Part shown: piece by piece, positions 1 to 64,000 of the stretch | Position numbering within the stretch: position 1 is the stretch's first letter | How the letters are laid out: each line of letters opens with the position of its first letter | Source: Methanobrevibacter sp. V74 | Lineage (GTDB): Archaea; Methanobacteriota; Methanobacteria; Methanobacteriales; Methanobacteriaceae | DNA: 64,000 nucleotides | Assembly: GCF_963082495.1 (NCBI RefSeq) | Contig: NZ_CAUJAN010000001.1 | Span: forward strand, 124,001 to 188,000 | Direction of reading: 5' to 3' | Made by a program: the position numbers and the translations under genes | The notes under the pieces: generated by a model | Database searches by the model: none | Told to the model about the DNA's origin: nothing | Seen by the model: the letters and a program-made list of their open reading frames with translations, nothing else

Positions 1-279
1 TCTTAAAACATAAATATCATTAGAACACCCACCTTCCATATCAGAATACCATATTTTTTTAAAGTATGGACGTATGTTATTAATTAATATGTCTTTAGGC
101 ATATATTCTCTGACAGACTTTGTATCAGGCAATGAGCTAGCTATTGTAATTCCTCCTTTATTTGGGAGCATATTTTCTGTAGAAATATAATTGCTTTCAT
201 TTATTTCAGATACTTCAATTTTTGAAGATACAAACTTAGCAACATCATTTAATACTAAACTCAAATTTATCGGAAATTT
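1..279 (-). CDS. Type I restriction specificity subunit (HsdS-like), 5' part
   Basis: Reading the minus strand from about 279 to the window edge gives an open frame containing YISTENMLPNKGGI and INNIRPYFKKIW followed by GGCSNDIYVLR. These are typical of the first target-recognition domain of type I S subunits, which direct the methylase and nuclease to their DNA site. Only about 90 codons lie in the window. No ATG precedes the conserved block; a TTG at about 250 (reading MSLVLNDVAKFV) is the best start, and the in-frame stop lies near 348. No hsdM or hsdR is seen upstream, so the gene may be an orphan or a decayed remnant. Confidence 0.65.
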
Positions 280-345
280 AAAATATGCCAAATAAAATAA
301 TAAATTTAAATGTCGGAATTTTTATTTCTCAGATACTTGCTGTGC

Positions 346-435
346 AGGGAATTCTTCTGATATAACTGTGATTCTATATTTATTGTAGTGTATGTCAGAT
401 TTTATCAAGTATTACGAATTTGATTGGTAATACTT
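346..435 (-). pseudogene. Short 3' coding remnant upstream of hsdS
   Basis: The minus strand has about 29 open codons ending in a TAA just upstream of the HsdS-like gene, reading ITVISEEFPAQQVSEK at its end. It looks like the tail of a preceding gene, where hsdM would be expected, but no body of that gene is found. The call rests on position and protein-like composition only. Confidence 0.25.
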
Positions 436-599
436 TTCTTATTTTGTTCAAGTAATAGATTAGTCATCGTTATTTTGATGATCGACTTTAAATATCAAGT
501 TAAATAAAATAATACGTTTTTAATATAACAATTATTATATTGAACAAAATATTAATTTTATTATCTTTTTTAACTAATTGGGTAAATCATAACTTGGCA

Positions 600-664
600 T
601 TATTACTTTCCTCCGCTTTTATAAAAAAAAGTAATAACAAACTTATATATTATTATTACTTTTT
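600..664 (+). promoter_or_regulatory. Candidate operator and TATA box of the CooC-like gene
   Basis: Three copies of one half-site surround a TATA-like element (about 641-650). TTATTACTTT lies at 600-609, its exact complement AAAGTAATAA at 628-637, and TTATTACTTT again at 653-662. The 626-637 and 653-664 arms form a perfect 12-bp inverted repeat with a 15-bp spacer that straddles the TATA box. This layout suggests a dimeric repressor that blocks TBP. The repressor is unknown; a metal-responsive regulator would suit the downstream gene, but that is inference. The rest of 436-599 shows nothing I recognise. Confidence 0.5.
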
Positions 665-723
665 ATAGTAACTTGAGGCATGTTTATATTAGCATGTTTT
701 AAAAATTATGGGGGGTTTTTACA

Positions 724-1485
724 ATACCGAAAGTGTTGATTGGCGGACGGGGAGGTAGTGGTAAAAGCACTATTGTTTCATTACTTGCTCGAAAGCTAAA
801 AAATAATGGAAATAAAATTTTAGTGGTGGATTGCGATGAATCGAATTTAGGATTAAACAAAATTTTAGGTGTAAAAAAATCAAATGAGACATTAATGGAC
901 AATTTAGGTGGTAAAGAAGTTATTACAAGTAAATTGATTGATATTATTCAAAAAGAGAATAAGCAAATTAATATTTTTGATGAAATGTCATTAGATAGTC
1001 TATCTGGGGAATATGTATCTTGGAATGAGAATTTGGGATTTTTGGAGATTGGTAAAATTGAACATGTAATGGAAGGATGTGCATGTCCAATGGGAGCTGT
1101 CGCACGTGATTTTTTAAATCATATTGTAATTAATGAGGATGAATGGATTTTAGTTGATACTGAAGCGGGCATTGAACATTTTGGAAGAGGTGTTTTAGAG
1201 GGTGTTGATTTTATAATTATCATCGTTGACCCTTCTGAAGATGCAATATTATTAGCAAATAAAGCATTTAAATTGGCTTCTGAAAATAATAAGAATTTCG
1301 GCGCTATTTTAAATAAAATTGATGATAGTATAGAAGAAATATTAAAAAGTAAATTAGATTCTAATATTAATATTTTAGGCATTATTGATTATTCTTCAGA
1401 TATAGCTATGTCAAATCTCAAAGGAAATTCATTAGAAAGTGTTTTCATTGATGGATTAGATGATATTCTAAAGTGTATTAATTAA
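724..1485 (+). CDS. CooC-like nickel-insertion ATPase (CODH maturation family)
   Basis: This is a P-loop ATPase of the MinD/CooC type, which inserts nickel into carbon monoxide dehydrogenase/acetyl-CoA synthase. The deviant Walker A GGRGGSGKST is near the N terminus. A middle segment EGCACPMGAVARDFLNHI is followed by the Walker B-like region ILVDTEAGIEHFGRGV, both typical of CooC. The start is unusual: the strong G-run ribosome site (710-715) is 8 nt before an ATA at 724 (IPKVLIGGRGG), whereas the first conventional start is a GTG at 733, 17 nt away. I annotate from 724 with 733 as the alternative. It leads a same-strand run with the next three genes. Confidence 0.85.
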   Translation: MPKVLIGGRGGSGKSTIVSLLARKLKNNGNKILVVDCDESNLGLNKILGVKKSNETLMDNLGGKEVITSKLIDIIQKENKQINIFDEMSLDSLSGEYVSWNENLGFLEIGKIEHVMEGCACPMGAVARDFLNHIVINEDEWILVDTEAGIEHFGRGVLEGVDFIIIIVDPSEDAILLANKAFKLASENNKNFGAILNKIDDSIEEILKSKLDSNINILGIIDYSSDIAMSNLKGNSLESVFIDGLDDILKCIN

Positions 1486-1515
1486 AAAGAATATTTGTAT
1501 TTAAAGGGTGAATTT

Positions 1516-2145
1516 ATGAAATTAAAAAATTTTAAAAGAGAAAATATGATTCCCTTGCCTGTAACCTTAATATCTACAGCAAATAAAGAAGGAATCAGAA
1601 ATATTGCTCCATATTCATGTGTAGTGACTATATTAAGACCTACAAATCTTGTTTGTATAGCTTCTGCAATGATGAGGGATACATATGTAAATATTGAAGA
1701 GACTGGTGAATTTGTTATTAATATGATATCAACTGACATGGTGGATACGGTTATACCAACTTCATCTCATGTTGCTTTTGATGTAGATGAATATGATTTA
1801 GCAAATTTAGAATCCACAACATCAAAAGAAATAAATGCTCCAGGCATTAAAGGCGCGTATTCTAAAATGGAATGTAAATTAAGAAAAATTTACAAAGATG
1901 AGGATCCGATTGGGATTCCCTATCTGTTAATAATTGGAGAAGTGGTTCATCTTGAAGTTGAAGATGATTGCTTAGATGAGGAATATGGTGTTTTAGATTT
2001 AAATAAAGTAAAACCTTTGATGATGTTGGAATCTGATAAAGGAATGCATTTCTGTACAATAGAAGACATTAATAAATTTGAAACTTTTGGAGCAATGTTT
2101 CCAGATGGAAATGATCCTTTAGAGTGGATGTATGGAGATGATTAA
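1516..2145 (+). CDS. Flavin reductase-like (FMN-binding split-barrel) protein
   Basis: This 209-residue protein resembles flavin reductase-domain flavoproteins: an N-terminal PLPVTLISTANKEGIRNIAPYS strand region, then TNLVCIASAMMRDTYVNIEETGEFVINM. In methanogens such proteins bind FMN and serve as electron-transfer or reductase modules. The ATG at 1516 is chosen because AAAGGGTGA precedes it; an upstream alternative at 1495 has no such site. The gene follows the CooC-like ATPase by 30 bp and its stop abuts the next start (2146), so the three are probably cotranscribed. The substrate is unknown. Confidence 0.8.
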   Translation: MKLKNFKRENMIPLPVTLISTANKEGIRNIAPYSCVVTILRPTNLVCIASAMMRDTYVNIEETGEFVINMISTDMVDTVIPTSSHVAFDVDEYDLANLESTTSKEINAPGIKGAYSKMECKLRKIYKDEDPIGIPYLLIIGEVVHLEVEDDCLDEEYGVLDLNKVKPLMMLESDKGMHFCTIEDINKFETFGAMFPDGNDPLEWMYGDD

Positions 2146-2691
2146 ATGAAAATTGAAAGTATAAATGATTTTAAGAAATTAGAGGGTCCTCGCGTTCAAG
2201 AAACACCTGGATTTTATGGTGAAAAACTTATAGAGGGGGTTGTTATTAAAAAACTTAAAATGTTTAGTGATGAAAGAGGATTTTTATGTGAATTTATTAG
2301 ACTAAATGATGAGGAGTTAAAAGCAAGTAATATAAAACAAATGATAGCTTCATATTCTTATCCTGGCATGATAAAAGGATGGCATCTTCATTCAAAACAG
2401 GAAGATCATTTATTTTGTGTTAGTGGAATGGTTAAAATTGTTCTTTATGACTTTAGGAAAGAATCTCCAACTTACGGTTTGATAAATGAAATTTTTATGG
2501 GGGATAAATCTCCAAGCATTGTGTATATTCCGCCAGGAATATTTCATGGAACAAAAAATATTGGAGTTGATATATCAGTTGTTATTGGCATGCCGTCTTT
2601 ATTATATGATATAAATGATGTGGATGAAAGAAGAGTCAATCCAATCGATAATGATATTATTCCTTATGATTGGGATTGTAAAATGGAATAA
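2146..2691 (+). CDS. RmlC-like cupin (dTDP-4-dehydrorhamnose 3,5-epimerase family)
   Basis: This 181-residue cupin has the family layout: KMFSDERGFLCEFIR, then SYSYPGMIKGWHLHSKQEDHLFCVSGMV with the cupin histidines, then VYIPPGIFHGTKNIG. Classic members epimerise dTDP-4-keto-6-deoxyglucose in rhamnose synthesis. Here no other rhamnose genes are nearby, and the partners are a CooC-like ATPase and a flavoprotein, so the substrate may differ. The start directly abuts the upstream stop, which implies translational coupling. Confidence 0.75.
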   Translation: MKIESINDFKKLEGPRVQETPGFYGEKLIEGVVIKKLKMFSDERGFLCEFIRLNDEELKASNIKQMIASYSYPGMIKGWHLHSKQEDHLFCVSGMVKIVLYDFRKESPTYGLINEIFMGDKSPSIVYIPPGIFHGTKNIGVDISVVIGMPSLLYDINDVDERRVNPIDNDIIPYDWDCKME

Positions 2692-2712
2692 TTCAATAAG
2701 GGGGAAATTTAA

Positions 2713-5373
2713 ATGAATAAAAAAGCTGTTTTCATTATAGGTGTTTTGATGATTTTCACATTTATCAATGTTGTGGCGGCTGAAAATTCAACAGATATTG
2801 ATTTAGAAATTAATTATGAATATGATGAGGATATTAATCCAGAAATATCAATATCTCATAATAGTAATAATATAAATTATACAAAAAACCTAGTTCCATC
2901 AAATAAGTATAAAATTAAGATTGATAAATTGGATGATGGGGATAAATGTTCTGTTTCAGTTTCTGCTTCAGGATACATAACTCAAATTCAAAATATAACC
3001 GTTAGTTCTCAATCAGGCACCAATGCTATTTTCAATCTAAAAGCTAGAGATATTTATAAAATCGGTTATGATGTTACAAAATCTGCGGATAACTTACTTC
3101 ATTTTTCATCAGCTGATGATGTGTTAGTTATCACTACTGCAGGAATGACAAGAATTAATGGTTTTACAACAGAAGATGCATTAGATGGCATTTATAATGC
3201 TGCTAATGGGCATATAACTTATGGAAAAGGCAATATTTTAACTTTATCCTCAATAAGAACAGATACTACCGATTTTGCATTTTTTGTTAAAAATGGAAGT
3301 TCATTAACAGTGGCATTCTATAAAAACGCTTCTACAACTCCAATATATACTGGAATTGGAGGTGTTGGATTAAATGCAAATAAATGGAAACAATTAAAAG
3401 ATTTATTAGGTGCAGATGAAGCTTATACTTATATAAGTATAGCTAATGCATGGAATGCAGGATTATATTCAGATATATTAACTTTAGCTGCATATCATGG
3501 GCATGTTTGTACTGGTTTAATCAGCGGTCAGGCTATGGTTAATACTTTAATGAAATATTACCCTCCACGTGGCGAAACTGGTGCTCAACCTCTTGAAAAT
3601 ACTGCATATTATGTTTTAGGAGTTCCAGGAGGTTCTGATGATGATGCATTTACATGGACGATGGATGTTACTCCTGGTAAAATGGCATACATCGGTTTTG
3701 ACACAATGAAAAATAAAAATATGAATGGATTTATTAGATGGAATACCTCATCAAATACAGGAATTTTAGTGATAATGTCCTATGATGAAGCAAAAATAAA
3801 AAATACATTCAAAAGCTTATATCCAAATGTTAATCCAGACAATAGTGTTGCTGAAGATTTAAAATATCAAAATTGGTTGGTTACAACTTTAATGAATAAT
3901 CCAGAATCATTAGTTACTATTGAAGCTGCTTATAAGAATCTTACATCAGAACAGAAAAATCAGTTAATAGGAAATCAATTATGGGCTGCACAAAATGTTT
4001 CTGCTCGAGGTTTGGATTTAGAGTATATCCATAGTTTAAATTTACCATATGCGCAAATCGAAATAGAACACATGAATTACACACATTTGTCTGGGTCACA
4101 GTTAAAACAGATGGGAGTTACGGCTTCTCTAAAAGCTATAGATTATTTTAAAAGTATTAATATTACAATAGAAAAAGACATGTTTAATTTCTATGCTTTA
4201 ACCGGTGCCGGATTTGTACGTATTAATGACACTTCAACATCAATGTTATTTGATGGTATTGAAGAGGTGTTAGGTCTTAGATTAAGCAGAGGTAATTTAT
4301 TACCGGTCCATACGGCATTGTGGAAAGATCTGATAGTTGAATTTTACTGGTTAAATACGTCTGATATTTATAAATCAATTACATATAGCTTAAAATATAA
4401 TTCAACTAATGGCCAATTTCAGGAATGTTTGCAACAATACAATATTCAAGATCGTGCTTTAAGATATGATCCTCCTTATGATGCATTAATTGGCTGGTTA
4501 TTCCATAATCATGTTTGTACGGGTAGTTCTCCGGGAATATTGTTGGCAGATAAAATATTTGATGAAATGCCTTTAGATGAAAACGAAAATTATGTTTTAG
4601 TTTCAACTTATACTTATTGTAAAGATGATACTTTATCTAGATTGCTTGGTGTATCTCCAGGTATGGGTAATTATTATAACTTGGCTTATTCTAATAAAGA
4701 TGTTAATGCCGGAAAATTATGGACTGCTGATTCTAATATTATTATTAAATGGAATTCAAAAACAAATACTGGAACTGCTACAATCATAAGATTTGGTTAT
4801 CCGATTTTTAAAGAGGGTGCTGATGAATATGCTGAATGGATGAGATTTGTAAAAGGGGATTATTCGTCTGAAAATATTGTATCTTTACCAACATTGCATT
4901 TTGAAGTCACCAAACCAATTACTAAATCAGATTATGATAGGATTGTTTCTGGAAAATCAGGTAATGTCGGAATTAATGTATTGAATTATATTAAGAATTT
5001 ACCTGATAAAATTCCTCCTGTTTCAAATATTAACAATGAAAAATCAAATGAAACTGATATTAACAAGAATTATCATTCTAATATTAATAAAAATAATGGA
5101 AAATCTAATAAAACTTATATGAGTAGTAAGGTTACTTCTTCGTTTTTAAGTAATACTGATGGATTTAATTATGATGTTGGTGTTTCTAAAAATTCTCTTG
5201 CAAGTAATGGTGATGCTGAATCTGGAGAGGATGGATCAGGTGATGAAAAATCATATGAAGTTTCTAAAACAATAAATAAAAAGCAGAATCCTGATTATAT
5301 TCTTCCGGCTATTATATTCATGGTTGTTTTGGGTATAATTGTTGGATATGGGTTTATAAGAAATAAAAATTAA
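2713..5373 (+). CDS. Secreted membrane-anchored protein with two FmdE domains
   Basis: The 886-residue protein has an N-terminal signal peptide (residues 1-23), an extracellular body and one C-terminal membrane helix (about 861-880) before a short basic tail. Two FmdE-type domains are visible by their metal-binding signature: HGHVCTG at residues 262-268 and HNHVCTG at 598-604, each followed by a conserved second half (for example TYTYCKDDTLSRLLGVSPG). FmdE was named for formylmethanofuran dehydrogenase subunit E, but the secreted versions have no established reaction. A Ser/Asn-rich linker (about 770-855) precedes the anchor. GGGGG at 2701-2705 is the ribosome site. Placement behind a CooC-like gene suggests metal handling at the cell surface, which is inference. 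Confidence 0.8.
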   Translation: MNKKAVFIIGVLMIFTFINVVAAENSTDIDLEINYEYDEDINPEISISHNSNNINYTKNLVPSNKYKIKIDKLDDGDKCSVSVSASGYITQIQNITVSSQSGTNAIFNLKARDIYKIGYDVTKSADNLLHFSSADDVLVITTAGMTRINGFTTEDALDGIYNAANGHITYGKGNILTLSSIRTDTTDFAFFVKNGSSLTVAFYKNASTTPIYTGIGGVGLNANKWKQLKDLLGADEAYTYISIANAWNAGLYSDILTLAAYHGHVCTGLISGQAMVNTLMKYYPPRGETGAQPLENTAYYVLGVPGGSDDDAFTWTMDVTPGKMAYIGFDTMKNKNMNGFIRWNTSSNTGILVIMSYDEAKIKNTFKSLYPNVNPDNSVAEDLKYQNWLVTTLMNNPESLVTIEAAYKNLTSEQKNQLIGNQLWAAQNVSARGLDLEYIHSLNLPYAQIEIEHMNYTHLSGSQLKQMGVTASLKAIDYFKSINITIEKDMFNFYALTGAGFVRINDTSTSMLFDGIEEVLGLRLSRGNLLPVHTALWKDLIVEFYWLNTSDIYKSITYSLKYNSTNGQFQECLQQYNIQDRALRYDPPYDALIGWLFHNHVCTGSSPGILLADKIFDEMPLDENENYVLVSTYTYCKDDTLSRLLGVSPGMGNYYNLAYSNKDVNAGKLWTADSNIIIKWNSKTNTGTATIIRFGYPIFKEGADEYAEWMRFVKGDYSSENIVSLPTLHFEVTKPITKSDYDRIVSGKSGNVGINVLNYIKNLPDKIPPVSNINNEKSNETDINKNYHSNINKNNGKSNKTYMSSKVTSSFLSNTDGFNYDVGVSKNSLASNGDAESGEDGSGDEKSYEVSKTINKKQNPDYILPAIIFMVVLGIIVGYGFIRNKN

Positions 5374-5382
5374 ACAAATTTT

Positions 5383-5421
5383 GTATTTTCACATTGTGGA
5401 AATACATTTCATTTTTTTTTT
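5383..5421 (+). terminator. Terminator after the FmdE-domain gene
   Basis: GTATTTTCAC pairs with GTGGAAATAC (10 bp with one G-T pair, 3-nt loop) and is followed by a T-run. It sits 10 bp after the stop codon. The remainder up to 5560 holds a GGGAAG/CTTCCC mini-hairpin near 5513 and no gene. Confidence 0.7.
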
Positions 5422-5560
5422 AAATTTTGCCTTGTAGAGATATTCTCACCAGATAATTGTGATTTTGGCATCTTTGACGTTTGTTCAATTTTACTTAGTA
5501 TATTCCTTGGTGGGAAGAGACTTCCCAGCATTCATCACTAGATATTGATGGCGTTTTAAT

Positions 5561-6571
5561 CTAAATATTTCTTCTTAATTTTTTAAGAACATCCATAAAT
5601 CCGTATAATGCGGTTTCATATGTTTTAAAGTTTTTACCAGTAATCAATCCATTCGCATTGATTGTAATGTTGTTTAATTCTAGCTTGTCATGTGAATCTT
5701 TGAATATTTCGTTTTTAAGTTGTTTTTTTGTATTTTCAATGTTTATTGTATATGGCAGTTTATACGAAAATGAGCCCTCAGCATAGTCGAGAGAGATGCT
5801 TTCATTATCATCAATTTCCGATAAATTTAAAGCAACTTTTTTATAATCTTGTGCTTTTAATTCATCGTTGATTTGAATATATTTATCACTGCAAACTAAT
5901 TCAGTGATATTGTCTACTTCAACTATACAGGTTTCCTCAAAGTCTCTGACTTTTACAATTTCGCAATCAGTGTTTTTTAGGATATAGTCTTCACAGTAAC
6001 TGATCCTATTGATCTTTTCTGCTGTTGTCCGGGTGTTTGTTGGAATTCTGGTTGCAAGACAGGTAGTTGATCTTGAATATGGGATATTTTTTTTATCTAA
6101 ATATTCATGGATTTCTCTAGAAGTTAATTTTGCTTCAATAAAAGGTGTTTTGAATCCTTTTTCATAAGTAATCAAAATTCCGGGCCGGTCAACAGTCAAG
6201 TCGCTAATGTTGCTCCCGTCACAAATAAAATCAAAACCTTTTTCATTGGCTATCTTTTCAATTTCATCATACATTAGCTTTCTACAGGTATAGCATCTCT
6301 TAGAGTTATTTGATAAGAAAAGTTCATCTTCATAAAAGTCAATACTGATTATTTCCTGTTTTATTCCAAAGGTTTCGGTTGCTTTTTTAGTATTTTCGAC
6401 AAAACCGGTAGGCAACAAATGGTTGTTTATGGTGATTGCCAATGTGTCCTTTGCTGTTTGTGCGGATAAATAAGCTATTAATGTTGAATCGGCACCGCCT
6501 GAAAAACCTATGGCAACCTTCTTATCTTTTAAAATATTTTTTACAATATTGATTTTATCTTCTAAATTCAT
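5561..6571 (-). CDS. larE: ATP-dependent sulfur transferase LarE
   Basis: LarE adenylates and sulfurates the pyridine dicarboxylate precursor of the nickel-pincer nucleotide cofactor. The PP-loop FSGGADST is at residues 23-30, and the family block NNSKRCYTCRKLMYDEIE follows. Cysteines 93, 96 and 171 (in STTCLATRIP) match the three-cysteine pattern that ligates a [4Fe-4S] cluster in the iron-sulfur class of LarE, in contrast to the single sacrificial cysteine of Lactobacillus LarE. At 336 residues it is longer than the usual ~270, with a C-terminal extension of unknown role. No larB, larC or larA is in the window. Confidence 0.85.
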   Translation of the reverse strand: MNLEDKINIVKNILKDKKVAIGFSGGADSTLIAYLSAQTAKDTLAITINNHLLPTGFVENTKKATETFGIKQEIISIDFYEDELFLSNNSKRCYTCRKLMYDEIEKIANEKGFDFICDGSNISDLTVDRPGILITYEKGFKTPFIEAKLTSREIHEYLDKKNIPYSRSTTCLATRIPTNTRTTAEKINRISYCEDYILKNTDCEIVKVRDFEETCIVEVDNITELVCSDKYIQINDELKAQDYKKVALNLSEIDDNESISLDYAEGSFSYKLPYTINIENTKKQLKNEIFKDSHDKLELNNITINANGLITGKNFKTYETALYGFMDVLKKLRRNI

Positions 6572-6742
6572 TTCTATCAGTTTTAAGTTTCTATTCTAAT
6601 ATTTAAATATATTGAGAGCATCAAAGTTGCCAGTTTCGGATGAAAAGGTTATTTGTCTATCAAGCATGTTTGAAACGTATTTGGGATATATCATGTTTTG
6701 ATAGATAATGAAAAAACGGTGAATGTATGGGGATTCAAATGA

Positions 6743-7357
6743 TTATTTTTGAGCAATAATCACTAAAAGATGTTCATTCTTTTTTTTATAGTTTTCAATG
6801 CTGTTAAATCCTGCATTAAGCAGGTATTCATTTAATTCACCAGCATTATAAATTCTCATTCCTTCAATGGTTGATATCCATTTTTCATCATCGGGATGAT
6901 TGCCATCAGTTCCCTGAGCAATCATAAATCGCCCCTTAGGTTTGATAACTCTTGCCACTTCTTTAAATGTTTCATCGAGTTCGGGCCAGAAGTAAATTGT
7001 TGAAAAAGCACTTATTAAATCGTAACTTTTATCATCTATTGGCATATCACTAACGTCCCCTTGAATAACACTGCATCTTCCACCATCAATGGCTTTCTGA
7101 TTTCTTTTAATGGATTCCTGAACTGAAATGTTGGAATAATCAAGACCGTCAACATTATTTTCTGTCAGTTTAAGGAATTTTTCAATATTGGCTCCTCCGC
7201 CACAGCCGATATCTAATATTTTATCATTTTTGCCAACATCAACACTTTCAAATGCAAATTCAGAGATGTGTCTATGTTCTTCATTCATATCTTTGATAGT
7301 TTTTATTCCCTCTTCACCGTGAGGTTTCATGTACTGATCAATCTTTTTTGCAGCCAT
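6743..7357 (-). CDS. Class I SAM-dependent methyltransferase
   Basis: This is a 204-residue UbiE-like methyltransferase. SAM motif I is ILDIGCGGGANIEKFL, followed by an acidic GLDYSN loop, GDVSDMPIDDKSYDLISAFSTIYFWP and an Rossmann-type C-terminal half. The frame stays open further upstream, but that extension is antisense to the divergent gene at 7407; the ATG at 7357 follows AAAGGTTTTGATT and matches a normal N terminus (MAAKKIDQYMKPHGEEG). The acceptor substrate cannot be told. Only 49 bp separate it from the divergent gene, so the two promoters overlap. Confidence 0.8.
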   Translation of the reverse strand: MAAKKIDQYMKPHGEEGIKTIKDMNEEHRHISEFAFESVDVGKNDKILDIGCGGGANIEKFLKLTENNVDGLDYSNISVQESIKRNQKAIDGGRCSVIQGDVSDMPIDDKSYDLISAFSTIYFWPELDETFKEVARVIKPKGRFMIAQGTDGNHPDDEKWISTIEGMRIYNAGELNEYLLNAGFNSIENYKKKNEHLLVIIAQK

Positions 7358-7406
7358 AATCAAAACCTTTAATAATTTTTTAAATATATTTAATATTGGT
7401 GATTCA

Positions 7407-8342
7407 ATGGATAATAAAGTTATCGTAATTATTATAGCAATAGTCGTTGTTGCTGTAGGTGCATATTTCCTTTTAGGAAGTGGAAGTAATGAAGTAACTA
7501 TTGGGTACTTGCCATCAGACCATGATGCAGCATTGTTTGTTGCTGATGCACAAGGACAATACAAGGCTAACGGAATTAACACAAAATTGGTTCAGTTTAA
7601 TAATGGTGGAGATTTAATGACTGCCATGGCTAGTGGGGATGTTGATGTGGGTTATGTTGGAATAACTCCAGTACTGTCTTCAATTGCCAATGGAGTTCCA
7701 GTTAAAGTAATTTCCGCCGCTCAAACTGAAGGATCTGGAATTGTTGTTGCAAAAGATTCGGGAATTAACTCAGTATCTGATTTAAATGGTAAAAAAATAG
7801 CAACTCCCGGTGAATCTTCAATTCAGCATATGCTGCTTACATACTATTTAAAACAAAACGGTATGTCTTTAAGTGACCTGAAGATTTCCTCTATGAAAGT
7901 TCCATCAATGAATGATGCTTTAAAAACTGGTAAAATAGATGGAATGATTACTTTTGAACCGTACGTATCTATTGCCGAGAAAAACGGTGCGAAAGTATTT
8001 GTGGATTCCTCTGAAATTATACCTGATCATCCATGCTGTGTTGTAGTGGCTTCTGATAAGTTTATTGACGAACATCCTAATGAAACTCAAACAATATTGG
8101 ACATTCATGAGAATGCAACCAATTACATCAACAATAACACAGATGAAGCCGCAAGTCTTTTACCAAGTGATATTGTAAGTGATGTTGAAGTTGAAAAGGT
8201 GGCCATGTCCGGTTTTCCATTTATTTCTGGTTTGAATGATACTTATAAACAAAAAGTCATGGATTTTATGAAGTTGGAAGTTGATTTGGGTGTTTTAAAA
8301 AAGCCATTGTCAGAAGATGAAATTTTTTATCAAAGTAGTTGA
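7407..8342 (+). CDS. NMT1/NrtA-like solute-binding protein, copy 1
   Basis: This 311-residue ABC-type solute-binding protein is of the nitrate/sulfonate/taurine (NMT1-like) class. A hydrophobic N-terminal segment (residues 4-22) anchors or exports it. The body starts VTIGYLPSDHDAALFVADAQG, followed by GGDLMTAMASGDVDVGYVG and GESSIQHMLLTYYLKQNG. A distinctive HPCCVVVASDKF motif (about residues 209-220) is shared with the paralogue just downstream. No permease or ATPase gene is adjacent, so the transporter partners or even a transport role are unproven. Confidence 0.8.
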   Translation: MDNKVIVIIIAIVVVAVGAYFLLGSGSNEVTIGYLPSDHDAALFVADAQGQYKANGINTKLVQFNNGGDLMTAMASGDVDVGYVGITPVLSSIANGVPVKVISAAQTEGSGIVVAKDSGINSVSDLNGKKIATPGESSIQHMLLTYYLKQNGMSLSDLKISSMKVPSMNDALKTGKIDGMITFEPYVSIAEKNGAKVFVDSSEIIPDHPCCVVVASDKFIDEHPNETQTILDIHENATNYINNNTDEAASLLPSDIVSDVEVEKVAMSGFPFISGLNDTYKQKVMDFMKLEVDLGVLKKPLSEDEIFYQSS

Positions 8343-8365
8343 TTAAACTACTTTTTATTTTTTTC
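8332..8365 (+). terminator. Terminator after solute-binding protein 1
   Basis: AAAGTAGT (8332-8339) pairs with ACTACTTT (8347-8354) around a 7-nt loop that contains the stop codon, followed by a T-rich stretch. It would separate the two paralogous genes into distinct transcripts. The 8366-8560 gap holds a possible TATA element (about 8515-8545) and nothing else. Confidence 0.7.
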
Positions 8366-8577
8366 TTGATTGTTGATTGTTATTGAAATTACCTTTGTGA
8401 TGAACAACGGTTGATGGGCAATATGATGACAATCTTTCTGTTTTAATTCAAAATAAAGATATAGAATCTAAAACAGATTTTTTGATTAATTGTTATAACA
8501 ATTCATGTTAATTTATTTATAACATGCCGATTAAATATATTACTGCATTTAATTTAAATTAATTTTTGGTGAAAAAA

Positions 8578-9552
8578 ATGAATAAAAAGATTATATTTGT
8601 TTTAGTGTTGGCACTTGCAGTATTCCTTGTAGCGGGTTCAGCTAGTGCAGGTTTTTTTGATTTTTTAGGAGGAGAATCTAACAGTACTGTAAAAATAGGA
8701 TATTTGCCTTCAGATCACGATGCTGCATTATTTGTGGCAGACGCTCAGGGTTTATATGAAAAAAAGGGAATCACTACCGAACTTGTTCAGTTTAACAATG
8801 GTGGTGATTTAATGACTGCCATGGCTAGCGGGGATGTTGATGTAGGTTATGTAGGTATTGCACCGGTATTGTCTTCTGTTTCTGCAGGAGTTCCTGTAAA
8901 AATTATTTCTGCCGTTCAAAATGAAGGCAGTGGAATTATGGTGACCTCTGATTCCAATATTGATGATGCTAAAGATTTAAAAGGAAAAGTTGTCGCAACT
9001 CCCGGTGAATCGTCCATTCAACATGTATTGCTTTCTGATTATTTGAATAAACATGAAATGTCTTTGGATGACATTAATGAATCCGCAATGAAAGTGCCAT
9101 CTATTAACGATGCTTTAAAAACTAAAAATCTTCCAGCGGCCATTACATTCCAGCCATATGTAAGTCTTGGTGTAAGTGATGAGGGTATTGAAGAATTAGT
9201 TGATTCTTCTGAAATCATGCCAAATCATCCATGCTGTGTTGTAGCGGCTTCTGATGATTTTTTAAATAATAATAAAGACACTGCTAAAGAAATTATTGCA
9301 ATTCATGAAAATGCAACTAATTTCATTAATGAAAAAATAGCGGCTGGTGAGACTGGTGAAATAGTTAAATTATTGCCTAAAGATATCGTTGCTGACGAGG
9401 ATGCGGAAGTAAAATCTTTAGAAAGTTTCCCATTCATATCCGGAATAAATGAAACATATAAATCTAATGTAGATGCATTTCAAAAATTAGAAGTTCAATT
9501 AGGTATCTTAAACGAAACTATTGCACATGATGATTTGTATTGGGAAGCATAG
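8578..9552 (+). CDS. NMT1/NrtA-like solute-binding protein, copy 2
   Basis: This paralogue of the 7407 gene has a proper signal peptide (MNKKIIFVLVLALAVFLVAGSASA) and the same landmarks: IGYLPSDHDAALFVADAQG, GGDLMTAMASGDVDVGYVG and HPCCVVAASDDF. The ATG at 8578 is chosen because GGTGA precedes it by 5 nt; TTG/GTG codons slightly upstream are in frame but have no ribosome site. The two copies are clearly a tandem duplication that has diverged, differing mainly at the N terminus and in charged surface residues. Ligand unknown; no transporter partner nearby. Confidence 0.8.
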   Translation: MNKKIIFVLVLALAVFLVAGSASAGFFDFLGGESNSTVKIGYLPSDHDAALFVADAQGLYEKKGITTELVQFNNGGDLMTAMASGDVDVGYVGIAPVLSSVSAGVPVKIISAVQNEGSGIMVTSDSNIDDAKDLKGKVVATPGESSIQHVLLSDYLNKHEMSLDDINESAMKVPSINDALKTKNLPAAITFQPYVSLGVSDEGIEELVDSSEIMPNHPCCVVAASDDFLNNNKDTAKEIIAIHENATNFINEKIAAGETGEIVKLLPKDIVADEDAEVKSLESFPFISGINETYKSNVDAFQKLEVQLGILNETIAHDDLYWEA

Positions 9553-9581
9553 TTAATTAGCTATGCTTCATTTTTTTTTTT
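9544..9581 (+). terminator. Strong intrinsic-type terminator
   Basis: GAAGCATAG (9544-9552, including the stop codon) pairs perfectly with CTATGCTTC (9561-9569) around an 8-nt loop and is followed by a run of T. The convergent gene ends at 9580, so it may serve both strands. Confidence 0.8.
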
Positions 9582-10218
9582 AATGGGGATGCCTGGTTTT
9601 TTCATATTCCTCTCTTAAATCGGCGATAGCCTTTTTAGTTTTTTCATCGGATACTTTATTTATGATCCTTTGATTTTCAATTAATATTTTCATATATTCC
9701 TTTCTTTTTTCCTCATCAACCATTTTATGCCTTGAAAAGTTAACGAGGCATTCAATTAGTGCAGATAATCCTCTATTAAACGGCATTGCATTTTCATCAT
9801 TTTTCATGACTTTTCTGATTTTGCCGGTTATATAATAAATATCACTTCCTTTTATTGGAAAATCCTTAGGTGTTTCTTTTTTATCAATATTTTCAACATC
9901 CACAATAATGTAAGCGGGAGTATTTTTAATAATGGCAATGTCTGTATCGTCAGTATAATATTCATCGCTTAAGCAGTTTAGTGTTGAATAGGTAAAAACT
10001 AAGGAATTCTGTGTAATATTGACCACATATTCATTAGTATCTAAGATATTCTTCAGTGTCTTTGATCCGTCAAATATCCTGCAGAATACTTTATCCTCTC
10101 CAAGGTAGGTAAATGCAAAGGCACCTGCATTTTTTACACCCTCTTTATTAATGGTTGTTGTAATGCATTCATATTGGATATTTTTTTCAATTCCGATTTC
10201 ACTTAAATCATAATTCAT
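9580..10218 (-). CDS. DUF447-type flavoprotein-like protein
   Basis: This 212-residue protein of the methanogen DUF447 family is related to FMN-binding split barrels. Family-like segments include YECITTTINKEGVKNAGAFAF near the N terminus and CRIFDGSKTLKNILDTNEYVVNIT, then a helical C-terminal half. Members probably bind flavin, but no reaction is established. It is distinct from the flavin reductase-like gene at 1516, which shares only the fold. Single gene, convergent with the solute-binding protein. Confidence 0.65.
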   Translation of the reverse strand: MNYDLSEIGIEKNIQYECITTTINKEGVKNAGAFAFTYLGEDKVFCRIFDGSKTLKNILDTNEYVVNITQNSLVFTYSTLNCLSDEYYTDDTDIAIIKNTPAYIIVDVENIDKKETPKDFPIKGSDIYYITGKIRKVMKNDENAMPFNRGLSALIECLVNFSRHKMVDEEKRKEYMKILIENQRIINKVSDEKTKKAIADLREEYEKTRHPH

Positions 10219-10334
10219 TTTATCAAGCCTGATTATGGAAATAGAGTATAGTTATAAGTCGATTTTCCCATCAACATAATCATCTTCATGGGATTTTAAA
10301 ATATAAAAAAATAGTTAATTTCTCAAAAGAGAAA

Positions 10335-12431
10335 TTATAATTTAATTTTAATGTCAAGTGCGCTTGACCCTTCTTCATAGACAAAGATTGGGTTAATGTC
10401 AAGTTCTGATATTTCTGGGAAGTCTAGGGTTAATCTAGCTACTCTTTTAATGGCTTCTTTAACTTCTTCAACATCACAAGGTGCTTCTCCCCTGTATCCT
10501 TCAAGTAATTGGGATACTTTGGTTGATGCAATTTGTTCTTCAATCTCTTCAGAACTCATGCCTTTTGCAAGGTTGAATGATACATCCTCAATAAGGTTAA
10601 CATAGATTCCACCCATACCAAATGCAATCATAGGACCGAATTGTCTGTCGCGAATCATACCGACAATGACTTCTTCACCTGAATCCATCATTTTCTGCAC
10701 TTCCACACCATCAGGAACAATATCTGGGTGTGCGGCTTTAGCATTAGCAATGATCTCATCATAAGTTGCTTTTGCCTCTTCAACGTTATTAATTCCTACT
10801 TTCACGCCGCCAATATCGGATTTGTGCAAAATTTTATCGGATGCGATTTTAAGTACAACCGGGAATTCCATTTCTTCTGCAAGTTTGCCTGCTTCATCAG
10901 CACTTGTTGATAATTTAATCGGCGCTGCTGAAATTCCATAAGCTTCAGCTACTGCATATGCTTCACTGCCAAGTAATGTGTCTCTGCCATCTGCTTTTAC
11001 TTTGTCAAATATTCCAGTTACTGTATCTCTGTCGACATCATCAATTTTATCAATGATGTCATCATAGTTTCTCTCTTTCAATCTTGCAAATTTAACCATG
11101 GCCTCTACAGCATTAACTGCAGTTTCAGGGAATACATAAGTTGGAATGCCGTTTTCTCTTAAAACATCATTTGCATTTTCAAAGGACGGTCCTCCCATAT
11201 TAACAACAATGACCGGTTTGTCAAATTTCTTTTTCTCTTCTACGATTGCATCTGCAATTCCATCAGGATCAGCTGATGCTGTAGGGCAAACCATCACGAT
11301 TAAACTGTCAACGTCCTCATAACCTAAGACAAGTTCTAATGATTCTTTGTATCTGTGCACTGGTGCATCTCCTAATACGTCAATAGGGTTTTTAGCACTT
11401 CCTTCATCAGTTACACATTCTTTTAGTTTAGCAGTGGTCTTTTCATCGAATTGGGCAAGTTGGAGTCCTGCCTTTTCCATAGCGTCCACGGTAAGCACTC
11501 CTCCACCACCGGCATTAGTGATAATGGCCACTTTGTCTCCTTTTGGAAGCGGCGCTTTAGAGAATGCTAATCCTAAATCGAACAATTCCGTCATAGTTTC
11601 AACACGCATAATTCCGGATTGATGGAATGCGGTGTCAAATGCCAAATCACTGCCGGCTAATGCTCCGGTGTGTGAAGATGCTGCTTCTGCTCCTGCTGAA
11701 CTTGAACCTGATTTGAGAACAATAATAGGTTTTTTATGTGCAGTTTCTCTCATAGTTCTTACAAAATCGTCATCATCAGAAATAGATTCAAGATAACAAA
11801 TGATTACATTTGTTTCATCATCGTCAGCTAAATATTGCAACAGTTCAATTTCATTTGCTCCTGCTTTGTTGCCTAAACTGATAACTTTACTAAATCCAAT
11901 TCCTGAAGTTACGCTCCAATCGATGATAGCTACCATCATGGCTCCACTTTGTGATATAAATGCCATATTTCCAGTAGGCGGCATCATCTGTGAAAACGAT
12001 CCGTTTAATGGAGTGTGAGAATCTGTAATTCCTAAACTATTTGGTCCAATAATGTTTATACCATATTCTTTACCAAGAGCAGTTAATTCCGCTTCCAGTT
12101 TAGCACCTTCTCCTCCAACTTCTTTAAAACCAGCAGTAATAACAACCATGTTTTCAATGCCAACTTCACCACATTCTTTAACAGCAGTATTCACGAATGG
12201 GGAAGGGATAGTTATAATTACTAAGTCTACTTTTCCAGGTACGTCTTTTATATTTGCGTAAGCTTGTTTTCCAAGGATTTTCCCACCTTTAGGGTTTACA
12301 GGATATATTTCTCCTACAAATCCATCGTTGATAAGATTATCTACAATGATATATCCTACTTTCCCTGGTGTATTTGAAGCTCCAATAACAGCTACGGATT
12401 CAGGTTTAAACATTTTACTGAGATCTATCAT
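10335..12431 (-). CDS. ADP-forming acetate-CoA ligase, fused alpha-beta
   Basis: The 698-residue single-chain enzyme interconverts acetyl-CoA, ADP and phosphate with acetate, CoA and ATP. The N-terminal CoA-binding Rossmann domain starts FKPESVAVIGASNTPGKVGY. A ligase-CoA domain contains the phospho-histidine loop SSHTGALAGSD (about residue 257). The C-terminal third is an ATP-grasp domain (EFPVVLKIASDKILHKSDIGGV ... ELDINPIFVYEEG). Methanogens could use it to capture energy from acyl-CoA or to activate acetate. It stands alone; its upstream region (12432-12714) is shared with the divergent gene and is very AT-rich. Confidence 0.9.
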   Translation of the reverse strand: MIDLSKMFKPESVAVIGASNTPGKVGYIIVDNLINDGFVGEIYPVNPKGGKILGKQAYANIKDVPGKVDLVIITIPSPFVNTAVKECGEVGIENMVVITAGFKEVGGEGAKLEAELTALGKEYGINIIGPNSLGITDSHTPLNGSFSQMMPPTGNMAFISQSGAMMVAIIDWSVTSGIGFSKVISLGNKAGANEIELLQYLADDDETNVIICYLESISDDDDFVRTMRETAHKKPIIVLKSGSSSAGAEAASSHTGALAGSDLAFDTAFHQSGIMRVETMTELFDLGLAFSKAPLPKGDKVAIITNAGGGGVLTVDAMEKAGLQLAQFDEKTTAKLKECVTDEGSAKNPIDVLGDAPVHRYKESLELVLGYEDVDSLIVMVCPTASADPDGIADAIVEEKKKFDKPVIVVNMGGPSFENANDVLRENGIPTYVFPETAVNAVEAMVKFARLKERNYDDIIDKIDDVDRDTVTGIFDKVKADGRDTLLGSEAYAVAEAYGISAAPIKLSTSADEAGKLAEEMEFPVVLKIASDKILHKSDIGGVKVGINNVEEAKATYDEIIANAKAAHPDIVPDGVEVQKMMDSGEEVIVGMIRDRQFGPMIAFGMGGIYVNLIEDVSFNLAKGMSSEEIEEQIASTKVSQLLEGYRGEAPCDVEEVKEAIKRVARLTLDFPEISELDINPIFVYEEGSSALDIKIKL

Positions 12432-12714
12432 TAGTTTCTCTCCTGTTGTTTTATATTAATGATGTCAATAATTTATAATGATAAATAATTAACATTTAAT
12501 ATACCCATATTTATTGTTATATTATTATTTAAATATTTTCTTTAATCATTAAAAAAAATAAAGGTTTATTTTTCTTTTTAATTAATTTTTAGGTGAAAAT
12601 CTATTTTTGTTTATATAGTTATTAACATTTATAATATATGATAACAAAAATTAAATATAAATAATAAATTATTGATATTACAATATTTTTAAAAATATCA
12701 AATTAGGAGATATT

Positions 12715-13635
12715 ATGAGCTTGATTATCGCTTATGTTGGAAAAAAAGGATGTGTAATGGCAAGTGATAAAAGAAAAATAGGATATTTCGGTGATAAAAA
12801 AAATTTAGCTACATTAGAGGAAGAATTATATAGCGGAAGCATTGATAATGATGAAGACTTTTTAACTAGGGCAAACGAGCTTGGCATTTCAATTAAAATT
12901 ACAGACGATGCTAACAAACTTAAAATAATCGGCAATACCATTCGCGGTGAAGTAAGTACTAAAGGAACTATGGAAACAAGAAGAAGGCGCATTTACGGAA
13001 CCACTAACGGATATCAAATAATTGAATTGTTAGGTTCTGATACCGAATCCCGTAAAGCCGGAAGTGGAGGAGTCATTATATTTGGAAATGATTACGCAAA
13101 ACGTATGGCTGAAACATTGATTAAACGGGAATGGAAAGCTTCTCAAAGCTTAAGATACATGGGGGAGATTTTCAAGGGAATTTTAGAGGAGGTTGCTTCA
13201 AAAACTCCCACTGTAGGCAATAAAATAGATGTATTGATGAGACAGCCCAAGTTTGATAAAAGTGCCGCTCAAAAACATCTGGACGTTACAATTGACCATG
13301 ATATTAAGGTTCTAATTAAATTCAGGCAAGACTTAACAGAAAGATTGGTTCAACAAAATTTGGAAATTGAAATGGCCAGCAAAATCATTAGCAAAGGGGA
13401 CATTGGCAAAGTTGTTGACATTGATGGAAACATGCTGTTTGTACAGTTAAATAATAAAACCCAGGCAGTTGATGGAAATTGGAAACAGCTTGCAGGTCCG
13501 GGTCAAAACGTATTGATGTTTACAGACAGTGATAACGTTAAAACTGGAGACAAGGTGGTCATTGAAAATGAGGATTTGTGCCTAAAAAAAGACAAGTCCT
13601 CTTTGTCCTGTGATATAATTTTATGTTCCTTATAG
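12715..13635 (+). CDS. DUF2121 family protein
   Basis: This 306-residue methanogen protein matches the DUF2121 type by recall: MSLIIAYVGKKGCVMASDKRK at the N terminus, resembling an Ntn-hydrolase/proteasome-like opening, then RGEVSTKGTMETRRRRIYG and a C-terminal KIISKGDIGKVVDIDGNMLFVQL segment with beta-rich character. Function unknown. AGGAGA (12705-12710) gives the start. A TATA-like AAATATAAATA lies at about 12652. It is 11 bp from the MBL-fold gene and the pair recurs in the foreign island (36670-38352), so they form a conserved unit. Confidence 0.7.
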   Translation: MSLIIAYVGKKGCVMASDKRKIGYFGDKKNLATLEEELYSGSIDNDEDFLTRANELGISIKITDDANKLKIIGNTIRGEVSTKGTMETRRRRIYGTTNGYQIIELLGSDTESRKAGSGGVIIFGNDYAKRMAETLIKREWKASQSLRYMGEIFKGILEEVASKTPTVGNKIDVLMRQPKFDKSAAQKHLDVTIDHDIKVLIKFRQDLTERLVQQNLEIEMASKIISKGDIGKVVDIDGNMLFVQLNNKTQAVDGNWKQLAGPGQNVLMFTDSDNVKTGDKVVIENEDLCLKKDKSSLSCDIILCSL

Positions 13636-13646
13636 TTGAGGTTTAA

Positions 13647-14570
13647 ATGAAAATTACATTTTTAGGTAGTGGCGGAGGAAGATTTTCCGCTATCAGCCAA
13701 CGAAGGATGACCGGGGGTTTCAGATTGGACAATCTCGGCGGAAAAAATTATCACATTGACCCAGGTCCTGGAGCACTAATAAGAACTTACCAGTTCGGGT
13801 TTGACCCTCGTAATTTAAGTGGAGTCATTGTTTCACATTCTCATACAGACCACTACAATGATGCAGAAATTCTCATTGAAGCAATGACTAAAGGAATGAC
13901 TAAAAGACAAGGAACTATCGTTGGTGGGGAAAGTGTTTTGGAAGGATATGAAAGATGGGGGCCATGCATTTCTGATTATCATAAATCGAAGTCTGACAAA
14001 ATAGTCTTAAAGCCTGGGGAGTGGAATAGATTAGATAATGTTTCAATTAAAGGTACTGAAACCTCACATGGCGATCCAACAGGTGTCGGATTTCAGATAG
14101 ATTGCAATGGCTTTAAAATTTCTTACACTTCCGATACAGGTTATTTTGATGGTCTGGCCCAAGACCATGAGGGTGCTGATATCTTAATAGCTAGCGTGTT
14201 GAGGCCGGGAAACAGGTCGATTAATGGACATATGTGTTCCCGCAATTTCGTTGATTTAATCAATGAAGTCAAACCGAAGGTTGCCGTAATGACACATTTG
14301 GGTCTAAAAATGATTTCAAGCAATCCTGTTACAGAAGCTAGAAAAGTTTATAAACAAACAGGTGTTAAAACTATTGCTGCATATGACGGTTTATCATTCA
14401 ATGTGAATTATAATAATCCTAAAAAATTCAGGCTAATTTCACTTAAAGACACACAGTCTTCAATTCACAGCACCAGTCATGCCTTGTTTGAAAATGAAAG
14501 AAAAAATTCTTACCAATTGTCCTTCAAACATAATGAGTTTGATGAAGTTTTAATGGCAAGAAAAGATTAG
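13647..14570 (+). CDS. MBL-fold metallo-hydrolase
   Basis: This 307-residue metallo-beta-lactamase fold protein has [20 protein letters not shown] at the N terminus, the metal-binding [12 protein letters not shown] (HxHxDH) motif, ETSHGDPTGVGF, SYTSDTGYFDG, HMCSRNF and MTHLGLKM, providing the usual histidine and aspartate ligands. Family members include nucleases, phosphodiesterases and glyoxalase-like enzymes; the exact reaction here is not known. It is translated just after the DUF2121 gene, with GAGG upstream of its start. It converges with aroC, with 2 bp between the ends. Confidence 0.85.
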   Translation: MKITFLGSGGGRFSAISQRRMTGGFRLDNLGGKNYHIDPGPGALIRTYQFGFDPRNLSGVIVSHSHTDHYNDAEILIEAMTKGMTKRQGTIVGGESVLEGYERWGPCISDYHKSKSDKIVLKPGEWNRLDNVSIKGTETSHGDPTGVGFQIDCNGFKISYTSDTGYFDGLAQDHEGADILIASVLRPGNRSINGHMCSRNFVDLINEVKPKVAVMTHLGLKMISSNPVTEARKVYKQTGVKTIAAYDGLSFNVNYNNPKKFRLISLKDTQSSIHSTSHALFENERKNSYQLSFKHNEFDEVLMARKD

Positions 14571-14572
14571 GA

Positions 14573-15667
14573 TCATTTTTCTAGATTGCTGGGGTGGATA
14601 AAACCTGAACGAATCATATGATCTGCAAGAACAATTGCAGTGCTTGATTCGGCAACAACGCTAACTCTGGGACATATGCATGGGTCATGGCGGCCTTCTA
14701 TTTCTATTTTTTTATTTTCCATTTTTTCTAAATCAACAGAATTTTGACATTTGGAAATGGAGGGAGTAGGTTTCACTGCAATTCTTGAAACAATTTCCAT
14801 GCCATTGCTCATGCCTCCAATGATTCCACCGGAATTGTTTGTTTTTGCTGTTGCTTTATTTTCATTTATTTGATATTCATCATTTGTTTGCGAACCACTT
14901 TTAGTCGCCATGTCAAATCCAAGACCGATTTCAACTCCTTTTATTGCCCCAATGTTCATTAAAATTCTTGCTAAGTCCCCATCAAGTCTTCCAAATACAG
15001 GTTCTCCTAATCCTGCAGGCACTCCAATAGCTATTGTTTCAACAATCCCTCCAATAGAGTCTCCTTCTTGTTTTTTAGCCAAGATTAATTCTTCAATTTT
15101 CCGGGCTGCCTTTAAATCTCCGCAACGAACAGGATTTTTCTCGACATTTTCTTTGATAATTTCAAGATCATTAATTTCAGCTTTAATATCTCCAATTTGA
15201 GCAACATGTGAAATAATTTCAATATTTTGGGTTTTTAAAAGTTTTTTAGCTATTGCTCCACCAATCACATGTCCAATAGTAACTCTGCCGCTTCCACGAC
15301 CTCCGCCGTTATAGTCATAGTTGCCATATTTCATCATCCAAGCAAAATCTCCATGAGATGGGCGTGGTGTATTTTCAAACATTGAATAATCTTTTGAATG
15401 TTGATTTTTATTAAAAACAACTCCAGTAATTGGAGTTCCATCTGTTTTACCATTAAAAATACCAGATAAAATTTGAACTTCATCTGCCTCTTTTCTGGAG
15501 GTGGTTATGCTGCTTGTTCCGGGTTTTCTTTTATCAAGCTCTTTTTGAATGTCCTCTTGTGTTAATTCAAGATTTGCGGGGCATCCATCAACAACAGCTC
15601 CAACCGCTTTTCCATGGCTTGACCCAAAGCTTGTTATTTGAAATTTTTCACCAATTGAATTTGACAT
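14573..15667 (-). CDS. aroC: Chorismate synthase (chromosomal copy)
   Basis: AroC converts EPSP to chorismate using reduced FMN, the last step of the shikimate trunk. The 364-residue protein has all landmarks: [27 protein letters not shown], the intact glycine/arginine flavin loop [30 protein letters not shown], and RHDPCICPR near the C terminus. GAGGT precedes the start. A second, damaged copy lies at 35558 in the island. This is the copy expected to be functional. Confidence 0.95.
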
Positions 15668-16027
15668 TTTTAACCTCTTTAAACTTGGTTTATTTTTTTA
15701 TATTTTAAACTTTTTAAATGTTTAATTTTGATTGTAATGGATTCTTTCAAAAACTTTGTTGATTTGAAATTGGGATGTTATTGTGGGGTTGCTCAAAACA
15801 TCATGATTTTGAATCTTTATTATTTGCATTCCTACTTATTATGTATTGTTTAATAATAGCTTCATTATATTGAACTGTATTCTAAAAATTATTTTTTATC
15901 ATAATATAATGTTTAATATTTTGTATTTGGATGATTTCCATAAATTTAATTAACTCATCAATTCAAAAATTATTATAGAAATGTTACGAGAGAAACAGTA
16001 TAAGTAACTGATAATTAAGTGATTATT
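15668..16027 (+). other. Intergenic gap before hemB
   Basis: AT-rich, no gene. At about 15743-15772 the sequence CTTTCAAAAACTT followed by a TGATTTGAA-like run resembles the left terminus of the 1383-bp IS described at 33848, with several mismatches, and may be a relic end. TATA-like elements at about 15898-15910 and 15967-15978 could serve hemB. Confidence 0.3.
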
Positions 16028-17032
16028 ATGGAATTTCCAACTACAAGAATGAGAAGACTAAGAAAAAATGCTAAAATAAGAAATATTGTTCGCGAAACTA
16101 AACTTCAAAAGGAAGACTTAATTTATCCGATTTATTTTAAGGAAGAGCTTCAGGGGAATGAAAGGGAAGAGATTTCATCACTTCCAGGGGAATACAGATA
16201 TTCTTTAGATAGCGGGGTTGAATTTGCAAAACAGTTAGAGGCGAAAGGTTTAAAATCCATTATTGTATTCGGAATTCCAAGAGAGGAAAGTAAAGATGAA
16301 ATAGCAACACCGGATTACTCTGCAACAGGTATTGTTCAAAAAGCCGTTCGGAAACTTAAAAAGGAAACTGACTTGGTTGTCATCACTGACGTTTGCCTAT
16401 GCCAATATACTTCTCACGGACATTGTGGCATGATTGTTGAAAACGGGGATAGCGACGATGGAATTGAAATATTAAATGATGAATCCTTACCTTATCTTGC
16501 AAAAGTTGCCTTGTCTCATGCTGAAGCCGGAGCGGATATTGTGGCTCCGTCTGATATGATGGATGGGAGAGTTGATGCAATACGTAAAATATTAGACGAA
16601 AATGGATATTGTAATGTAATGATAATGTCTTATTCGGTTAAATATGCCTCTGCATTTTATGAACCCTTTAGAGTTGCAGCTTGCTCATCACCTCATGCGG
16701 GAGATAGAAAATCTTATCAGATGGATCCGGCTAATGCAGTTGAAGCAATTCGTGAATGTGAACTTGATGTAATTGAAGGATGCGACTTTTTAATGGTTAA
16801 ACCGGCACTTCCATATTTGGATGTTGTTCGCATGGTCCGTGATGAGTTCATGTTGCCTTTAGTTGCTTATAATGTAAGTGGAGAGTATGCAATGATTGTG
16901 GCAGCTATTGAAAAAGGATTTTTAACCGAAAAAGCAATCACCGAATCATTACTTTCAATTAAAAGGGCTGGAGCAGATTTAATAATCACTAATTTCGCAT
17001 CTTATTTGCTCTTGAATGATGTGATAGAATGA
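16028..17032 (+). CDS. hemB: Porphobilinogen synthase HemB
   Basis: HemB condenses two 5-aminolevulinates to porphobilinogen for siroheme, cobamide and F430 synthesis. The zinc-type cysteine cluster [14 protein letters not shown], the lysine segment [16 protein letters not shown] and the active-site lysine in [12 protein letters not shown] are all present. The ATG at 16028 ([13 protein letters not shown]) fits the family start; a GTG at 16019 is an alternative. The stop overlaps the next start by 4 bp, indicating an operon. Other tetrapyrrole genes in the window are hemD (32848) and cobA (54451). Confidence 0.95.
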
Positions 17033-17907
17033 ATGCAGATGAGATTGCAAAAATTGCTCAAATTGCATCTGCACTTGAAGTAAGTGGATATCCAAAGCCG
17101 GGTAATGTTCATAGAACTCGTAATTATGATGATATGGTTTTTGAAGACTTTTTGATAAGTGGAATTGTAATTGGAGATACTATTCGTGAAGCATGTACAA
17201 ATGTTGATGTTAAGAATCCACAATTGGGCAAATACATCTTACAGGCAGTTGGCGAAACTGATGGATGGATTAAAAACAACACAAATTTGGGCATTGTTAT
17301 GATGCTGATGCCAATTGCTGTTGCATCGGCCGTTAGTGATTCATTTGAGGATATACGTGAAAATATTAAATTGCTGATGAGCAATACTTCCGTTGATGAT
17401 GCATGTGATTTATATGATGCAATCAATATTGCAGATGCCGGAGGGATGGGTGCTCAGGATGAATATGATGTTGCAAGTGATGATGCTAAAAGGGAATTGA
17501 GAGAGAATAATCAAAGCATGTTTGATGTGTTAAAAATCTCAGCTCCATGGGATATGATTGCACGTGAAATGACTGATGATATGCCGGCTGTTTTTGAAGT
17601 TGGATATCCTGTTTATCACAAGTTGAAACAGGAAAAATCTCAAAATGAAGCTTGTATTTTAACATTCTTAACCATATTGTCCCATATTCCGGATACTTTA
17701 ATTTCAAGAAAATATGGGTCAGATGAAGCTTTAAAAATATCAATGATGACTCGTGATGTTCTTAAATTAGAAGGTAGCGAAGACTTTATGGATATGGTCA
17801 AAGAATTCGATGACTATTTATTTGAAAATCATTATAATCCAGGCACTACTGCGGATTTAACTGCAGCATCAATTTTTGTAAGTTATTTGAAATCAAACTT
17901 CAGGTAA
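17029..17907 (+). CDS. CitG-like triphosphoribosyl-dephospho-CoA synthase family protein
   Basis: This 292-residue protein is related to CitG/MdcB, which form the prosthetic-group precursor of citrate lyase. The N-terminal [22 protein letters not shown] motif and the C-terminal [17 protein letters not shown] motif are characteristic. Methanogens lack citrate lyase, so the physiological role is probably different. The ATGA overlap with hemB suggests coupled translation and perhaps a link to cofactor biosynthesis, which is inference. Confidence 0.75.
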
Positions 17908-18056
17908 TTTTAACAAAATCAGTATATGTTGAATATGTTTTTGGATTTTGTATTGATGAACAGGGATATTGTTGAAACAAATATTGATGGATTATACTGA
18001 TAAAAGAGTATTGTACTTGAATTAAGAAATGATTGGCATTATGGGGAGGTTTTAAA

Positions 18057-18440
18057 ATGGCAGAAAAAATAGCTTTAGCATCATGTAATGGCATGAGTTC
18101 AAATGGATTAGTATCACGTGTGGCTGTCGGGGATTGTAAAAAACAGAATGAAGATGTGATTTCAATATGCATGGGTTCAACTTCAGCGGATGTTGATGGA
18201 TTTAATGATGGAATGCTTAAAAAATTCCCTATTGTTGCCATAAATGGTTGTGCTAATGGATGTGTTAATAAAATTTTAGAAAATAAGGGAATTGATGTAG
18301 CTAGGACAATTGGTGTTGGCGAAGTTTTAAAAGATCATGGACTATCTTCAAATAATCCTTTCAGATTAGACGGTGAAGGGGAGGAATGTGTTAAAATTAT
18401 CGTTGATGAATTAAATAAAACAATTGATTCGATTGATTGA
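18057..18440 (+). CDS. Putative zinc-binding DGC-domain protein
   Basis: This 127-residue protein resembles the small cysteine-rich DGC-type proteins: ALASCNGMSSNGLVSR, ISICMGSTSADVDGF and AINGCANGCVNKI supply conserved cysteines that could bind zinc or another metal. GGGGAGG at 18043-18049 fixes the start at 18057. A single gene; function is unknown. Confidence 0.6.
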   Translation: MAEKIALASCNGMSSNGLVSRVAVGDCKKQNEDVISICMGSTSADVDGFNDGMLKKFPIVAINGCANGCVNKILENKGIDVARTIGVGEVLKDHGLSSNNPFRLDGEGEECVKIIVDELNKTIDSID

Positions 18441-18532
18441 TTTTTCTTTTAAAGTGCTTCGATTATCACTATCTTTATAAATTACTTAAAACATAAATTG
18501 TCTTGTTATTAATCTTAATATATGGTGTCTAA

Positions 18533-20074
18533 ATGAGTGAGGATATTAAAAAAACCATTAGTGAATTACATATTTATGAAAAAAAACTGTTAAAAGAATT
18601 AGAGGCGAATACAGAAGCAACTCCTGGTGAAATTGCTGAAAATTCTGGTATGGATATTAAATCTGTTATGAGCGCATCAGGTTCTCTTGCTTCAAAAGAT
18701 ATTATTGAAGTAAATAAGAATGTTCAGGAAACTTATTTCTTAACTGACGATGGGATTAGATATGCTAACGAAGGCCTTCCCGAAAGAAAAATTTTAGATG
18801 TTTTAGCTACCAAAGGCTCAATCGGCATGAAAGACTTAGTTAGTGAAACTAATATCGAAAAAAAAGAAAAGGGCATTGCTATTGGTTGGCTGCGCCGTAA
18901 AAATTGGGCTCAAATTGATAATGGCGTAGTTAACATTACAGACACAGGTAAGGATTTTGCCTCTAAGGTTGGTGTTGATGAAAAGGTATTGGTGTATCTT
19001 AAAGCTAATGCTGGAGGGGTAAAAAGTTTCAGTGATGATTTAATTGACGGTTTTAAAAAGTTAAAAGGTAGGAAAAATATTTTAGATATTAAAAAAGAAA
19101 CCTCACATTCATTTAAAATCTTACCTAATGGAAATGCTATCTTAAAACAAGGTTTTGAAATTAAAAAACAAGCTACTCAATTAACTCATGAACATTTGAA
19201 AGAAGGGGAATGGAAAAGCTTAGAATATCGTCCATACGATATCAATGCAGAATCCCCGGCAATATTCGCTGGTAAAAAGCATCCCTTAAGGGTAATTATT
19301 GATGAAATTCGTGAAATCTTTTTAAACATGGGTTTTTCAGAAGACAATGGTGAATATGTGGAATCCGCATTTTGGAACTTTGATTCACTTTTCCAACCAC
19401 AAGATCATGCTGCTCGTGAAATGCAAGATACGTTTTATCTCAAAAATCCATTAACATGTGATTTGCCTGATGATGATTTAGTAAAACTTACAGCTGAAAC
19501 TCATGAAAATGGAGGCATGACAGGTTCTATTGGTTGGAAATATGATTGGAGTGAAGATATTGCACGTCAAAGTGTCTTAAGGACCCATACAACAGGAATA
19601 TCTACTAAACATTTATTTGAACATGAACCTCCAATTAAAATGTTTTCAGTAGGAAGGGTATTTAGAAGAGAAACTTTTGATTATAAACATTTGCCTGAAT
19701 TTCACCAGGTTGAAGGGCTTGTGTGTGATGAGAAAATAAGCTATCAGAATCTTTTGGGCACTTTAAAGGAATTCTATAAAAAATTGGGATTTGAAGTAAG
19801 ATTCCGGCCCGCTTACTTCCCTTATACTTATCTTTCAACAGAAACCGAAATCTATTTGGAGGAAAAAGAAAGCTGGATTGAACTTGGTGGTGCGGGAATG
19901 TTTAGGCCGGAAGTATTAAAACCCTTAGGAATTAATCAGCCAGCTTTAGCATTTGGTTTGGGTATTGAAAGGCTTGCTATGATTAGATATGATGTGGAAG
20001 ACATCCGTATGCTTTATAAAAGTGATATTAAATGGCTTCGTGAGTTGCCTATTGTCAATGGGGTTCGTTTATAA
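18533..20074 (+). CDS. pheS: Phenylalanine-tRNA ligase alpha subunit
   Basis: This 513-residue archaeal-type PheS has an N-terminal winged-helix region (about 1-180), then the class II catalytic core with motif 2 FRRETFDYKHLPEFHQVEG and motif 3 GLGIERLAMIRYD. The length fits archaeal enzymes. It charges tRNA-Phe with its beta partner, which is not in the window. The stop overlaps the start of the exonuclease gene by 1 bp. Confidence 0.95.
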   Translation: MSEDIKKTISELHIYEKKLLKELEANTEATPGEIAENSGMDIKSVMSASGSLASKDIIEVNKNVQETYFLTDDGIRYANEGLPERKILDVLATKGSIGMKDLVSETNIEKKEKGIAIGWLRRKNWAQIDNGVVNITDTGKDFASKVGVDEKVLVYLKANAGGVKSFSDDLIDGFKKLKGRKNILDIKKETSHSFKILPNGNAILKQGFEIKKQATQLTHEHLKEGEWKSLEYRPYDINAESPAIFAGKKHPLRVIIDEIREIFLNMGFSEDNGEYVESAFWNFDSLFQPQDHAAREMQDTFYLKNPLTCDLPDDDLVKLTAETHENGGMTGSIGWKYDWSEDIARQSVLRTHTTGISTKHLFEHEPPIKMFSVGRVFRRETFDYKHLPEFHQVEGLVCDEKISYQNLLGTLKEFYKKLGFEVRFRPAYFPYTYLSTETEIYLEEKESWIELGGAGMFRPEVLKPLGINQPALAFGLGIERLAMIRYDVEDIRMLYKSDIKWLRELPIVNGVRL

Positions 20075-20847
20075 TGTCAATTAAACTAGTTTCTTGGAAT
20101 GTAAATGGTATTAGGGCAGTTTCCAAAAAAGAAGAATTCTGGGACTGGTTTGACAATACTGATGCAGATATTATTAACTTTCAGGAAGTAAGGGCAACAG
20201 AAGATAAAATCCCTAAGAAATTAGCTGATGTTGATGGATTTCATCAGCACTTTAATGAAGCTGAAAAGAAAGGATACAGTGGCGTTGGAACATACTCTAA
20301 AATCGAACCTGTTGATGTAGCATATGGTTTAGGGGTTGAAGAGCTGGACCGTGAAGGAAGAATATTGAAAATCGCATATCCTGACTTCATGTTATATAAC
20401 ATTTACTTTCCAAATAGTGGAATGAATGCTAAAAGACTGGATTTTAAGGTTGATTTCTGCAATGCTTTACTAGAACAGTTGGTTGAACTTAAAAATGAAG
20501 GTAAGAACCTAGTTATCACAGGGGATTATAATATTGCTCACAATCCAATCGACGTATACAATCCTAAAAACTGCGAAGGCAAATCAGGATATTTGCCGGA
20601 AGAAAGGGCATGGTTAGACCAACTGGAGGGGGCAGGTTTTGTTGATACTTTCAGGATGTTTGATGAAGGTGAAAATAACTTTACTTGGTGGAGCTATAGA
20701 ACCCGTGCACGTGAAAGAAACGCTGGATGGAGACTGGACTACTTTTATGTTAATGAAGAAATGAAAGAAAACGTAAAATCAGCAAAAATTCTATCAGACA
20801 TTTATGGTTCAGATCACTGTCCTGTAACCTTGGAATTGGAATTTTAA
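20074..20847 (+). CDS. xthA: Exodeoxyribonuclease III / AP endonuclease
   Basis: This 257-residue exonuclease-endonuclease-phosphatase fold enzyme has KLVSWNVNGIRAV, INFQEVRA with the metal-binding Glu, NIYFPNSG, the catalytic GDYNIAHNPID, and GSDHCPVTLEL with the catalytic His. It cuts at abasic sites in base-excision repair; a close relative in Methanothermobacter also acts on deoxyuridine, which cannot be judged here. It is translationally coupled to pheS. Confidence 0.9.
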   Translation: MSIKLVSWNVNGIRAVSKKEEFWDWFDNTDADIINFQEVRATEDKIPKKLADVDGFHQHFNEAEKKGYSGVGTYSKIEPVDVAYGLGVEELDREGRILKIAYPDFMLYNIYFPNSGMNAKRLDFKVDFCNALLEQLVELKNEGKNLVITGDYNIAHNPIDVYNPKNCEGKSGYLPEERAWLDQLEGAGFVDTFRMFDEGENNFTWWSYRTRARERNAGWRLDYFYVNEEMKENVKSAKILSDIYGSDHCPVTLELEF

Positions 20848-20857
20848 GATTTGGCGA

Positions 20858-21553
20858 TTATAAGATTGTGTTTACATCACCAATATTATCTATTATGGTT
20901 ATATCTAGTTTTTCTTTTTTAATGTAGGCTCTGTCATCTTCAGTAACATCGGAATTTACAAGGATTGCACTCATTCCAGCATTAACGGCGCCAAGTGCAT
21001 CTTCTTTAAATTTGTTTCCAATCATAAGTGATTTTTCAGGGTTGCCTTTCATTTTTCTAAGTGCTACATCGTAAATTAACTTGTTTGGCTTGTTTTTTCC
21101 AACCTCTTCAGATGTAATGACCTCATCGAAAAATGAATGGATGTTGAGCCTTACTAGCTTTTCCCATTGCTTAATGGTTATTCCATTAGAGATTACTGCA
21201 AGACGATATCCTTGACTTTTAAGGTAGATTAATGTGTCTATGGTTTCTGGAAATGGCCTTAACAATGCCATTTTAACATTATGGTATGTAACCATCCCAA
21301 GAGCAACTAGCATAGGGTCTTCATGGCCTAAAACAACTTGAGTTAGTACATTAAAGTGTTTGCCATAATTGGATCCTTTTTCACGGATAATTGTTTTTAA
21401 AACACCATATGCTTCATCTTTATCAAGAGGTAAACCGTTATCTACCATCAATCCTATAGCTGCTTTTCTTGCAGTTTCAGCAAAATCTGAAGTGTCAAGC
21501 AATGTACCGTCTACATCGAAAAATACAACACGTTCATCATCATTTTTAATCAT
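20858..21553 (-). CDS. HAD-superfamily hydrolase
   Basis: This 231-residue HAD subfamily IA phosphatase-like protein has motif I FFDVDGTLLDTSDF, motif II VISNGITIKQWEK, the motif III lysine KNKPNKLIYDVA and motif IV MIGNKFKEDALGAVNAGM. The acidic residue after IGNK is shifted relative to the common GDxxxxD, with KEDA supplying it. The substrate is unknown. It converges with the exonuclease gene and lies about 37 bp from the 3' end of polB2. Confidence 0.8.
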   Translation of the reverse strand: MIKNDDERVVFFDVDGTLLDTSDFAETARKAAIGLMVDNGLPLDKDEAYGVLKTIIREKGSNYGKHFNVLTQVVLGHEDPMLVALGMVTYHNVKMALLRPFPETIDTLIYLKSQGYRLAVISNGITIKQWEKLVRLNIHSFFDEVITSEEVGKNKPNKLIYDVALRKMKGNPEKSLMIGNKFKEDALGAVNAGMSAILVNSDVTEDDRAYIKKEKLDITIIDNIGDVNTIL

Positions 21554-21589
21554 ATGATTTTAATTATTGTCTTGGAAATATTTAAATTT

Positions 21590-22273
21590 TTAGAAAAATG
21601 CATCTAGGCTTTGCTGGACTTCACCTTTTGCCATGTCCTGCAAGTCTTTTTTACTATATCCAAATGAATACATAATCCTTTCAACTGCTGGAATCAACTG
21701 GTTATTGATATAATACTCTTTATCATAGTCATAACCTTCACTGTACTCGTATGGAACTGCTCTTTGACTGATGGTTCCTTTTCCTTTCACAATAATGTAT
21801 TGGATGATGGTTCCGCGGGATACTTTAACTCCATGTTCCTCAATTCTTTGAGCGGCAACAACATGTGGACCAATCTGCTTGTATTGGTTTAATGGTTTGG
21901 TTATTTGAGTGTGGATGATGAGTTCTTTTTTATCAACTTCACCTTTTCTTATTCGTTTTAAGACTTTTTTAACTTCACCAATAGCTTTATTGGAATCCCC
22001 TTCTTTTAAAATGGCCATTAAAATAGATTCCTGGGTTTTCTTTACAATAGGCGCCCAATCTCTTCTAACTAACTCTAATCCCTTAGCTATAATTTCTCCA
22101 TCTTCAATTACAGCATATCTTTTTTTGCTTACAAAGAATCCTCTTCTGTAAAATCCTTCGTATTCAAGCTCCATGCTTTCGGGAAGATTTGAGTTAAGAT
22201 ACTTTAAGAATTTTTGAGCTTGTGCTTTAATTTCAGCTTCAAGTTCTAATTGTTCTTTTGTTTCAACAGCCAT
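21590..22273 (-). CDS. Small subunit of split family-B DNA polymerase (PolB2)
   Basis: In Methanobacteriales, family-B polymerase is encoded in two parts; this 227-residue protein corresponds to the separate C-terminal palm/thumb piece. [16 protein letters not shown] with the conserved KKRYA and [17 protein letters not shown] are polymerase B palm motifs. The C terminus QQSLDAFF matches a PCNA-interacting PIP box (QxxLxxFF), so the small subunit carries the clamp contact. The large subunit is not in the window. Confidence 0.85.
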
Positions 22274-22463
22274 TTCGACACCTTAATTTTAATATATCTT
22301 TTGTTGTTATAATACTTTTCTAAATCAATTTTTTAAAGTAATTTCAATTTAATTGCTTTTATATGGTAATATCGGCCTTAAAAATTTATTTTAATACTTT
22401 TAAAATGCTCTAGGGCATTCTTTATAAGTCATGTTGATTATACTATATGTGAGGTTTGATATT

Positions 22464-22808
22464 ATGAAAAAACGATTGATTTCAAGCTATGATGAAAAAA
22501 ACGACACTTTTGTTGGAAAACTTCAGGAAGAATCTGGATACTATGTGGACTATGAAATATCTGATGGGATTTACATGGGAATTAACAATTTCAATTTGCC
22601 TTCAGCAATATTCATTCCAAATGCATCTAAAGTCCTGAACATTTCCAAATCAGTTTTAGAAAGTCCCGACGTATTGATAAATATTAAATGTGATGATATT
22701 TCATTGTCATTTAAGATGTTTATTGAAAATTTAAAAATATTTTCAGCAATATGCAGAAACAACTTTGACATTCCAAATATAAATTATGAGATGGACAGCA
22801 ACTTTTAA
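22464..22808 (+). CDS. Conserved hypothetical protein (weakly DUF2283-like)
   Basis: This 114-residue protein begins MKKRLISSYDEKNDTFVGKL, followed by DYEISDGIYMGI and SAIFIPNASKVLNISKSVLE. The opening resembles DUF2283-like small beta proteins, but I am not sure. GAGGT at 22451-22455 precedes the start by 8 nt. No function can be given. Confidence 0.5.
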   Translation: MKKRLISSYDEKNDTFVGKLQEESGYYVDYEISDGIYMGINNFNLPSAIFIPNASKVLNISKSVLESPDVLINIKCDDISLSFKMFIENLKIFSAICRNNFDIPNINYEMDSNF

Positions 22809-23163
22809 GTTGGAGATAATTGTTTTGCGAAAGATTTTAAATTGTAACCTATTTCGGGTTATTCCTTTTTTTTATTTTTGGAGATGGCCACAGGATTTGT
22901 ATATGTCAGTAATATTAAATAATCGTGATGAGATCTGGTATATTTTCCTATTTAAACGCTTGACCACACACATGGAAAATACTAATGATGATGAAACCGA
23001 AAATGACCTCCTAAAAATGTTTAAGTCGTTTCAACCTGAAATCACTATTTAAATACCTGATTGATAGCTTCTAAATCACTCAAGTTTTTCAAATAGCTTA
23101 TCTTTAATTAACTTTTAAATATAACTTAAATTTAATAGTAATATAAGTTAGGAGATGATATAA
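22809..23163 (+). other. Intergenic gap, no clear gene
   Basis: A frame open from 22786 to 23052 overlaps the previous gene, has Phe/Trp-rich composition and no ribosome site, so I do not call it. The TATA-like TTTAAATATAACTTAAA near 23115-23131 and GGAG at about 23151 belong to the next gene. Confidence 0.4.
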
Positions 23164-23439
23164 ATGAAAGATCCAAAAATCGATATTAACTCTGGAGATG
23201 AAATTGTTATTGTCGTACCTGAAGGAGCTGTTAAAGATGGCGAATTAGAAATAGATTTAGATGAATTGGGTATTGATATAGAACAATTAGATGAAACTGT
23301 TAATATTGTAATTCAGGTTGAAGGTGAAGATTTCATTGAAACAGAACTATTAGATGATGACGATTTTCCTGATGAACCGAATGAATGGTACTTTGATGAT
23401 GACCCATATGGGATTGTTTATTACGAATTTCCGGAATAA
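23164..23439 (+). CDS. Small, very acidic hypothetical protein
   Basis: This 91-residue protein is dominated by Asp and Glu (for example LDDDDFPDEPNEWYFDDD near the C terminus) with almost no basic residues. AGGAG at 23150-23154 is the ribosome site. Its stop overlaps the region of the next gene's ribosome site, so the two small acidic proteins are probably cotranscribed. No family recognised. Confidence 0.55.
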   Translation: MKDPKIDINSGDEIVIVVPEGAVKDGELEIDLDELGIDIEQLDETVNIVIQVEGEDFIETELLDDDDFPDEPNEWYFDDDPYGIVYYEFPE

Positions 23440-23456
23440 TGGCGAGGAGTAGTTAT

Positions 23457-23696
23457 ATGGCAAAAGAAATTCCATATTATATTCTTGATGGTGAAGACAA
23501 ATTCGAATGTATTGCTTCAGATGGACAAGCATATATTGATGATGAAGATTTAAGAAATTTATTAATAGATATTTTGGGCGATAAAGTTTCACATGATGAC
23601 ATTCAAAAAATTCTTGATGCTGCATCTGATGAAAACATGTCTGAAAAAGAATTCGATAAGTTAGTTGATGAGTTTATTTTAAAAAATTCTAATTAA
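23457..23696 (+). CDS. Small acidic helical hypothetical protein
   Basis: This 79-residue protein begins MAKEIPYYILDGEDKFECIA and has a helical acidic C-terminal half with DKVSHDDIQKILDAASDENM. The start at 23457 is chosen over an in-frame ATG at 23439 because GAGGAG lies 8 nt upstream of it. It pairs with the preceding acidic gene; no function is recognised. Confidence 0.55.
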   Translation: MAKEIPYYILDGEDKFECIASDGQAYIDDEDLRNLLIDILGDKVSHDDIQKILDAASDENMSEKEFDKLVDEFILKNSN

Positions 23697-23721
23697 AACT
23701 TCTATTTTTAGCCAAAAAAAT

Positions 23722-23888
23722 AAAACATTTATATATGATGATGAAGTAATATTTTATTATCATTATTCTTTAAGGCTCTTTTTTGCTCTCAAAAATTAGG
23801 CTGTTATCTTTCTTGCTTACGGTTTAATTGAAAAGAGACTTACAGACAGCGATTATTATATTATATATTATATTTATTAGGTGAAATA
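23722..23888 (+). promoter_or_regulatory. Promoter and leader of the S8e gene
   Basis: AAAACATTTATATATGA at 23722-23738 is a strong archaeal BRE/TATA-like element about 150 bp before the S8e start, identical over 17 bp to that at 61263-61279. A second TATA-like run lies at about 23857-23875, close to the gene. The first box may drive a leader of about 120 nt or an unannotated small RNA. Confidence 0.4.
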
Positions 23889-24263
23889 ATGGCAATTTCT
23901 CAAGGAAAATCAACAAGAAGTCCATCAGGTGCAAGAAATGTTGCACACCGTGGAAAAAGGAAATCCGAATTAGGAAGAGATCCTGCTGAAACTAGGGTAG
24001 ATGAAAAAAGATTAAGAAAAATCAGAACCCGTGGCGGAAACGAAAAACTCAGATTAGCTACAGGTAATAAAATCAACGTTACAGATGCCGATGGTAAAAC
24101 CAAAGTTACAGATGTCTTAGGAGTAATTGAAAACAGAGCTAACCCTAACTACGTAAGAAGGAACATCATTACCAAAGGTGCTATCGTAGAAACTCCTGAA
24201 GGCAATGCTAAAGTTACATCTAGACCTGGTCAAGACGGTGTTATCAACGGAATTTTAATTTAA
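23889..24263 (+). CDS. rps8e: 30S ribosomal protein S8e
   Basis: This 124-residue basic protein shows the S8e pattern: SQGKSTRSPSGARNVAHRGKRK, RTRGGNEKLRLATGNKINV, VLGVIENRANPNYVRRNIITKGAIVETPEGNAKVTSRPGQDG. It is an archaeal/eukaryotic-type small-subunit protein of usual length. AGGTGA at 23879-23884 is the ribosome site. Confidence 0.95.
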   Translation: MAISQGKSTRSPSGARNVAHRGKRKSELGRDPAETRVDEKRLRKIRTRGGNEKLRLATGNKINVTDADGKTKVTDVLGVIENRANPNYVRRNIITKGAIVETPEGNAKVTSRPGQDGVINGILI

Positions 24264-24292
24264 AGATTTTTATCTTTAAATACTCTTTTTTT
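24259..24292 (+). terminator. Terminator after S8e
   Basis: TTTAAAGAT (24259-24267) pairs perfectly with ATCTTTAAA (24272-24280) around a 4-nt loop and is followed by a T-rich run. Confidence 0.65.
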
Positions 24293-24362
24293 ACTATCTT
24301 TTTAAATTTATATACTTGTTTTTACATATATTTCCATGTCAATTATTTAATTGGGAGATATA

Positions 24363-25382
24363 ATGTCAGAAGATAAAATCAATATGAATCATGGTGCTGG
24401 CGGAGAAGTGATGGCTAATTTAATAGCCGGCACAGTTCTAGATAATATCACTAAAAAAAGTGTAAATGGTGGAATTAGTCTAGATGACTTAGATGATGGT
24501 GCATCAATACCTGTTGGAGATTATGAAATTATTTTTACCACAGACGGACACACAATTGATCCGTTATTTTTCCCAGGTGGAGATATTGGTAGGATTTCAG
24601 CATCAGGAACAATAAACGATGTTTCTGTAATGGGTGCTAAACCATTAGCCATTTCCAATGCAATTATCATGCAAGAGGGTTTTCCTATTGAAGATTTGGA
24701 TAAAATCATGAAATCTTTAGATGAAGCTTGCCGGGAAGTTGATGTGGCTGTAATAACTGGCGATACTAAAGTAATGCCTCAGGGTAAGCTTGAGGGTATT
24801 GTCATGGTCACTACAGGCATTGGAATAGCTAAAAAAGGTGAAGTTGTCCGTGATTCTGGTCTTGAAGTTGGCGATAAAATTATTGTCACTGGTAGTTTGG
24901 GGGATCATGGAATGAGTCTCATGTCATTTAGGGAAGGTTTTGGTTTTGAAACTGAGTTGAAGTCTGATGTTGCTCCCATGTGGAATATAATTAAAAAAGC
25001 TTTAGAGATTGGTGGAGTTACAGCAATGAAAGACCCTACCCGTGGCGGATTTGCAAACGCCATTAATGAAATGGCTTCAAAGGCAGGTGTGGGGGTTGTC
25101 CTTGAACAGGAAGCAATTCCAATAAAAGAGGCAGTTCATGCTGTATCTGAAATGTTAGGCATTGATCCATTTGAAGTAGCTAATGAAGGAAAAGTAGTTA
25201 TGGGAGTTAAAGCAGATAAGGCTGAAGCGGTCCTTGAAGCCATTAAAGGCGAAAAATATGGTGAGGATGCAGCAATAATTGGTGAAGTTGTTGAAGGGAA
25301 TTATGTTGTTGTCAATACTCCGATTGGTGGCGAAAGAATTCTTGAAGCACCAATAGCCGATCCAGTTCCTAGAGTTTGTTAA
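24363..25382 (+). CDS. hypE: Hydrogenase maturation protein HypE
   Basis: HypE dehydrates a carbamoylated C-terminal cysteine to a thiocyanate, giving the cyanide ligands of [NiFe] hydrogenases. The protein begins MNHGAGGEVMANLI, contains DDGASIPVG, FTTDGHTIDPLFFPGGDIGR and DPTRGGFANAINEMA, and ends in PVPRVC with the modified cysteine last. The start at 24363 follows TTGGGAGAT. About 339 residues, as expected. Other hyp genes are not in the window. Confidence 0.95.
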   Translation: MSEDKINMNHGAGGEVMANLIAGTVLDNITKKSVNGGISLDDLDDGASIPVGDYEIIFTTDGHTIDPLFFPGGDIGRISASGTINDVSVMGAKPLAISNAIIMQEGFPIEDLDKIMKSLDEACREVDVAVITGDTKVMPQGKLEGIVMVTTGIGIAKKGEVVRDSGLEVGDKIIVTGSLGDHGMSLMSFREGFGFETELKSDVAPMWNIIKKALEIGGVTAMKDPTRGGFANAINEMASKAGVGVVLEQEAIPIKEAVHAVSEMLGIDPFEVANEGKVVMGVKADKAEAVLEAIKGEKYGEDAAIIGEVVEGNYVVVNTPIGGERILEAPIADPVPRVC

Positions 25383-25391
25383 GGTGATAAA

Positions 25392-25793
25392 ATGGCAACT
25401 ATGTTTACAAGAAGAGTTATTTCATATATTTTTGATTTTATTGTGGTTTCAGCATTAATGGGGGTTTTATCTTTCTTTATATTTTCAATTATGGGACCGA
25501 AAAATGTTCATTTGGTTTATCAGTATCTGCCTTATGTGGTGCCTTTTGGAATATTTGTTTACTTTGTCCTTTGTGAAAAATTAGCTGGTGCAAGCATTGG
25601 CAAGTCTATAATGTATCTTCAGGTTAAATCTAAAAATGGTGCGGATATCTCTTGGCCGCAAGCTATTGTACGTAATTTAACTAAAATTTACTGGATTCCA
25701 ATAATTTTCGACTGGCTGATTGGTAAAATATTACATACTGATAGATTATTCAACGACATTACAAAAACTATCGTGATAAATGATAACAGATAA
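25392..25793 (+). CDS. RDD-family membrane protein
   Basis: This 133-residue integral membrane protein has two N-terminal helices (about 14-35 and 45-65) and an RDD-like core: RRVISYIFDFIVVSALMG, GASIGKSIMYLQV, WPQAIVRNLTKIYWIPIIFDWL. RDD proteins have been linked to ion transport, but a specific role cannot be assigned. It follows hypE by 9 bp and is probably cotranscribed. Confidence 0.75.
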   Translation: MATMFTRRVISYIFDFIVVSALMGVLSFFIFSIMGPKNVHLVYQYLPYVVPFGIFVYFVLCEKLAGASIGKSIMYLQVKSKNGADISWPQAIVRNLTKIYWIPIIFDWLIGKILHTDRLFNDITKTIVINDNR

Positions 25794-25808
25794 ATTTGAG
25801 ACAGTATT

Positions 25809-26447
25809 ATGATTAAAAAAGTTCAGGTTCTTTGGTATTTAAACAAAGAGGATTTGGAGAATTATTGTATAGATTTTAAAGAATACAAATCTCATAAGCT
25901 TGAAGGATATGAAATCGTTGAAGTCGATGAGGATTTAATTTATGATTTATGTGATTATAATCCGGATAGATTGGAACCTTTAGGTTATTTTAAAAACAAA
26001 AAAGAACTTGAAAACTATTTGGCCGATACAATAACAAATAATGAATATGATTTAGAGCTTGATTCTCCGGAACTTAGAGAAAAAATTGATAAGGCAATTG
26101 GTTCTGTCGAATTCAGCGGTGAGGATTATTATATTTCAATCGGTGAATGCATTGGTTGTGAGGATACTCAAATAGCCAGCTGGTATGATTCACTCAGGAA
26201 GGAATATGATAGCTCTTCAAGGGACAATGTGTGGGTTTTGGCCGTAACTGGTTATGATCCTTATGAATTGTCCTTAACCGGAAGAACCTTATCTTATGTT
26301 CTTGCAGATATTTTAAATGTTACTGAAGCATCACTAGATAATTTAATACCGAATAAAGGCCATATCACTGTTGAAGAATGGAATGAAATTTTAGACAAGG
26401 TATATAAGAAAAACAAAATCTATTTGGGTTTGGATAGGGTTGTTTGA
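25809..26447 (+). CDS. Hypothetical protein
   Basis: This 212-residue acidic soluble protein begins MIKKVQVLWYLNKEDLENY and contains SIGECIGCEDTQIASWYDSL with a CxxC and VWVLAVTGYDPYELSLTGRT. No membrane segments or recognised family. It follows the RDD gene by 15 bp and ends at the start of a convergent gene. Confidence 0.6.
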   Translation: MIKKVQVLWYLNKEDLENYCIDFKEYKSHKLEGYEIVEVDEDLIYDLCDYNPDRLEPLGYFKNKKELENYLADTITNNEYDLELDSPELREKIDKAIGSVEFSGEDYYISIGECIGCEDTQIASWYDSLRKEYDSSSRDNVWVLAVTGYDPYELSLTGRTLSYVLADILNVTEASLDNLIPNKGHITVEEWNEILDKVYKKNKIYLGLDRVV

Positions 26448-26912
26448 CTATACTTCTCCATTTTCAAACTCACTTGGACTAAAATAAGTGGCCTTTGCTA
26501 GATTATTGTCCAGCAATTCTTTATTGATGTCCATATTGTCAGTATATACAATAGCTAATGTGCGGCCATATCTGTCTTTTGGCTGTTCATCATCAATATT
26601 TAGATATACGGTTTTTCCAAGGCAATTGTCACTAACAAAATTCTTTGCCTGACTTAATCCCGGTTCATCCTCCGGTGTTTTTACTTGTGTTAGTTGCACC
26701 CTTCCGACACCATAAACTTGAATCGTGTTTCCGTCAACAACTTCAAGACATTTTCCCACTTTTTCATAGTGTACTGTTTTGCTGTTTATTGTTAAGGTTC
26801 CAGTTTGGTTTTCTTGAGTGCTTGTGTCTTCTATAAATACGTTTGCAACGGTCACTATCGTTGTCATTATGGATATGATTAATAGGATAATGGATATTGT
26901 TTTCTTATTCAT
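26448..26912 (-). CDS. Membrane-anchored SNase-like (thermonuclease) protein
   Basis: This 154-residue protein has an N-terminal membrane helix (residues 5-27) and a staphylococcal nuclease-like fold: CLEVVDGNTIQVYGVGRVQL, TPEDEPG and DRYGRTLAIVYTDN. The arginine sites (GRVQL, DRYGR) are there, but the usual catalytic glutamate position (GxEA) reads LSQA, so catalysis may be impaired. It probably acts at the cell surface. Its upstream region has GGAGG before the start. Confidence 0.75.
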   Translation of the reverse strand: MNKKTISIILLIISIMTTIVTVANVFIEDTSTQENQTGTLTINSKTVHYEKVGKCLEVVDGNTIQVYGVGRVQLTQVKTPEDEPGLSQAKNFVSDNCLGKTVYLNIDDEQPKDRYGRTLAIVYTDNMDINKELLDNNLAKATYFSPSEFENGEV

Positions 26913-27023
26913 TCTTCACTTCCTCCTTGCTGTTAACTCAACTTATGAGGAAATTTATATGTTTAGTTATTCTTTTGTTAATTTTAGTATAAATTAATTA
27001 ACATTGAAATTCAAATTAATTTC

Positions 27024-27884
27024 ATGCATTATGTAAATTCTAAAAGTATATTGTCCGGTCAAAATGGGATGAATCTTTATAGGGGATGTAGTCATGGCTG
27101 CATATATTGTGATTCTAGAAGCGAAATTTACGGCATGAATCATTTATTTGAGGATATTGAAGTTAAAGAAAATTCACTAGAATTGCTTAAAAAGGAATTG
27201 ATTAAACGTCCCAAATCCATGATTGGATGCGGTTCCATGAGCGATCCATACATTCCTCTTGAAAAAAACATTAAATTTACTAGAAAAGCATTGAAATTGA
27301 TAGATAGATATGGATTTGGATTTACATGCATTACCAAGTCGGACCTGATTTTAAGGGATTTGGATTTGCTCAAAAAAATCAATGAAAAATCCAAAGTCGT
27401 TGTTCAAATTACCTTAACAACCTCTGATGACGAGTTGTGCCGTATTTTAGAGCCAAATGTTTGCGACACTTCAAGACGTGTTGATGTCCTAAAAATTTTA
27501 AATGATAATGATATTCCAACAGTAGTGTGGCTATGTCCAATTTTGCCTTTCATTAATGATACTGAGGAAAATATAAACTCTATTTTAGATTATTGCATTG
27601 ATAATAATGTTCATGGAGTGGTATGCTTTGAAATGGGACTTACTTTAAGAAAGGGAAATCGCAAATATTTTTATGAAAAATTAAATCAACATTTTCCGAG
27701 CCTTAGAGAAAAATACATCACAAAATATGACAATAATTATAATTTGTTAAGTCCCAATAATAATAAATTAATGAATATTTTTAAAAAAAGAACAAGTGAA
27801 CATGGTATTTTGAATAATAATGATGAAATATTCGGGTATTTATCCGATTTTCCTCAAAAATCTGTTCAATCGAAATTAATCTAA
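27024..27884 (+). CDS. SplB-like radical SAM protein
   Basis: This 286-residue COG1533-type radical SAM protein has the cluster motif YRGCSHGCIYCDSR (CxxxCxxC) near residue 25, then GCGSMSDPYIPLEKN and VWLCPILPFINDTEEN. Relatives include spore photoproduct lyase, but most archaeal members have no known substrate. Single gene, 35 bp before the helicase gene. Confidence 0.8.
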   Translation: MHYVNSKSILSGQNGMNLYRGCSHGCIYCDSRSEIYGMNHLFEDIEVKENSLELLKKELIKRPKSMIGCGSMSDPYIPLEKNIKFTRKALKLIDRYGFGFTCITKSDLILRDLDLLKKINEKSKVVVQITLTTSDDELCRILEPNVCDTSRRVDVLKILNDNDIPTVVWLCPILPFINDTEENINSILDYCIDNNVHGVVCFEMGLTLRKGNRKYFYEKLNQHFPSLREKYITKYDNNYNLLSPNNNKLMNIFKKRTSEHGILNNNDEIFGYLSDFPQKSVQSKLI

Positions 27885-27919
27885 ATTATTAAATAACTTG
27901 TTTTTCATAACTAATACTG

Positions 27920-29194
27920 ATGAATTTTGATGATTTAAATATTTCAGATGAAATTAAAGATGCAATAAATGATATGGGGTTTGAAAGGCTAACTCCAATT
28001 CAGAAATTGTCAATACCTGAAGTTTTAAAAGGAACTGATGTAACTGGTCAGGCACAAACTGGTTCAGGTAAAACTATAGCTTTTACAATTCCTATACTTT
28101 CAAAAATATTTATTCCAGACAGATCGCCTCAGGCCATTATCTTATGTCCAACAAGGGAGTTATGTATGCAAGTGGCATCGGAAATTGCAAAAGTTGGAAA
28201 TAATATCCGGAAACTTAAAGTTTTAGCGGTTTACGGAGGCCAACCGATCGGCAAGCAAACACGTGTTCTTAAAAAAGGGGTTCATATTGTTGTTGGAACA
28301 CCGGGTCGTGTAATTGACCATATTGATAGAGGCAATCTTGATTTGATAGGTGTTGAAAGTGTTGTTTTGGATGAAGCTGATGAAATGTTGGATATGGGTT
28401 TTAGAGAGGATATTGAGACAATTTTAGAAAGTACTCCTCATCAAAGACAAACTTTACTTTTCTCAGCAACAATGCCAAAGGATGTTATAAGAATTGGCAA
28501 AAGCTATCAAAAGAATCCTAAATTTATAAAAATTGCCAATAAAAAGAAAAATATTCCAAAAATAACTCAATATGCATTTAAATGCAATATCAAAGATAAG
28601 TTTGATGGATTGACCAGATTGATTGAATCATATGATGTCAGGTTGGCTTTGATTTTCTGCAATACTAAAAAGAGTGTTGACTTTGTAGCTAAACACTTGA
28701 GAAAACAGGATTTCAATGTGGATAGCCTTCATGGAGACATGAAACAAGTGGTTAGGGATAAAATTATGAATAAATTTAGAAACGGCAACATTAATATATT
28801 GGTTGCAACTGATGTTGCTGCCCGTGGTTTGGATGTTGTTGATGTTGGTGCTGTTATCAATTATGATGTCCCTCAAAACAGCGACGATTATGTTCATCGT
28901 ATTGGAAGAACTGCAAGGGCTGGAAAAAGTGGTTTAGCTTTCATGTTAGTTTCAAAAGATGAAATTCAAAGGTATAATAAGATTAAAAAGGACAATAACA
29001 TTAAAATAACAGAAAAAGAATTGCCAACTTTTCAGGATATTGAATACATTAAAAACAAGCGAGTTTTAAATAATGCAAAATCACTGATTGAAGAGGGCAA
29101 TTTAGATGAATATTTAAAAATAATTAAAAATGAGTTGGAATGCAGCGGTGTTGATATGGCCGCCGCATTATTAAAGATGATTAGGGAAAATTAA
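27920..29194 (+). CDS. DEAD-box RNA helicase
   Basis: This 424-residue helicase core carries all motifs: Q motif GFERLTPIQ, motif I AQTGSGKT, PTRELC, TPGR, DEAD in VLDEADEMLDMGF, SAT, and HRIGRTARAGKSG (motif VI). No large accessory domain. It probably remodels RNA in ribosome assembly or mRNA decay. It converges with the HTH regulator with no gap. Confidence 0.95.
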   Translation: MNFDDLNISDEIKDAINDMGFERLTPIQKLSIPEVLKGTDVTGQAQTGSGKTIAFTIPILSKIFIPDRSPQAIILCPTRELCMQVASEIAKVGNNIRKLKVLAVYGGQPIGKQTRVLKKGVHIVVGTPGRVIDHIDRGNLDLIGVESVVLDEADEMLDMGFREDIETILESTPHQRQTLLFSATMPKDVIRIGKSYQKNPKFIKIANKKKNIPKITQYAFKCNIKDKFDGLTRLIESYDVRLALIFCNTKKSVDFVAKHLRKQDFNVDSLHGDMKQVVRDKIMNKFRNGNINILVATDVAARGLDVVDVGAVINYDVPQNSDDYVHRIGRTARAGKSGLAFMLVSKDEIQRYNKIKKDNNIKITEKELPTFQDIEYIKNKRVLNNAKSLIEEGNLDEYLKIIKNELECSGVDMAAALLKMIREN

Positions 29195-30001
29195 TTATTT
29201 TCCACCATCAATAATATTAAATTTAATTTTTTGGTTTTCAAGTTCACGAGTAAATGCCTTGCTCATGTCCCCAACGCAAATTGCAAGGACATTTAAACCT
29301 TTACGGGCAGCATTTGCAGTTGCTTGTGGTGCAGCATATTCAATTGATATTGGCATGCCTAGTTTTAAAGCAACAGCACGTGAAACAGTGCCGGCAATGG
29401 CAATTCTATCTATTTTTTCACCAGTGTTGGTTCCTTTTTCATATATGTTTTTAATGAGTTCAAAATCACAGGATTTAGATCCTCCATCTTTTATAGTAGG
29501 AACATTGATTACAGTAACTTCACCAAGTCCCATGTCAATTATTCCAGTTAAATTAGTTAAAGCAACATCCATTCCTTCTTCTGCATCGTCCAATACTACG
29601 CCTGTTGCATTTTCTTCTTTTTTATGAGCATATAAAACTCCATCTTCCATAAATAATCCAACAATATCATCTTTATCAAGATTTTCTTTTGCTATTGCCG
29701 GCCAGATGGTTTTATAATGATTCATAGTTTCTAAAACAGAATCCGAATATTTTCTTAAATTAATTGCATCTTTTTTAACTTTGTCAATACCGTCTTGGGT
29801 AATTTTATATGGGGATCTACCGTCTTTTGAAGTTATATAGCCTAATTCCATCAATGTTTTAATATTTTCTGAAACAGCTTGGACAGTGATCCCTAACTTT
29901 TCAGCCAAATCTTTCTGTTTGAGATGAGGGTCTTGTTTTGAAATTTCACTTAATATTTGGAAATGTGTTAACGCACCTCTTTTTTTAAATGCTCTCATCA
30001 T
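29195..30001 (-). CDS. Winged-helix transcriptional regulator with C-terminal sensor-like domain
   Basis: This 268-residue protein has an N-terminal MarR/Lrp-like winged helix (LTHFQILSEISKQDPHLKQKDLAEKLGITVQAVSENIKTL) and a C-terminal alpha/beta domain of methanogen type (GLGEVTVINVPTIKDGGS, RIAIAGTVSRAVALKLG, INIIDGGK-like end). The ligand is unknown. Two adjacent ATGs (30001 and 29998) could start it. Confidence 0.7.
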   Translation of the reverse strand: MMRAFKKRGALTHFQILSEISKQDPHLKQKDLAEKLGITVQAVSENIKTLMELGYITSKDGRSPYKITQDGIDKVKKDAINLRKYSDSVLETMNHYKTIWPAIAKENLDKDDIVGLFMEDGVLYAHKKEENATGVVLDDAEEGMDVALTNLTGIIDMGLGEVTVINVPTIKDGGSKSCDFELIKNIYEKGTNTGEKIDRIAIAGTVSRAVALKLGMPISIEYAAPQATANAARKGLNVLAICVGDMSKAFTRELENQKIKFNIIDGGK

Positions 30002-30059
30002 TTTTCATTCCTCAATTAAAGTTGATTAATTACTATTTTTATCTTTACTAATATATATA

Positions 30060-31466
30060 CTATTTTGTTAGTTTGCCTTCAAGAGAATTGTTGAATTGTT
30101 TAATAAATTCAGACTTTTTATCAAAAGGTATATATGCACCACATGCCATGGAGTGTCCACCACCACTTCCTCCAACTTTACTTGCAATATTACGTATAAT
30201 ATTTCCAAAGTGAATTCCATCGTATGATAAAAGTCTTGAACATCTAAGTGAAACTTTAATTCCTCCATCATCTGTTTGAGTAAATCCTATAATTGGCTTT
30301 TTCCAATTGCAATATCCCAGTATCATTCCAGTAATGGTACCAACTATTTCCGGTTTAATGCCTGTGCCGTCAAAGTATTGTAGGTTTTCAAGTTCAACTA
30401 TATTTGAGTCTGCATCCTCAGCAACTTGTTCAATAGATTGGGCTAAATTGTGTCTATGGTCGCGGTTTACGACTTCAAGCTCGTCTAAAGCTGCAACTCT
30501 ATCTCCTTTCAGCACTTCCATTGCTATTTTTTCTTCATGGTTTCTTCCACAAGCATTCATTGCTGTTGAAAATTCAGAAGCATCTCTTAGAAAACTGTCT
30601 TTGGATTCTTGTAAAAATGTGTACGAATCACCAATAATCAATTGTGAGATGTATTTAACATAATTCCCAGGGACTTCTTTAGCTATCATTCCTGAAAGTT
30701 TTTGGTAAAGTTTACCCTTATCTTCCATTGTGAGTTCATTCAGTGTTTTTCTATTATTTTTCTCATCAATGCCAAGTTCTTCTAAAATAGCCATTGTTTC
30801 TGAAGTATTGTTGGTTATGGGGAGTTTAACATCATTGAAATAAGATAGGGCGACGAATAACGGACGTGTATTCCTTCCATAAATGTTAATGTCATTTTCA
30901 ATGACTTCAAGGTATCCTCCATCAATTGCATCTTGCTGAATTATTTTGTTCAATCCTTCAAAATGACCGCTGTGAGTATTTTGCATATCTCCAATAGCAG
31001 ATAGGACTCCAATCCAACTTAAATCATCATATCCAAATTCTTTTGAAAGGAAATAGCATAATCCTCCTCCACAAACATAATATGATCCGTCAATTCCATG
31101 GTGAATAGGATTAATTTCTAGATAAGTGTAGTCTTTACCGTTTTTATAATCCAGGTCTCTTAATGGAGGATGGTGATCTAGAATAATTATTTTCTGACTC
31201 TTCTTTGCATTTGTATCTATTAATTGGCCAGAACCTAAATCTGAAAATATTGTTAAATCATGGTCTAAGTCAATGTTGTCCAGCACGTCTAGATTTACAA
31301 ATTCAATTTCATGGTTCTTGTTCAGTCTGTCTAGTATGGTTGATAATATTGCGCCTGAACAAATTCCATCACAGTCAATATGGGAATAAACTTTAATGTC
31401 CTCACTTGATTGGATGATTTTTTTAGCTTCTCTGTACTGTTCAGACATTAATTGTGGTATTTGCAT
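30060..31466 (-). CDS. Archaeal RecJ-like DHH phosphoesterase
   Basis: This 468-residue DHH/DHHA1 protein has an N-terminal HIDCDGICSGAI motif, an acidic FSDLGSG motif, the IIILDHHPPL signature and a C-terminal glycine-rich KVGGSGGGHSMACGA loop. Such proteins are RecJ-like nucleases; archaeal relatives associate with the replisome (GAN). Its start lies 5 bp after SRP19, so the pair is an operon. Confidence 0.85.
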   Translation of the reverse strand: MQIPQLMSEQYREAKKIIQSSEDIKVYSHIDCDGICSGAILSTILDRLNKNHEIEFVNLDVLDNIDLDHDLTIFSDLGSGQLIDTNAKKSQKIIILDHHPPLRDLDYKNGKDYTYLEINPIHHGIDGSYYVCGGGLCYFLSKEFGYDDLSWIGVLSAIGDMQNTHSGHFEGLNKIIQQDAIDGGYLEVIENDINIYGRNTRPLFVALSYFNDVKLPITNNTSETMAILEELGIDEKNNRKTLNELTMEDKGKLYQKLSGMIAKEVPGNYVKYISQLIIGDSYTFLQESKDSFLRDASEFSTAMNACGRNHEEKIAMEVLKGDRVAALDELEVVNRDHRHNLAQSIEQVAEDADSNIVELENLQYFDGTGIKPEIVGTITGMILGYCNWKKPIIGFTQTDDGGIKVSLRCSRLLSYDGIHFGNIIRNIASKVGGSGGGHSMACGAYIPFDKKSEFIKQFNNSLEGKLTK

Positions 31467-31471
31467 AATAA

Positions 31472-31741
31472 TCAGTTTCTCATTTTTTTAATCTCTAAAC
31501 TAACTTCACGAATAAGTTCCAGTTTGGTTTTGTCCCATTCAACAAGGGCTCTTCCAGATTTTTCATACCATTTTCCAGGATATGAAAACTCTTTTTGAAT
31601 AGTGTGGGTTAATCCAAGTCTTTTCAATGCTCTTTCGATGTCATTGAGTGTAGGTTCTTTTACAGCATCTACTTTGGCGATTTTTCGACCTTCTTTAAGG
31701 GTTAAATTCTTATTTAAATATTGTGGCCAAACAGTTATCAT
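31472..31741 (-). CDS. srp19: Signal recognition particle protein SRP19
   Basis: This 89-residue basic protein has WPQYLNKNLTLKEGRKIAKVDAVKEPTLNDIERAL and YEKSGRALVEW, typical of archaeal SRP19. It binds 7S RNA helices and helps SRP54 assemble. It starts 9 bp downstream of the UDP-galactopyranose mutase gene on the same strand. Confidence 0.95.
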   Translation of the reverse strand: MITVWPQYLNKNLTLKEGRKIAKVDAVKEPTLNDIERALKRLGLTHTIQKEFSYPGKWYEKSGRALVEWDKTKLELIREVSLEIKKMRN

Positions 31742-31749
31742 ATTTTCAC

Positions 31750-32844
31750 CTATTTAATTTGATTTTCAAAGAGATCTAGTGCATCTTTAACCACTAAATC
31801 CATATTATAATATTTATATTTTGCAAGTCTACCTGCAAAAATCACATTTTCTTCTTTTTCCATTTCCGCTTCGTATAATTTAAACTTGTCCAAATACTCT
31901 TTTGTAGGATAAGGGTAACATTTCTCACCGTTAAATCCGGGATATTCTTTCATAATGGCTGTTTTCCCATCAACCTTTTGTTGAGTTAGCTTTTTAAATT
32001 CAGTAATCCTTGTAAAGTAGGGATCGTTTGGATAGTTAACAACGCCTGTTTCCTGATAAGAATCTTGGTCCAGTATATCATATACGAAGTTTAAGCAGCG
32101 ATATAATAATTCTCCATATTTGTAATCATAAAAGTAATCAATTGGGCCGGTATAGATTAAGGTGCTGTAATTGATCTTGTGGATATAATCTTTATAGTCT
32201 GAGTTTAGGCCAACATGGATTTCATCTGATTTAATCATGTTTTTACACATTTGGGTAAATCCTTCCTTTGGCATTCCCTGATAGGTATCTTCAAAATATC
32301 GTGTGTCATGATTAAATCTAAAAGGAATCCTTGAAATAACACTTGGACTTAAATTGGCGGCAGATGTTCCCCATTGCTTTTCAGTGTAGTTTTTAAATAG
32401 TTTTTCATAAATGTCACGACCGGCATTTTTTAAGACAACATCCTGTGAGGATTTTATCTCATCAATATCTTCTTTATGTTCGTCAATCCATTTTTTCATA
32501 GATTCTTCATCCAAATCAAGGTCGTAAAGTGCATTTAATGTATCTATGCAAATGGGCATTGGAACTAGTTTTCCATCAACATAGCTTAAAACCTTGTGTT
32601 CGTAGTCTATCCATTTGGTAAATTGTGATAAATAATCATGAACGTCTTTATGATTGGTATGGTAAATGTGGGGGCCGTATTTTTGAATTAGAATGTCGTC
32701 TTTGTAGAAATCATATACGTTGCCTCCAATATGGTTTCTTTTTTCAATGACTAATACCTGTTCGTCTAATTCATTTGCAATTCTCTCAGCAAGTGTTAAA
32801 CCAGAAAGTCCAGCACCAACAATCACATATTTGTAATCATCCAT
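31750..32844 (-). CDS. glf: UDP-galactopyranose mutase
   Basis: This 364-residue flavoenzyme converts UDP-galactopyranose to UDP-galactofuranose for cell-surface glycans. The FAD-binding N terminus is VIVGAGLSGLTLAERIANE with IEKRNHIGGNVYD, followed by QKYGPHIYHTNHKDVHDY and EKQWGTSAANLSPSVISRIPFR. The length fits bacterial/archaeal Glf. It follows hemD on the same strand by 3 bp. Confidence 0.95.
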   Translation of the reverse strand: MDDYKYVIVGAGLSGLTLAERIANELDEQVLVIEKRNHIGGNVYDFYKDDILIQKYGPHIYHTNHKDVHDYLSQFTKWIDYEHKVLSYVDGKLVPMPICIDTLNALYDLDLDEESMKKWIDEHKEDIDEIKSSQDVVLKNAGRDIYEKLFKNYTEKQWGTSAANLSPSVISRIPFRFNHDTRYFEDTYQGMPKEGFTQMCKNMIKSDEIHVGLNSDYKDYIHKINYSTLIYTGPIDYFYDYKYGELLYRCLNFVYDILDQDSYQETGVVNYPNDPYFTRITEFKKLTQQKVDGKTAIMKEYPGFNGEKCYPYPTKEYLDKFKLYEAEMEKEENVIFAGRLAKYKYYNMDLVVKDALDLFENQIK

Positions 32845-32847
32845 TCT

Positions 32848-33612
32848 TCATTGCTCCTTTAATTTTTCGAATAATAATTCCATCATATCCGGAACTGTGT
32901 ATGTGTCGGGGTAAATGTAGGCAACATTATATTTTTCTAAAACTTTTGCTGTAATCGGACCAATTGAAACGGTTATTAAATTGTCAGACAAAAATTTGGC
33001 TATTTTTTCCTTATCTTCAACGATTTCAAAGAAATTCTCAACAGTCAATGGACTTGTAAATGTTATTGCATCGATTTTTTTATTTTCGATTTTTGAAATC
33101 AAATCCTTGACTGCTTTACTGTCCATTGGAAATAGGGATTTATATGCTTCAGCTAAAATAACTTCATTTCCAAGTTTTTCCAGCTCTTCAGGTAAAACCG
33201 GCCTTGCTGATGCAGTTCTTGGAATTCCAATAACTTTGCCGGTTATTCCATGTTTTTTAAACTCGTCAATAAGGCCTTCTGCGGTAAAGTCAGCAGGTAT
33301 TAAATCAATAGTTAAACCTTGTTTTTCAAGTAGTTTTCCGGTTTTATTTCCAATGGCTGCCAATTTGCAAGTTATGGATTTGATAAAATCCGGGTAGAAC
33401 TTGTTGAGTGAAACTATTGTTGTTGGTGAAGTAAATACAATCCAATCAAATTCATCTTTTTTTGCAACAAAATCTTTTAGGGATCGTGTGTTCACCGGTT
33501 TTAAATCAAGTGTTGGAGCAAGAATTGCCTCACCACCTAATCTTTCAACAATTTCGCAGGCTTTTTGAGCTCTGTCTTTTGGTCTTGTTATTGCAACAAC
33601 AGGTTTTGACAT
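32848..33612 (-). CDS. hemD: Uroporphyrinogen-III synthase HemD
   Basis: This 254-residue protein has VAITRPKDRAQKACEIVERLGGEAI, a WIVFTSPTTIVSL strand in domain 1 and ITFTSPLTVENFFEI with VSIGPITAKVLEKY near the end, as in HemD. It cyclises hydroxymethylbilane to uroporphyrinogen III, which cobA (54451) then methylates toward siroheme, cobamide and F430. It heads a minus-strand run with glf, srp19 and the DHH gene. Confidence 0.9.
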   Translation of the reverse strand: MSKPVVAITRPKDRAQKACEIVERLGGEAILAPTLDLKPVNTRSLKDFVAKKDEFDWIVFTSPTTIVSLNKFYPDFIKSITCKLAAIGNKTGKLLEKQGLTIDLIPADFTAEGLIDEFKKHGITGKVIGIPRTASARPVLPEELEKLGNEVILAEAYKSLFPMDSKAVKDLISKIENKKIDAITFTSPLTVENFFEIVEDKEKIAKFLSDNLITVSIGPITAKVLEKYNVAYIYPDTYTVPDMMELLFEKLKEQ

Positions 33613-33694
33613 ATTTCATTACCTTCATTAATTTAATAATGTGATATACTATGTTTTAAGTGTTTAATATTATTTGTCATTGTTATTTTTCAAC

Positions 33695-33808
33695 CTTGTA
33701 GAAACCATGTTAAAATTTTTAGATGAATATTGATTTTTAACTTGTTTTATTCAGATAATCATTTATTTACAGAAGAATCCAAGTATTTAAAATGAGTGTT
33801 TCTACAAG
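33695..33808. repeat. MITE-like element with 11-bp inverted ends
   Basis: CTTGTAGAAAC (33695-33705) is the exact complement of GTTTCTACAAG (33798-33808). The 114 bp between and including them has no coding capacity and aligns over its length with 48871-48983. It lies just outside the left boundary of the island. Confidence 0.45.
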
Positions 33809-33839
33809 TTTAATAAAAGGTTTCATCTGAAGTTTCTAG

Positions 33840-33847
33840 GAATGAAG
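33840..33847. repeat. 8-bp duplication X, left copy
   Basis: GAATGAAG lies directly outside the left end of IS copy A. The same 8 bp lies directly outside the right end of IS copy B (44032-44039), not at the right end of copy A. Confidence 0.8.
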
Positions 33848-35230
33848 GTCTCTTTCAAAAACTTGTGTGATTTGAATTTTTACTATTTTTTGAGCCACGA
33901 AATTTTTTCGTTCTATTTTTTCTTTATTTTTAATTTAAAAGTAGTAAAATTAATATATAAGGTGGAACTTAAATATTAATATGTCTAATAAGAATATTAA
34001 AGCTTCATATGAATGTATGGAGTTAAAAGAATATAAACTTTCCGATTTTATTCCAGAGTTTTTTCTGAATTCCGCCAATATGATGATCTTTCTCGATTTG
34101 GTTGTGAAAAATATTGCTGATAATCTATATTAGACTGGAAAAAAAGAGGAAAAAACTTATTTTTGAAAAATAGAATTAGTATTTTATCCAAGTTGTAAAT
34201 CAAAAGATGCTGTTAAAAATGGAACTTACGAAAGGAAACTAATCTTTTTTTAAGAATTGGAGAACAAATTTGTACTATTCAAAAATATAAATGCAAAAAA
34301 ATGCGGCAAAGTTTTTTTATATACTGATTTTATCTTCACTTGTTTATCCTAATTCTAATATTACATTGCCTGTTATTGAGTGTATTGAAAATTTATATCA
34401 AATTTTATGGTGCAGGGCTCCCACAAAATACGATTTGACTTAAAAAATCAACACAACATCGAAATCTCACATCAAAGCATAGAAAACATATTATTAAACT
34501 CAAATTATCAATTTAACTATCAAAATTGGACTTATTTAAGGTTTATTATTTATTCGACAGTCTTTGGGTTAAAATTAATGGGATTTGGATATTATATTTT
34601 TAGCATTATTCGACGTTAAACTGAATACTTTAGTTTCAGTCAAATTAGTCGAATCAGAAGATTCCAAGACCATTTATCAATTCTTAAACGAATCACTAAG
34701 AAATCAAAAGAAAATATCAATATGAACATGACTTAAAACATGAATATCGAGAAGCAATAGATAAACTAAAAGTAAAACATCATTTCTGCAAATTTCACGT
34801 GAAACAAAACATAAACAAAAGATTTAAAGACTATTTTAATAAAAACCAACTAACAGATGAAGAAAAAGAAATCTTAACAGAATTAAAACAAGACATTTAT
34901 AAAAATATTGGATGCAGAAACACTCAATGATGCTAAAAAAACTACGTGACATGTTAATTGATAAAAAAATACCCTCCAAACAACTTCACAATACAAAATA
35001 CTATGGAAATTCATCATTCCCAACTTTAAAAAATTAACAAACCACCTTGAAAACACAAATATTCCATCAACAAACAATAAAATCGAAAACATCCTCCAAA
35101 AAGTATTTTCAAAACATATAAAAAGAACAATGAAGATAAAACAAGAACTTTTAACAAGATTCATCCTAACTAAATTATTGGAACATAAAAAATGAAAAAG
35201 AAAAAAATCACACAAGTTTTTGAAAGAGCC
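33848..35230. mobile_element. 1383-bp insertion sequence, copy A (dead)
   Basis: The ends are 23-bp inverted repeats differing at one base (33848-33870 and 35208-35230; core CTCTTTCAAAAACTTGTG). It encodes a transposase-like protein read from about 33981, broken by an amber codon near 34131 and by several frameshifts. Visible pieces are SCKSKDAVKNGTYERK, KCKKCGKVFYT (zinc ribbon) and an AIDKLKVKHHFCKFHVKQNINKRF region. The family cannot be named with certainty; a zinc-ribbon DDE transposase is likely. Copy B at 42649 has exactly the same length and many of the same lesions. The flanking 8-mers differ (GAATGAAG left, CAAGGTCA right). Confidence 0.85.
33981..35195 (+). pseudogene. Transposase pseudogene of IS copy A
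   Basis: Reads MSNKNIKASYECMELKEYKLSDF from an ATG at 33981, then a TAG near 34131. Further downstream, zinc-ribbon, central and C-terminal (TRFILTKLLEHKK) segments are found in different frames. Short open stretches inside it (such as 34407-34619) are parts of this broken gene, not separate genes. Not functional. Confidence 0.75.
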
Positions 35231-35307
35231 CAAGGTCATAAAATATAAAGATTTATATTAGATTAATTACAAAAGAACTATTAATTAACTTAATGGAGGT
35301 ACGTACA

Positions 35308-35514
35308 ATGGTTAGTTCAATAGTTGCTGCAATTATTTCCTTTTTCTTACCTGGAATTGGTCAAATAATTCAAGGAGAAACTAAAAAAGGAGCAATAATG
35401 TTTGTAGTTGCAATTATATTGTGTGCTGTGTTAAACTACGGTTTAGGATCAATTGGAAGTATTATATATTTAATATATGCACTATATGCAGCTTACGATG
35501 CTTATAATATGTAG
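35308..35514 (+). CDS. TM2-like small membrane protein
   Basis: This 68-residue protein consists of SIVAAIISFFLPGIGQIIQGETKKGAIMFVV-type first helix and turn, and a second hydrophobic segment, resembling TM2-domain proteins. GGAGGT (35295-35300) sets the start at 35308; an in-frame ATG at 35293 lies on the ribosome site itself. Role unknown. It appears intact although its island neighbours are decaying. Confidence 0.65.
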   Translation: MVSSIVAAIISFFLPGIGQIIQGETKKGAIMFVVAIILCAVLNYGLGSIGSIIYLIYALYAAYDAYNM

Positions 35515-35557
35515 AAAAAATTAAAAACATCACCATTTAAACATCACATATTCATTA

Positions 35558-36661
35558 ATGATGATTAAAATGACAAATCGTATTGGAAAAGTTTTCTCAA
35601 TAACAACATTTGGATCAAGTCATGGAAAAGCTATTGGAGCTATTATTGATGGCTGTCCTGCAAACCTCGAATTAAGTGTTAGAGACATTCAAAAAGAACT
35701 TGATAAAAAAAAGCCTGGAAATAATAGTGTTTCAACCCCTAGAAAAGAATTTGATAAAGTAGATATTTTATCAGGTATGTTCAAATGGAAAACAGATGGA
35801 ACACCAATTGCAGGAATTGTTTTTAATGAAAACCATCACTCAAAAGATTATTCTGATTTTGAAAAGACACCTCGCCCTTCCCATGGCGACTTTGCTTGGA
35901 TGATGAAATATGGCAATTATGATTATGCTGGAAGTGGTCGCGTAACTATTGGTCATGTAATTGGAGGAGCAGTGGCTAAAAAACTCTTAAAAACACAAAA
36001 TATTGAAATAATATCTCATGTTAAGCAAGTTGGAAATATTATCGGTTGTGAAAATGATTTTAATAATATAAAAGAGAATGTTGAAAAAAATCCTGTTCGT
36101 TGCGGAGACCTAAAAGCTGCAAAAGAAATGGAAGAGTTAATTTTAGCTAAAAAAGCTGAAGGAGATTCAGTTGGTGGTGTTGTTAAAACTATTGCCTGTG
36201 GTGTTCTTGTGGGATTAGGAGAACCTATATTTAGAAGACTTGATGGAGATTTATCAAGAATTTTAATGAATATTGGATCTGTTAAAGGTGTTGAGATTGG
36301 TTGTGGATTTGATGTAGCTAATCATTGTGCAAGTGAAATTAACGACGAATATGAAATAGTTAATGATAAAATAAATATTAAATCTAATAATTCTGGTGGA
36401 ATAATTGGTGGAATGAGTAATGGAATGCCAATAATATCAAAAATAGCTATTAAACCTATATCTATCTCTAAATGTCAAAATTCGATTGATTTTGATTCAA
36501 TGGAAAATAAAAAAATAGAGATAAAAGGAAGACATGACCCTTGTATTTGCCCAAGAGTGTGTATTGTAGTTGAATCTTCAACAGCCATTGTCCTTGCAGA
36601 TCATATGATTCGCTCTGGTTTTATACATCCAACAAATTTAGATTTTAATAAGTCAATATAA
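35558..36661 (+). CDS. aroC: Second chorismate synthase copy, probably damaged
   Basis: This 367-residue homologue is related end to end to the chromosomal AroC (14573), with many substitutions. The family's glycine/arginine flavin-EPSP loop, intact in the chromosomal copy as [12 protein letters not shown], is YAGSGRVT here: four residues are missing in frame. Other conserved places differ too ([15 protein letters not shown] became VLVGLGEPIFRRLDG; KPTPSI lost one residue). The frame is open and ends RHDPCICPR like the original. It may be inactive and in early decay. It is the only open gene of the imported aroC-MBL-DUF2121 block. Confidence 0.8.
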   Translation: MMIKMTNRIGKVFSITTFGSSHGKAIGAIIDGCPANLELSVRDIQKELDKKKPGNNSVSTPRKEFDKVDILSGMFKWKTDGTPIAGIVFNENHHSKDYSDFEKTPRPSHGDFAWMMKYGNYDYAGSGRVTIGHVIGGAVAKKLLKTQNIEIISHVKQVGNIIGCENDFNNIKENVEKNPVRCGDLKAAKEMEELILAKKAEGDSVGGVVKTIACGVLVGLGEPIFRRLDGDLSRILMNIGSVKGVEIGCGFDVANHCASEINDEYEIVNDKINIKSNNSGGIIGGMSNGMPIISKIAIKPISISKCQNSIDFDSMENKKIEIKGRHDPCICPRVCIVVESSTAIVLADHMIRSGFIHPTNLDFNKSI

Positions 36662-36669
36662 TAGAAAAT

Positions 36670-37600
36670 CTATTTACTTATGGTTTTTCCAATTTTTAAC
36701 TCATCAAATTCCCTATTATCTATTACTGCTTGAAATGTGTTTTTTCACTCATTTTTAAATAATGTTTTATTACTACCATGAGCATTAGAATTAACATCTT
36801 TAAGAGAAGTCATTTTAAGTTTTCTTGGATTATTATAATTAGTATTTAAAGACATTCCATCAAATGCAGCTAATGTTTTAACGCCTGTTTCTTTATTAAC
36901 TTTTTTAGCTTCAGTTACTGGATTCAATGCTAACATTTTAAGGCCCAAATGTGTCATAATAGCTACTTTGGGTTTTACTTCATTTATTAAATCAATGAAA
37001 TTTAGTGTGCATATATGGCCATTAATTGATTTAATGCCTGGTCTTAAAACACTAGTGATTAAAATATCTGAACCTTTATGATAATCAGATAATTCATCAA
37101 AATAAGCAGTATCTGATGTATAAGATATTTTAAATCCTTTATAATCAATTTGAAAGCCAACACCTGCAAGGTCTCCATGGCGTGTTTTAGTACATTTATA
37201 GTAAATCCATCTAATTTATTTACTTCATCAGGTTTTAAAATAAGTTTATCAGACATGCTTTGATGATATTTAGATATGCAAGAACCCCATTTTTGATATC
37301 CTCCAAGAACACTAGGACTTCCAACAATAGTTCCTGTTCTTTTAGTCATTCCTTTAGTTATGGCTTCAATGAGGATTTCTGCATCATTATAATGGTCTGT
37401 GTGTGCATGAGAAACAAAAACTCCATTAATATTTCTAGGATCTAATCCAAATTGATAAGTTCTAATAAGAGCTCTTGGACCTGAATCAACATGATAATTT
37501 TTACCAGCTAAATTATCAATTCTAAACCCACCAGTCATTCTACGCTGAGAGATAGCAGAAAATCTTCCACCCCCCCACTGCCTAAAAATGTAAGTTTCAT
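36670..37600 (-). pseudogene. MBL-fold hydrolase pseudogene
   Basis: It is homologous to the intact gene at 13647. Lesions: two extra bases in a G-run just after [10 protein letters not shown] (near 37573), a frameshift near 37180 (the [13 protein letters not shown] stretch lies in another frame), and a TGA after LFKNE near 36746, beyond which homology continues to a TAG at 36670. The metal motif [12 protein letters not shown] is still readable. Confidence 0.85.
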
Positions 37601-37609
37601 TTAAACCTC

Positions 37610-38352
37610 CTACAACGAGCATAAAATTATATCACAACTTAAAGGAGATTTATTTTTTTTAAGACATAAAATTTCATTATCAATTATAACTTTATCTCCA
37701 AGTTTATCATCATTATCACTAAACATTAAAACATTTTCACTAGGACCTGCTAATTGTTTCCAATCACCATTCATTGCTCGTGTTTTATCATTAAGTTCAA
37801 CTTGAATCATATTTCCGTCTATTAAGACAACTTTTCCAATTTCACCTTTATTAATAATATTACTTGCCATTTCAATAGCTAAATTTTGTTGAATTAGTTC
37901 TTCGGTTAATTTTTTTCTAAATTTAGTTAAAACTTTGATATCGTGATCTACTGTGACATTAGATGTTTTGAGCTTCATTTTCATCAAAATTTGGGCTTTT
38001 AATTAACACATCAAAATGTCGACCAATTGATGGTGTTTTTTGAGAAATTTCTTCTAAAATATTTCCAAAAATTTCACCTATGTATTTTAAATTTTGAGAA
38101 GATTTCCAGTATCTATTAATTAAAGTTTCAGCTTTTTGTTTTGCAAATTTATTTCCAAATATTATAATACCACTTTTACCTGCTTGGCGTGATGATACCT
38201 CAGAACCTAATAACTCTACGATTTGATAACCATTTGTAGTTCCATAAATTCTTTTTCTTCTGGTTTCAAAGGTTCCTTTAGTACTTACTTCACCTCTTAC
38301 AGAATTTTCAACAATATTAATTTTATTTGCGTCATCTGTTATTTGTTTTGAA
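37610..38352 (-). pseudogene. DUF2121 pseudogene, N-terminally truncated
   Basis: It is homologous to the gene at 12715. The C-terminal third is open (VTVDHDIKVLTKFRKKLTEELIQQ ... CDIILCSL). A frameshift near 37965 (NEAQNI then out of frame) separates it from the middle part ITDDANKINIVENSVRGEVSTKGT in 37975-38352. About 60 N-terminal residues are gone. The order and spacing relative to the MBL pseudogene match the chromosomal pair. Confidence 0.85.
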
Positions 38353-38372
38353 TAATTCAGGAGAAAACATTC

Positions 38373-38580
38373 AGTAAATACTAGAAGAAATGGAAACTTT
38401 TAAAGGATTTTCATGTTTTTTTGGCAACAGATGGATCCTATGTTGAAATTCCTGATCATCCACAAGCACGTGAAGAAATGGGAGTTCCACCAAATAATGA
38501 AGTTGAAACATTTGCTGCAAATGCAAGAATCTCTTGCACAGTCGATACAAAAATGGACTTTGTAATATCAATCAATAATT
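38373..38580 (+). pseudogene. Unidentified coding remnant
   Basis: The plus strand reads ILEEMETFKGFSCF, then after a likely extra T in a T-run continues LATDGSYVEIPDHPQAREE, MGVPPNNEVETFAANARISC and TVDTKMDFVISINN, then stops. It is protein-like and clearly once coding, but I do not recognise the family. It abuts the truncated end of the DUF2121 pseudogene. Confidence 0.45.
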
Positions 38581-38656
38581 GAAAAATCAAACCGTAAATG
38601 AAATAACATTTAGCATTAAGACACTTAGATGATGTAAAAAAAAACAAAATTAATAT

Positions 38657-38700
38657 GAATATATAGTAATCACATGCTATTGATAGATTACTATATATTC
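38657..38700. repeat. Perfect 15-bp inverted repeat
   Basis: GAATATATAGTAATC (38657-38671) and GATTACTATATATTC (38686-38700) are exact complements around 14 nt. It could be a hairpin, an operator or the remnant of an element end. Confidence 0.5.
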
Positions 38701-38771
38701 CACAGAAATCATGTTAAAAACAGAAAAACATTTGAATTCATACTATTTAATCCGTGGAAAAACAAGTACAT

Positions 38772-40624
38772 GAGTGTTGGCAGAAATTATTAGATTTTGA
38801 ACATTTTTCATTTTATCCTTTAGCTTTTTTCAATATTTTTTTAAGTTAGTGATATGAACTTTATTGCACTAATGACTGAATGTAAATCCATTTTATTCTC
38901 TTTAATAAGATTAAACAATCTTATTAGGTTGTATGATGCTACGATTGTGAACATTTGGTTTTGTACTCTTTTTAAACCAACTATTGGAAGATAATCATAG
39001 TTGTAAATTCTTTTGAAAGTTCCGTTATGTGCTTCTACAGTCTTTGAACGTAATTTATAGTCTTTTATTCTATCTTTAGTAGACATTAATCTTTCAACTT
39101 TGTATGTAACTTCGTGGACGTACCTTGTTATTGCTCTATGGTTGGTTGTATAGCATTTCACTTTATATTTGTAATTTTTGCAGGCTAGGTAGTTTGAATA
39201 GACTAATTTGATTTTATTTCCTCCTCCTTTTTTTTGTGGGGCAGGATATGCTCCATCAAGAGTTAATTCTTCATTATTGGGACAAATAAAAACATTTTTA
39301 TATTCATCAAAAACAAAATAATCTATAGCAAATGGATTGTCAGGTAGATTACCTGAATTCTCTCTATTTTACTGTTTTGTTGGAATTAAAGCAGTTATAC
39401 CTAATTCCTCGAGATATTGTAAATTTGCTAGTGTTGAATAGATTGTATCCGCGCTAATTTTTGTGGGTTGTAATTTTAGATTAACGAGGATTTGATTCAT
39501 TAATGCAGGAATTTGATAATGATCCGTAGGATTTTGAACTGCATTAACTCCACATATTAACTTCGATTTCGTATCAGTTCCCAATTGAATATTAAATGAA
39601 AATTTAGGATACTTTTGTCCATTATCTTTAACTTTCATCAGTCGAGCATCATGATCATTCAAAGCTAACGATACCTGTCCAGAATAGTCCAACAACTGCC
39701 ACCAATAAAAAAAGAATTTCAACTTTTTCTTTATCTGATTTTGATTTATCATCTAAAAATTTTCGTACGGTTCTTCTAAGCTTTTTAATTTCATCTTTTG
39801 TTAATTCTTCGACCAAATAATGCTTTATTAATAAAATAATATCTTTTTTCTTTGATTATATTGAATGAAGAATTGTAAGCATTTTTTTTATTGTTCCATC
39901 AATTGCAATATGTTCAAAATCAGTTAATCCAATTCTATTTGCCACAATCAGAATAAAACTCATAATTAATTGGTAAATTTGTTGAAAAATACTTACAATA
40001 ATCTCGTATTGTTCTGTCACTTGGTTCTATAAAATGTGAAATTAAATTATACAAATAATTGTACTTTGCATTATAAGCTAACTCCACAGTGCTTGTTATT
40101 TTATTAATATATCCATAAAAAATTAGTTTTATCATATCTTTGAGGTCAAAAGGTGGTTTTCCAACATTGGAAATTTTTCGTTTGATTTTAAAGAAATTAA
40201 ACGCACCATCAACGATTGTTGATGCAAGATACATAAGTTGAAATTCATCTTCCATTTCTTCAATTTCCCTACTTTTTTCGCTCAAAATATAGTTATCCAA
40301 AATCATATCAATCAAAAACTCCTATATTAAATTAAACAATTATAGAATTAACTATAACTAATTATATATTAGTTATTTCTAATATAAATAGATTTAAATA
40401 ACTTATAGCTAGAATAATAAGTAATAAAATATTAAAATTAAATATTAATAATTTTTACAAATAATTAGATTAAAATACCCATAATTACAAGGCCAATATA
40501 AAAAAAAGTATGAATTTATGGAAAAAAATTTTCACGAATTAAAATTGAACAAAGTTTAATAAAAATAGGAAAATAGGTTAAAAATTAAATAATATTTAAA
40601 TCTCAATAATTTCTGCCAACACTC
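38772..40624. mobile_element. IS1182-like insertion sequence (dead)
   Basis: The ends GAGTGTTGGCAGAAATTATT (38772-38791) and its exact complement (40605-40624) are flanked by a 5-bp direct duplication TACAT (38767-38771 and 40625-40629). Inside is a broken minus-strand transposase. About 1853 bp. The intact TIRs and duplication show it inserted into the island before its transposase decayed. Confidence 0.8.
38841..40315 (-). pseudogene. IS1182-family transposase pseudogene
   Basis: N-terminal part (40315-39935) has KPPFDLKDMIKLIFYGYINK and PSDRTIRDYCKYF, as in IS1182/DUF772-type transposases. Middle (39752-39369) has SLALNDHDARLMKVKD-like and YQIPALMNQILVNL. The C-terminal part (39161-38841) has RSKTVEAHNGTFKRIYNYDY. 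Stops and frameshifts separate the three. Not functional. Confidence 0.75.
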
Positions 40625-40756
40625 TACATTCAAAAAAAAGACAACAAAAAAATGGGCATGGAGAAAAAAATCATGATAATATTAGGATATAAGCTTGTAA
40701 TAATGCAAAAATAAAAAAAATTTCCACGACGAAGAACTAAAAAAAATTGCAAGAAA

Positions 40757-40863
40757 GGGTGTCCGCCAAAAATCTAAAATTAATTTTTGAAACTGATTAA
40801 AACTACTTCAATTCAAAAACAAAGAAAAATTTGCATTAAAAAAATTACTTTTGGCGAACACCC
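40757..40863. mobile_element. 107-bp MITE-like element
   Basis: GGGTGTCCGCCAAAA (40757-40771) and TTTTGGCGAACACCC (40849-40863) are inverted with one mismatch, flanked by GAAA on both sides. No coding capacity. Its ends resemble those of the 62149 element (GAGTGTCCACCTAAA). Confidence 0.5.
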
Positions 40864-40869
40864 GAAAAC

Positions 40870-41430
40870 AAAAAAAGGTATTCAAGTTCAGAATTAATTA
40901 AAGTAAAATTAAAAACTGGAGAAACAGAAAATACTATTTAACCAATTTTACCAAAAGAAATCGCAACATCCGAAGAATTAAAGCATATTAATAATGGTGA
41001 AAGATGGAAAGTAGAAACCGATTATGACATGTTTAAAAAAAACAAATTATACATTGAAAAATTCAGTGGAAGAAGACTAACCATAATAGAACAAGACTTC
41101 TACAGCCACATATTCCTACTAAACCTACTAATAGGAATAAAAAACTATGCAGAACTAAAAAAATAACAAGAAAACCAAAAGAAACAGCAAAATACGCCTA
41201 CAAATACCACTCCAATATCAACACACTCATCGGAGAAATCAAAGACCAACTACCAAGACTCCTAACAAACAACCAAGACGAAATACAACAAGTAATAAAA
41301 GAAATAATGGAAATCGGCTCAAAAGAACTTGTAGCAACGAAAATACTTGCACAAATAAATGCAGAAAGAGATAAAGATAAAAATTGGAATAAAAATTGTA
41401 AAACAAGCAAAAGCCAGGGATTTTAAAAAT
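40870..41430 (+). pseudogene. IS4-type transposase C-terminal remnant
   Basis: The plus strand reads ELKHINNGERWKVETDYDMF, KLYIEKFSGRRLTIIEQDFY and SHIFLLNLLIGIKNYAELKK, then after a frameshift INTLIGEIKDQLPRLLTNN and LVATKILAQINAERDKDK. The W-x-V-E-xx-Y/F pattern is the Glu region of IS4-like DDE transposases. The N-terminal part is missing. Confidence 0.6.
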
Positions 41431-41458
41431 CTGAAAACCTTAACTTGATAGTACTGGA

Positions 41459-41466
41459 ATAAAATA
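41459..41466. repeat. 8-bp duplication of the IS5-like element, left copy
   Basis: ATAAAATA lies directly left of the IS5-like element. Its partner is not at the right end of that element but at 35238-35245, at the opposite end of the island. Confidence 0.7.
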
Positions 41467-42647
41467 GACTTTGTTGAAATCCTATATTTTACACTTGAAA
41501 TTTCACATCGACTTTGTTTTTTATGATGTTAAATTCGTGTTTTTCTTGTTTTAGCATATAATTCTTTTTATTTTTTTATACTTGAAATATTACTGAGTAT
41601 TTTTTAAAAATAAACATTAGTAAGTTATTTATAGTTAAATGTAGAATATATATTATTATGAATCAGAAAAATACACATTCTCCAAGTATACTTAGGTTTT
41701 CAGAGCATAAAAGTCTTTTGGATTTTTGCTTTAAAAAGCAGACAAAAAAATTTTTCAAAAAATATAAAAACGCATGTAAAAGTGATATTAAGCATAATGA
41801 ATTGATAAAATTCATTGAATATTGTTATAGTTATGCTAAAATTGTTTTAAACAAATATTCGTGCAAATATTCTAAGAAATTATACTCTCAACCAGCATTA
41901 TTCACAATCATTGCTTTAAAGATTTACTTAAAAATAACTTATCGCTAAATAATGGATTTTATATCCTTTTCAGACGCATTAAGAAAATATCTCAAGATTA
42001 AAAAGGCTCCAGATTACTCAACAATACAGAAATTCTTTAAAAGAATGCCAACAAACATGTTTGAAAGAATAACAGAACAAATAATTCAACATTTAGAAAT
42101 TAAACCCACAACACTTGCTCTTGATGGTACAGGATTCACCAATGACTACACAGACAAATATTATGCACAAATAAGGGGCAAAAAACGAAAAAGCTACACA
42201 AAATGCCATATTGCAATTGAAGTAGATACAAGAATAATCCTTTACTCACAAGCACTAAAAGGCCCAAAACACGATACAAAATTCGAAATAGCATCAATAA
42301 GAAGCTTAAAAAAATATAATATCAAATACATAATAGCAGACAAAGCTTACGATGACAACAAAATAAGAGAATGCATAAACGAAGAAATAAAAGCATCAGA
42401 CCAAATACCACTCAAATCCAACTTCAAACACGGATGGTACATAAGACTAAGCATAAAAACCTTCGATAAAAAAATATATTCAGGAAGAAACAACGTAGAA
42501 AGCGTATTCAGCGTAATTAAAAGAAAATTCTCAGGAACAAACAAAAGCAAAAAAACAAGACAACAAAACAAAGAAACAAGACTCAAAACAGCAGTTTACA
42601 ACATCGACAGAGTAGTGAAAATTTTAAATTAGGATTTCAACAAGGTC
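41467..42647. mobile_element. IS5-like insertion sequence
   Basis: Imperfect 18-bp inverted ends, GACTTTGTTGAAATCCTA at 41467-41484 and the complement of GACCTTGTTGAAATCCTA at 42630-42647, bracket a transposase gene on the plus strand. Length 1181 bp. IS copy B has inserted at its right tip, so duplication Y overlaps the TIR. An 8-bp target duplication is consistent with the ISH1-type subgroup of IS5, as recalled; size also recalls ISM1 of M. smithii, unverified. Confidence 0.8.
41658..42632 (+). pseudogene. IS5-family transposase with one in-frame stop
   Basis: One frame runs 41658-42632, interrupted only by a TAA at 41946-41948. DDE landmarks are LALDGTGFTNDY, IIADKAYDDNKIRE and GRNNVESVFSVIKRKFSG. 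The N-terminal part is MNQKNTHSPSILRF and on. A single-codon lesion means recent inactivation, or readthrough, of an otherwise whole 324-codon transposase. Confidence 0.8.
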
Positions 42648-42648
42648 A

Positions 42649-44031
42649 GTCTCTTTCAAAAACTTGTGTGATTTGAATTTTTACTATTTTTTGAGCCACG
42701 AAATTTTTTCGTTTAATTTTTTCTTTATTTTTAATTTAAAAGTAGTAAAATTAATATATAAGGTGGAACTTAAATATTAATATGTCCAATAACAATATTA
42801 AAGCTCCATATGAATGTATGGAGTTAAAAGAATATAAACTTTCCGATTTTATTCCAGAGTTTTTTCTGAATTCCGCCAATATGATGATCTTTCTCGATTT
42901 GGTTGTGAAAAATATTGCTGATAATCTATATTAGACTGGAAAAAAAGAGGAAAAACTTATTTTTGAAAAATAGAATTAGTATTTTATCCAAGTTGTAAAT
43001 CAAAAGATGCTGTTAAAAATGGAACTTACGAAAGGAAACTAATCTTTTTTTAAGAATTGGAGAACAAATGTGCACTATTCAAAAATATAAATGCAAAAAA
43101 ATGCGGCAAAGTTTTTTTTATACTGATTTTATCCTCACTTGTTTATCCTAATTCTAATATTACATTACCGGTTGTTGATTGTATTGAAAATTTATATCAA
43201 ATTTTATGGTGCAGGGCTCCACAAAATACGATTTGACTTAAAAAATCAACACAACATCGAAATCTCACATCAAAGCATAGAAAAACATATTATTAAACTC
43301 AAATTATCAATTTAACTATCCAAATTGGACTTATTCCGGTTATTACCTATTCGACAGTCTTTGGGTCAAAATTAATGGAATTTGGATATTATATTTTTAG
43401 CATTATTCGACGTTAAACTGAATACTTTAGTTTCAGTCAAATTAGTCGAATCAGAAGATTCCAAGACCATTTATCAATTCTTAAACGAATCACTAAGAAA
43501 TCAAAAGAAAATATCAATAGGAACATGACTTAAAACATGAATATCGAGAAGCAATAGATAAACTAAAAGTAAAACATCATTTCTGCAAATTCCACGTGAA
43601 ACAAAACATAAACAAAAAATTTAAAGACCATTTCAATAAAAACCAACTACCAGACAAAGAAAAAGAAATCTTAACAGAATTAAAACAAGACATTTATAAA
43701 AATATTGGATGCAGAAACACTCAATGATGCTAAAAAAAAACTACGTGACATATTGATTGATAAAAAAATACCCTCAAAACAACTTCACAATACAAAATCC
43801 TATGGAAATTCATCATTCCCTACTTTAAAAAATTAACAAACCACCTTGAAAACACAAATATTCCATCAACAAACAATAAAATCGAAAACATCCTCCAAAA
43901 AGTATTCCCAAAACACATAAAAAGAACAATGAAGATAAAACAAGAACTTTTAACAAGATTCATCCTAACTAAATTATTGGAACATAAAAAAATGAAAAAG
44001 AAAAAAAATCACACAAGTTTTTGAAAGAGCC
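42649..44031. mobile_element. 1383-bp insertion sequence, copy B (dead)
   Basis: A near-identical direct repeat of 33848-35230 with the same length and inverted ends (42649-42671 and 44009-44031). Its transposase pseudogene starts at 42782 and shares the amber codon and several frameshifts with copy A, with scattered single-base differences and small indels. Left flank CAAGGTCA, right flank GAATGAAG. Confidence 0.85.
42782..43995 (+). pseudogene. Transposase pseudogene of IS copy B
   Basis: It reads MSNNNIKAPYECMELKEYKL then stops at the same TAG as copy A. Zinc-ribbon and C-terminal segments are recognisable in other frames. Confidence 0.7.
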
Positions 44032-44039
44032 GAATGAAG
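44032..44039. repeat. 8-bp duplication X, right copy
   Basis: GAATGAAG directly outside the right end of IS copy B, matching 33840-33847. Confidence 0.8.
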
Positions 44040-44111
44040 TATTTTAAAAATATTTAAATATTAATGAATTAAATACTTTTAAATATTGAAGTATTATTTA
44101 AATATTTTTTT

Positions 44112-44150
44112 GTATTACTACTATATTGTTTTTATTAATTTTTGTAATAC
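44112..44150 (+). promoter_or_regulatory. Inverted repeat in the metal-importer promoter
   Basis: GTATTAC (44112-44118) and GTAATAC (44144-44150) are inverted across 25 bp that contain a TATA-like CTATATTG/TTTATTAA stretch, 29 bp before the start codon. It may be an operator. The half-site resembles those before the CooC-like gene. Confidence 0.35.
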
Positions 44151-44178
44151 TTTAATCCTTTAATATGGTGATGTTGAT

Positions 44179-45294
44179 ATGGATAAAAAAATTTATATTG
44201 GTATTGTAATTGTTATTGTAGCTATAATTACTGTTTTTGCAGTTAATTACAGTGATAATTCAAATGAAAGCGTAAATGGGATGATAACAATAAAAGATAT
44301 GGCAGGTAGAACTGTTAATGTCCCAGATAATGTGGAAAATGTTGTAGGTGTTGGATGTACTGCAAGAGAGATTGTTTATCTTGATGCAGAAGACAAAATT
44401 GTAGGAATTGAACAGATGGAATCTGATTCTAAAGGAGGATGGGGTAATGAATTACCATACATAAAATCTAATGAAAAATTAATAAAATTACCAATAATTG
44501 GCAATGCAAAAACTGACACTGTTGATTATGAAAAATTATCAAGTTTAAAACCGGATGTTGTATTTGCAGGAACTCCTGAACAAGCTAATCTAATTCAAAA
44601 TAAAACAGGTATTCCAACATTTGTTACATATGTTGGAGCTGTTGGAACAGAACAACAAATGGAAAAGTATGAAAACTCATTAATCATGATGGGGAAGATT
44701 TTAGGTAAAGAAGATAGAGCTAATGAATTAATCGGTTATATGGATGAAATTGAAGATGATCTTGAAAAAAGAGTCGAGCATGCTAAAAAAGATAAAACAG
44801 TTTATGTTGCAGGACAAGCATTTTACGGTGTTCATGGTATAACTTCTACTAATCCTTATTATCCTTCTTTTACACATTTAAATACTACAAATGTTGTAAA
44901 TGGGGTTGGTGGAGATAATGCAACTATACATGCAATCCAAGTTGATAAGGAACAATTAATTAAGTGGAATCCAGATTATATTTTTATTGAAGGTGCAAGC
45001 TATCAGGTTATTAGAGAAGATATTTCTAAAAATCCAGATTATAAACATATGTCTGCTATAAAAGATAAAAAAGTTCATAATTTATTAACTTACTGTTTAT
45101 ACAGCTATAATAAAGAAGAAATGTTTTCAAACTCTTATTATGTAGGTAAGGTTTTATATCCTGAAGAATTTAAAGATGTGGATATGGATAAAAAAACAGA
45201 GGAGATATTCATTAAATTCAACGGAGATGGCGGTGAAAACGCTGCAAGAAATATAACCTCACATTATAAGGCATTTGAAGCTGTACCGGTTTAA
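44179..45294 (+). CDS. Iron-chelate/corrinoid-type ABC solute-binding protein
   Basis: This 371-residue protein has an N-terminal hydrophobic segment (residues 4-21) and the FepB/BtuF-like body: ITIKDMAGRTVNVPDNVENVVGVG, LKPDVVFAGTPEQANLIQ, TGIPTFVTYVG, WNPDYIFIEGASYQV and IKDKKVHNL. It captures a metal chelate or corrinoid outside the cell for the permease encoded two genes downstream. No lipobox is seen; anchoring is by the N-terminal helix. Confidence 0.85.
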   Translation: MDKKIYIGIVIVIVAIITVFAVNYSDNSNESVNGMITIKDMAGRTVNVPDNVENVVGVGCTAREIVYLDAEDKIVGIEQMESDSKGGWGNELPYIKSNEKLIKLPIIGNAKTDTVDYEKLSSLKPDVVFAGTPEQANLIQNKTGIPTFVTYVGAVGTEQQMEKYENSLIMMGKILGKEDRANELIGYMDEIEDDLEKRVEHAKKDKTVYVAGQAFYGVHGITSTNPYYPSFTHLNTTNVVNGVGGDNATIHAIQVDKEQLIKWNPDYIFIEGASYQVIREDISKNPDYKHMSAIKDKKVHNLLTYCLYSYNKEEMFSNSYYVGKVLYPEEFKDVDMDKKTEEIFIKFNGDGGENAARNITSHYKAFEAVPV

Positions 45295-45316
45295 TTTAAT
45301 ATTATGGATGGTATTT

Positions 45317-46366
45317 ATGGATATTATGGAGGAACCTTCAGTTTCTGTTTTGGAATTTGAAAAAATTTTAAATTTTGCAACTAAAGGAATTAAAGTATTT
45401 AATATTATTAAAACATCATTAAATATAGGATTATTTAATATTTTAGAAGAAGAACATAGCTGTTCAGAACTTTCTAAAAGATTTTCAATTGATCATGATG
45501 TAATTTATTATATTTTGGAAGCTTTGGTAAAATTAGAGTTAATAGAAAAAAATAATGGAAATTACAAAAATAAAGAAATTTCTAATATTTATTTAAACTC
45601 AAATTCATATTTTCAAAGAAAAACCATTATCGAATCTTTAAACCAACCTTTATCATATTGGAATGATTTGGAAAATATCCTGTATTCTAAAGAAATAAAA
45701 TATGATGAAAACTTTTTTGAATTTATTATTAAAGCAATGGCTGAAGATGCTGTGTCTGGTGAGTTGCAAGAAACTTTAAATATAGTTAAAAAATATGATG
45801 AGTTTAAAGATTCTAAAACATTATTGGATATTGGAGGGGGTCATGGTTTGTATGCTATTGGATTTAAAAAATTAAATCCCGATTTAAAGGCATTTGTTTT
45901 TGACTTTCCAAATGTATTAAATGAAACTAAAAAATTTTGTGATAAATATGATTCGGATATAGTTTTAATTCCTGGAAATTTCTATGATGATGATTTAAAA
46001 GGTTCTTATGATGTAATATTTTCTTCTTACAATCCTGGTGGAAAAAATGCGAAAATTGCAGAAAAAATTTATGAGTCATTAAATATGAATGGACTTTTTA
46101 TAAATAAACAATATTTCCCGACAAAAACAGAATTGAATTTAGATGATATTTTAAATAATTTAGAATGGAATTTCACTAATTTTAACATGTCAAATAAAGG
46201 AAAAATAAGATACACCTTTAAAAATGATTTGTCTTATGAGTCATATTTAAAGAATTTAGAAGATCTTGGATTTGAAATTTTAGATATATTTCCGATTAAT
46301 CATCATAATGCTTCTTTTGGAACAACAGCAGAAGATAAAATCATAATTGCAAAAAAAGTGAGATAG
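45317..46366 (+). CDS. O-methyltransferase-like enzyme in importer operon
   Basis: This about 349-residue protein has an N-terminal dimerisation/winged-helix domain (LNIGLFNILEEEHSCSELSKRFSIDHDVIYYILEALVKLELIE), then a Rossmann methyltransferase domain with TLLDIGGGHGLYAIGF (motif I). It resembles the acetylserotonin O-methyltransferase family. The ATG at 45317 is preferred; an earlier in-frame start overlaps the binding-protein gene. Its place between binding protein and permease suggests it methylates the imported ligand or a precursor, which is inference. Confidence 0.75.
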   Translation: MDIMEEPSVSVLEFEKILNFATKGIKVFNIIKTSLNIGLFNILEEEHSCSELSKRFSIDHDVIYYILEALVKLELIEKNNGNYKNKEISNIYLNSNSYFQRKTIIESLNQPLSYWNDLENILYSKEIKYDENFFEFIIKAMAEDAVSGELQETLNIVKKYDEFKDSKTLLDIGGGHGLYAIGFKKLNPDLKAFVFDFPNVLNETKKFCDKYDSDIVLIPGNFYDDDLKGSYDVIFSSYNPGGKNAKIAEKIYESLNMNGLFINKQYFPTKTELNLDDILNNLEWNFTNFNMSNKGKIRYTFKNDLSYESYLKNLEDLGFEILDIFPINHHNASFGTTAEDKIIIAKKVR

Positions 46367-47413
46367 TTGAAGTCAAGCACTAAAACATATCAAGAGTATA
46401 TAAATAGAAAACTTATAATTATTTTAATTTTATCTATATTATTGGCAATAACAGCTTTATGTTCAATAAAAGTAGGAGCTACTAATTTAAGTTTTAAAGA
46501 AATATTATTATCTATTTTTTTAGAAACTAAAGATTCATCAATAATTTGGAATATTCGGATATCAAGAATTGTCGTTGCGATAGTTGCAGGGATTTTTATG
46601 GGGGTTGAAGGTACAATACTGCAATGTGTACTTAGAAATCCTCTTGCAAGTCCTTATACAATGGGCATTTCTCAGGGTGCTGCTTTTGGAGCTTCATTTT
46701 CCATAATTGTTTTAGGTGCTGGAACATTATATAGTTCCCAAGCAGATGCAGTAATACTGAATAATCCTTACCTAACTGTTTTTTTCGCGTTTATAGGTGC
46801 TTTAATTGGTGTAATTGCAATAATTATAATTTCAAAAATTCGGAATTTGACTCCGGAAGTAATGATACTTGCAGGAGTTGCAATGAGTGCATTATTTTCA
46901 GCAGGAACTATGTTTTTACAGTATTTTGCAAGTGATACTCAAATTGCTGCAACTATATTTTGGACATTCGGTGATGTAAGCAGAGCTGTTTGGAATGATT
47001 TTTGGATTATGTTAATAATACTTATTCCATCAATTTCCTATTTTATTTATCATTCTTGGGATTATAATAGTCTTTCTGCAGGTGAAGTTACAGCTAAAAG
47101 TTTTGGATTAAATACTGAAAAAATTCGTTTAACTGCTTTATTATTGTCATCATTCACGGCAGCTTTAACTGTTGCTTTTTTAGGAGTAATTGGATTTGTA
47201 GGATTAATAGCTCCACATATTATGAGAAGAATTCTTGGTAATGACCATAGATTTTTAATCCCGGCATCTGGATTGTTGGGAGCTTTGATTTTACTAATTT
47301 CAGACACATTGGCTAAGTCAATTCTGGCGCCAATCATTCTTCCTGTCGGTATAATAACTGCATTTATGGGCGGTCCTATGTTTCTTTATATAATTATAAA
47401 AATGAGGTATTAG
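46367..47413 (+). CDS. FecCD-family ABC permease
   Basis: This 348-residue membrane protein has about ten hydrophobic helices and the FecCD signature segments [53 protein letters not shown] and [19 protein letters not shown]. It starts with TTG immediately after the upstream stop. It forms the membrane channel of the metal-chelate importer. Confidence 0.9.
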
Positions 47414-47421
47414 GTGATTTT

Positions 47422-48180
47422 ATGATTTTATCAGTTAATGATGTATTTTTTTCTTACAAGGATATTGAAGTACTAAGTGGAATAAATTTTACAGTTGAAG
47501 AGGGCGATTTTGTTTCTATTTTAGGGGTTAATGGTTCTGGGAAATCTACACTTTTAAAATGCATAAATAAAATATTAAACTATAAAAAAGGTTCTATTTT
47601 ATTAAATGATGAAGATATTGTGAGCATGGATAATTCAGAACTAGCACAAAAAATCGCTTATGTTCCTCAAAAAGTTCCCATTGAAAGATCAACAGTTTTT
47701 GATGCTATATTGCTAGGAAGAAGGCCATATATAACATGGAATGTTTCTGAAAGTGATATAAAACTAACAAAAAATATAATGAAGCTGTTAAATATAGAAT
47801 CTTATGCACTAAGATATATTAATAATCTTAGTGGTGGGGAATTACAAAAAGTTGTTTTGGCTCGTGCACTTGTTCAAGACCCTAAAATTCTTCTTCTCGA
47901 CGAACCTACAAGTGATTTAGATTTGAAAAATCAATATGAGGTAATGAATTTACTTAAAACAATTGCAAAAGATAAAAAAATAACTCCAATAATTGTTTTA
48001 CATGATATAAACTTAGCACTAAGATATTCTAATAAATTTATTTTACTAAAAGATGGGAAGGTTTTTAGTTGTGGTGGTGAAGATACTATTAATAGTGAGA
48101 GTATAAAGGAAGTATATGGTATTGATGCTTATGTTAAATATTTAAACGGTATTAAAACAGTTATTCCAAAACCATATTAA
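47422..48180 (+). CDS. ABC importer ATPase (FepC/BtuD type)
   Basis: This 252-residue ATPase has Walker A GVNGSGKST, the signature LSGGELQKVVLARALVQD, Walker B ILLLDEPTSDLD and the switch His in VLHDINLAL. It energises the permease encoded just upstream. The four genes form one operon that ends in the hairpin at 48199. Confidence 0.95.
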   Translation: MILSVNDVFFSYKDIEVLSGINFTVEEGDFVSILGVNGSGKSTLLKCINKILNYKKGSILLNDEDIVSMDNSELAQKIAYVPQKVPIERSTVFDAILLGRRPYITWNVSESDIKLTKNIMKLLNIESYALRYINNLSGGELQKVVLARALVQDPKILLLDEPTSDLDLKNQYEVMNLLKTIAKDKKITPIIVLHDINLALRYSNKFILLKDGKVFSCGGEDTINSESIKEVYGIDAYVKYLNGIKTVIPKPY

Positions 48181-48198
48181 TTAAAAAGCATTATATGT

Positions 48199-48260
48199 CC
48201 ATTATTGTATTAATTTTTCATTTTCCACTAATTGAATTAATACATAATGGTTTGTTTTTA
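48199..48260 (+). terminator. Terminator of the metal-importer operon
   Basis: CCATTATTGTATTAATT (48199-48215) pairs with AATTAATACATAATGG (48235-48250), with one bulged base, and is followed by TTTGTTTTT. It lies 18 bp after the ATPase stop. Confidence 0.6.
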
Positions 48261-48325
48261 GGCATTTTTATTTCCGATAATTATTATTTTTCTTTTAGCT
48301 CTAGTAATTTCTGAATAATTGCATT

Positions 48326-48346
48326 GAAAACATTCAGTATTGACAT
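48326..48346. repeat. 21-bp direct repeat, left copy
   Basis: Begins GAAAACATTCAGTATTGAC; an exact copy lies at 48832-48852. The pair brackets the small gene at 48421. The first 14 bases also occur at 38363-38376 in the island. Confidence 0.6.
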
Positions 48347-48420
48347 TAATTTTGCAAACCATAACTATAAATCTTAAAAATGCTAAATTTCTTAAAGAGA
48401 TAATTATTGGAGGTATTGAA

Positions 48421-48675
48421 ATGGGTGAACTGTCTAAACTTCCGAATATTGGTAAAGTATTAGCGGGACAATTAAATGAAGTTGGAATAAACACTGTCGA
48501 TGACTTGATTGATATTGGCAGTAAAGAAGCATGGTTAAAAATTAAAGGGATAGATGAAAGTGCATGTATAAATAGATTAATGGCATTGGAAGGAGCTATA
48601 CAGGATATTCGTTGGCATGACTTATCTGAAGATGATAAAAATAATTTAAAAGATTTTTATAATAACTATTTGTAA
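48421..48675 (+). CDS. TfoX C-terminal-domain (helix-hairpin-helix) protein
   Basis: This 84-residue protein is built of two helix-hairpin-helix-like units: LSKLPNIGKVLAGQLNEVGINTVDDLIDIGS and WLKIKGIDESACINRLMALEGAIQ, as in the stand-alone TfoX C-terminal family. It probably contacts nucleic acid. TTGGAGGT precedes the start. It is bracketed by the 21-bp direct repeat. Confidence 0.75.
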   Translation: MGELSKLPNIGKVLAGQLNEVGINTVDDLIDIGSKEAWLKIKGIDESACINRLMALEGAIQDIRWHDLSEDDKNNLKDFYNNYL

Positions 48676-48831
48676 GTAAATTTTTAAAAATATCCTTACT
48701 TGCAACGTGAAATTTTGTAGTACCTAACTAACCAAAAAATAGTTACTATACAATTTTTCGATGACCTACTTTAAATAAATATGGACTAACGTTAGTTTTC
48801 ATAACTTATGTTTGTTTTTAATAATTCAACG

Positions 48832-48852
48832 GAAAACATTCAGTATTGACAT
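48832..48852. repeat. 21-bp direct repeat, right copy
   Basis: Exact copy of 48326-48346. It sits in the 48676-49081 gap, which otherwise contains the MITE-like sequence at 48871-48983 and no gene. Confidence 0.6.
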
Positions 48853-48870
48853 ATTTTTTTTTAGATAAAA

Positions 48871-48983
48871 TTAAGAAAGGATTTTTAAAAATCCAGGTGA
48901 ATATCGAATTTTTAGTTTGTTTTATTTATATAATCCTTTATTTGCATAAAAATCAAATTATTTAAGATAAGGGGTTCTACAAG
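48871..48983. repeat. Diverged relative of the MITE-like element
   Basis: It aligns over its length with 33695-33808 (shared blocks include TTGTTTTATT and the right end TTCTACAAG). The left inverted end is degenerate, so this copy looks older. Confidence 0.35.
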
Positions 48984-49081
48984 GTTATCTTTTTAGATTT
49001 ACTCTTTTCCATGAATTTTATTATTGTGAATGTAAACAATTATATAATATGAGAGATTATTTTTTTTATTAGGTGATAATT

Positions 49082-49543
49082 ATAAGTAATGTATTAGTTG
49101 CTTATTTTTCAGCTAGTGGAGTTACCAAAAATGTAGCTGAGAAAATAGCTAATGAAAATGGATATGATGTATTCGAGATAGTGCCTGAAGAGTTTTATAT
49201 TGTTGCAGACTTAGATTATACCAATAAAGACTCAAGATCAACAATTGAAATGAACGATAAATCATTCAGACCTCCAATTGTTGAAACTTGTGATGTGAGT
49301 GGATATGATACTGTTGTTATCGGATTTCCTGTATGGTGGTATAAAGCACCTGCAATCATCAATACATTCATTGAAAGTGTAGATTTATCTGGAAAAACAA
49401 TCAAGGCATTTTACACTTCCGGAGGTTCTGGTATTGATAAATGTGTAAGTGATTTACAAGCAACTTACTCTGGACTTGACTTTGCAAAAGGAACACGCTT
49501 CACGAGGGATGTTTCAAAAGCAAAAGATTGGATTGAAGGATAA
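49082..49543 (+). CDS. Flavodoxin
   Basis: This 153-residue flavodoxin-like protein has an N-terminal VLVAYFSASGVTKNVAEKIA phosphate-binding loop, VVIGFPVWWYKAPAIINTFIES and FYTSGGSGIDKC. It carries FMN and serves as a low-potential carrier. Start: AGGTGA (49071-49076) lies 5 nt before an ATA at 49082 giving MSNVLVAYF; a GTG at 49073 is in frame but overlaps that ribosome site. A TATA-like run is at about 49040-49048. Confidence 0.85.
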   Translation: MSNVLVAYFSASGVTKNVAEKIANENGYDVFEIVPEEFYIVADLDYTNKDSRSTIEMNDKSFRPPIVETCDVSGYDTVVIGFPVWWYKAPAIINTFIESVDLSGKTIKAFYTSGGSGIDKCVSDLQATYSGLDFAKGTRFTRDVSKAKDWIEG

Positions 49544-50268
49544 ACTTAAAAAAATAAAATTAGGAAAGAACTAATCTTTCATATCCATTATATGGGATTC
49601 ATCATTGATTTTGACTGTAATATTCTAAGAACTGCCAAAACTTAATTCCGTACTGTCTAAATTAATTGTATGATCAGTGTTGATTATGGGAATGATGCGA
49701 TGCTGTAGCTGGAGAATCTTCAGCTATTGGGAGCTTGAAGTTTGTTTGATGGATGTAGAAGTTCCAACATCAGCATTTCCACTCATATTTTGATAGATAA
49801 ATGCTCCACATAAATCAAGATATTCGCTTCAGGGGTCTATTTCAACCACTTGTCCAAGTTAGATAACATTGGTTAATTCAATGCTATTTTTGCATTGGAT
49901 TCAGTTGAACATTTAATGTTGCTTTTCCATAATTGCTGCATTGTGTTGAACTGCTACTTTCACTATTTGCTTCACAATCAGTTATAAAATATTCCTAGAT
50001 CATTTATTGTTTGTTATTGCATAAGCTCTTATACGAAATTATTTAATAGCTATAATTGCAGTTGTTACTTTTCTTCATAATATATTTTATACAGTATATT
50101 AAAAATCAGTCAAAAATTTAAATTTCGTTTTAAAATTTTTTTTATAAATTTAATTTAATGTGTTTATTCAAATGTTCGTTTAAACATAATTTAAATTCTA
50201 AATGAAACTAAAGATATTTAAAACTTTAATTACATACTGTTTAATATAATTTATAGGAATATAGAATT
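49544..50268. other. 725-bp gap with probable decayed coding DNA
   Basis: No open gene. The minus strand between about 49930 and 49690 shows short protein-like stretches in shifting frames, such as DLCGAFIYQNMSGNADVGTS, which resemble Ser/Thr/Asn-rich surface proteins. I cannot identify the family. TATA-like sequence near 50240-50250 belongs to the next gene. Confidence 0.3.
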
Positions 50269-51756
50269 ATGGCAGACAAAAACGAATGGGGCAGTAACAT
50301 GTCATTCATACTTGCAATGATAGGTTCTGCAGTTGGTCTTGGAAACATTTGGAGGTATCCTTATGTACTTTATTCAAATGGGGGTGGTGCATTTTACATT
50401 CCGTATATTGTAGCTATCCTTTTAATGGGTATTCCATTTTTAATTTTAGAGTATGGTGTAGGATATAATTTCAAGTCTTCTTTTGCAAAGGCGGTAAAGA
50501 AGATTAACTCTAAATGTGAGTATATTGGCTGGTTTTTACCAGTTGCGGTTTTTATGATTATGATTTATTACTCAGCTATTTTAGGTTGGGATGGAATTTA
50601 CATTATTTTAAGTTTCTTTAAGGGTTGGGGAGCAGATCCTAATTCTTATTTCATAACTTCTGTTCTACAATCTAGCGACTCTTATTTAGGATTATTACAG
50701 TTCGTTCCATTAGTTGCAGTTGCAATGCTTGCTGGTTGGGTAATTATTTGGTTTATTTCACATAGGGACTTAGAAGCGGGTCTTGGAAAGGTATCCAAAG
50801 TTTTAGTGCCTTTATTATTTATTATAATGGTAATCATTGTTGGATTTTCACTGACTTTGCCTGGTGCTTCAATTGGTCTATCTGAGCTATTTAATCCTGA
50901 TTGGTCTTTACTTACACATTTTGAAATTTGGATGGCTGCATTTGGTCAGATTGTTTTTTCGTTGAGTTTGGGAATGTCGATTGCATTTACATTTGCAAGT
51001 TATACTAAAGACGATTCTGATTTGGTTACAAACACTATTTCAATTGTTCTTGCAAATTCTTTGTTTGAAAACTTTGCAGCATTGGGTGTTTTCTCAATTT
51101 TAGGTTATATGTCTTTGCAATCCGGTACAGCAGTAGCTGACCTTGTAACTCAGGGAACTGGACTTGTATTTATTGCATATCCTACAGTATTTAATGTACT
51201 GGGCAATTGGGCATTTATTTTAGGTCCACTGTTCTTCTTAACAGTTTATCTGGCGGGCCTTACAAGTATTTTATCTACTATTGAGCCGTTGTCTTTTTCA
51301 ATTCAGAATAAGTTCGGTCTTTCAAGAGGAAAAACAATGACAGTATTGATTGTTGTTGGTGCAGCAGTGTCTATGCTTTATGCTACTGGATATGGTGGAT
51401 CTCTTCTTGGATTTGTAGATACATTTATTAACCAAATTGCATTGTTGTTGGGTGTAGTTGCTGAATGTATCATATTTGCTTGGATATTCAAAGCCGAAAA
51501 ACTAATTGACTTTTTAAATTCACACAGCAAAACAATTAAACTTGGTAAATGGTGGTTAGTGATTGTTAAATATATTCTTCCAGTTTTCATAGCTGTTATT
51601 TGGATTGGTGGAATGATTGACGTATTTAATAACGGTTCTATCGACCAATTAAATTTCACGATTATTTCAGCGTTGATATTGGTAATAGCAAGTTTAATGT
51701 TCACAATTCTTCCGGCACGTAATCCTGAATGGGATAATGCTAAAGAGAGAGTTTAA
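50269..51756 (+). CDS. NSS-family sodium-dependent transporter
   Basis: This 495-residue transporter has about twelve hydrophobic helices. The N terminus is WGSNMSFILAMIGSAVGLGNIWRYPYVLYSNGGGAF, the hallmark of sodium:neurotransmitter (amino-acid) symporters, with FSLSLGMSIAFTFASY and GLTSILSTIEP later. It likely imports an amino acid with sodium. No partner gene; an NSS gene alone is usual. Confidence 0.9.
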   Translation: MADKNEWGSNMSFILAMIGSAVGLGNIWRYPYVLYSNGGGAFYIPYIVAILLMGIPFLILEYGVGYNFKSSFAKAVKKINSKCEYIGWFLPVAVFMIMIYYSAILGWDGIYIILSFFKGWGADPNSYFITSVLQSSDSYLGLLQFVPLVAVAMLAGWVIIWFISHRDLEAGLGKVSKVLVPLLFIIMVIIVGFSLTLPGASIGLSELFNPDWSLLTHFEIWMAAFGQIVFSLSLGMSIAFTFASYTKDDSDLVTNTISIVLANSLFENFAALGVFSILGYMSLQSGTAVADLVTQGTGLVFIAYPTVFNVLGNWAFILGPLFFLTVYLAGLTSILSTIEPLSFSIQNKFGLSRGKTMTVLIVVGAAVSMLYATGYGGSLLGFVDTFINQIALLLGVVAECIIFAWIFKAEKLIDFLNSHSKTIKLGKWWLVIVKYILPVFIAVIWIGGMIDVFNNGSIDQLNFTIISALILVIASLMFTILPARNPEWDNAKERV

Positions 51757-51956
51757 GTAAAATATTTGCTTAACTCATTTTTTTCTTTTTTTTCTAGGGT
51801 AACGGTTTCAACACCATTTTTTTCGTCATAAATCCTTTCATAATTATTTTCATGAGAATCAGCATTGCCGGCCTCTTCTGTGTAGTATACTCCCAGTATC
51901 AACCCTAATACTGAAAGTAAAAATATAATGAGGATAACGGTGTTTTTTATATTCAT
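51753..51956 (-). CDS. Small single-pass membrane protein
   Basis: About 67 residues from MNIKNTVILIIFLLSVLGLILG, one hydrophobic helix, then an acidic tail ending KEKNELSKYFT. Its 3' end overlaps the NSS stop by 4 bp. A TATA-like element on this strand at 51972-51989 would put the start of transcription near the chosen ATG, so a leaderless message is possible; ATGs at 51971 and 51992 are alternatives. Function unknown. Confidence 0.5.
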   Translation of the reverse strand: MNIKNTVILIIFLLSVLGLILGVYYTEEAGNADSHENNYERIYDEKNGVETVTLEKKEKNELSKYFT

Positions 51957-52052
51957 GATTAATAGTAACATTTTTATAATATATAAGTGCAACAGAAAAA
52001 TATTTTAACAGCTATATTCAAATATCTATTGAAAGTTTAATGAGGTGAAAAT

Positions 52053-52427
52053 ATGAAAGGCTTTATTTTATTAATAATTGCAATCATTGCAGCAATATTG
52101 CTCGTTGGTGGTGCAGCCGCATTCTATTTTATTAAGAATGCAGGAATCAGTACTGATGATGCGGATTCAGATGCGGTAAATGATGTGGTAGATAAAGTAA
52201 GTAATGTTACATCTTCTGGAAGTTCCAACTCTTCATCAGATGATTCAGACAGCATTGTTGATGATATTGTAAGTGAAGAAGTTAAATTCAATGCTCAAAA
52301 TGGTGAAGGATACTATCGTGAAGTAACATATAAGGATGGAGGATTTAGACAGTATGATACTGATTCCGGCAAATTGATAGGTTCATCCTATGGTTCCGAT
52401 CAGGGTAAACTTCCAAGCATGGAATGA
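52053..52427 (+). CDS. Membrane-anchored Ser/Asp-rich hypothetical protein
   Basis: This 124-residue protein has an N-terminal helix (residues 4-28), a Ser/Asp-rich linker (about 38-75) and a small C-terminal domain with YYREVTYKDGGFRQYDTDSGKLIGSSYG. TGAGGTGA precedes the start. Probably surface-exposed. The next gene starts 1 bp after its stop. Confidence 0.6.
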   Translation: MKGFILLIIAIIAAILLVGGAAAFYFIKNAGISTDDADSDAVNDVVDKVSNVTSSGSSNSSSDDSDSIVDDIVSEEVKFNAQNGEGYYREVTYKDGGFRQYDTDSGKLIGSSYGSDQGKLPSME

Positions 52428-52428
52428 G

Positions 52429-52716
52429 ATGATGATTTTTGAAGAATTGTTAAATCATTTTGAAATTAGGGAAACTTTCCCTAATTACCTTTTAAATCAA
52501 ACATTCAACGATGTCTTTTTAGAGGGAGATATAACTAAAAAAGATAATATTTATGAAATAACAGTTACAACTCGCCAGGACTTGACCCATATGATGTTTA
52601 TCAAACCGCGCGAGGAGTTTCCGGTTGTTATAATGTCTATTCTTCCTAACGGGCTTTTAAATGGAATGAAGTTTGGTCAAAATAAAGGTGATGAAATTCC
52701 GATTAATAAATTATAA
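52429..52716 (+). CDS. Small hypothetical protein
   Basis: About 95 residues from MMIFEELLNHFEIRETFPNY, then NIYEITVTTRQDLTHMMFIKP and SILPNGLLNGMKFGQNKGDEIPI. The start at 52429 (or 52432) is chosen because an earlier in-frame ATG lies well inside the preceding gene. No family recognised; coupled to the upstream gene. Confidence 0.5.
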   Translation: MMIFEELLNHFEIRETFPNYLLNQTFNDVFLEGDITKKDNIYEITVTTRQDLTHMMFIKPREEFPVVIMSILPNGLLNGMKFGQNKGDEIPINKL

Positions 52717-52792
52717 CACTATTTTTAACTATTTTTATATAATATTAACTTCTAAAATTACATTATAGTAATTTAATAATTTTGTTGATATC

Positions 52793-53521
52793 ATGGACAA
52801 AAAAGAGTTAATTAACAGTGGAAAAGTAAAAAGCGTATTTGCTACTGATAAAGATGATGAAGTCATAATCGAGTTTAGAGATGATATGACTGCTGGTGAT
52901 GGTGAGAGAAAAGAGGTTATGAATGATAAAGGAGCTTATAATGCTGTGATTTCTGCTAAAATCTTTAAAGTTTTAGATGAAAATGGCATTGCAACTCAAT
53001 TTGTCGACTTAATCGAACCTAATGTCATGCTTGCAAAAAAGCTTGAAATGATTCCAATCGAGGTCATTGTAAGAAATATCGCAACTGGTAGTCTAGTTAG
53101 AAAATATCCCCTTGAAGATGGCACTAAATTAGAACCTCCCATTTTACAAATGGACTTTAAAGCAGATGAATACCATGACCCGATGCTTAATGATTCCATT
53201 ATCAAATCCTTAGGAATAGCTACTCAAGAAGAAATTGATATTTTAACCGAAGAAGCTTTGAAAATCAATGAAATATTAATTGAATTCTTTGAAGATGCAG
53301 GAATTATCCTAGTTGATTTTAAGGTTGAATTCGGTAAGGATGTTAATGGAAACATTCTTTTAGGTGATGAAATATCTCCTGACAGTTGCAGATTATGGGA
53401 CAGTAAAACCCTGCACATGCTTGATAAAGAATTGTTCAGAAAAGGCAAGGATGATGAAGTAATGGATGCTTATATTGAAGTATATAATAGAATCCTCACA
53501 GATGAAGAAAAGGTGATTTAA
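52793..53521 (+). CDS. purC: SAICAR synthase PurC
   Basis: PurC joins aspartate to CAIR in purine synthesis. The 242-residue protein has VKSVFATDKDDEVIIEFRDDMTAGDG, IEVIVRNIATGSLVRKYP, LVDFKVEFGKD and GDEISPDSCRLWD. It leads a tight run purC-purS-purQ-cobA-glmS. Confidence 0.95.
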   Translation: MDKKELINSGKVKSVFATDKDDEVIIEFRDDMTAGDGERKEVMNDKGAYNAVISAKIFKVLDENGIATQFVDLIEPNVMLAKKLEMIPIEVIVRNIATGSLVRKYPLEDGTKLEPPILQMDFKADEYHDPMLNDSIIKSLGIATQEEIDILTEEALKINEILIEFFEDAGIILVDFKVEFGKDVNGNILLGDEISPDSCRLWDSKTLHMLDKELFRKGKDDEVMDAYIEVYNRILTDEEKVI

Positions 53522-53788
53522 ATGTTATTCGATATTGAAGTTAAAATTTCACTTAAAAGTGGCATGTTAAACCCTGAAGCCACTACAATTGAGAGATCTT
53601 TAGAATTATTAGGTTATAATGTTAAGAATGTAAGGACTAAGGAAATTCTCACATTCCAAATGGAAGGGGAAGACCGGGAGGTAATAAGAGCTAACGCTAC
53701 TGACATGTGCGAAAGATTGCTCTGTAATCCGGTTATTCATAATTATAAAATCAGCGTTATTCCACAAAACTCCGCTTGCGGTAAATAG
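53522..53788 (+). CDS. purS: FGAM synthase subunit PurS
   Basis: This 88-residue protein has [27 protein letters not shown] and [17 protein letters not shown], the PurS fold. It bridges PurL and PurQ in the archaeal/Gram-positive type FGAR amidotransferase. It directly abuts purC. Confidence 0.95.
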
Positions 53789-53796
53789 GTGTAAAA

Positions 53797-54441
53797 ATGA
53801 AAATTGGAGTAATCAGATTTCCGGGAACCAATTGTGACCGTGATGTGGCACAAGCATGTGAACTTGCAGGTCTCACACCTGAATATGTCTGGTGGAGTGA
53901 AGAAAAATTAACAGACTATGATGGCATTGTCATTCCTGGAGGATTTTCATATGGGGATTACCTAAGGGCAGGTGCAATTGCATCTATCACTCCGATCATT
54001 GATGGAATCAGGCAATTGGTAAAGGAAGAAAAACCTGTTTTAGGAATATGTAACGGTGCACAGATTTTAGGTGAAATTGGACTTGTTCCAGGCATTTTCA
54101 TTACAAATGAAACTCCCAAATTCAATTGTGAATGGTCTAGATTAAAAGTCGCCACCAATAGGACTCCATTTACAAAAGCATTTAAGAAAGACCAGATTAT
54201 TGATCTTCCGATTGCACATGCTGAAGGGAGATTTTACACAGAGGACATTGATTTGTTAAAAGACCAAGACCAAATCGTTTTACAATTTGAAGGTAAAAAC
54301 CCTAATGGTTCTATGGAAGCTATTACAAGTGTCTGCGATGAATCAGGTCTTGTCTGTGCAATGATGCCTCACCCTGAAAGAGCATGTGAGGAAATATTTG
54401 GTTCAGATGATGGTTTGAACTTCTTTAAAGGATTTTTATAA
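53797..54441 (+). CDS. purQ: FGAM synthase glutaminase subunit PurQ
   Basis: This 214-residue class I glutamine amidotransferase has [29 protein letters not shown], the nucleophile in [10 protein letters not shown], and the His-Glu pair in [11 protein letters not shown]. It supplies ammonia to PurL. purL is not in the window. Confidence 0.95.
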
Positions 54442-54450
54442 AGTGATTAT

Positions 54451-55167
54451 ATGGTAGTTTATTTGATTGGTGCAGGACCTGGAGATGCTGATTTAATAAC
54501 TCTTAAAGCTGTAAAAGCTCTAAATAAAGCTGATGTTATTTTATACGATTATTTGGCTAATGAAGAAATATTGGCTCATGCTCCTGAAACAGTTGAAAGA
54601 ATTTATGTGGGTAAAAAAGCAGGTGAGCATTACAAAACTCAAAATCAAATTAATGAGTTAATAATCGAGCAGGCCCAGACTCATGAAAATGTTGTTAGAC
54701 TTAAAGGAGGAGATCCTTTTGTCTTTGGAAGAGGTGGAGAAGAAATATTGGCTTTAATGGAACATGATATCAAATTTGAAGTAATTCCAGGTGTAACTTC
54801 CGCTATTGGAGCGCCAACCTCTCTTGGACTGCCTGTAACTCACAGAGCATTAGCAACCTCAGTCACTATTGTAACAGGTCATGAAGATCCAACAAAACCT
54901 GAAAGTCAAGTGCACTGGGATTATACTGCTGATACTTTAATAATATTGATGGGTATTGGAAATATTAAAGAGAATACCTCGGAAATCATGAGATATCGTT
55001 CAGCTGACACACCGGTATGTGTTGTTGAAAATGGAACATTGGCTAATGAAAATCTTTTATTTGGAACATTAGAGGATATTTCGGATAAAAAAATCAACAC
55101 TCCAGCCATCATGATAATTGGAGAGGTTGTAAATTTGTATAGGGATATTTACGATTATCAAAGGTGA
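54451..55167 (+). CDS. cobA: Uroporphyrinogen-III C-methyltransferase
   Basis: This 238-residue SAM-dependent enzyme methylates uroporphyrinogen III twice to precorrin-2, the branch toward siroheme, cobamide and F430. [38 protein letters not shown] and [22 protein letters not shown] are family motifs. No fused siroheme domains. It sits between purQ and glmS. Confidence 0.95.
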
Positions 55168-55172
55168 TTTAA

Positions 55173-56957
55173 ATGTGCGGAATTGTAGGATGTATATTGA
55201 AAGAGGATAATGATGTAGCTCCTATTCTTTTTGAGTCCATATCCAAATTAGAATATAGGGGATATGATTCCATTGGTTTGGCTACATTTTTTGAAGATAA
55301 GATACATATTAAAAAGGATGAAGGCAAAATAGAAGAAGTTGACAAAAAATTAGATCTTGAAGACATGCCGGGAAGCTTTGGAATTGCACATGTAAGGTGG
55401 GCAACACATGGAAATCCATCCAAACTCAATTCACACCCTCATGTTGATGAAGACAATACTGTAGCTGTTGTTCATAATGGTATTATTGAAAATTACTTGG
55501 AAATTAAAGAAAAATTAATTCTTGAAGGTCATGTATTCAAATCAGACACCGATACAGAAGTCATTGCACATTTGATTCAAAAATTCATGAACGAGAAATT
55601 TGATTTGGAACATGCTGCTAGAAAAACAATTGATGTTATTGAAGGATCTTATGCAATTGCCGCAATATCCGTTAACGAACCTGATAAAATTGTTGCAACA
55701 CGTAAAGACTCACCATTGATTGTTGGAATAGGTGAAGACGGTTATTATCTTGCATCTGATTCACCAGCTATTTTAAAATATACCCGTGATATAATTTTTC
55801 CTGAAAAAGGAGAAATAGTCATTTTAGATAAAGAAGGTTTTGTTGTTCATGATGAATTTGATAATATGGTCAACAAAGAGATAGTCACCATTGATTGGAC
55901 TCCTGAAATGGCTGAAAAAGAAGGTTATGATCACTTCATGATTAAAGAGATTAATGAACAGGCAATAGCTGTTAAAAACACATTAACTCAAAAGGACAAC
56001 ATTCAAAAGATCATTGATGATGTGGGTGATGTTCAAAGGATTTGTTTTGTAGCATGCGGAACCTCTTATCATGCATCTTTGACAGGCAAATATTTAATCG
56101 AATCTCTTGCAGGCATTCCGACTGATGTTATACTTGCATCTGAATTCAAATACTCCGCCAATACTTTAAATGACAAAACATTAGTGATATTCATATCACA
56201 GTCTGGTGAAACTGCAGATTCTCTTAAAGCTTTAGACATGGCCAATCAGACTTCAAAAACATTAGGTGTTGTTAATGTTGTGGGATCATCAATTACTAGA
56301 CGTGCAAAATATGTTATTCAAACTCAAGCGGGTCCTGAAATTAGTGTGGCGGCAACAAAAACCTATGTTGCACAGTTAACCGCAATTTATTTATTCGCAG
56401 CACTGTTGTCTAAAAATGTCGGACTTTTAAATGAGATTTATAGGGTGCCTGAATTCATTGATGAGGCGTTGGAGAGTGTTGAGTTAGTAAAAGACTTATC
56501 AAAAAGATATAATTATGCTCGTGACTTTTTCTATTTGGGTAGAGGATATTCATACCCTACAGCATTGGAAGGTGCTTTGAAACTTAAAGAAATCACCTAT
56601 ATTCATGGTGAAGGTTATGCTGCAGGAGAACTTAAGCACGGTCCTTTAGCTTTAATTGATAAAGACATTCCGGTGGTTGTTGTTATTCCTCCTGGAGAAA
56701 GTTATAGAAAAACAATGAGTAATTTGGAGGAAGTTAAGTCTAGAGGTGCTAATGTATTGGCTATTGGTTCTTGTGATGATGAATCTCTTAAATCAAAGGC
56801 CAATAATGTAATTGGAATAAATGGCAACGTTAAAGAAATTATTGCGCCATTGGTTTATATTGTGCCTTTGCAGCTGATAGCATATTATATTACTCTTGAA
56901 AAGGGTCACGACCCGGATAAACCTAAAAACTTGGCTAAATGCGTAACAGTAGAATAA
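55173..56957 (+). CDS. glmS: Glucosamine-6-phosphate synthase GlmS
   Basis: GlmS uses glutamine to convert fructose 6-phosphate to glucosamine 6-phosphate, the entry to amino-sugar and pseudomurein synthesis. The 594-residue protein starts MCGIVGCIL with the catalytic cysteine at position 2, has HVRWATHGNPS and SHPHVDE in the glutaminase domain, then two SIS domains (FVACGTSYHASL, ISQSGETADSLKAL, HGPLALID) and ends DKPKNLAKCVTVE as expected. Confidence 0.95.
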   Translation: MCGIVGCILKEDNDVAPILFESISKLEYRGYDSIGLATFFEDKIHIKKDEGKIEEVDKKLDLEDMPGSFGIAHVRWATHGNPSKLNSHPHVDEDNTVAVVHNGIIENYLEIKEKLILEGHVFKSDTDTEVIAHLIQKFMNEKFDLEHAARKTIDVIEGSYAIAAISVNEPDKIVATRKDSPLIVGIGEDGYYLASDSPAILKYTRDIIFPEKGEIVILDKEGFVVHDEFDNMVNKEIVTIDWTPEMAEKEGYDHFMIKEINEQAIAVKNTLTQKDNIQKIIDDVGDVQRICFVACGTSYHASLTGKYLIESLAGIPTDVILASEFKYSANTLNDKTLVIFISQSGETADSLKALDMANQTSKTLGVVNVVGSSITRRAKYVIQTQAGPEISVAATKTYVAQLTAIYLFAALLSKNVGLLNEIYRVPEFIDEALESVELVKDLSKRYNYARDFFYLGRGYSYPTALEGALKLKEITYIHGEGYAAGELKHGPLALIDKDIPVVVVIPPGESYRKTMSNLEEVKSRGANVLAIGSCDDESLKSKANNVIGINGNVKEIIAPLVYIVPLQLIAYYITLEKGHDPDKPKNLAKCVTVE

Positions 56958-57302
56958 CCATTTTCTACTTTCAATTTTTATTTTAAATGTTTAAATTACT
57001 TTTTTTTATCTAATCTGGGCTGATTTAATTCAAATTACTTTAAACAATATATTTTTTAAAATAATCATTTATAATTGCCAGATGCATGTATTCACTTTGC
57101 AATACTTTAAAGCTATAATTTTCAATCGAAATCAATCTTTTGTTATTAATTTTAAGTAATATGAGCTTTTTATTATATTTATATTCTTTATATGGATTAT
57201 TTTTTATGAATTAGGCTTATTTGAGCTTTTTTTAAAAATCAAAAGCTTTTTATACAAAAAAGTAAAATAGAGTATAATACAAAAATATATGTGGAGTTAT
57301 AT
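56958..57302 (+). other. Intergenic gap before the adhesin gene
   Basis: AT-rich, no gene. A TATA-like TTTTTATACAAAA at about 57248-57260, some 45 bp before the start codon, is the likely adhesin promoter. Confidence 0.4.
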
Positions 57303-59171
57303 ATGTTTGATAAAAAATGCAAATTAGTTTTAATGATATTAGTTTTCATGTTGTCTTTAAGTGCTGTTTCAGCAATTGATTCAAATACAACAGATGATAT
57401 GGAAGTTAATGATATGGAGGAGGAACCTCCATCGGCGATTAATGAGGATTTATCTGCAGATGAAGTTCTGGCCACTTCAAATTCTTCTGGAAATTATAGT
57501 TTAAGTGGTAATGATGTAAAAATGTATTATGGTGGAACTGCTAACTATGAAGTGGTTTTATCACAAGATGGAAAACCTGTCAATAATACTCCAATCACTG
57601 TAAATATTGATGGGATTAATTATAATGAGACCACTGACGATAAGGGTAAAGTAGCTATTTCTTTAAATTTGAATGCTGGAAATCATGTTGTTTTTGCCTT
57701 TTATGGTAATTTAACTAATGTAACTAATAATGTTGAGGTATTGCCGGTTATCAAAGCTAGTGATGTTGTAAAAACTTATAAAAGTTCTAAAGAATACTCA
57801 GCAAAATTCCTAGATAGTAACGGTAATTTATTAAAAAACACCAAGGTCAAATTCAAACTAAACGGCAGAACATATAATAAAAAAACCAATTCAAAGGGAG
57901 TGGCCAAACTTTCTTTGAATCTCAAAGCAGGGAAATATATTGTTACGGCGATTCATCCTAACGGATATCGGATGTCAAATAATATTGTTGTAAATTCTTC
58001 TATTAAGACATCAAACCTTAAAAAGTATTATAGGAGCTCTAAGAAATTTAAAGCTACTTTTTATGGTAAGGATGGTAAAGTCTTAGCTAAAAAATATATT
58101 AAATTCAAATACAACGGCAATACTTTTTATAAGAAAACCAACAGCAAAGGGAAAGCTAGTTTAAACATTATCACTAAGCCTGGTTCTTATAAAATATATT
58201 CTATTAACACAAAAACTGGTGAAAAAGTTAAAAGTGAAATTAAAGTGTTACCAACATTGTCTGCTAAAAAAATGACTGTTTTTACAGGTTCAACCTCTAA
58301 ATTCAAGGTTACATTGTATGTAAACGAAAAATTAGCCAATAATAAGAAAGTTCATATTTATATTAATGGAGCAAAGAAAAAAGTCAAAACAAACAGTAAT
58401 GGAGTTGCAACTGTAAACTTTAAGTTGAATAAAGGAAATTATGTCTTCAAATCAGTTGATCCCTACACAGGTTACGTTTTGAAAACAAAAGTCAATGTTA
58501 AATTGGCTTCTATTAAAGCACATGATATTGCTGCAATAGAAAATGAATCTTCAACCTTTGAAGCTACACTTTTAAAGCAGAATGGTGCTGTTGCTAAAAA
58601 TACCAATATGGAAATTACCATAGCCGGAGTTGCCCATACTGTTAAAACCAATTCTAAAGGTGTTGCTAGTATTGCTTTTAAATTGCCAAAAGGACAATAT
58701 GGTGTTGTCTGTAAGGATTTAAATACGGGTTATACCTTAAAGGTTAAAATTACTGTTGTTGAAGATCGTCTAGGTCGTTCCTATAATCAATATGGTATTT
58801 CAGAGGACGGTTCAACAATTTTAGCTATTGGCAGGCCATCTGCCAGTGGTGAAGAATCTAAATACGGATATTCCTTTTATATGGTTGAGCTTGAAAGAAC
58901 ATGTCCATACTGCGGAAGTCATGAGCTTTACTGGGGTATTTTCTGGGCAGGTGATGAAAAAACTGACAAGGGAATATTCCCTGCTACCGGTCATAAGGAA
59001 GGTTCTTCAGCTGAAGGGGCAATTTTCTGCGCTCACTGCGATAGTGATTTTTCAATATTTGGACATAATCATGGCGGTATCGGAGGAAATTTGACTCCAA
59101 TTACCCAACCTGTAAAGACCACTAAAGAAATGGCTTATTTACTTAAAAGTGGAAATTATGTAATGGTTTAA
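57303..59171 (+). CDS. Adhesin-like secreted protein with Ig-like repeats and C-terminal zinc ribbon
   Basis: About 622 residues. A signal peptide (CKLVLMILVFMLSLSAVSA) is followed by five Ig-like beta repeats of roughly 80 residues, each carrying a TNSKGVA-like turn and GxY strand, from about residue 55 to 495. The C-terminal domain has two cysteine pairs, CPYCGSHELYWGIFWAG and CAHCDSDFSIFGHNHGG, i.e. a zinc-ribbon-like module. TGGAG precedes the ATG at 57303. A surface role in adhesion or wall binding is likely; the function of the zinc-ribbon tail is unknown. Confidence 0.75.
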   Translation: MFDKKCKLVLMILVFMLSLSAVSAIDSNTTDDMEVNDMEEEPPSAINEDLSADEVLATSNSSGNYSLSGNDVKMYYGGTANYEVVLSQDGKPVNNTPITVNIDGINYNETTDDKGKVAISLNLNAGNHVVFAFYGNLTNVTNNVEVLPVIKASDVVKTYKSSKEYSAKFLDSNGNLLKNTKVKFKLNGRTYNKKTNSKGVAKLSLNLKAGKYIVTAIHPNGYRMSNNIVVNSSIKTSNLKKYYRSSKKFKATFYGKDGKVLAKKYIKFKYNGNTFYKKTNSKGKASLNIITKPGSYKIYSINTKTGEKVKSEIKVLPTLSAKKMTVFTGSTSKFKVTLYVNEKLANNKKVHIYINGAKKKVKTNSNGVATVNFKLNKGNYVFKSVDPYTGYVLKTKVNVKLASIKAHDIAAIENESSTFEATLLKQNGAVAKNTNMEITIAGVAHTVKTNSKGVASIAFKLPKGQYGVVCKDLNTGYTLKVKITVVEDRLGRSYNQYGISEDGSTILAIGRPSASGEESKYGYSFYMVELERTCPYCGSHELYWGIFWAGDEKTDKGIFPATGHKEGSSAEGAIFCAHCDSDFSIFGHNHGGIGGNLTPITQPVKTTKEMAYLLKSGNYVMV

Positions 59172-60376
59172 TTTCCTTCTTTAATTTTTTTTAATCTTTT
59201 TTTCATCTCTAAAATCCGATTTCTGGAATTATTTTCAATGTCTTGTTTTTCAGTGTAGGCATTTTCAACTTCAACAATATAATTTGCTTCAGCAGAAGTT
59301 GTTGATGGAATGTTCATTTTAACTAGATTGCGCTCAACACGCCTTTTTGTTTTTTCATCATCTATTTCCTGACCTAAAAATATTGGTGTTTTAACTGCTG
59401 AAGATATTTTGGTGTTGTGGCGTGCAGCATGTCTTTTTTCAGCTCTATTCTCAAGAATGAATTCACTAGAATTGTTTAAACCGGGGTCTCTAAATGGTAT
59501 TCCAACATCAGAGAGAGCTATTCTTATCTCATCATTTTTCGGAAGTGAATAATCGAGCATTAATGGATTTGGACTAGCCAGTGTTCCGCCTTGTTTTCTT
59601 CCAAATATTGGACCTAAACCAATATAAAATCCGGCTTCAATAAAGCCTTCTCTGACAGGTGCTGATGAGGTGTAAGTTGCTATTATTCCATTGTCTTTAA
59701 TTATGCGTCTGAATTCTTTGAAAAATTCAAGTGAAAATAACTCGGGAGCCATGTTTTGACTAAACGGGTCTAAAAATATTGCATCATAAGAATTGCTTTC
59801 AAGTTTTTGAACTGTTTGTCTTGCATCTTCAACAAAAACATTAATGCTGATGTTTTCTGGAATTTCTGAAGTTTCTAAACTTAATCCTGCATAGTCTTGA
59901 GCGACTAATTCATCTTCAATTGCTTTTTTAGTAATGTCATGCTCTGGAATTGGAGATGGCACTAATAGTCCGCATGCCAGAGTCGGTGCGGATATTTCGA
60001 CCATGTCAATGGTCAGATCAGATTCCGAATTTTTAATGAAATCCGCTATTGCCGCTGAGGAATTGTAACCTAGTCCGGCGCAAATATCTAAAATGACTAT
60101 GTCTTCTGAATAGTCGAATTTCATAGGTTTAATAAATTTCTCAAAAGACTCACTTATTGCACCGGTAGATGTATGTAATGTTTCAACTTTATGATTTATT
60201 TCTTTTGAATTAATAGAATAAGATCCATCATCTGTTAAAACAAAATAATTCTTATAACTATTAAAAAAATTGAGTCTGTATTCATTATTTTGACTACTTT
60301 TTTCCTGAGCAAAAGTTTCGTTTATCAAATCAAAAATATCATCATTAATTATTCTGGCATCATTTTCATAACTCAT
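59168..60376 (-). CDS. MnmC-like SAM-dependent methyltransferase
   Basis: This 402-residue protein shares the MnmC/COG4121 pattern: TLHTSTGAISESFEKF, ILDICAGLGYNSSAAIADF (motif I), DARQTVQKLESNSYDAIFLDPFSQN and YTSSAPVREGFIEAGFYIG. MnmC methylates tRNA wobble uridine side chains; archaeal stand-alone members may do the same. The C terminus is rich in charged helices. It overlaps the adhesin stop by 4 bp. Confidence 0.8.
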   Translation of the reverse strand: MSYENDARIINDDIFDLINETFAQEKSSQNNEYRLNFFNSYKNYFVLTDDGSYSINSKEINHKVETLHTSTGAISESFEKFIKPMKFDYSEDIVILDICAGLGYNSSAAIADFIKNSESDLTIDMVEISAPTLACGLLVPSPIPEHDITKKAIEDELVAQDYAGLSLETSEIPENISINVFVEDARQTVQKLESNSYDAIFLDPFSQNMAPELFSLEFFKEFRRIIKDNGIIATYTSSAPVREGFIEAGFYIGLGPIFGRKQGGTLASPNPLMLDYSLPKNDEIRIALSDVGIPFRDPGLNNSSEFILENRAEKRHAARHNTKISSAVKTPIFLGQEIDDEKTKRRVERNLVKMNIPSTTSAEANYIVEVENAYTEKQDIENNSRNRILEMKKRLKKIKEGN

Positions 60377-61262
60377 TTTATCTAGATGTTATTTAGTTGT
60401 TGAAACTTTAAATATTTGGTTGTTGGAATATCTGTAATGTTATTTCTAGTGAAACATTGCATATTTGGTCATTTCCATTTGAGTTTTATCAAAATCCTCT
60501 TAAATAAGTATTATTGACGATTTCTTATATGTTAAATCTGATTAGTTACTGCATTGCTTTTAGGAGCAATAATATTTGAAGGCAGGATTTTGCATGGCGG
60601 ATGGATTAATATTTTCAGATTTATCACTAAAATTTGTTAGAATCATATATTTTATCGTTCGTTTGTATTTTATTTTTTTTAGGTTAGATCAGTTCTAAAA
60701 AGGGATATTAAAAAATAAAGCTTGATATTGTCGTTATTTTTTATAGTTTCACTTTAAATTTAAATTCCATTTTAAGCTTGAATTTTAGAGTAAAAAGATG
60801 CCTAACCATTTTTTATGATTAAAAAGACATAAATTAAGCTTTTTTAATTGCCTGAGAATCAATTTCTTTAATTTTCACTTTAACTTAAGATGTTCAAAGT
60901 ATATTATTTATGGCTTAATTTTATTAATACTCATTAATTTTGCTTATTTTAGAGTTTAGGAATATATATGGGATTTTCAAATTTTAATCCTTTTTTAATA
61001 TTATTGGGTATTTATCGGGCATATTTTATTAAATGGAGCCATTATCTATTATATTTTATTTGAAATAGAATCACAATACAATATCAGGCATACTTAAAAT
61101 TTATTTATCCTGCTTTGTATAGGTGAAGTTTCAAAGTGGTGAGTTGAATTTCATTTTAATTCAATTGAAAAGAGGGGATTTGGACTGGTTTTAGCCATTT
61201 AAATTTTGTCTGAAAATTCTTTTTTTAACTATATCATTTATATTTTCACTTATTTTTTAATA
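60377..61262. other. About 0.9-kb gap with no recognised gene
   Basis: Very AT-rich with T-tracts. I see no open frame with protein-like composition, no tRNA and no inverted-end element. Confidence 0.4.
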
Positions 61263-61388
61263 AAAACATTTATATATGACCTGTTTTAAAATACTTACTG
61301 TCAATCTTGAGTATTGTTGAATATTACTGATATTTGATGTAATACTTTTTTACATCAGCTTGAGGTTGACAAAAAGCGAGATGAGAAT
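61263..61388 (+). promoter_or_regulatory. Promoter and structured leader of the secreted orphan gene
   Basis: AAAACATTTATATATGA (61263-61279) is a strong TATA element, identical to 23722-23738. The leader holds TGATGTAA (61335-61342) paired with TTACATCA (61350-61357), a perfect 8-bp stem with a 7-nt loop, inside a wider TGTCAA (about 61299) / TTGACA (about 61367) pairing. It may be an RNA control element or an operator. Confidence 0.35.
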
Positions 61389-62111
61389 ATGAGTTTCAAT
61401 AAGAATATTATTACAATATTTTTGTTTGTTATGTTATCTTTCGCTATAATCTCTGAAGTTTCAGGGAGTAGTGGCGCTGAAACTGATGAAATGGAATTTG
61501 ATCAGTCAGTATATCCAGTCAATATAACCCAACTGGATTTGCCAAGTGAAAGTGATGCTAACAATCATGATTTCAACAAAGATGTCAAATTCCAAAATGA
61601 ACACGACTCATTTAAAAACTCTTCTAAATTTGATATAGAGTTGGATGGGGATGCAAATGGGCATACTCCTGATAATTTATCAATAGTTCATAATTTCAAT
61701 GATGATGGTAAATATTTTGATGGTAACTGCCTTATAGAGAATTTCACTAATAAAAATACGACTCCTGAGGTTTTTTCGATTAGTTCCAATTTCTCCAATG
61801 AAGATACTCCTATGATGGATGGGGGATATAATGATTTCATGAAGGCTCCTACAGGCCAATTAATGAATAATATCATTTCTAGTCTATTAGGATTAAATAA
61901 TATCGCACCAAATTTCAAAAAATATAATTATGAATCTAAAAGTTATAATAAGTATAATGCTATAATTCAGCCGTGCTCTGATATAAAAAACACAGCTACT
62001 GTGGCTGATGATATTAAAATCATAAAACCTCAAGTGAAAAAATCTATTAAAAAACACTCCCTTAAAAATAAATTGAAGTTGATTAAAATATTGAAACTTC
62101 GATTAGGTTAA
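61389..62111 (+). CDS. Secreted orphan protein
   Basis: This 240-residue protein has a signal peptide (NIITIFLFVMLSFAIISEVSGSSG), an Asn/Asp-rich acidic middle and a strongly basic C terminus (KKSIKKHSLKNKLKLIKIL). No family recognised. The charge switch from acidic body to basic tail is unusual. GCGAGATGAG provides a weak ribosome site. It is followed by a terminator and a broken insertion sequence. Confidence 0.55.
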   Translation: MSFNKNIITIFLFVMLSFAIISEVSGSSGAETDEMEFDQSVYPVNITQLDLPSESDANNHDFNKDVKFQNEHDSFKNSSKFDIELDGDANGHTPDNLSIVHNFNDDGKYFDGNCLIENFTNKNTTPEVFSISSNFSNEDTPMMDGGYNDFMKAPTGQLMNNIISSLLGLNNIAPNFKKYNYESKSYNKYNAIIQPCSDIKNTATVADDIKIIKPQVKKSIKKHSLKNKLKLIKILKLRLG

Positions 62112-62140
62112 GTTTAACTTAACCTCAATTTTCCTTTTTT
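62106..62140 (+). terminator. Terminator after the secreted orphan
   Basis: GGTTAAGT (62106-62113) pairs perfectly with ACTTAACC (62117-62124) around 3 nt, followed by a T-run. Confidence 0.65.
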
Positions 62141-62148
62141 TAATTTTA

Positions 62149-62936
62149 GAGTGTCCACCTAAATTGATTTTTAATTTTTGGTCAAAAAATTTTTAGGTGT
62201 GGATTTTACTTATTTTTTTATTTTTCTTTAAATTTTAATTTAACTTGTTTTTAGATGGTTAAGTTTATATACTTTGCTGTACCTATTTATTATTAAGTAT
62301 AAGTAGATATGGTATTATTATTTATACTTAAAAGAACGCATGACACGAATCAATTAAAATTAGGTATTGAAACATTAGATTTTAATGCTCCAAAAGATCA
62401 TATTTCGCGTTTGTCTTGAATTTATTGAAGAAATTTTTCCACTTTTGGAAATCAAAGATCCTAAGAAAAAGAGAGGAAAGGAATTTATTCCTTTAGATTA
62501 AATGTTAAAATTACTTGTTTATGCAAAAACATAACATATTGACTCTGCAGTAGTAATTGTAGACATGACAAGGTATTATGGCATTTATAAGTATGTTTCA
62601 GATGATGTTAAACCATCAAAATGTTCAATTCAAAGGTATAGTCGTGAATATGGGCAATATTTTGAAGTATTATTGTAAATGATCTTGAAAAAATCCTTTG
62701 ATGATGGATTAACTGATCCTAATCATGTTGCTATTGATGGAACTATCAAAAAAGCATATAATTCCAACAACTATCCAATCACAAAAAAAGAAACACTAAT
62801 ATGCGCCGATTACTACGAAAGAGGAATTATAAGCAAAAAAACCATTGAAAAACTCAATAAAAAACCAATTACAACTCAAAATAACAATATTCTAAAAAAA
62901 TAAATTATCCAAAAAAATCAATTTAGGTGGACACTC
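62149..62936. mobile_element. Internally deleted insertion sequence
   Basis: Perfect 24-bp inverted ends (62149-62172 and 62913-62936, beginning GAGTGTCCACCTAAATTG) bracket 788 bp. The transposase inside lacks its middle and carries stops. No clear target duplication is seen. Perfect ends with a dead interior suggest it could be mobilised in trans by a full-length relative. Confidence 0.8.
62311..62903 (+). pseudogene. Transposase remnant (IS1182/DUF772-like)
   Basis: It reads MVLLFILKRTHDTNQLKLGI, FIEEIFPLLEIKDPKKKRGK, MLKLLVYAK and IYKYVSDDVKPSKCSIQRYS, then LTDPNHVAIDGTIKKAYNSN and ICADYYERG in mixed frames with several stops. The catalytic half is missing. Confidence 0.6.
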
Positions 62937-62971
62937 AATAAAATAATTTTCTAAAACACTATATTTTTTTA

Positions 62972-63922
62972 TCATATTTTATTCAGGTAATTGCAAGTAT
63001 GGTCTGAAGAAAATATATTTCCATCTTTTAAAGCTTGGCTTCTACAACCTCCACATTTACATTTATATAAACATTCATTACAAAATCCAGTTCTTTTATA
63101 TCTTAGATTTTCCATTAAATTGGAATTCCAAATTTCATTAAAATCATCTTTTAAAATATTACCTATTGTTATGGGCAGATTGCTACATGGTAAAATATCT
63201 CCATTATATTTGACAGAAATGAGAGATTTTCCAACTTCACAACCTATTGCTTTTTTGTCCCAAAGAATCCATTGAGGATAAAACATGAAAACTTTTATTG
63301 ATGGCTTTTGAGTTGTTAGATATTCATGAACATTATTTAAAAAGGTTTCTGTTTCTAAAGAGTTTAACATCAAATTTCTTAAATTTTTTCCTCTTCCACT
63401 TGGATTTAATGCTTCAAAAGTAATAGAATCTAATTTTAAATTTTCTGCCATATGAATTAAATTAATAAAATCATTTGCATTGTTTTTACTTACACAAACA
63501 CCCATATCAACAGATATATTTTGATCTTTAACAATTTTCATGGCATTTAATGCATCATAATATGAATTGTCTCTAAATTTGTTATGAATATTAGCATTTG
63601 TTGATTCAAAACTTATGCTCATTCCATCAATACCAATTTTTGATAAGTATTTTGCTTTTTTTTTATTTATTAAAGATCCATTTGTTAATATTGTTGTTTT
63701 AAAGTATTTTTTTGATTCTTTGAGTATATCGAATATGTCTGGTCTTAAAAAAGGTTCTCCACCACTAATTATAAGTTTATCAATATTTAATTCATTTAAA
63801 GATTTAATAACTTCTAAAATTGTATTTAAGGATTCAAAATTATTGTAATATTTCATTGAGTCCATATAACAATAAGAACAATTTAAATTACAGTATTCAG
63901 TGACTCTCATTACACATTTCAT
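62972..63922 (-). CDS. Radical SAM/SPASM protein
   Basis: This 316-residue protein has a CNLNCSYCYMDSMKYY cluster motif at the N terminus and a C-terminal SPASM region with CEVG, CSNLP, CNECLYKCKCGGCRSQA and CNYL, for auxiliary [4Fe-4S] clusters. SPASM enzymes commonly modify ribosomal peptides or act in cofactor synthesis. The ATG at 63922 gives MKCVMRVTEYCNLNC and is preferred over 63949. It overlaps the upstream partial gene by 26 bp. Confidence 0.8.
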   Translation of the reverse strand: MKCVMRVTEYCNLNCSYCYMDSMKYYNNFESLNTILEVIKSLNELNIDKLIISGGEPFLRPDIFDILKESKKYFKTTILTNGSLINKKKAKYLSKIGIDGMSISFESTNANIHNKFRDNSYYDALNAMKIVKDQNISVDMGVCVSKNNANDFINLIHMAENLKLDSITFEALNPSGRGKNLRNLMLNSLETETFLNNVHEYLTTQKPSIKVFMFYPQWILWDKKAIGCEVGKSLISVKYNGDILPCSNLPITIGNILKDDFNEIWNSNLMENLRYKRTGFCNECLYKCKCGGCRSQALKDGNIFSSDHTCNYLNKI

Positions 63923-64000
63923 CTTTAAACATCCAGCACTGAGGATCATTTCCTAAATAAAAACCATTTGAATGTGCAGCTCCTCTGCATCCTCCACAAA
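63897..64000 (-). CDS. Radical SAM/SPASM protein, C-terminal end
   Basis: The last 33 residues of a gene entering from the right read CGGCRGAAHSNGFYLGNDPQ then CWMFKDEMCNESH. CGGCR followed by a DPxC is the SPASM C-terminal signature. It overlaps the next gene, so the two radical SAM enzymes form an operon. Confidence 0.7.
   Translation of the reverse strand, partial: CGGCRGAAHSNGFYLGNDPQCWMFKDEMCNESH

Follow-up and report, generated by a model that had tools for sequence, protein, structure and literature searches.

Described IS-Mediated Fusions

The closest described systems are those of IS26. In the IS26 cointegrate pBK32533 (PMC7986276), two plasmids are fused and the 8-bp duplications at the joints are exchanged. 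The IS26 translocatable unit (TU; PMC4894685) consists of one IS and a DNA segment, which as a circle joins beside a resident IS26; RecA-dependent incorporation has been observed with both transposases frameshifted.

The locus compared here with these systems lies in a stretch of 64,000 nucleotides from Methanobrevibacter sp. V74 (the window). It shares with the cointegrate a direct IS pair at the joints and exchanged 8-bp duplications, and it would share with the TU the joining of a circle at a resident copy, giving an IS-bounded segment. The cointegrate involves IS26 and two plasmids, whereas this locus has a different IS, whose transposases are broken, and an 8.8-kb unit in the chromosome of a methanogen. 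Unlike the TU, this locus combines a non-IS26 element with decaying chromosomal cargo, and its route is read from the sequence alone. The exchanged-flank signature is already known from bacterial plasmids, so the locus adds a well-documented case to an established type of event. Its interest lies in its interlocking target duplications, from which a single genome reveals in what order the steps at a locus took place.

The IS Pair and Its Exchanged Target Duplications

The features of the locus are collected in Table 1. The earlier note had described two direct IS copies of equal length, flanked by 8-mers with partners exchanged between the copies, and both observations were reproduced. Copies A and B are 1,383 bp each, and the X duplication on the outer flanks and the Y duplication on the inner flanks are exactly swapped. 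A direct IS pair bounding the joined segment and X-IS-Y / Y-IS-X flanks, both marks of an IS-mediated fusion of a circle, are present. Two random 8-mers from the window match with a chance of about 8e-5 (7.7e-5) per match, and the + strand of the window holds five occurrences of X and three of Y. The 8-bp length of the duplication is borne out by an intact relative in genome G007 (AATTTATC), a copy in G006 (GTTTTTAA), and the copy at C1:521k of the host genome (G000).

Table 1. Window positions of the IS-bounded segment, its contents, and the insertion around it.
Feature	Position	Strand	Remarks
MITE-like repeat, AACCTTGTAGAAACC...GTTTCTACAAGTTT	33692-33811	.	Left edge of larger insertion
X duplication GAATGAAG, left of A	33840-33847	+	GAATG = terminal-repeat end of 1.76-kb IS
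IS copy A	33848-35230	+	Broken transposase; at most 76 aa without a stop
Y duplication CAAGGTCA, right of A	35231-35238	+	
ATAAAATA, right-hand target duplication of IS5-type element	35238-35245	+	Beyond copy A, at the interior's far end
Small 68-aa gene upstream of aroC2	35308-35514	+	Homologue upstream of native aroC of G006
aroC2, predicted second chorismate synthase gene	35558-36661	+	Open frame, without GGGR
Metallo-beta-lactamase-fold (MBL) gene	36745-37622	-	Split over several frames; native homologue at 13647-14570
Connectase gene, truncated	37610-38344	-	Homologue of native 12715-13635; G006 homology ends at 38344
Transposase remnant, putatively IS4-like judging by its frames	38343-41457	+	Pieces 38343-38771, 40625-40756, 40865-41457
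IS1182-family element, broken	38772-40624	-	Nested in IS4-like remnant
MITE, ~107 bp, GGGTGTCCGCC...GGCGAACACCC	40757-40863	.	Nested in IS4-like remnant
ATAAAATA, left-hand target duplication of IS5-type element	41459-41466	+	
IS5-family element	41467-42647	+	Ends at CAAGGTC beside B
Y duplication CAAGGTCA, left of B	42641-42648	+	
IS copy B	42649-44031	+	Broken transposase; at most 86 aa without a stop
X duplication GAATGAAG, right of B	44032-44039	+	
Acquired operon	44179-48180	+	Periplasmic binding protein, O-methyltransferase-like protein, FecCD permease, ABC ATPase
MITE-like repeat, second copy	48873-48986	.	Right edge of larger insertion; 77% to 33699-33811

The two copies are 96.2% identical, with 52 substitutions in 1,378 aligned columns and 10 gap columns; their equal length masks indels that offset each other. 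No identical run exceeds 149 bp, so that reads of moderate length can separate A from B. These differences weigh against an assembly artefact, in which a free 8.8-kb Y-IS-Y circle and a chromosomal X-IS-X were wrongly merged at their common IS. The assembly is indeed a draft of 15 contigs with a repeated IS, and contig C9 begins within an end of an A/B-type IS, but the other near-complete copies lie inside contigs. We consider such a merger very unlikely, and it too would imply a circular interior.

Part of each duplication coincides with the end of another IS. The sequence AAGTTTCTAGGAATG is the terminal repeat (33830-33844) of a 1.76-kb IS, with 31 exact sites against none for a reversed control pattern; this IS belongs to the IS4 family by NCBIfam (intact copy at C2:399-401 kb). 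The GAATG of X recurs next to other copies of the A/B-type element, and an IS5-type element ends with the CAAGGTC of Y, which indicates that the A/B-type element tends to sit at IS ends. Two independent insertions at similar favoured sites, followed by deletions leaving matching 8-mers by chance, could build on this tendency. The ends of the element were tabulated in 23 of 30 G000 loci retrieved from 72 listed matches (30 left-type and 22 right-type ends, both strands). Exact left/right matches occurred for the A/B pair, between the two flanks of the copy at C1:521156 (GAATGTCT), and for an inverted pair on contig C4 (AAAATTAA), and one-mismatch matches comprised three AT-rich cross-copy cases and one C4 copy with itself. 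The earlier note had named a preferred target motif around unrelated copies as grounds for doubt: the GAATG part does recur, but across these 23 loci the complete X and Y 8-mers are common to the A/B pair alone. Independent insertions would, moreover, still have to explain two unlike flanks per copy and an IS5-type duplication split in the same manner, and we regard them as extremely improbable.

A Third Duplication Split across the Interior

The IS5-type element beside B has its two ATAAAATA duplications at opposite ends of the interior. When the A/B-type IS is set aside, the IS5-type end and ATAAAATA are restored across Y, and the interior ends become contiguous. Duplication of 8 bp by this IS5 family was verified on a G006 copy, which bears ATTTTTAC on both sides. 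The raw window frequency of the third match is 2.2e-4, but near-identical IS5-type ends in G006 (one right end and one left end) carry the ATAAAATA octamer too, which points to a favoured target and makes the match less improbable than this figure. The element is represented in G006 by pieces of 128-352 bp at contig ends (90-96% identical); elsewhere in G000, the best match is 67% over near-full length, and among 11 G000 loci the terminal repeat was found in the window copy only.

Together, the exchanged 8-mers and the split ATAAAATA duplication imply that the interior was once circular or head-to-tail. The earlier claim that the 7.4-kb interior was circular therefore holds as far as closure on itself, and a free circle is our inference for the form that it took. 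All that the flanks establish is that successive units were linked end to start, and a head-to-tail tandem array (or sister chromosomes in a polyploid cell), from which unequal IS exchange put one unit at X, fits them equally. Nevertheless, no second unit is present elsewhere in G000, where, apart from the native copy, the aroC segment occurs just once and strong matches to 38200-41500 outside the window are IS parts only. A free circle also takes fewer steps, and the array is accordingly judged improbable.

A Foreign, Decaying Copy of the aroC Locus

The connectase-MBL-aroC locus, native at 12.7-15.7 kb, recurs as a second copy over 3.1 kb of the interior. Positions 35243-38344 are collinear with G006:C59:32540-35630 at 84% nucleotide identity, the best match among 138 family genomes (own included); the next matches to the segment are another genome (74%) and the native copy (72%). 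In a tree of 20 of the 29 relatives' aroC loci and the two window copies, the interior copy groups with G006, another species of the genus, with 100/100 support, and grouping of the interior and native copies is rejected (p-AU 9e-9). Judging from identity and phylogeny, the segment is of G006-like origin, from another species. The second copy is decaying, with a broken MBL gene, a truncated connectase gene, and an aroC without GGGR. The designation "accessory island" in the earlier note does not fit, as the genes of the interior are a decaying foreign copy of a native locus.

The aroC2 protein had no relative in viral_contigs, in a search that finds close relatives only, and the 3.1-kb segment had no match among PLSDB plasmids in distant mode. 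The circle as a known plasmid or virus was dismissed, with no match in PLSDB or viral_contigs. A literature search, with most subscription papers outside its scope, yielded no paper on point about aroC duplication in Methanobrevibacter.

The rest of the interior is taken up by ISs and a MITE. The IS4-like remnant was split by two later insertions, an IS1182-family element and a MITE. The former is flanked by a 5-bp duplication, TACAT, at 38767-38771 and 40625-40629, and has two 98-99% copies elsewhere in G000.

State and Family of the Element

Across all nine G000 copies examined (A, B, and seven others), the longest stop-free stretch of the A/B-type element ranges from 70 to 101 aa, whereas an intact relative has 405 aa. 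An active IS6-family transposase inside the element itself was therefore not found among these nine broken copies. The transposase of the intact G007 relative matches the Pfam domain DDE_Tnp_IS240 (IS240-type DDE; 31 bits, cutoff 27), and its best NCBIfam model is ISL3, at 30.6 of 180, far below the cutoff. Membership in ISL3, first suggested by the terminal repeats, was set aside: PF01610 (DDE_Tnp_ISL3) has no matches in G000, compared with 4 of 14 control genomes, and is missing from the Pfam domains matched by the intact relative of 405 aa.

As ISL3 is not upheld by PF01610 and only weakly by NCBIfam, the element is provisionally called ISM1-like, a putative assignment. ISM1 of Methanobrevibacter smithii makes 8-bp duplications, and the A/B element resembles it in this respect and in host genus. 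A literature search, again with most subscription papers outside its scope, found no paper on ISM1 as an IS of M. smithii.

Recombination or Cointegrate Formation

We regard it as fairly probable that an 8.8-kb closed circle was joined to the chromosome by a single homologous crossover with an IS resident at X. The circle would have comprised the 7,418-bp interior and one IS with its Y duplication (8.8 kb in all), carrying the foreign aroC locus copy and several ISs. Crossover between its IS and the same IS resident at the chromosomal X, presumably by host recombination, would yield X-IS-Y...Y-IS-X. The first closure of the circle may have run through the IS4-like remnant, which links the truncated connectase gene directly with the small gene on the latter's promoter side. 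No replication gene was seen in the 8.8-kb unit.

In a replicative cointegrate, the IS of the circle at Y would instead be copied into an empty X, fusing circle and chromosome, and A and B would be identical at birth. This alternative keeps the circle and differs in the last step only. The flank pattern is the same as in the published IS26 cointegrate pBK32533 (PMC7986276), and the IS240-type domain of the intact relative is in keeping with it. Although A, B, and the seven other copies examined are all broken, more distant intact relatives in G000 (about 42% over a 77-aa query, with frames up to 414 aa) might supply a transposase in trans.

As twins would, A and B have alleles in common that are absent from all other copies, at alignment columns 1333 and 1336-1337 close to the right end. 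Against this, 19 of the 50 scored A/B differences are standing polymorphisms segregating among the other copies (26 of 50 when the divergent C1:521k is counted among them), 19 being an upper count of independent shared sites, since several columns around 1366-1373 may stem from a single indel. Across eight copies, 282 of 496 informative site pairs fail the four-gamete test, which, with the shared alleles, indicates that exchange among IS copies is common in this genome. In the best tree, built from nine G000 and two G006 copies with other fragments left aside, A groups with five C4 copies (87/97) and is not the sister of B; nevertheless, sisterhood is not rejected (p-AU 0.21; 0.33 for the left half alone). 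The earlier note had left open recombination with a resident X-IS-X or a cointegrate at X; the comparison leans to the former, with the reservation that the p-AU value imposes. On balance, we favour homologous recombination of two broken IS copies and consider a transposase-made cointegrate unlikely. Gene conversion could mask a twin origin of A and B.

The aroC segment is a concrete instance of a core biosynthetic locus passing from one methanogen species to another, probably through IS homology. More tentatively, and with considerable doubt on our part, DNA from another species of the genus may have stayed circular long enough to receive several IS hits, before being rescued through the homology of dead IS copies. 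One part of this joint proposal, held just as loosely, is that an IS5-type element of the donor's kind came first and an IS of the recipient's kind next. If true, dead ISs would be docking sites for gene transfer between methanogen species, with no active transposase needed.

The Larger Insertion between hemD and the Flavodoxin Gene

By comparison with relatives, the IS-bounded segment is nested in an insertion of about 15.3 kb (about 33.69-48.99 kb) between hemD and a flavodoxin gene. The "exact boundaries" proposed in the earlier note are hence not those of the insertion, of which 33848-44031 is a part. Nor was the predicted empty site, in which 33780-33847 would adjoin 44040-44100, found: none of the 13 hemD stretches, taken from 13 of 66 genus relatives, holds the operon beside hemD. 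The window contains no tRNA, and no integrase was seen among the window proteins profiled (ORFs of at least 80 aa, part of the window). The locus cautions against equating any IS-bounded segment with an accessory island: what the ISs enclose here is a dying second aroC copy within a larger acquired block.

The acquired operon is complete in G006 only, among 66 other genus genomes (86% nucleotide identity), where it lies at another location with different upstream sequence. The flavodoxin gene was unseen in the hemD stretch of four of the 13 relatives. In the other nine, it (window 49073) comes after hemD with the 44.2-48.2 kb operon missing, and the limits of the insertion were set against these; the hemD-flavodoxin spacing is 127-234 bp in five of them and 1.2-3.1 kb in four.

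Exchanged Duplications and Closure of the Interior

The two direct copies, A and B, of one insertion sequence (IS) and their 8-bp flanks X (GAATGAAG) and Y (CAAGGTCA) follow the order GAATGAAG-A-CAAGGTCA, then CAAGGTCA-B-GAATGAAG. The probability that a pair of 8-mers drawn at random from the window match is 7.7e-5, so this double exchange, proposed in the earlier note, is borne out far beyond chance. The family makes 8-bp duplications, since they are found on both sides of an intact element in genome G007 (AATTTATC), at a copy in the genus relative G006 (GTTTTTAA), and on both sides of copy C1:521k of the own genome, G000 (GAATGTCT). G000 has seven further copies that are near-complete or large; their flanks match in one case (C1:521k), differ by one base in another (C4:236k, TCCCACAC/TCCCACAA), and are unlike in five. 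An inverted pair (G000 C4:41725, L006; C4:43821, L009) has AAAATTAA in common, as the left flank of one and the right flank (element orientation) of the other, which is half of an inversion signature; the remaining half is without a match.

Features of the window and of related IS copies
Feature	Position	Remarks
Native aroC	14573-15667	order connectase - MBL-fold gene - aroC
A/B-type copies near AAGTTTCTAGGAATG	33830-33847; G000 C1:521138-521156, C5:154995-155017, C3:366139-366168
IS copy A	33848-35230	direct orientation relative to B
Second aroC locus copy	35243-38344	small gene, aroC2, MBL gene (broken), connectase (truncated)
IS4-like transposase remnant	38343-41457	label from its frames
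IS1182-family element	38772-40624	duplication TACAT; later insertion in IS4-like remnant
MITE	40757-40863	later insertion in IS4-like remnant
IS5-family element	41467-42647	bounded by GACTTTGTTGAAATCCTA and TAGGATTTCAACAAGGTC (terminal repeats)
IS copy B	42649-44031	direct orientation relative to A
Operon	44179-48180	binding protein (periplasmic), O-methyltransferase-like protein, FecCD permease, ABC ATPase
Flavodoxin gene	49073-49543	Flavodoxin_4

A third duplication concerns the IS5-family element adjoining copy B. Its right end, CAAGGTC, is also the first seven bases of Y; ATAAAATA lies to its left (41459-41466), while to its right a single A precedes copy B, with no full duplication. Duplications in this family are 8 bp long (a G006 copy has ATTTTTAC on either side), and CAAGGTC-ATAAAATA stands right of copy A (35231-35245), so that joining the sequence across Y brings back the end of the element together with its target duplication. 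As a caveat, the octamer ATAAAATA also occurs at the ends of near-identical elements in two G006 contigs, which makes it a preferred target. Before A and B were in place, then, the end of the interior was joined to its start; this supports the earlier note in that the interior was closed, as a circle or a head-to-tail array. A circle would measure 7,418 bp plus one IS, that is, 8,801 bp.

This circle would first have closed through the IS4-like remnant, as the remnant adjoins the truncated connectase at one side and the upstream side of the small gene at the other. A copy of the remnant at G000 C1:330k is without both later insertions. The IS5-type element belongs with those of G006 (pieces of 128-352 bp are 90-96% identical; the best near-full-length match elsewhere in G000 has 67%), and it sits between G000-type parts. 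A and B group with the other G000 copies in a clade that leaves out the two G006 copies in the tree (100/100). For the IS4-like and IS1182-family parts, the closest matches are G000 copies (95-99%, against about 71-82% for G006 copies). The Y insertion would hence have occurred in the G000 lineage or in a lineage with ISs in common with it.

Origin and Decay of the Second aroC Locus

Chorismate synthase is encoded twice in the window. The native gene order is kept in 21 of 25 aroC loci, the other four being cut by contig ends (two) or from other lineages (two). The second locus aligns without a break to G006:C59:32540-35630 (84% nt); the next nearest among 138 family genomes searched reaches 74%, and identity to the native copy is 72%. 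A tree of 22 rows groups the second locus with G006 at 100/100, and a topology that unites it with the native copy is rejected (p-AU 9e-9). The aroC dS is 0.74 for island-G006 vs 1.25 for native-G006. For these reasons, the second locus is a homeologous copy of foreign origin, and it did not arise by duplication in the own genome.

It is also decaying, since its MBL gene is broken, its connectase truncated, and aroC2 (35558-36661) lacks the four residues GGGR of a loop that occurs in all 51 located aroC frames (54 loci examined, some of which may be one species in two collections). The open frame and low dN/dS (aroC2-G006, 0.16) indicate constraint for most of its history, though the function of aroC2 is doubtful. 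What the earlier note called an accessory island is, for this part, a foreign copy of the connectase - MBL-fold gene - aroC locus, and that description no longer fits.

Recombination or Cointegration

Y-IS-Y in the circle would have recombined, through host recombination, with X-IS-X of the chromosome. Transposase-made cointegration of the circle into an empty X would leave the same flanks, but predicts that A and B were identical at the start. Today 52 of 1,378 columns differ between them, and the best tree places A closer to the C4 copies than to B, although the test does not reject A and B as a clade (p-AU 0.21) and a few alleles are common to A and B and in no other copy. Since the alleles at 19 of 50 scorable A/B differences also segregate among other copies, and of 496 informative site pairs 282 violate the four-gamete test, exchange has occurred among the IS copies, and conversion could have blurred a twin A/B pair. 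The transposase is broken in 9/9 G000 copies examined; G000 also has more distant relatives, whose frames reach 414 aa and which could act in trans. Host recombination is, on balance, favoured over cointegration.

For IS26, RecA-dependent incorporation of a circle was shown with two frameshifted copies, at a frequency >100-fold below that of the transposase route (PMC4894685). The joining mechanism is known, as the exchanged-flank pattern of the A/B pair is published for the IS26 cointegrate pBK32533 (PMC7986276); the literature searched gave no methanogen instance in which the cargo was a foreign core locus and dead ISs formed the joint.

Larger Block between hemD and the Flavodoxin Gene

The hemD regions of 13 of 66 relatives were compared. 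The hemD-flavodoxin gap measures 127-234 bp in five (G024, G064, G063, G045, G055) and 1,160-3,092 bp in four (G001, G010, G041, G004); in four (G006, G026, G002, G039), the stretch compared shows no flavodoxin gene. This variation of the spacer (33613-49072 in the window), from 127 to 3,092 bp across the 9/13 relatives with both genes, suggests a site repeatedly taking up DNA. In the window, the native spacer ends near 33691 and picks up again near 49023, and the block edges form a 77% direct repeat (33699-33811 and 48873-48986). The exact boundaries claimed earlier therefore stand as the limits of the IS-bounded segment, which is itself only nested in this block.

The operon carried by this block was probably also transferred between the G000 and G006 lineages, as G006 alone of the 66 other genomes of the genus has it complete, with 86% nt identity vs 78% for the native aroC of the two. 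To its right, the acquired block encodes a small protein that carries a TfoX C-terminal domain (86.9 bits; 48340-48675).

Identity and Target Preference of the A/B Element

Pfam did not place the A/B element in ISL3; an intact 405-aa relative gave an IS240-type DDE match just above cutoff. ISM1 of M. smithii is presumably its kin. The nine G000 copies examined, all broken, are yet 92.7-98.8% pairwise alike, having either moved in trans while broken or been copied by conversion. Several A/B-type copies or fragments lie at, or within about 10 bp of, AAGTTTCTAGGAATG, the terminal-repeat end of a 1.76-kb IS4-family IS (31 exact ends in 2.3 Mb). As Y too is an IS end, the A/B-type element seems to target the ends of other ISs.
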